A stretch of 20,456 nt of DNA, from IMG/VR virus record IMGVR_UViG_3300047469_000040, positions 1-20,456 of that record; one strand, written 5' to 3'. Source of the stretch: a virus. A model generated the notes under the pieces. The model did no database searches and had not been told where the DNA came from. It saw only the letters and a program-made list of their open reading frames with translations. This document shows, piece by piece, positions 1 through 20,456 of this stretch (the stretch's first letter is position 1; every line of letters starts with the position of its first letter). A program made the translations under genes and the position numbers.

Positions 1-765
1 ATGGGCCATGCGGCCGTCACCTCGGACGACGAGCACTACGCCGCCGAGAGCTATGCCCGAGGGGGCGTGGGTCAGGCGGGCGTCACGCTGGCGCCCATGT
101 CGGCGTGGATCGATGACTGGGCATTGACCAGCCACGCCAGCGTCGAGGACCCGCTGGCCGACATGCAACTGGAAGCCCGCGGACCGCAGTTCAGCTACCG
201 CCTGCACCTCACGTCGAGCAAGCCGCTGGTGCTGCAAGGCACGCAGGGATTCAGCCAGAAATCGGAGCAAGGCCAGGCGTCGTACTACTACAGTCAGCCG
301 TTCTTTCAGGCCGAAGGAAGCCTGGAGATCGACGGCAAAACCTACCAGGTGACCGGCCCCGCCTGGCTGGACCGCGAATGGAGCAGCCAGCCGTTGACAG
401 AAAACCAGACCGGCTGGGACTGGTTCTCGCTGCACCTGAGCGACGGTGCCGACGTGATGCTCTATCGCATGCGGCAGGAGGACGGCGAACCGTACCTGAC
501 CGGAACCTGGATCAATGCCGATGGCAGTACCCAACGGCTTGAGGCGAAAGACATCGCGCTTGAGCCGCTGGACACCACCGACGTCGAAGGCCGCGACATG
601 CCCACCCGCTGGTCGGTAAAAATTCCGGGTAAAGCCGTGGATGTCACCGTGGAAGCGCTCAATCCCCACGCCTGGATGAACCTGCAGATCCCCTATTGGG
701 AAGGCCCGGTTCAGATCAGTGGCAGTCAGAAAGGCGTGGGGTATCTGGAGATGACGGGGTATTGA
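1..765 (+). CDS. AttH/CrtC-family lipocalin-like protein, 3' part
   Basis: This is the C-terminal 254 residues of a protein of the AttH / hydroxyneurosporene-synthase-like (lipocalin-like, CrtC-related) family. Family members are usually about 350 residues, so the gene very probably starts left of the window; the ATG at base 1 is likely internal. The clearest family signature is WLDREWSS near residues 122-129 followed by GWDWFSLHL near 138-146 and a Met-Leu-Tyr-Arg strand after it, in an otherwise beta-rich sequence. In Pseudomonas, relatives often sit beside an FtsX-type ABC transporter and are predicted to be exported, but neither the transporter nor a signal peptide can be seen here. The biochemical role in bacteria without carotenoid synthesis is not established. 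It is a host chromosomal gene outside the prophage. Family assignment is fairly secure; function is open. Confidence 0.78.
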   Translation: MGHAAVTSDDEHYAAESYARGGVGQAGVTLAPMSAWIDDWALTSHASVEDPLADMQLEARGPQFSYRLHLTSSKPLVLQGTQGFSQKSEQGQASYYYSQPFFQAEGSLEIDGKTYQVTGPAWLDREWSSQPLTENQTGWDWFSLHLSDGADVMLYRMRQEDGEPYLTGTWINADGSTQRLEAKDIALEPLDTTDVEGRDMPTRWSVKIPGKAVDVTVEALNPHAWMNLQIPYWEGPVQISGSQKGVGYLEMTGY

Positions 766-822
766 GATCCTGCGATTGACACGGAATCAGTCGGAGCAGG
801 CTTGGTGCGGGCCGGTTTCGGA

Positions 823-1119
823 CGAAGGCGGTGGGTCCGGCGGTATCGTTGGTGACTGGACCGGCGCATTCGCTGCCCTCGTCACCTCGGACGTCTCCTA
901 CAGGTACCCCAGCGTTACAGGCGAAGGCGGTGGGTCAGGTGGCATTGTTGGTGACTGAACCGGCGCATTCGCTGCCCTCGTAACCTCGGACGTCTCCCAC
1001 AGGGACCGCAACGTTACGGGCGAATGCGGTGGGTAGGCGGCATCGGTGGTGACTGGACCGGCGCATTCGCTGCCCTCGTCACCTCGGAAGTCTCCTACAG
1101 GTACTGCAGCGTTACAGGG
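823..1119. repeat. Three tandem 99-bp intergenic repeats
   Basis: Three head-to-tail copies start at 823, 922 and 1021, each 99 bp long, and differ by scattered substitutions. Each begins with CGAAGGCGGTGGG (CGAATGCGGTGGG in the third), runs through GGCGCATTCGCTGCC, and ends with CTCC(T/C)ACAGG, a spacer and CGTTACAGG. Inside the unit GGTGAC (851-856 in copy 1) faces GTCACC (881-886), and read on the minus strand GGCAGCGAATGCGCC can fold into a small hairpin with a bulged A. This resembles the REP-type extragenic palindromes common in Pseudomonas, here as a longer composite unit. The length is divisible by three, so open frames cross it, but stop codons and sequence drift argue against coding. 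It occupies most of the 500-bp gap between the lipocalin-like gene and the truncated amidotransferase start. Confidence 0.85.
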
Positions 1120-1270
1120 CTTGAGACGAGCATCGGCCGGTCAGTGCGATGTCAGACTCACGCCCGGCTTATAACTCATCGTTCTAAAACTCTCACAATC
1201 CCTGCCGGTCAGTCTTTGGGTAGCCGGACGTCCCGTCTACGTTCCCCAACGGAAAACCGGTAAGGATTAT
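1120..1270 (+). promoter_or_regulatory. Upstream region of the interrupted amidotransferase gene
   Basis: This 150-bp stretch between the last 99-bp repeat and the MCGLAG start codon must hold the promoter of the host gene that begins at 1271. A Shine-Dalgarno-like AAGGA lies at 1262-1266, four bases before the ATG. AT-richer sequence around 1168-1198 (TTATAACT, TTCTAAAACT) could include promoter elements, but I cannot assign -35 and -10 boxes with confidence. No terminator for the lipocalin-like gene is evident. Confidence 0.35.
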
Positions 1271-1309
1271 ATGTGCGGATTAGCTGGTGTATGCCAGATG
1301 CGCCTTTAA
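1271..1309 (+). pseudogene. 5' remnant of class II glutamine amidotransferase gene cut by the prophage
   Basis: A ribosome binding site (AAGGA, 1262-1266) precedes ATG TGC GGA TTA GCT GGT, which reads MCGLAG, and the frame stops after 12 residues at 1309. Met-Cys-Gly-(Leu/Ile)-Ala-Gly is the hallmark N-terminus of Ntn-type glutamine amidotransferases of the asparagine synthase family, where Cys2 becomes the catalytic nucleophile. In Pseudomonas the best fit is the N-acetylglutaminylglutamine (NAGGN) amidotransferase, an osmoprotectant enzyme whose N-terminus I recall as starting MCGL. After about the sixth codon the sequence turns into phage DNA. I infer that the rest of the gene lies beyond the other prophage end and that the attachment core includes some of these first codons. 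The identity rests on six residues plus the RBS, so it is a plausible but unproven call. Confidence 0.5.
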
Positions 1310-1329
1310 TGGGCGTCTGGCGCTAATCC
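1277..1329. other. Dyad at the left prophage boundary (putative att region)
   Basis: A nested dyad spans the point where the host gene start ends. The outer arms GGATTAGC (1277-1284) and GCTAATCC (1322-1329) are exact inverted repeats. The inner arms GCCAGATGCGCC (1293-1304) and GGGCGTCTGGC (1311-1321) pair around a TTTAAT loop with one G-U pair and one mismatch. The outer left arm lies inside the MCGLAG codons. I infer that this is the attL/attR region of the prophage. It might also act as an RNA structure, although no T-run follows it directly, so it is not a typical terminator. The exact core needs the other prophage end. Confidence 0.4.
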
Positions 1330-1361
1330 AAGGCGCTGTTTTCCCCTACTTTCCCCGCCAA

Positions 1362-1383
1362 TTGGTACAAAAAGTGGTACGAG
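1362..1383. promoter_or_regulatory. Paired TGGTAC direct repeats, possible integrase arm sites
   Basis: TTGGTACAAA and GTGGTACGAG place two TGGTAC hexamers 12 bp apart (1363-1368 and 1375-1380), in the same orientation, about 35 bp inside the proposed attachment dyad. Short direct repeats at this distance from a core are what arm-type binding sites of tyrosine recombinases look like. No integrase gene is in the window to test it against, so this is an inference from position and spacing. Confidence 0.3.
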
Positions 1384-1502
1384 ATTCACCACCCCTTCCC
1401 CGGCGTTCTGCCGACCGAACACAATCCCACTATCACGTTTGTCATGCACCTCATCCGGCTACCTGCCAGAATATGACCATACGAAACCTAAAGGACACCA
1501 AA
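1384..1502. other. Left phage end, non-coding leader of the 1503 gene
   Basis: This stretch links the putative attachment region to the first phage gene. It is pyrimidine-rich at its left side (CACCACCCCTTCCCC) and becomes more AT-rich toward the gene, with CAGAATATGACCATACG near 1468-1484 as a possible -10 area. An AAAGGACACC Shine-Dalgarno region ends three bases before the ATG at 1503. I see no convincing -35 box, tRNA or terminator here. Confidence 0.3.
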
Positions 1503-1775
1503 ATGCTTTCTCGCCTGCGCGACTTGTTTTTCACTCAGATGATCAGCGCTTCAGAAGATGCCGCACCCGTATTCAGCGAAAGATCCGCTCGGGAAGACTT
1601 TGAGCGCGAAACCTCGCGCGCCACCGGTGGGCGATTGAGTCGCCAGGCCGATGGCACCTATTACGATCATGCGGTTGAGGCTATGTGGCAGGGGTGGCTA
1701 TCTTGCGCGAAACACAATCATGCGATAGTCGTGCTCCAGCACGAAGAAAAGCAGATCAGTGATAAAGCATGGTGA
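1503..1775 (+). CDS. Small hypothetical phage protein, only rightward gene
   Basis: This 90-residue protein is chosen to start at ATG 1503 because AAAGGACACC directly precedes it; the open frame upstream to 1287 has no ribosome binding site and runs through the attachment region. The N-terminal third is amphipathic (LSRLRDLFFTQMI), the middle is charged, and the segment YYDHAVEAMWQGWLSCA (near residues 57-73) resembles the W-x-x-W motif with preceding Tyr seen in many short phage proteins of unknown role. There is no signal peptide or transmembrane helix. It lies between the putative attachment site and the fibre genes and converges on the S74 fibre gene with only three bases between the two stop codons. 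Being alone on its strand at the prophage edge, it could be expressed during lysogeny as a moron-type gene. No function can be named. Confidence 0.7.
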   Translation: MLSRLRDLFFTQMISASEDAAPVFSERSAREDFERETSRATGGRLSRQADGTYYDHAVEAMWQGWLSCAKHNHAIVVLQHEEKQISDKAW

Positions 1776-1778
1776 CCA

Positions 1779-3230
1779 TCAAGCTGCTTTGATGCTGGCC
1801 GGCTGGTCCAGAAGGCTTTCAAGATCGCTAAGTCGCGCCTCAAAACCTGCCGCGATGAAGAGCAGCAGGCCTTCTTGACGGAACGAGTATCGATCGCCAG
1901 CAATTTGTATTTGCTCCCTTCGAGCAGGCTCGACAACTTCTGTCCATGCTTCACTTTCCAAAATCTGAATGGGCTGTCCAGAAGCATCGACAATTTCAGA
2001 GGCGCTGTAGACGGCCGCGTACTCGCGTGTCTTTTCCGGGTAATCGACAAATTGGTCATCCCATTTGTCATAGCAAATAAAGCTGTAGGCCATCGGGTCA
2101 AGATCGTGCTCTTCCATGATCTCGATTGCCCGCTGCACAGTCATGCCAATGTGATGACGTGCTGCGTCTCCACCCTTATCAGCCACAGCAGACAGAAACT
2201 GGAACGTGCCGATTTCCTTTGCCATCTGCTTGGCAGCAGCCATCTCGTGAGCCGACATAGCGCGGACCTCAGTTTTTTCTCGCGCATCAGATGTGCTTAT
2301 CGTGGCCGTAGCCGCGTAGAGTTGCGACCAGCGACGTGTGAGGTCGCCAAGCGGTTGAGTTGCATCAGCGCCAGGGCGGAAAGTATAGGCACCTGCGGAT
2401 GCGGTCACCTCAACACGCACAGCCCCATTCGTCACAACCTGCATAGGGGTGTTGCCGACAACACCAACCTGGCCGCCTGAGGCAGTTGCCGACATAAATG
2501 ACCTTGAAGACCCATCCCCTGAGACGATCAGCGGCAGGCTGTTGATGTTGTCGGCGCCGATACCGACGTTGCCGTTCAGCCAGTGGCGCCCAGCGCTGGG
2601 CGCATAGATGGCGTAGCCTGTTGACTGTCCGATGTTCAACGCAGCGTTGTTTGTACCGTTGACCAAGTCTTGAATCCTGATCCCGGCGTTACTAGCGATG
2701 CTGCCGCCACCGGTTTTGGTGATGTCGGCGATGTCGATCGCAAAGCGATTGGCGATGACGCCAGAGCCTGAGTGGTTTGCGCGCGAGATCAAGCCCGCCA
2801 TGGTGGCCAGTGTCCCGGATCCGGCGTAGGTCATCCTGTCCTGGAACGCGAACATGTGATCTTGCGCGTTATTGCCCTGAAGGAGCGTCGTTGCGTCGAA
2901 AGCCCCGTATCCACCATAGTCCGTCACCCCGCTCATCACGGTACGGTCTGCGTAGGCATGGCAGTCGGTCAAACCCACCACGTTCCGTGCAACCACAAAC
3001 GCATCCCGCAGTGTCTGACCTGAAATTTCTTGATCGCCCACGATCATTGATGGAGCGCGTAGGCGTTTGGTCGAGTCAATACTGACCATCCCGACCTTGG
3101 CGGCGTTGAAGGCCGCATCACTTGCATAGTTGATCCGGTCTACCAGATTTCGGTAGTCAAGCAAGCTCTTGATGTCCTTGGACGTCAGGCCATCGAGCGT
3201 CTGAAGGTTGTCAGTTCTTAGGGTGCTCAT
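1779..3230 (-). CDS. Tail fibre protein with C-terminal S74 chaperone domain
   Basis: This 483-residue protein is the distal receptor-binding fibre of the prophage. Residues 1 to about 300 are Gly/Ser/Ala/Asn-rich and likely beta-structured. From about 283 (LGDLTRRWSQLYAATATIS) the sequence matches the intramolecular chaperone / peptidase S74 domain of endosialidase-type fibres. The cleavage motif SDAREK has its serine near residue 314, and RHHIGM (about 358-363) supplies the conserved His-x-Gly region. The C-terminus ends in a helix (about 451-475) as these trimerising domains do. In the family the domain guides trimer folding and cuts itself off before that serine. The ATG overlaps the TAA of the upstream adaptor gene by one base (TAATG), so the two are translationally coupled. 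No enzymatic depolymerase motif is recognised in the N-terminal part. Confidence 0.88.
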   Translation of the reverse strand: MSTLRTDNLQTLDGLTSKDIKSLLDYRNLVDRINYASDAAFNAAKVGMVSIDSTKRLRAPSMIVGDQEISGQTLRDAFVVARNVVGLTDCHAYADRTVMSGVTDYGGYGAFDATTLLQGNNAQDHMFAFQDRMTYAGSGTLATMAGLISRANHSGSGVIANRFAIDIADITKTGGGSIASNAGIRIQDLVNGTNNAALNIGQSTGYAIYAPSAGRHWLNGNVGIGADNINSLPLIVSGDGSSRSFMSATASGGQVGVVGNTPMQVVTNGAVRVEVTASAGAYTFRPGADATQPLGDLTRRWSQLYAATATISTSDAREKTEVRAMSAHEMAAAKQMAKEIGTFQFLSAVADKGGDAARHHIGMTVQRAIEIMEEHDLDPMAYSFICYDKWDDQFVDYPEKTREYAAVYSASEIVDASGQPIQILESEAWTEVVEPARREQIQIAGDRYSFRQEGLLLFIAAGFEARLSDLESLLDQPASIKAA

Positions 3231-3967
3231 TAATGAAGCTCTCCATCAGCAATGGTGTAGAAGGAACCCGACCCGACTGTTACCGTCTGGCCCGAAGCAA
3301 TTGTCATGGTTGGCCCGAATGACCAGGCGTTCTTACCAGCAGGTATGGTCACGCTGTTATTGATCGTTTGGCCGTGCCACGAAATTTCGGAAAATGCAGA
3401 TGCCGTAACAGGGACGCTACCAGTTATTTGTGCTTGGAGGTTTGCATCAGCGTCGGCGCGCTGGGCCGCTTCTGTAGCCACGGAACTGGCAACAAAAGAC
3501 TTTGTTGCGGCGTCCTGCGCATTAACCGGATTGGCCAGGTTGACGATTCGCCTGCCCTGAGCGTCGTAATTGACCCCGCCCCGCGGATACCTGAGCGCTC
3601 TTGATCCATCCTCAAGAACCTGCTGAATGAGCATCGTCAGATAGTCGAAGACATCTTCATGAATCTCTGCGAAGTAATCACCCTGATTCCTCAGGTCTGT
3701 CAGTTGCTGCAAGCTCATGACCCGAGAGATGGTCAGGGTTTCGCCGGTGGCCACGGGAGCCGACGTTGTGATCGACCCTCCGATCTGAGACCCAGCGCCC
3801 GCCACGGTGTAATCCGAATTCAGGATCAGCGGGATAATGAAGCCGTCAACGGTTCGCCTGAGGACGACCAGATCGGCATCCTTGAAGAACCTGAATCCCA
3901 CCGGGAAGTTGACGGTTGATGAGTTGCCGTCGTACTGAACGACGCTCGTCGTGTTGGATACGGTCAA
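3230..3967 (-). CDS. T7 gp17-like tail fibre adaptor protein
   Basis: This 245-residue protein carries the T7 tail-fibre N-terminal domain that anchors a fibre to the tail. The opening VVQYDGNSSTVNFPVGFRFF (about 9-28), the DYTVAG strand, the ISRVMSLQQLTDL segment (80-92) and DAQGRRIVNLANPVNAQDA (135-153) align well with the start of T7 gp17, whose equivalent reads DARGRRIVNLAN. A short helical stretch follows (about 160-180) and then a small beta-rich end (SWHGQTI to the C-terminus). I start it at TTG 3967: AGGAG lies eight bases upstream, and the product begins MTVSNTTS. The longer frame from a GTG at 4000 would run through a terminator hairpin and add implausible residues. It lacks a receptor-binding tip, so it probably serves as the connector for the S74 fibre encoded immediately downstream. 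Confidence 0.85.
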   Translation of the reverse strand: MTVSNTTSVVQYDGNSSTVNFPVGFRFFKDADLVVLRRTVDGFIIPLILNSDYTVAGAGSQIGGSITTSAPVATGETLTISRVMSLQQLTDLRNQGDYFAEIHEDVFDYLTMLIQQVLEDGSRALRYPRGGVNYDAQGRRIVNLANPVNAQDAATKSFVASSVATEAAQRADADANLQAQITGSVPVTASAFSEISWHGQTINNSVTIPAGKNAWSFGPTMTIASGQTVTVGSGSFYTIADGELH

Positions 3968-3987
3968 AATGGCTGCTCCTGAAATGC

Positions 3988-4013
3988 AAAAACCCCGCAC
4001 TTGGCGGGGTTTT
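3988..4013 (-). terminator. Rho-independent terminator before the fibre genes
   Basis: AAAACCCCGC (3989-3998) pairs with GCGGGGTTTT (4004-4013) around a five-base loop; on the minus strand the hairpin is followed by a run of five T. The stem is flanked by A/T runs on both sides, so it could work in both directions. It lies between the stop of the large internal protein gene at 4028 and the fibre adaptor start at 3967, and probably lowers or separates fibre transcription from the upstream module. Confidence 0.85.
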
Positions 4014-4027
4014 GGGATGGGATTGGG

Positions 4028-6577
4028 TTATCTCGTTATGCCGAGAGGGTCGATGTAGCTCTGCGATGGCTTGACCAGAAACTGCTGCCCGTTTTCCTTT
4101 TGAATGCGTTGCTCGTTTCGTCTCAGCGAACCGGGGTTCATGGCCTCCTGGACTGAGTAGAAGAACAGGTGGTCCATGGCGATGCGGGTGTAGAACAGGT
4201 TCATGAAGGGCGTGTTGTTCTGCGCCAGCCTGAACGCGGAGGACGCAGCGTCATCACCGGACCGGAGCTTTGACCAAAGGTCGATAGCACTGGCGGCTGT
4301 GCCCAGCACCGGGCCGGCGGCGGATTCCAGAGGCTTGTTGCCGAACCGGCTGGCCTCGCCGAACAGGTAATCCCCAAAGATGCCCATGCCGCCGCCCTGA
4401 ACCATCGCGGCAATCCACGTCTTGGGGTCTTCTGGCGAGCGCGGGGTGCGCTGCTTGATCACGTCCTTGGACGCCATCGACAGGTAGCCGAAAGCAGTGG
4501 TCCACAGCAGCAACTGGGCCATGGCTAGGCGCTCACCGTTACCGTTGCTCAGCGCTGACAGAAAGTCCTTGCTGCCGCGATAGCCTTGGCCCAATGGAGT
4601 TGGGGTGTAGCCACGCCCGTACAGCTCGCGCCCGATCGTCTTCTGCATGTAGGCGGCGGGGAAGCTTTTGAACTGGGTGACAAAACGGATCAGCTCGCCC
4701 GGGATGGTGCCGGGCCGGGTGCCCTGGTTGATGATCGATCGTGTGCGCGCATCGGGCTCGAGCACTGCATAACTCACCCGGTCATTCACGTAGGCGCGCA
4801 GGCTGCGGTCCAGGTCTTCACGGGTTTCGCGGATAGCAGCATCGTTCGCCGGTCGCCCAAGGTCCTGCAGGTGCTGGGTGATTCGCTCGTCGGTGATGGA
4901 GGCGATGCCGTCGGTGGTCATGTAGTCCTTGCCGTCTGCCATCTTCGTTTCCATTTCCCGCATCAGGTCCCACTTCCCAGCGTCCATGCCGTACAGCGAG
5001 AGGGCGCGCTGATACTGAGGGTCAAGATCGCCCCAGCCCTTGGCTTTGTTGTGGGCCAGGTCGTGGGCCATCATCAGTCCTGCGCTGGCCTTGTTGGCAT
5101 CGGTCCACCACGACAAGCCGTTCAGCTTGAAGAACAGCGACATGCCTCGGCTCATCTTGCCGCCCATGGAGTCGTCGGCCGAGAACCGGCGCATGATCTC
5201 GCCGCGCATCGAGTCGGCATAAACACCAAAGCTCGACAGTACCTGGCGTTGTTCATCGCTGCCGCGGCCTTTCACCAGACCGGCAGTCATCTCACCGAGC
5301 GACCCAAGGTAGCTCTTGCCCTGATAGCGGAACTCGCTGGCCGCCACCGGCAGGTCGGTGAAGCTGGACAATAGCGCGCCGCCAAGCTTGGAAAGAGATT
5401 GCCAGGCCCGGACGTTGGCCGAAATCCGAGCGGCGTAGGAACTGCCCGCGATACGGGTATGGCCGCTCACTTCCTTGTATCGGTTGTCCAGCACGCCACG
5501 CCGAGCATCGTTGAAGTTCTTCAGCGCCGCAGGGTCGCCGCCCTTTCGGACATCTTCCTTGATGATGTCCAGCGCCATGTTCAGGTTCGCTTCCGGGTTC
5601 GTGCCGAGCTTGCGCATCAGCGCGGTGTTCTGCCCAGAAAGGTCAAGGCCTCGGAGCACCGCTTCTCGCAGGTTGCCGGTGCCATACAGCTTGTTGTACT
5701 CGTGCCACGCCACGCCGTCGGCGAAGTGCAGCACGCGTTCCTGACTGAGCTTTTTGGCAAGGTTGGCCGGGCCTTTGAATCCGCTCGGAACCGCGCCGGT
5801 GTCGGCTTTCAGGTGGTCGCCGGACAGCAGCCCGTCGTACACGCCTTTGAGGAATTTCCCGGTATCGCCCACGCCGGCGAAGGTTTCCGGGTCGAGGCGC
5901 GGCAGGATGTCGGCCATCCACTTGTCGAACCCGGCAGCGCCCATGCGGTCGGCGTCGTGGCTCTGGCGGGCGATGTAGCCGGGGATCTTGCCGATCGATG
6001 CGCCCGCGCGGTTGGCATCGAGGCGGGTCGTCTCCTGGTATTTCTGGATGATCTTCGCAATTTCAACGACTTGCGGGTTCAGCCCCTTGGTGTCCAGGTC
6101 TTTGCCGAGTTTCCACAGCGCATCAGCGATGTCCTGATCCGAATCACCGCGAGTCAGCACCGGCAACAGGCCCGAGCTTTCCATGTCGTGGATCAGCCCA
6201 CCAATGTACGCATCGCCCAGCGCCTTCTGTTCGGCAGCCACAGACAACCGAGAACCCTGACGCGCAAGGTTGGTGCCCACGAGGAACGACTCGACGCCGA
6301 GATCTGGCCGGTCGGAGAAGTCGCGGCGGATGAACGAAACGAGCTCGGCACGGCGCCGCACGTTGATCAGTGCATTGCGCTTCTCAATGATGGCAGCGTG
6401 TTCAGCCTGCTTCGACAGGTCTTCGGCAGCTTGAAGCGTTGCCCGCTCCATGCCCAGCGCACCATCGCGCGCCATCAGTTCCTTTGCCCGGCCACGGAGC
6501 AGTTCGAATATCTCGACGATTTCCTGATCTTCGATATCGCCGGCGGCGGCCCGGACGGCCTCAACGCATGGGGTCAT
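4028..6577 (-). CDS. Large internal virion protein (gp16-like position), C-terminal component
   Basis: An 849-residue protein, mostly helical, at the place T7 keeps gp16, directly before the tail fibre. Notable stretches are a charged helical N-terminal third, IPGYIARQSHDADRMG near residues 195-210, a hydrophobic segment AMAQLLLWTTAFGYLSMA in the last quarter, and a Gly-rich QGGGMGIFGDYLFG after it, which could enter a membrane during ejection. I see no lysozyme or transglycosylase motif. The ATG overlaps the stop of the preceding gene (ATGA) and AAGGAACGGAAG gives it its own Shine-Dalgarno. By position and size I infer that it is one of the proteins ejected with the genome; the family name is not certain. 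Hypothetical proteins of this kind occur in podovirus prophages of proteobacteria. Confidence 0.7.
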   Translation of the reverse strand: MTPCVEAVRAAAGDIEDQEIVEIFELLRGRAKELMARDGALGMERATLQAAEDLSKQAEHAAIIEKRNALINVRRRAELVSFIRRDFSDRPDLGVESFLVGTNLARQGSRLSVAAEQKALGDAYIGGLIHDMESSGLLPVLTRGDSDQDIADALWKLGKDLDTKGLNPQVVEIAKIIQKYQETTRLDANRAGASIGKIPGYIARQSHDADRMGAAGFDKWMADILPRLDPETFAGVGDTGKFLKGVYDGLLSGDHLKADTGAVPSGFKGPANLAKKLSQERVLHFADGVAWHEYNKLYGTGNLREAVLRGLDLSGQNTALMRKLGTNPEANLNMALDIIKEDVRKGGDPAALKNFNDARRGVLDNRYKEVSGHTRIAGSSYAARISANVRAWQSLSKLGGALLSSFTDLPVAASEFRYQGKSYLGSLGEMTAGLVKGRGSDEQRQVLSSFGVYADSMRGEIMRRFSADDSMGGKMSRGMSLFFKLNGLSWWTDANKASAGLMMAHDLAHNKAKGWGDLDPQYQRALSLYGMDAGKWDLMREMETKMADGKDYMTTDGIASITDERITQHLQDLGRPANDAAIRETREDLDRSLRAYVNDRVSYAVLEPDARTRSIINQGTRPGTIPGELIRFVTQFKSFPAAYMQKTIGRELYGRGYTPTPLGQGYRGSKDFLSALSNGNGERLAMAQLLLWTTAFGYLSMASKDVIKQRTPRSPEDPKTWIAAMVQGGGMGIFGDYLFGEASRFGNKPLESAAGPVLGTAASAIDLWSKLRSGDDAASSAFRLAQNNTPFMNLFYTRIAMDHLFFYSVQEAMNPGSLRRNEQRIQKENGQQFLVKPSQSYIDPLGITR

Positions 6578-8319
6578 CTTCCGTTCCTTATGTCGCAGAT
6601 GGCGGCAGCCTGATAGGCCTTGGAATATTGCTCGGCTTTGGCGGCCTGGGCAGCAGCAGCGTCGGCCTCATCTTTACCGAATTCGGCAATCGATGCGCGA
6701 TCTTGCTCGGGCAACTGGTTGAGCAGGTCGTCGACGAGGGCCTGGTCGTCGGCCAGCGCTTGGCGCGCCTCTTCCAGATCGTCTTTCGGGGTGGCCTGTT
6801 CATCGGCGCGGGCACTGGCGGCTTGCCCTTCACGGTCGACCCTCGGCTCTTGCGGACGGCGAACTTTGTCCATCGCGGCCTGGGATTTGATCGGGTCTTC
6901 CAGGTCGAAGATGTGCTGCACGTCGATGTCGCGACCGGACATGGACTGAGCCACGGCGGTACGCAATGCGCTGTCACGGACCTTGTAATCGGCGAACTGC
7001 GCTGTTTCCCGTGCGGTGCGGACGGCGGCACCCAGCGGCTTTAGTTCGAAGCCGCGCATGATCTGCTTGGTGCGCGCCTCAATCTGCGGGCGAAGGCGTT
7101 CTGGCACTTCACCGCGATCGAGCGTGCCGCGGTCAGCACGGTCCAGCTCGCCGGCGCGGTTCAGCTCCAGCGTGGTGTTGATCTCGTTTTGTCGGGTCCG
7201 GATCTGCTCGCGCTCTGCCGCGATGGATTCCCTGGCGGCGCGCTCAGCCTGCTTGCGGCTCATGCGCTGACCCTGAAACCCCTTGGCTCGATCGCGGTAG
7301 GTTTCGTCCAGCGACATATCGCGCTGGGTCAGGCCCAAGCTCTCGCGTTTCAGATCGGCCACATTGCCTACACGTTCAGCGTCCAGCGTTGGCCGGATCT
7401 CGTCGATTGCCTGGCGCTCGGCGTTGGCGCGGATTGAGCCTTGATCGGACTCAATCTGGCGCGCCAGCGTGTCACGCAAAGCGACGTCTGGGTTGTCATC
7501 GAAGGACTTGGCGAAGTCTGGCGTTGACGCTGCACCCACAGCGCGAGTGGTCGCCGGCATAGCTGCATCGTCGATCTTGGGCGCCGCCACCGGTTCGGTA
7601 GCCAGGTTCTTGCGCAGCGCATCAGAGATCGCGCCGCCCACACTGTGCAGGCCGCCGCCGAGGATGCCGCCGAAGGCGATGTTGGCCAGCGAGTCGGACA
7701 GGCCGTAATCAGTCTGGTCCTGCGCAGCGGCGAGCAGCGGCAGTGGTTCGACAATGGCGGCGCCCACCGCGCCTTCTACCGCACCGACACCCGCCCGAAC
7801 GCCAGCACGGGCCAGCGGCGTCGTGGCGCCGGCAAGAAGCTGGGCGTACCGAGCTTCACCTACCACTGGAACGAACGCGGTGGCGATGTTGAGGGGGTCA
7901 AGCACAGAGGCGGCAAGGCCTGCTGCTACCTGAGTACCGAGATTGCCCGTAGGCGAACGGGCCAGCACCTGCTGACGAGCAATCTGCTCGCGCTGGCGCT
8001 GCATGAGGATGTCCAGCGCGCCAGGGCGGATACCCTCGTCCGGTATTTTCAGGTCGAGACCGGCACCCTGCACCTTCTGTCGGGCCTGCTCCGCGCTGAT
8101 TTTCGGAATTTCAGGCGCATAAACAGCATTGCCGGCCGGGTCGATCACCGGTGAAGGGTCGGTCGCTTCGGCCAAATCCCCAAAGCGGAACAGAGAGTTG
8201 GTCGGGTTGGTGTTTAGCGCGCCCTCAAACGCCGCGCCGAACACATCACCGCTGTCGGACGGCACGTCTAGGAGCGTGCGCCGGTCGAGTGCCGGGGCAT
8301 CGCCGGCGTAGATCGGCAT
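6574..8319 (-). CDS. Internal virion protein, N-terminal component of the gp16-like pair
   Basis: This 581-residue protein has three zones. The first 120 residues include a helical QRQREQIARQQ stretch. Residues about 125-235 are rich in Ala, Gly and Val with several hydrophobic runs (VAAGLAASVLDPLNIATAFVPVV, IAFGGILGGGLHSVGGAI) and look able to insert in a membrane. The rest is highly charged and probably coiled-coil (many Arg, Glu, Asp). Its ATG overlaps the stop of the 697-residue protein by one base and its own stop overlaps the next gene start by four. The layout, with hydrophobic N-part and helical C-part followed by another large helical protein, suggests that this and the 849-residue protein together fill the role of a single gp16-like ejection protein. 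No catalytic motif is recognised. Confidence 0.68.
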   Translation of the reverse strand: MPIYAGDAPALDRRTLLDVPSDSGDVFGAAFEGALNTNPTNSLFRFGDLAEATDPSPVIDPAGNAVYAPEIPKISAEQARQKVQGAGLDLKIPDEGIRPGALDILMQRQREQIARQQVLARSPTGNLGTQVAAGLAASVLDPLNIATAFVPVVGEARYAQLLAGATTPLARAGVRAGVGAVEGAVGAAIVEPLPLLAAAQDQTDYGLSDSLANIAFGGILGGGLHSVGGAISDALRKNLATEPVAAPKIDDAAMPATTRAVGAASTPDFAKSFDDNPDVALRDTLARQIESDQGSIRANAERQAIDEIRPTLDAERVGNVADLKRESLGLTQRDMSLDETYRDRAKGFQGQRMSRKQAERAARESIAAEREQIRTRQNEINTTLELNRAGELDRADRGTLDRGEVPERLRPQIEARTKQIMRGFELKPLGAAVRTARETAQFADYKVRDSALRTAVAQSMSGRDIDVQHIFDLEDPIKSQAAMDKVRRPQEPRVDREGQAASARADEQATPKDDLEEARQALADDQALVDDLLNQLPEQDRASIAEFGKDEADAAAAQAAKAEQYSKAYQAAAICDIRNGR

Positions 8320-10412
8320 CAGTAACCCCCGCTGATCGAAGGTGCTTCAAATGCAGGCTTGTCAGCGCCCTTCTGTAACAGCTGACCCCACGTGCGAACG
8401 ATCGGCTTGCCGTCCTTGCCGAGTACGCGGTAACCGTTCACGGTGAGGTTCAGCCCTGTCTCGTCGTTATTGGTCACCCACTGGCCGCTGCCCACAACGG
8501 CGTCATGTAGTTGTTTCAGGTTTTCTTCCGGCGCAGACCCGCGAAGGCCGGGCAATGGCGCCAAGTCCTCAGGCTTTATGGATTCGAGCGCCATGCTTGC
8601 CCCGGCTTTTACTGTCTGCGCGTCAATCGACTTGGGTACGCGGTACGAGCCGAAGAACTCGTATTTGTCGTTCAGCATCCCGTTCACGACCTTCTGCCCG
8701 GCATCCTTTGGACTCATGCCCTGCAAAACGTAGGAGATCGCGGTCCGCTCGGCGGCCTTGTACATGGTGTTGTAGGTGGAAATGCCACCCGACTGGCCCT
8801 GTAGCGACTCGGCAAACGGCACCATGGCAGATGCCACTGACTGTTGAACCTCGTCGGCCTGACCTTTCTCAAGCGGCTTTTTCAGCTCCGAATCCTTGAT
8901 CGGTGCGACAGAGGCCATGCGTTCGGCGATGTCTTTCGGCAGGCCGGTGGCGATCACCTGAGCCTCGGCCGGGAGCTTGTTGCCCAATTGCTGGATGACG
9001 GCCGGGAAGTTCTTGCCCCATGCGCCCTGCCAGCCTTCGATCAGTTGCGCGGCGTTGTCGCTGCCGCCCTCGGCGATCTTCTGGTTGAACGACACGGCCA
9101 ACTGTTCAGCGGCGGCGTCGGGTAGGATCTTGGCCTGCTGCACGCCAAGTCGGCGTTGCTCGGCCAGGGTGGCGGTGGCGTATTTCTGATAGGCCTCTGG
9201 CGTACCTTCCTGCTGGGCCTGAGCGAAAGCGTTCTGAATCACTGGGCTGTACTTGGCAACATAGGCGGCAGGGTCCTCCTGGCGCTGCTTCATCAGGGAT
9301 GATCCGACTGTGGCCAGGTGCTGGTAGATCTGCGCATCTTCTTTGAAACCTTCGCCCGCGACACCGCCCTTGCCTGGCTGGAACTTCTCCAGCAACTGTT
9401 TCGCCTCTTCGGGCGTGGCAGTGGCCAACTCACGAACAGCGGGCGCCACGTCCTGCACCTTCTTGAAACTGTCGTATTCGTCTGCGGCCTTGTCGCCGTA
9501 CGCAGCCTTGAAGTCAGCCATGCTCGGAGGGTTCTTGAAGTCCAGGCCCTGCGTGTAGGCAGCGGTTGCATCTTCTACGCGCCCACGCAATTCCATGCGG
9601 TTGATGGCTTGGATCTGCCGGGCTTCCACGGCGCGCTGCCGGGCTTCGGCTTCGCGGCGTCGCTCTTCCTGCTGGGTGGCGTTCCCGACTCGCAACTGGT
9701 CGTCAGCAGTCATCCCCTCTCGCGAGGCTTCCAGGTACTGCTTGGCGCCGTTCGGATCTTGTTCTGCCTGGCGCCCGATGACGCCGGTGAGCAGGCGGCT
9801 ACTCGCGCCCAGTTGTTGCAGCTGGGTTTCCTCTGGTGACCAGCCATTGCGCTGCGCCTGAGAGGCCACGACATCCATGGCCTTCTGCCGGAAGTAGCCA
9901 ACCTTGCTTGGGTCGCTGAAGTTGAGCGCAGCCGAGTCCTGCGACAGCTTGATCGACGCAGTGTCCGTGTCGTTCATGTACTGCTGGTGCTGGCCGTACT
10001 CGTATTTATTCAGGTCTTGCGACATCGAGCTTTTGCGCGACATCACCAGCTGGTTGAAGCGTGCCTTCTGCCGCTCGTTGGTCAGCGATGACCCAACTTC
10101 CTGCTGATACTTGTCGAACTGGTCGAGGGTCTGGTTGGTGACGTCGAGCGCATTCTTGCCCTTGCGGGTGTAGACGCCGTTCTCTTGGCCGAAGAAGGCC
10201 TTGTTCTGCCACTCGGTCAGCTTGTTGTCGGCCTCAATCAATGAGGTGGTGTCGGCACGCTGCTGTTGCTCTTCGACGATATCGGTTGCTGCCCGGCCAG
10301 CTTGGTAAATTCCTCGCTCAAGACCCTGGGTGTCGACAACCTGAGCCTGCGCACGAACGTTTGGCAGAGGTGCCTGCTGAACCTGTCTGCGGTATTGGGG
10401 AACGGTAGGCAT
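8319..10412 (-). CDS. Internal virion protein, gp15-like position
   Basis: This 697-residue, mainly helical, soluble-looking protein is rich in Gln, Ala, Glu and Lys, with long charged helices (for example QQEERRREAEARQRAVEARQIQ) that may form coiled coils. The segment GVYTRKGKNALDVT near residues 70-83 recalls a motif seen at the N-terminus of podovirus internal proteins. I start it at ATG 10412 (MPTVPQYRRQ) because GGGGAGATAAG lies just upstream; the open frame extends to 10568 but only through the preceding gene in another frame. The start lies one base past the stop of the gp14-like gene. By order (13, 14, 15, 16-like) and composition I infer a T7 gp15-type ejection protein forming part of the periplasmic tube. 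Sequence similarity to T7 itself is not visible by eye. Confidence 0.68.
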   Translation of the reverse strand: MPTVPQYRRQVQQAPLPNVRAQAQVVDTQGLERGIYQAGRAATDIVEEQQQRADTTSLIEADNKLTEWQNKAFFGQENGVYTRKGKNALDVTNQTLDQFDKYQQEVGSSLTNERQKARFNQLVMSRKSSMSQDLNKYEYGQHQQYMNDTDTASIKLSQDSAALNFSDPSKVGYFRQKAMDVVASQAQRNGWSPEETQLQQLGASSRLLTGVIGRQAEQDPNGAKQYLEASREGMTADDQLRVGNATQQEERRREAEARQRAVEARQIQAINRMELRGRVEDATAAYTQGLDFKNPPSMADFKAAYGDKAADEYDSFKKVQDVAPAVRELATATPEEAKQLLEKFQPGKGGVAGEGFKEDAQIYQHLATVGSSLMKQRQEDPAAYVAKYSPVIQNAFAQAQQEGTPEAYQKYATATLAEQRRLGVQQAKILPDAAAEQLAVSFNQKIAEGGSDNAAQLIEGWQGAWGKNFPAVIQQLGNKLPAEAQVIATGLPKDIAERMASVAPIKDSELKKPLEKGQADEVQQSVASAMVPFAESLQGQSGGISTYNTMYKAAERTAISYVLQGMSPKDAGQKVVNGMLNDKYEFFGSYRVPKSIDAQTVKAGASMALESIKPEDLAPLPGLRGSAPEENLKQLHDAVVGSGQWVTNNDETGLNLTVNGYRVLGKDGKPIVRTWGQLLQKGADKPAFEAPSISGGY

Positions 10413-10413
10413 C

Positions 10414-10887
10414 TTATCTCCCCAGCTTGGCGTAGGTGGAAGCGCCCTGAGCACCGGCGCCCAGCAGCGAGCCGAACATGTTGTTCTTGGCTGACTGGAC
10501 TGCGGTTTTCGCCGATTGGCGATAGGTATCGGACTGGGTCTTGTAACCCCACGCCTCGCGCGCGGCATTGTTCCGAATGGTCAGGGCGTCGAATTCACCC
10601 AATTGAGCGGTGTCATCCTGAATGTTTGCAGCGGTGCCACTGTTCACATCGACCCCGTTGGCAGCGAAACCTGCACGCTGGGTGCCGATGGCGGCCGTGG
10701 TGGCCAAGCGTTGCTGATCTTCTTCAACAGCGCCACGCTTGATCGCATCGTTTGCCGCCGCGTCAGAATATGCAGCGTTCTGCAGGTCAGATGATGCTTG
10801 GGCCGCACCAGCCTGTTTTGCCGCCTGCGCGCCCATCACGCCCTGCGCTGCCATCAAGGCAAAAGGAATTGCCGCTACTGCGCACAT
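10414..10887 (-). CDS. Internal virion protein, gp14-like
   Basis: This 157-residue protein opens with a hydrophobic helix (about residues 3-22, AVAAIPFALMAAQGVMG) and continues as an Ala/Gln/Asn-rich amphipathic helix with GTQRAGFAANGVDVNSGTA around residues 67-85. That phrase (a Gly-Val-Asp-x-x-Ser-Gly-Ser/Thr block) is characteristic of T7 gp14-like internal core proteins, which insert in the outer membrane during DNA ejection. GGAGGG lies six bases before the ATG, and the gene overlaps the end of the gp13-like gene by 13 bases. Position between gp13-like and gp15-like genes agrees with the call. Confidence 0.75.
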   Translation of the reverse strand: MCAVAAIPFALMAAQGVMGAQAAKQAGAAQASSDLQNAAYSDAAANDAIKRGAVEEDQQRLATTAAIGTQRAGFAANGVDVNSGTAANIQDDTAQLGEFDALTIRNNAAREAWGYKTQSDTYRQSAKTAVQSAKNNMFGSLLGAGAQGASTYAKLGR

Positions 10888-11351
10888 GCAGTGCCCTCCA
10901 TCTCGAATGGGTAAAAGAGTTCTTGGTTAATGCCGTAAGGAATGGCGGGCAGAAAGGTGAATCCCAGCCACTTGAGCCAGCGCACAGCCTGGGTGTTTCG
11001 CACGTCGGCGAAGTTGATCAGCCGCTGATGGCGAGTGCGCATATCGGCAACGACATCCACGCATTCGGCCAGAAAGGCGCGGCGGTGGACTTCGATCCAT
11101 GTCGAGCTGACCATCCATGGCAGCCCATAAACGGAGTCGTGAGCCACGTCGCCGAAGATCGCCAGCACCTTCCCGTCGCAGATGCAGGCCCGGGCACGCA
11201 AGCTTTTCTCGATCGCGTGAATCAGTTCGTGTTCAACCGACCAGCCGCGAATCGCTTCAAGCTCGACGCGATCTGCTTCACGGATATGAGCGAGCAAGGC
11301 AGTCACATGGCGCGCCTTGACGTCGACCAGATTAGCCGCCGGCTTGCACAT
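10875..11351 (-). CDS. gp13-like protein with GNAT-type fold
   Basis: A 158-residue protein resembling the T7 gp13 family (formerly DUF2833), which has an acetyltransferase-like fold but no proven acetyltransferase activity. Supporting features are the N-terminal DVKARHVTALLAHIREAD helix, DGKVLAIFGDVAH (a strand-turn-strand as in GNAT beta2-beta3), the WIEVHRRAFLAECVDVVADM helix and the ending NTQAVRWLKWLGFTF, which is the typical last helix and strand of GNAT proteins. In T7, gp13 is needed for virion assembly but is not in the finished particle. The ATG lies inside the end of the nozzle gene (20-base overlap), preceded by a GGGGGTG Shine-Dalgarno. Confidence 0.75.
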   Translation of the reverse strand: MCKPAANLVDVKARHVTALLAHIREADRVELEAIRGWSVEHELIHAIEKSLRARACICDGKVLAIFGDVAHDSVYGLPWMVSSTWIEVHRRAFLAECVDVVADMRTRHQRLINFADVRNTQAVRWLKWLGFTFLPAIPYGINQELFYPFEMEGTACAQ

Positions 11352-13644
11352 TGAAGAGCACCCCCAACACGCTAAGCGGCAGAGGGTCAGACTGCCGAAT
11401 GAATACTCGCCCCGGCTGCTCCCAGTTGGCAGACACCGTAATTTCGGCTTGCCCGGTCAGAAGCTTGATCGGATCGTTGTAATTCTCGGTATTGCGCTGC
11501 TTGAATTCATACAGATGCTCGGCATCAGTCCCGGCAAAAATCCCCCTGCTTTCTTCGCATATGGCGGTGATTTCATTCACCCGCTTCTGCACGCCAAGGA
11601 AATTGGGCTGGTTCTGCAGTGTCATGTCGAGCGTTTCAAAGTCGCTCAGAAACGGTAGGCCGATATGTACCAGCATCGCGGGGCGCTGGATGGACACAGC
11701 ACCACTGACAACCACGGCTTGAGGTTCCACGTTTCCATCCGCAAAGATGCTGACGGTCTTTCCTTCAAGATGGGACAGCCCGCTGAACGTTGCCCGAGCC
11801 CTGCCCCAGCGCACCGCCGGGAGGTTGCGCAGAGATTCAGGCACGATTGACCCTGGCGTGACGGTGAGGCTTGTGCCGCTGGTATAGGCGGTCACGGTCA
11901 AACGGACAATCTGACCATCTTTGCCGCGCAGAATAATGACTGTACCGACATCCCCTACAACGAACGTGGATGTTTTCGCAGTTAGGGTAAGCGGATTTGG
12001 GTATTTCCAGTCTGTTCCGCCAGTCAGGGTAACTGCGGCAGATGTTGGGCCGCGACCATCGTAGGTAAGCCCGGCGTCCACGAAGAACGACCGATCAAGC
12101 GCAGTGTCTTCACCGGGGACGCTGAGCTGGCGCGAGACGAGGCGCTCAACGTAGCGCCGCGATACGCCGTTGATGATTCGGCGCACGATGAAATACACCG
12201 CGTCTTCATCACCTTCCGGAACTGATGCCACCGATTCGTAGAACCCGTCGGTGTCGTGGCGGTGCCAGCTGAACACTTCCTGAGCCGGTAGGTAGGTGAA
12301 ACCCAGCAATTGCCCGTCATTGCGCACGATCCACAGAACGCTGTTCGGCACCTGGGCAAGGGTCATGTCCTTGATTTCGAACCCGCGCACTAGGTGGGAC
12401 GATAATACGGTGAGGTCCTGCCCCTGAAATCCATCGCTGGTGTAGGAGTAAGCCAGGTCTGCAAGCTTCTGACCGCGGGCCTGAACATAGAGCGCGGTGT
12501 TGCCGTAGACAGCCGGCGGGACAGTTCCGGAACCGATATAGCTCTGCACCTGAGCCTGAATGTTGGTGGGCTTCAGGCCTGTCGCGTCACCGGTGATGGT
12601 CCACTCTGCACCAGAGGTCAGCACCAGCAATTCTTTGAGCGGCACCAATGCACGGATGCGGTTCACCTGCCGCGACGCAAGCGTGACCGTGATCGCATCG
12701 TCGTCCTTGGTCGGAGTGGAGAAGCCGAAGTTGTTGTATGCACCGACACGGCTGAACCACAGCGTTTGAGGGTTGGCGTTACTGGCGCCAAACACTCGAC
12801 GCTGCTGGTAATAGCCGACGACGCCGGGGTTGTTGCCACCGGCAAACGGGTTGTCGAACGATGGAGGAGTGTCTGTCTTGGTCGGACCGATGGCGTTATC
12901 AGTGAAGGTCAGCCCGGAGGCCTGGCCGATAAATCCGAAGATCCCCGACCCGTTGTTGTCCTTGTAGATGTTGTAGTGGTCGACACTGCCGGGCGCGGCG
13001 GTCCAGGTAAGAACCGCACCCGCCTTGTTATCCCAGCTGGTGACACTGGCCTGCGCACTGGGCAGGGATTCTTCAGCCGACTCATCGGTCGACACACTGG
13101 TGACCACATACCGGTAAACCGTGGTGTCGCCGGTGCCACCCGTGCGGGGAATCCCCGACAACCCTGTGGGTGGCTGGATCGTCGGCACGAACGTAATTGC
13201 GGTCAGCGTCCAGTTGGTTGGGCCAAAACGCTTGAGCTCCATCGGCGCGTAGTTGGGATGAACGATCGTCATCACGTCGGCCGACTGGGTGTAGTTCAGC
13301 GCGTACAGGTCTGCCTCGACGTAGGGCGAGGCGATTTCATACGTCAGGCCTGCGTTCAGCAGCTGCCCGCCGTTGGTGTAAAACCGGATGTAGCCGACAC
13401 CGAACTCGAGGACGTAGGTCTGCTCGGTGCTGAACTGGAAAGGAATCAGCCGCGACTTCTGCGCGCTGACCTTTGTTTCTGCCAGGAATTTGGTCCCGGA
13501 TCGATTACGAACCCCGCCTTCCGGCATGACCATGAAGTTGCGGCACGTTCTGAGCCCGGTGAAATACCGGTTCAGGTCGACGCGGGCATAGGTGGCCGGG
13601 GCCAGCTCGCCCGAACTGAACGATGGCTGAATGCTCTGGCTCAT
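11332..13644 (-). CDS. Tail tubular protein B / nozzle (gp12-like), with Fn3-like insert
   Basis: This 770-residue protein begins QPSFSSGELAPATYARVDLNRY and continues with CRNFMVMPEGGVRNRSGTKF (residues 34-53), the hallmark opening of podovirus nozzle / tail tubular B proteins. It forms the tail tip below the gp11-like ring and is beta-propeller rich. Residues about 157-260 (PPTGLSG..., VYRYVVTSVSTDESAEES, LTWTAAPGSVDHYNIYK) look like a fibronectin type III-like module inserted in the body, then GYYQQRRVFGASNANPQTLWFS returns to the family pattern. The ATG overlaps the stop of the gp11-like gene (ATGA), indicating coupling of the two tail proteins. The start has only a weak ribosome binding site, in keeping with coupling. 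Confidence 0.87.
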   Translation of the reverse strand: MSQSIQPSFSSGELAPATYARVDLNRYFTGLRTCRNFMVMPEGGVRNRSGTKFLAETKVSAQKSRLIPFQFSTEQTYVLEFGVGYIRFYTNGGQLLNAGLTYEIASPYVEADLYALNYTQSADVMTIVHPNYAPMELKRFGPTNWTLTAITFVPTIQPPTGLSGIPRTGGTGDTTVYRYVVTSVSTDESAEESLPSAQASVTSWDNKAGAVLTWTAAPGSVDHYNIYKDNNGSGIFGFIGQASGLTFTDNAIGPTKTDTPPSFDNPFAGGNNPGVVGYYQQRRVFGASNANPQTLWFSRVGAYNNFGFSTPTKDDDAITVTLASRQVNRIRALVPLKELLVLTSGAEWTITGDATGLKPTNIQAQVQSYIGSGTVPPAVYGNTALYVQARGQKLADLAYSYTSDGFQGQDLTVLSSHLVRGFEIKDMTLAQVPNSVLWIVRNDGQLLGFTYLPAQEVFSWHRHDTDGFYESVASVPEGDEDAVYFIVRRIINGVSRRYVERLVSRQLSVPGEDTALDRSFFVDAGLTYDGRGPTSAAVTLTGGTDWKYPNPLTLTAKTSTFVVGDVGTVIILRGKDGQIVRLTVTAYTSGTSLTVTPGSIVPESLRNLPAVRWGRARATFSGLSHLEGKTVSIFADGNVEPQAVVVSGAVSIQRPAMLVHIGLPFLSDFETLDMTLQNQPNFLGVQKRVNEITAICEESRGIFAGTDAEHLYEFKQRNTENYNDPIKLLTGQAEITVSANWEQPGRVFIRQSDPLPLSVLGVLFNVQAGG

Positions 13645-14279
13645 CGGCTTTCGCGCCCGGTGATGAATACTGACTCAGGCATCTGCTGGCCTTGACCCTC
13701 GTTCATGCTCTGCGCGAAGGCAGAATCGACAACTCCTCGATACGCAGCTTCCAGCCGATCAGCGATGCCCGGGTCTTTGGCCAGCGCCGGCGCAATCTCG
13801 ACGCCGAGCTTGTAGGCCAGCGCAGATACGAAGATGGGATCGAAGAAGCCGGGATCGTCAATGCGAACGGTGTATTCGAGCGTGGCCGGAGTGACAGATG
13901 TGGCGATCAGGCGGGTGGATTCGCCCTGAATCACTCGGAACGGGATGGGCTGCAGTTGCGGGATGCACACGTCATTACCAGCAAACGGCCAGTAATCGAC
14001 AGGGAATATCTGGTTCACGATCTTCCGCGCATACAGGCAGTCGGTCGGGAACGCATAACTGTAGGGGTATATCGGGTCGGGGTTGGTCGTGATTTCTGCC
14101 AGGCTGGCGAATTTAGTGGCGAATGCCCATGGCTTGTCACGAAGCACCCAGTCGCGGGTCTGTTCATAGAACAGCGAGCACTCTTCAGCTTGCTTGCTGC
14201 GCTCTGTCAAGCTGTCGATGCGCTGACTATTGCCGATGCGCGACAAGGCCATATTGCAGATTTCAACGACACTTGGCAT
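13641..14279 (-). CDS. Tail tubular protein A (gp11-like)
   Basis: This 212-residue protein matches the tail-tube / head-completion protein that sits under the portal. The N-terminal pattern EICNMALSRIGNSQRIDSLTERSKQAEECSLFYEQTRDWVLRDKPWAFA (broken here by residues 6-54) is typical: Cys-Asn-x-Ala-Leu, Ile-Gly, then a helix ending in a Pro-Trp-x-Phe-Ala. Later come PTDCLYARKIV and a C-terminal helix (KDPGIADRLEAAYRGVVDSA). The ATG follows the previous stop by four bases with GAAGG upstream. It is followed at once by the nozzle gene, the same pair as T7 genes 11 and 12. Confidence 0.87.
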   Translation of the reverse strand: MPSVVEICNMALSRIGNSQRIDSLTERSKQAEECSLFYEQTRDWVLRDKPWAFATKFASLAEITTNPDPIYPYSYAFPTDCLYARKIVNQIFPVDYWPFAGNDVCIPQLQPIPFRVIQGESTRLIATSVTPATLEYTVRIDDPGFFDPIFVSALAYKLGVEIAPALAKDPGIADRLEAAYRGVVDSAFAQSMNEGQGQQMPESVFITGRESR

Positions 14280-14283
14280 GAGA

Positions 14284-14637
14284 TCAGCCTTCGAGATCGA
14301 TTCGCTGCTTCAGGACAGCCGAGTACTCGGCCATGGCGCCGCACTGAGTGGTCAGCAGTTCTTGTGATTTAGAAGAAAGATTCTTGAAGCCTGCCGTCGA
14401 AATGAAGGCAGACAATTTTGCGAGACGGTCATCAAGCTGGGCTTTCTCGCCAATAACTCGCTGCAGATGAGGAGGAAGATCCTTCACCTTGCCAATGCCT
14501 ATGTAAGCGCTTTCGAATATGCCCTTCGGACTCCAGCTGGTGTATCCGTCCGAGTATTTGACGGCAAATCCATCAAGGCCATCTTTGAGTTCAGGCCAGG
14601 CGGTTACTTGCTTGGTGCCGATATATTCTTGTGTCAT
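14284..14637 (-). CDS. Small 'YIGTK' phage protein of unknown function
   Basis: A 117-residue protein. I start it at ATG 14637 (MTQEYIGTK) because GAGGA lies seven bases before it; the upstream GTG at 14655 would place the start inside the terminator. It has two parts. Residues 3-55 (YIGTKQVTAWPELKDGLDGFAVKYSDGYTSWSPKGIFESAY) match a motif widespread in phages, YIGTK-x-V-x-A, then DGY-x-SWSPK-x-x-FE-x-AY. The rest is a helical pair (LDDRLAKLSAFI and ELLTTQCGAMAEYSAVLKQRI) also seen alone in phage proteins. It sits between capsid and tail genes. The activity is unknown. Confidence 0.75.
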   Translation of the reverse strand: MTQEYIGTKQVTAWPELKDGLDGFAVKYSDGYTSWSPKGIFESAYIGIGKVKDLPPHLQRVIGEKAQLDDRLAKLSAFISTAGFKNLSSKSQELLTTQCGAMAEYSAVLKQRIDLEG

Positions 14638-14653
14638 TAGATAATCCTCGGGC

Positions 14654-14678
14654 AAAAAGAAAGGGGCCCGAAGGCCCC
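14654..14678 (-). terminator. Rho-independent terminator with TTCG loop, after the capsid block
   Basis: On the minus strand GGGGCC, the stable tetraloop TTCG and GGCCCC (stem 14663-14668 with 14673-14678) are followed by TTTCTTTTT. It lies right after the coiled-coil gene stop (14695) and just ahead of the ribosome binding site of the next gene. It would end a share of transcripts from the head module and so make tail genes less abundant than capsid genes. Confidence 0.85.
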
Positions 14679-14694
14679 AGTGTTGCGGGTTGCG

Positions 14695-15117
14695 TTACTT
14701 CTTGGCTTTGTCGACCAGTGCAGCTTCCTTGGCCGCGACATCCTTCTCGCGGGCGTCCAGCTCGGACGCTTTAGTTACAGCGGACTGCTCCCGGGCGTCG
14801 AGGTCTTTTGCCCGACCATCAGCATCTTCGATCATCTGATCAAGTTGCTGCTCCCGGGCGTCGACATCCTTTTCTCGTTTTGCGATCTCATCCTCGCGCA
14901 GATTTAACTCCTTCTCACGCACGTCGAGATCGACCGCCTGAGTGTCCGGCTCAACATCAGGATCTTCGTAAGCCTCCTGACCTTCCAGCAAACGCAGGTT
15001 AGGGCCCGGCCGACCTTCGTACTCGACATGCTCGCCCGCCTGGTAGATGCGGTCGTCGATGTAGCTGGGCTCCAACACTTCATACTTGCGCGGGCCAGCT
15101 TCTTTTTTCTTAGCCAT
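14695..15117 (-). CDS. Coiled-coil virion-region protein with eleven heptads
   Basis: A 140-residue protein. I place the start at ATG 15117 (MAKKKEAGPRK), seven bases after GAGGG; an in-frame GTG one codon earlier is less likely. Residues 12-44 (YEVLEPSYIDDRIYQAGEHVEYEGRPGPNLRLL) look like a small beta domain of a type found in phage head-associated proteins (tyrosine, then Y-x-x-G-E-x-V, then P-x-NL-x-x-L). Residues 64-140 are a continuous heptad array with core residues L64, L71, I78, V85, L92, A99, L106, A113, L120, V127 and L134, built on degenerate DAREK/DAREQ repeats (D65-K69, D86-Q90, D107-Q111, D121-K125). It lies between the cement protein and a terminator. The role is unknown; a trimeric or dimeric coiled-coil spike or assembly factor are both possible. 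Confidence 0.78.
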   Translation of the reverse strand: MAKKKEAGPRKYEVLEPSYIDDRIYQAGEHVEYEGRPGPNLRLLEGQEAYEDPDVEPDTQAVDLDVREKELNLREDEIAKREKDVDAREQQLDQMIEDADGRAKDLDAREQSAVTKASELDAREKDVAAKEAALVDKAKK

Positions 15118-15127
15118 CACTCAACCC

Positions 15128-15586
15128 TCAGAAGTTGTAGCCTTTGGTGTACGCACGGAATGCCTGAACATCCTTCGCGAAGAACGCGGAGAACGCGCCA
15201 GCAGTCAGCGGGCCAGTGGCGACGGTGTAGCGCACACCGATGTAACGCTTGTAGGCGTCGGCCGGCAGCTTGAACGCCATGAGCGTCTTGCCGCCGGTCA
15301 GTGCCGCCAAGGCGTAGACCGGGGATGCGAAGTGGACCGTCGGAGCGGTGGCGATGTCGGCGGTGGTGGACGACTCCAGGGTGACCTGAACAGTCGCGGC
15401 ACCTGCCGCAGTGGCGGTGGTGTCTACCTGAACAACCAGATAGACGTCCTCGCCCACACCGATATCGCGGGTGGCGTTGCTGTTGACCGCGTTGCCGACC
15501 GGGAAAAGGTCGTAAACGTTGGTCGAGATGGCGGTCGCGGTGACCACCTGGCTGTCGGAAAACTCAGCCTGCTTATCTACGTACAT
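15128..15586 (-). CDS. Bbp16-like capsid cement protein
   Basis: This 152-residue protein resembles the capsid cement (decoration) protein of Bordetella phage BPP-1, Bbp16. Characteristic parts are the opening MYVDKQAEFSDSQ, VYDLFPVG, a strand-rich core with Thr/Ala/Val, and the closing KRYIGVRYTVATGPLTAGAFSAFF (residues about 116-139), followed by KDVQAF. Cement proteins bind the outside of the expanded capsid and stabilise it. AAGGAGA stands seven bases before the ATG, the strongest kind of site, as expected for a protein needed in hundreds of copies. It follows the major capsid gene by 11 bases. Confidence 0.85.
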   Translation of the reverse strand: MYVDKQAEFSDSQVVTATAISTNVYDLFPVGNAVNSNATRDIGVGEDVYLVVQVDTTATAAGAATVQVTLESSTTADIATAPTVHFASPVYALAALTGGKTLMAFKLPADAYKRYIGVRYTVATGPLTAGAFSAFFAKDVQAFRAYTKGYNF

Positions 15587-15597
15587 GGTGAGTCTCC

Positions 15598-16602
15598 TTA
15601 AACCACTCGGGCTTCGGTGTTGAGGATTGCATCGACACGACGCACAGGCACTTCGCCGAACATCAGCGCTGGTTTGCCTGCTACGTTGTCGTAGCTCAGG
15701 GTGCCTGCGGCCACCTTGTTCACGGTCTGGCGGCGGAGGAAGGAGCGTACGCGGCGCGATACATAGAACACCGGAGTCACACCAGTCAGGCTTTGGATCA
15801 GTTCAAGCGCCTGCGTCATCAGGTCGATGATGTCTCCACCGGTTGCTGCGTTCTTGGTCAGCGCCGACACATCGATGTTCGCGATGCGAACGATGTAGCG
15901 CCAGTCCTTGACCGCGATACCAGCTTTCCACTGGTACTGGTCCATAAGTGCGCGGAAACGGTTGCCGTTGACATCGAAAGCGTCACCTTCACCCAGGTCT
16001 TTGTGCACCAGACCAGCCTTCGACCCTTTCGGGTAGATGCCGTGCACGGTTTTCTCGCCCCAACCGATCAGCCAGATCGAGGTGTTGGTGGAACCAGTAC
16101 CGCCGGCATCGATGACGTTGTTGGCGGTCTGGGCGTTTGCGGTGTTTACGGTGTTGAACCGAGGAGCCAAGCCCGTGAACGACTCAGGAACGATCTCTTG
16201 GTTGCCGTAGATGGCGCCAACCTGCATGGTCTGGTTCATAGACTCCATGAAGGACGACGATTCAGACAGACGGAAGGCTGCGGTGTTGCCGTTGAGCTCA
16301 GCCAGATCGACGTCGACCTGACCGCGGCCTTCCATGATTCCGCAGGCTTCATCCACTTGCGCAGTGGTCGATTTGCTTGGCGGCACACCGCTGTTGAGCT
16401 TGCGGTAAATCACGGTAGGCAAGCCGGTTCGGGTGGTGATGCGTGAGCCGGTAGGCAGGTTGCCTTCGTAAAAAGGCATGTCCAGCAGCATTTCGTTTTC
16501 CTGAGTCAGCAACTCAGCAATCGGCATGATGCCGCCGCCGTCAGGGTTCATGCGTTTCGCTACGTCGAGCAGCGTCGGTACGGTATTACCAATGGTGGCC
16601 AT
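15598..16602 (-). CDS. Major capsid protein (BPP-1/Bcep22 type)
   Basis: A 334-residue HK97-fold type capsid protein by context and composition. It opens IGNTVPTLLDVAKRMNPDGG, followed by NEMLLDMPFYEGNLPTGSRITTRTGLP, the phrase shared by major capsid proteins of BPP-1-like and related podoviruses. A long central region includes RFNTVNTANAQTANNVIDAGGTGSTNTSIWLIGWGEK (broken here by residues about 148-184), and the end reads FGEVPVRRVDAIL. AAGGAG precedes the ATG by eight bases. It lies between the scaffold-like gene and the cement gene, the usual head order. No separate protease is visible, and no slippery site for an extended capsid form was noticed at the 3' end. Confidence 0.88.
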   Translation of the reverse strand: MATIGNTVPTLLDVAKRMNPDGGGIMPIAELLTQENEMLLDMPFYEGNLPTGSRITTRTGLPTVIYRKLNSGVPPSKSTTAQVDEACGIMEGRGQVDVDLAELNGNTAAFRLSESSSFMESMNQTMQVGAIYGNQEIVPESFTGLAPRFNTVNTANAQTANNVIDAGGTGSTNTSIWLIGWGEKTVHGIYPKGSKAGLVHKDLGEGDAFDVNGNRFRALMDQYQWKAGIAVKDWRYIVRIANIDVSALTKNAATGGDIIDLMTQALELIQSLTGVTPVFYVSRRVRSFLRRQTVNKVAAGTLSYDNVAGKPALMFGEVPVRRVDAILNTEARVV

Positions 16603-16614
16603 GAGCGGCGCTCC

Positions 16615-17244
16615 TTAATTTGGGTAATTGGGGTACATGCGTTCCGCGATGGAACGCTCGGCAGGCTGGTTGCTGGTCGTCTTGTGGATCGACCCTTCGC
16701 CCAGTTGTGTGCCGATTTTGTGGAAGGCCTTGACCAGCAGCGGGTGGTTACCCAGGCCGGTCTCCTTGAAGAACTGCGTCAACTCTGGCGAGCCGAATGC
16801 AGCGAGTGCGCTATTTGCGATACCGACGTTCGCCTCGAACTTGGCGCCGCCGAACTCCGGATCGCTTTTCAGCTCACCGACCCACGTTTCAACCTGCTGT
16901 TTGTGGGCTGCAACGGCCGCCTCGGTCGAAGACGTCGAGCGCTTTGCATCCATGTCCACCAGGCGCTGAGCCTGCTCGTTGGTCAGTCCCAGCTCCTTGA
17001 AGGCAGCGGAGTACTCACCGAGAGCGGTCTCGTCGACCTGGTAGCCTTGCGGATACTTGAACTCGTACTTCTCGGGGGCGCCTTGCGGCTTGTCGTCGGC
17101 AGGTTTGTCTGTTGCTGCTGGCTCAGCTGGCGGAGTTGCCGCAGGTGCGGGCTCTTGGGCTGGTGGCGCAGCTACAGGCTCTGACGGTGCGTTCGGTGCG
17201 GCGCTTGCTGGAGGGGTGGCGGGCGCATTGGCTGCATCAGTCAT
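16615..17244 (-). CDS. Scaffold-like protein
   Basis: This 209-residue protein has a Pro/Ala-rich low-complexity N-terminus (residues 1-57) followed by a helical acidic part: KYEFKYPQGYQVDETALGEYSAAFKELGLTNEQAQRLVDM (about 59-98). This pattern is typical of phage scaffold proteins and of predicted capsid-associated peptidases in BPP-1-type phages. The C-terminal 30 residues (TTSNQPAERSIAERMYPNYPN) are the part that in scaffolds usually touches the capsid. It comes directly before the major capsid gene and overlaps the end of the Bbp19-like gene by eight bases. I see no catalytic residues that would show protease activity. Confidence 0.78.
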   Translation of the reverse strand: MTDAANAPATPPASAAPNAPSEPVAAPPAQEPAPAATPPAEPAATDKPADDKPQGAPEKYEFKYPQGYQVDETALGEYSAAFKELGLTNEQAQRLVDMDAKRSTSSTEAAVAAHKQQVETWVGELKSDPEFGGAKFEANVGIANSALAAFGSPELTQFFKETGLGNHPLLVKAFHKIGTQLGEGSIHKTTSNQPAERSIAERMYPNYPN

Positions 17245-17545
17245 CGTTCTGTTTCTCCGGTTGCGGTGAGTTTTCGCGGACCATGACCGGGTACATCTCC
17301 GGGCACAGCCGGTTGATTTCGCCCAGCAGGTACAAACCGTGCTGGCGCATTCCCTCGTACAGGCTCATTCGCCCGCCGTGGGTGTCGAAGGTGGTGCCGA
17401 ATATCTTTGCGGTGCACATCTGTGCCCAGACAATGCGGCGACCGCGCTGGGATTCCATGAGCCAGAGGAAATCGTCATCGAGGCGCTTTTGTTGCAGGCG
17501 CGCCTTCAGCTCCAGCTGTTCCTGGATGTCGTCGTCATCAAGCAT
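17237..17545 (-). CDS. Bbp19-like protein
   Basis: A 102-residue protein that resembles the Bbp19 family, named after its BPP-1 member. The helical acidic N-terminus (LDDDDIQEQLELKARLQQKRLDDDFLWLM, broken by residues 2-30) leads to RGRRIVWAQMCTAKIFGTTF and then the conserved MSLYEGMRQHGLYLLGEINRLCPEMYPVM, with the Glu-Gly-x-Arg-x-x-Gly core. The function is unknown; in related phages it always lies between portal and scaffold. The ATG begins on the base after the portal stop codon, so re-initiation is likely. Confidence 0.82.
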   Translation of the reverse strand: MLDDDDIQEQLELKARLQQKRLDDDFLWLMESQRGRRIVWAQMCTAKIFGTTFDTHGGRMSLYEGMRQHGLYLLGEINRLCPEMYPVMVRENSPQPEKQNDD

Positions 17546-19234
17546 TTAGGCCCCGACTATTTGGCCGAGCGCGTTGTTCGGCGTGACTTCGGTTTCGGAA
17601 AGGAGTTTGGCGCCCTGAATACCTGCGCCAAGGAGTTGCTGAGCCTGAGCGGCCTGCTGTTGCTGGGCGCGTTGCTCGCGGATCTGCGCCACCTGCTCGT
17701 CGCCACGGACCACGGTCGGTACAACGCCGGTTGCGGTGGCGTATTCGTCGATGGTCTGGTCCACGTCGAACTTGTCGAGCGCTGTCGGCTCGACGCCAGC
17801 CAGGTTGCCGACGAATGCCGAGAAGCGTTCAAGCCCAGCCACGCCCAGCGCTTTCTGTGCCTGAGCGAGGATCGAGACGTACTCGACTTTGAGTTCAAGG
17901 TTCTCCAGTTCCTCAGGCGGAGGTGGAAGCAGTGGCTCGCCGTCTACGATGCCCTGCCAGATCGGGATCGACTGACGAAGCATGATGTTGAAGCAGCGAT
18001 CGATCAGAGGGTCGAGGCCCTCATCATTGATATGCTCGAGCACTGGGCCGAGCATCAGCATCTTCTCTTCCTTGCGCTCGGCGATCTCAGTCGCGGTGCG
18101 CACGGTATCGAGCTGGCTGATCATCAGGAACAGGTCGGCGAAGTAGGCTTCCTTGATCGAGTACTCAAGCGCCTGAATCTTCTGCGCCAGCGGGTTGAGC
18201 CAGCCTGCATTCGGCTCGTAGATTGGCGCGATCTGGTTCTGGGCGCCCACCTGATCCACATAGGTGATGCCACCTGGAACCATCGAGCTTGGCTGTCCAC
18301 GCAGGGAGGAAGGCGCTTGCAGGGCCGGATCAGACCCGCGATCCACCAGTTGGGCGGAACGCTTCTCGTACAGCTGCAGGGCTTTGATGTCCGGCAGCGC
18401 GATATGGCCAGGACCTGTGCCGTAAGCATCCTCTGGCAGCAGATCCCAGCGCACCGCAACAATCGGGAACTCGTGGAAGCCCTTCTGCTCCAGCAGCTTC
18501 TTCGGGTCTTCGCAGGCAACTTCATAAGTGATCGACGAGAACGGCAGGTTCTTGCTGTCGATCTTGCCGTCTTCGCGGTAGCGGTTGGGCTCAATGGCCT
18601 GGCGGCAGTCGACCCACGAGTCGCGGCGGTTGGCATCCCACTCGCCCTGTACGCGCACCGAGCATTTGTCCTTGCCGAACTTCTCAACCAACTGGCCGAC
18701 GGTCATCTTGAATTCACGGTAAAACGTGTCTACCGTGCCGCGCGCACCGTTTGCCACGTAATACTGGCCGACGGTGAAGGCTTCGAAGCGAAACACCTCT
18801 TTGTCGTCTTCCTCGATCGACATGGCGCCGATACCGAACGTGCCCATTTCCGAGTAGAGAACAGGCAGCGAGCTGTACAGGTTGGACTTGAGGAACTTGT
18901 CGCGCATCCGCTGGGTGACTTCATACAGCCACGCCTTGATCGGGCCGTATTCCATCGCGGCAGCAGACTCGGTGCTCAGCTGGAACCACGGACGGGCCGG
19001 GGAAGTGATGCCTGACACCATGCCTGCGGATTGCGTGCGGCTCGCTTTGGTCCCTGTGCTGTTGATGATCTTGCGGCTGCGGCGATCACCTTGGGGTTTG
19101 CCGTCATACAGGAACTTCGAACGCATGGGCAGCACGTAGTCGGACAGGTCTTTCCATGTGATTTCCCATGGTTGACGCTCGTTCTTGAGCATCGCAAGAC
19201 GCTTGTCTGCGCGCTGGCGTGGTGTCTCTTCCAT
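17546..19234 (-). CDS. Portal protein (head-to-tail connector)
   Basis: A 562-residue portal of the podovirus head-tail connector family (BPP-1 Bbp21 / T7 gp8 type). The N-terminus (RADKRLAMLKNERQPWEITWKDLSDYVLPMRSKF, residues 8-41) is typical: a helix with W-x-x-L-x-D-Y-x-x-P. It is followed by KIINSTGTKASRTQSAGMVSGITSPARPWFQL (about 54-85), the signature block with Gly-x-x-Ser-x-x-Thr-x-Pro-x-x-Pro-Trp-Phe. A long C-terminal Gln/Ala-rich helix (QIREQRAQQQQAAQAQQLL) would line the crown. Twelve copies form the ring through which DNA is packaged. GGGAG lies seven bases before the ATG. The gene follows the small Gly/Ala protein gene by three bases. Confidence 0.92.
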   Translation of the reverse strand: MEETPRQRADKRLAMLKNERQPWEITWKDLSDYVLPMRSKFLYDGKPQGDRRSRKIINSTGTKASRTQSAGMVSGITSPARPWFQLSTESAAAMEYGPIKAWLYEVTQRMRDKFLKSNLYSSLPVLYSEMGTFGIGAMSIEEDDKEVFRFEAFTVGQYYVANGARGTVDTFYREFKMTVGQLVEKFGKDKCSVRVQGEWDANRRDSWVDCRQAIEPNRYREDGKIDSKNLPFSSITYEVACEDPKKLLEQKGFHEFPIVAVRWDLLPEDAYGTGPGHIALPDIKALQLYEKRSAQLVDRGSDPALQAPSSLRGQPSSMVPGGITYVDQVGAQNQIAPIYEPNAGWLNPLAQKIQALEYSIKEAYFADLFLMISQLDTVRTATEIAERKEEKMLMLGPVLEHINDEGLDPLIDRCFNIMLRQSIPIWQGIVDGEPLLPPPPEELENLELKVEYVSILAQAQKALGVAGLERFSAFVGNLAGVEPTALDKFDVDQTIDEYATATGVVPTVVRGDEQVAQIREQRAQQQQAAQAQQLLGAGIQGAKLLSETEVTPNNALGQIVGA

Positions 19235-19237
19235 CGA

Positions 19238-19540
19238 TTAGCTCCCGAGCAACGTCTTGGTGCCCGTGGTAGTACCAGCGGTCGAGCCGCCGAGGATGGT
19301 GCTGGACAGACCTGCAGCGGCAGCACGACGGCGTTTCTCGTCATCACGCGCCGCGGTGGATGCTGCGTTCACGTCTCCGACCGCTGCAGTACTTGCAACC
19401 GCTGCTGGCTGAGCCACGTCAGGAGTCGCAAGAATACCGTTGTCGCCCAGCAGGTTGGGCAAGCCCAGCTTGTCCAGGATCACGTCACCGCCGCGCAGTG
19501 GGTCAATCTTCTTGATGATTTTCGCAGCGCCGCCGCACAT
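19238..19540 (-). CDS. Small Gly/Ala-rich phage protein between terminase and portal
   Basis: A 100-residue protein with AGGAGG five bases before its ATG. It opens MCGGAAKIIKKIDPL, has a middle Ala/Val/Thr stretch, and ends DEKRRRAAAAGLSSTILGGSTAGTTTGTKTLLGS. The ending (Arg/Lys cluster then Gly-x-x-Ser-Thr-Ile-Leu) is a short motif that recurs in small podovirus proteins encoded beside the portal. No function is known. It may be a head-associated or connector accessory factor, judged only by place. Its ATG follows the terminase stop by nine bases. Confidence 0.72.
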   Translation of the reverse strand: MCGGAAKIIKKIDPLRGGDVILDKLGLPNLLGDNGILATPDVAQPAAVASTAAVGDVNAASTAARDDEKRRRAAAAGLSSTILGGSTAGTTTGTKTLLGS

Positions 19541-19549
19541 GGCCGCCTC

Positions 19550-20456
19550 CTATGAGTTGAATGGGTCGTAATCGGATTGGTGCGTGCCATGCTCGATGGG
19601 CTTGCACTGGAACCGCTGACGGGCGAAGCGCCGCATCATGTAGGCGTATCGGGTGGCTGCCAGGATGTCGTCGTTGATCTTGACGATCTTCCCGTTCTCG
19701 TCCCGGTGGTAACTCATCTTCTCGTCGAAGAAGTCGGTCAGGTGGCTGAACACCTTGAAGCGGCCGGTGGTCATGCGCTCGTACATCTCGACGAGGCCGA
19801 TCTCGACGCCAACACCGCCATCAGCCCATGTCGCGTGGGTGGGCAGCATGGTCCAGCCTGCGTCGACGTAGGCCTTCTTCTGCTGCTCGCCTGATGACTT
19901 CTCAGATTGCAGGCCGTCTGATGGCCAGGCGGTGGGCACATGGTTGGCCCAAGACTTGACAGTGCCCCACACCGTTGAAGGCGTGACCTTCGATTTCTTC
20001 CATGCGTGCGCCAGATAAACCATATCCGACTCAAGGTCGATCCATATCTGTACGTGCGCTTGCGGGTGATCCCAGCCGAAGTCCATGCCGTTGATGACCC
20101 AGTAATGGTCGGGACATGGGAACGGCTGGCATTTGATGTCCTCGTCACCGAAGTCAAATATCAAGCCGGTACCGAGCAATGGCATCCCCTTGGAGCGCAT
20201 ATCGCGTTGCCACTCGGGGTACATGCCAAGCAGCTTGCGCTGAGTGTCAGCGGTCAAGTGCGGTGCATCTGCCCAAGTGGCGCGCTGAATGTATTGACCC
20301 TCGGCTGGGCAGTCCATGAACTGGACGACCAACTCTGTCCGCCCGTTCTCAGGGGTGAACGTCAGGATTCCGCGACCGCCTTGGCCGTTGTCGCCTGTTG
20401 CCGTACGTGTCAGCACCTGAGGGTAAATTGCGTTGTCGCGCGGCTCTTCGTCGATG
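19550..20456 (-). CDS. Terminase large subunit, C-terminal part (runs off the window)
   Basis: The last 301 residues of the packaging motor; the N-terminal ATPase half with Walker A lies beyond the right edge. The frame is open to position 20456, where IDEEP (20441-20455) gives the Walker B aspartate and catalytic glutamates. LTFTPENG follows about 20 residues later as the coupling motif. GMDFGWDHP (about 20072-20098) provides the first nuclease aspartate of the RNase H-like domain, and NDDILAATRYAYM near the C-terminus the last acidic pair. The protein ends DYDPFNS. Together with the portal it pumps DNA into the prohead and cuts it. The type of DNA ends cannot be read from this part. The small terminase subunit should lie farther right. 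Confidence 0.9.
   Translation of the reverse strand, partial: IDEEPRDNAIYPQVLTRTATGDNGQGGRGILTFTPENGRTELVVQFMDCPAEGQYIQRATWADAPHLTADTQRKLLGMYPEWQRDMRSKGMPLLGTGLIFDFGDEDIKCQPFPCPDHYWVINGMDFGWDHPQAHVQIWIDLESDMVYLAHAWKKSKVTPSTVWGTVKSWANHVPTAWPSDGLQSEKSSGEQQKKAYVDAGWTMLPTHATWADGGVGVEIGLVEMYERMTTGRFKVFSHLTDFFDEKMSYHRDENGKIVKINDDILAATRYAYMMRRFARQRFQCKPIEHGTHQSDYDPFNS

Follow-up and report, generated by a model that had tools for sequence, protein, structure and literature searches.

A podovirus prophage in the first codons of Pseudomonas asnO and a candidate promoter within the integrase genes of elements at this site

The window analysed here is a 20,456-nucleotide stretch, positions 1 to 20,456 of IMG/VR virus record IMGVR_UViG_3300047469_000040. 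Positions 1-1289 are Pseudomonas chromosome, with P. abietaniphila as the closest species, and phage DNA runs from 1290 onward. The host part opens with a plus-strand gene for a CrtC/AttH-like lipocalin protein, located 5' of asnO (1-765; Pfam CrtC 1.6e-40, Lipocalin_9 2.4e-44), and continues with intergenic repeats of a dispersed host family (780-1130; internal copies 88-91% identical). Gene and repeats occupy the same place in P. abietaniphila ATCC 700689 (L004) with ~91% DNA identity. The repeat GGTGACTGGACCGGCGCATTCGCTGCCCTCGTCACCTCGGACGTCTCC, present as tandem copies in the window, occurs at ~100 places in the P. abietaniphila genome. Next on the plus strand lie the native asnO promoter and leader (1168-1270), now cut off from their gene, with TATAAC at 1170-1175 and a ribosome-binding site, AAGGA, at 1262-1266. 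This leader is 94-97% identical to those of L004, L007 and L008 (97% in L004), and its blocks are near-invariant in an alignment of 22 Pseudomonas asnO leaders. Part of the ribosome-binding site is paired in a small hairpin of the native leader (UCC..CGG/CCG..GGA), which could mark a regulatory leader; no covariation was seen in the hairpin because the sequence is invariant, and no RNA structure is therefore claimed. An Rfam search of the window gave no match.

The asnO reading frame begins with ATG at 1271 and is truncated (1271-1309, plus strand): six host codons are followed by phage DNA, the frame shifts after GGTG, and the stop codon at 1307-1309 ends a product of 12 residues, MCGLAGVCQMRL. 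DNA identity to L004 stops at base 1289, which places the attL copy of an att core that includes the start codon, ATGTGCGGATTAGCTGGTG, at 1271-1289. The preliminary description had read the ribosome-binding site, the ATG, the MCGLAG start and the 12-residue frame in the same way. It had also set a prophage boundary in the first codons of this gene, which agrees with the end of host identity and the virion genes that follow, and its core of 1271-1290 differs by one base from the end observed. Prophages often spare their hosts by integrating into tRNA genes or at 3' gene ends; no tRNA is present at the window edge, as had been noted before. That the host/phage junction is an assembly chimera is extremely improbable: the window comes from one incomplete IMG/VR record, but the break falls exactly on a core used by many independent elements.

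The interrupted gene is the N-acetylglutaminylglutamine amide (NAGGN) synthase gene asnO/ggnA, as was proposed from its first codons. MCGLAG at 1271 is the N-terminus of a class II amidotransferase with Cys2, and GATase_6 and GATase_7 are found in L004. The intact asnO of L004 encodes 590 aa and matches TIGR03104 (N-acetylglutaminylglutamine amidotransferase) at E=4.9e-294; the match is full-length, with 976 bits vs a cutoff of 570, while the window carries the first codons only. Six Pseudomonas genomes contain the exact 24-mer GGATTATATGTGCGGATTAGCTGG, each time followed by GA[AG].T.CG and the asnO coding sequence, and the junction is not a chance resemblance because this 24-mer opens asnO in all six. 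These six phage-free relatives have an intact asnO at this place. In P. abietaniphila L004 the uninterrupted MCGLAG gene stands behind the same upstream DNA, which is the arrangement expected beforehand of a phage-free relative. The exact attL 24-mer had no match in IMG/VR; a shorter core did give matches there.

From 1290 the window is a temperate podovirus, with genes for tail, head, portal and terminase. Immediately inside the left end lies a plus-strand hairpin (1293-1322; fold -22 kcal/mol, z -2.3), at which no T-run terminator was found, and then a probable integrase arm-type site on the same strand, GGTAC-N7-GGTAC (1364-1380). Its paired repeats are common to the elements at this site, which suggests the arm function. 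Tail fibre/spike genes follow on the minus strand (1779-4000; PHROGs tail families, Peptidase_S74, a T7-type fibre N-terminus). The remaining minus-strand virion genes (4028-20455; PHROGs, NCBIfam and Pfam matches) encode internal virion proteins, tail tubes, major capsid, protease, portal and terminase large subunit. The virion proteins are 52-89% identical to those of vB_PaeP_Tr60_Ab31 and FBPa42, and the window is assigned to the Tr60_Ab31-type podoviruses by capsid, portal, tail and terminase genes that match and keep their order. The host flank and the att core show that this virus was integrated. The integrase and the right end are absent from the record because the contig stops inside the terminase gene; the attR of this prophage must therefore be deduced from relatives.

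When the left end of the window was queried across Pseudomonas, the matches covered mostly the shared GGTAC region. The closest left ends are in contigs L117 and L131-L133, whose right sides lack the integrase-asnO arrangement. Together with L088, these contigs carry TGTATGCCAGATGCGCC and paired GGTAC as the window does, behind upstream DNA other than the asnO leader. Window positions 1272-1289 recur in L132 behind different upstream DNA; in the same contig GTGTGCGGATTAGCTGGTG follows a small reading frame and may represent an attP or some other site. The integrase of the window prophage may be a divergent one, because these nearest left ends have different upstream DNA. Close podovirus relatives have different integrases, and inspection of the closest podovirus contigs did not reveal that of the window.

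The start of asnO is an integration hotspot. A search with the core query ATGTGCGGATTAGC[TA]GG in 399 Pseudomonas species genomes and in IMG/VR returned two recurrent junction types, joined at a core of 17-19 bp with the start codon inside. The left type consists of native leader, core and phage DNA with paired GGTAC, and window positions 1168-1380 have this composition, that of an element at the asnO start; native leader joined to an element left end occurs in 9/399 Pseudomonas genomes. The right type consists of an integrase gene, about 40-55 bp, the core and a complete asnO. Both ends lie on one contig in G355 (about 38.6 kb), G129 (48.7 kb) and G312 (16.4 kb), and remnants at the same site measure ~6.6 kb (G030) and ~4.9 kb (G299); the same core is present at both element ends in all five. 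Nearly all elements at the asnO site have paired GGTAC at their left ends and close to the 3' end of the integrase gene. Tandem pairs of elements are seen in G390 C76 and G107 C68 (L074-L077), where the upstream integrase is eroded yet has the block described below. Core copies in G183 and G051 were considered as attR and rejected, being located at other sites. The open-access papers searched yielded nothing relevant on prophages in asnO.

In the right ends of relatives, an integrase gene of about 394 aa ends ~40-55 bp 5' of asnO on the same strand. The integrases of this type form a clade of sequences at least 75% identical to intG355. Among the clade genomes examined, the core follows the end of the integrase match at +39 to +53 bp, and the asnO frame stays open as far as the locus extends, with one exception, a tandem junction in G382. 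IMG/VR members with enough DNA have the same layout. Core and full frame return at the right end, and the asnO coding sequence is therefore kept while native promoter, leader and ribosome-binding site are lost. The earlier idea that a start has to come back at the other end thus agrees with the relatives, in which the core brings the ATG and the right end the whole frame; for the window prophage itself, analogy with these relatives suggests a right end of the same kind. Plain disruption of asnO, with little or no NAGGN in the lysogen, would accord with the attL frame that stops after 12 residues and with the phage-side AAGG, which stands at -15 in nearly all right ends, a long spacing for a ribosome site. 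Every complete right end, however, has an open asnO with ATG, and decayed loci are open too, so that we regard disruption as improbable.

The integrase gene of these elements contains a block, GTTTTATTGAACGAT-N~17-CTCGA, at codons 265-276 that is nearly frozen at the nucleotide level. In intact integrase genes it encodes VLLND...ALEKA. The codons GTT TTA TTG AAC GAT are almost invariant in 44 distinct asnO-clade genes, with TTA and TTG retained for leucine, while neighbouring codons vary. The five-codon VLLND window has a mean pairwise synonymous identity of 0.973 vs a mean of 0.604 (44 genes, 46 windows); this peak has a permutation p=0.0002, and the 274-279 region ranks second. The same synonymous peak and block are absent from 54 sister integrases. 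Across 2.5 Mb of loci, the motif occurs only in asnO-clade integrases, in their relatives or beside asnO. No sigma-70 promoter match was found at the block; the GAAC-N18/19-TC spacing presumably resembles an AlgU-type (extracytoplasmic sigma factor) site, a likeness in which we place low confidence. The block shows no match to the native PA3458 motif (TTTCAGTTGGAAGCA). A resemblance of the block's reverse complement to the native ATCGTTC-TAAAAC was dropped, since the alignment needs a gap.

Decayed elements carry the same block. In 11/11 decayed loci it lies 168-418 bp before asnO while the integrase is otherwise eroded; these genomes (G346, G245, G257, G350, G388, G183, G294, G384, G358, G396 and G143) were chosen for an asnO without native leader and an eroded integrase, and the block was not used in choosing them. 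Judged by the identity of their asnO genes, they represent at least four host groups, and loci inside one host clade are not independent. When right ends are aligned with decayed loci, one piece survives, TTTTATTGAACG[AT]TC, 12-14 bases, ACTCG and A-rich DNA, and the sequence upstream of it is unrelated between loci. The asnO coding sequence is still open in the decayed loci. A motif scan of the genus added nine further decayed loci; having been picked by the motif, they add no independent evidence that the block is retained. In total, asnO stands behind integrase-derived DNA in at least 32/399 Pseudomonas genomes (11 + 9 + 12 right ends). Retention of integrase-derived DNA 5' of the host gene after decay is a feature of these loci in other genomes, not of the window. 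A large reading frame, which we take to be DUF6543-like, lies 5' of the eroded integrase by asnO in L076, L078 and L085 and is possibly retained cargo.

These observations suggest that the block is a candidate promoter replacing the native asnO promoter. The frozen block could instead serve the phage and not asnO, as an operator, an antisense promoter or a recombination site within the integrase gene, and its conservation in intact, functional-looking integrase genes and the lack of a sigma-70 match are compatible with such a role. We nevertheless consider a phage-serving block unlikely, since several host lineages retain it along with asnO after loss of the integrase and every phage gene, and sister integrases that target other sites lack it.

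The explanation proposed is that the prophage integrated in the first asnO codons of a P. abietaniphila-like Pseudomonas, through a core that holds the start codon. By analogy with relatives, its missing right end would comprise a tyrosine integrase gene directed toward asnO, about 40-55 bp, the core and a complete asnO, so that the order integrase, core, GAATTACG... asnO is expected. Integration would keep the protein and put phage DNA in place of the native promoter and leader, a promoter within the integrase coding sequence (the block above) would transcribe asnO in the lysogen, and hosts would retain this promoter piece while the rest of the element decays. Taken whole, from integration at the core through an integrase-borne asnO promoter to host retention after decay, this explanation is probably correct.

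The preliminary description had suggested that excision or lysogeny could act as a switch on asnO; as an on/off switch, integration would silence the gene and regulated excision restore it. Integration does remove the native promoter, leader and ribosome-binding site, and a precedent exists in SpyCIM1 of Streptococcus pyogenes, in which mutL is silenced by integration and switched back by regulated excision (PMC3430984). The suggestion is not borne out by the right ends: in every one examined, asnO has its ATG and full frame intact behind a co-directional integrase gene with the conserved candidate promoter. Decayed, non-excisable remnants hold asnO in the same arrangement and still contain the candidate promoter piece. 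Permanent promoter replacement would fit these sequences better than a switch, for which there is little probability.

The native asnO promoter is repressed by PA3458 in P. aeruginosa (PMC8070244), and NAGGN synthesis matters for growth of P. synxantha in salt (PMC12442406). An integrase clade has settled at the start of this osmoprotectant gene, returns the start codon and apparently carries a replacement promoter in its own coding sequence. With asnO behind integrase-derived DNA in some 8% of sampled Pseudomonas species, mostly in decayed form, phage integration has apparently rewired osmoadaptation on repeated occasions. More broadly, we lean slightly towards the view that the integrase clade evolved an in-frame promoter for the host gene it displaces, that lysogens keep making the osmoprotectant under phage control, that several host lineages adopted the promoter for good after phage loss, and that the folE sisters described below point to general 5'-end integration.

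Several known elements resemble this system in part. Tr60_Ab31 and FBPa42 share the virion module and its order with the window, with a major capsid 89% identical; no asnO junction was found in their records, and in Tr60_Ab31 the tail fibre gene has a recombinase gene as its neighbour, which is missing at that position in the window. The integrases of the Pseudomonas phages MD8, TC7, JBD44 and PseuP_224 are 51-56% identical to the asnO type. Sister integrases, ~53% identical, differ from the asnO type in their location in front of folE, to which the right end gives a GTG start, and in lacking the block. Loci of this kind are L345, L347-L349, L351, L352, L355 and L357, with matching left junctions in L020, L021, L027 and L037. 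Targeting of 5' ends appears to be a feature of the wider integrase family, because the folE sisters share the layout. The SpyCI elements of Streptococcus pyogenes are likewise phage-like elements at the 5' end of a host gene, with the integrase gene adjoining that gene. In SpyCIM5 a cryptic promoter in a decayed integrase reading frame drives mutL (PMC3430984), and here too a decayed integrase gene keeps a candidate promoter for the host gene. The two systems differ in bacteria, integrase and gene, and SpyCI excision is tied to growth phase. Unlike SpyCI, the asnO elements have a core that holds the start codon, and conservation of their candidate promoter extends to intact integrases. Promoter rescue of the SpyCIM5 type is already known; the conserved block inside the integrase genes is the new observation made here.
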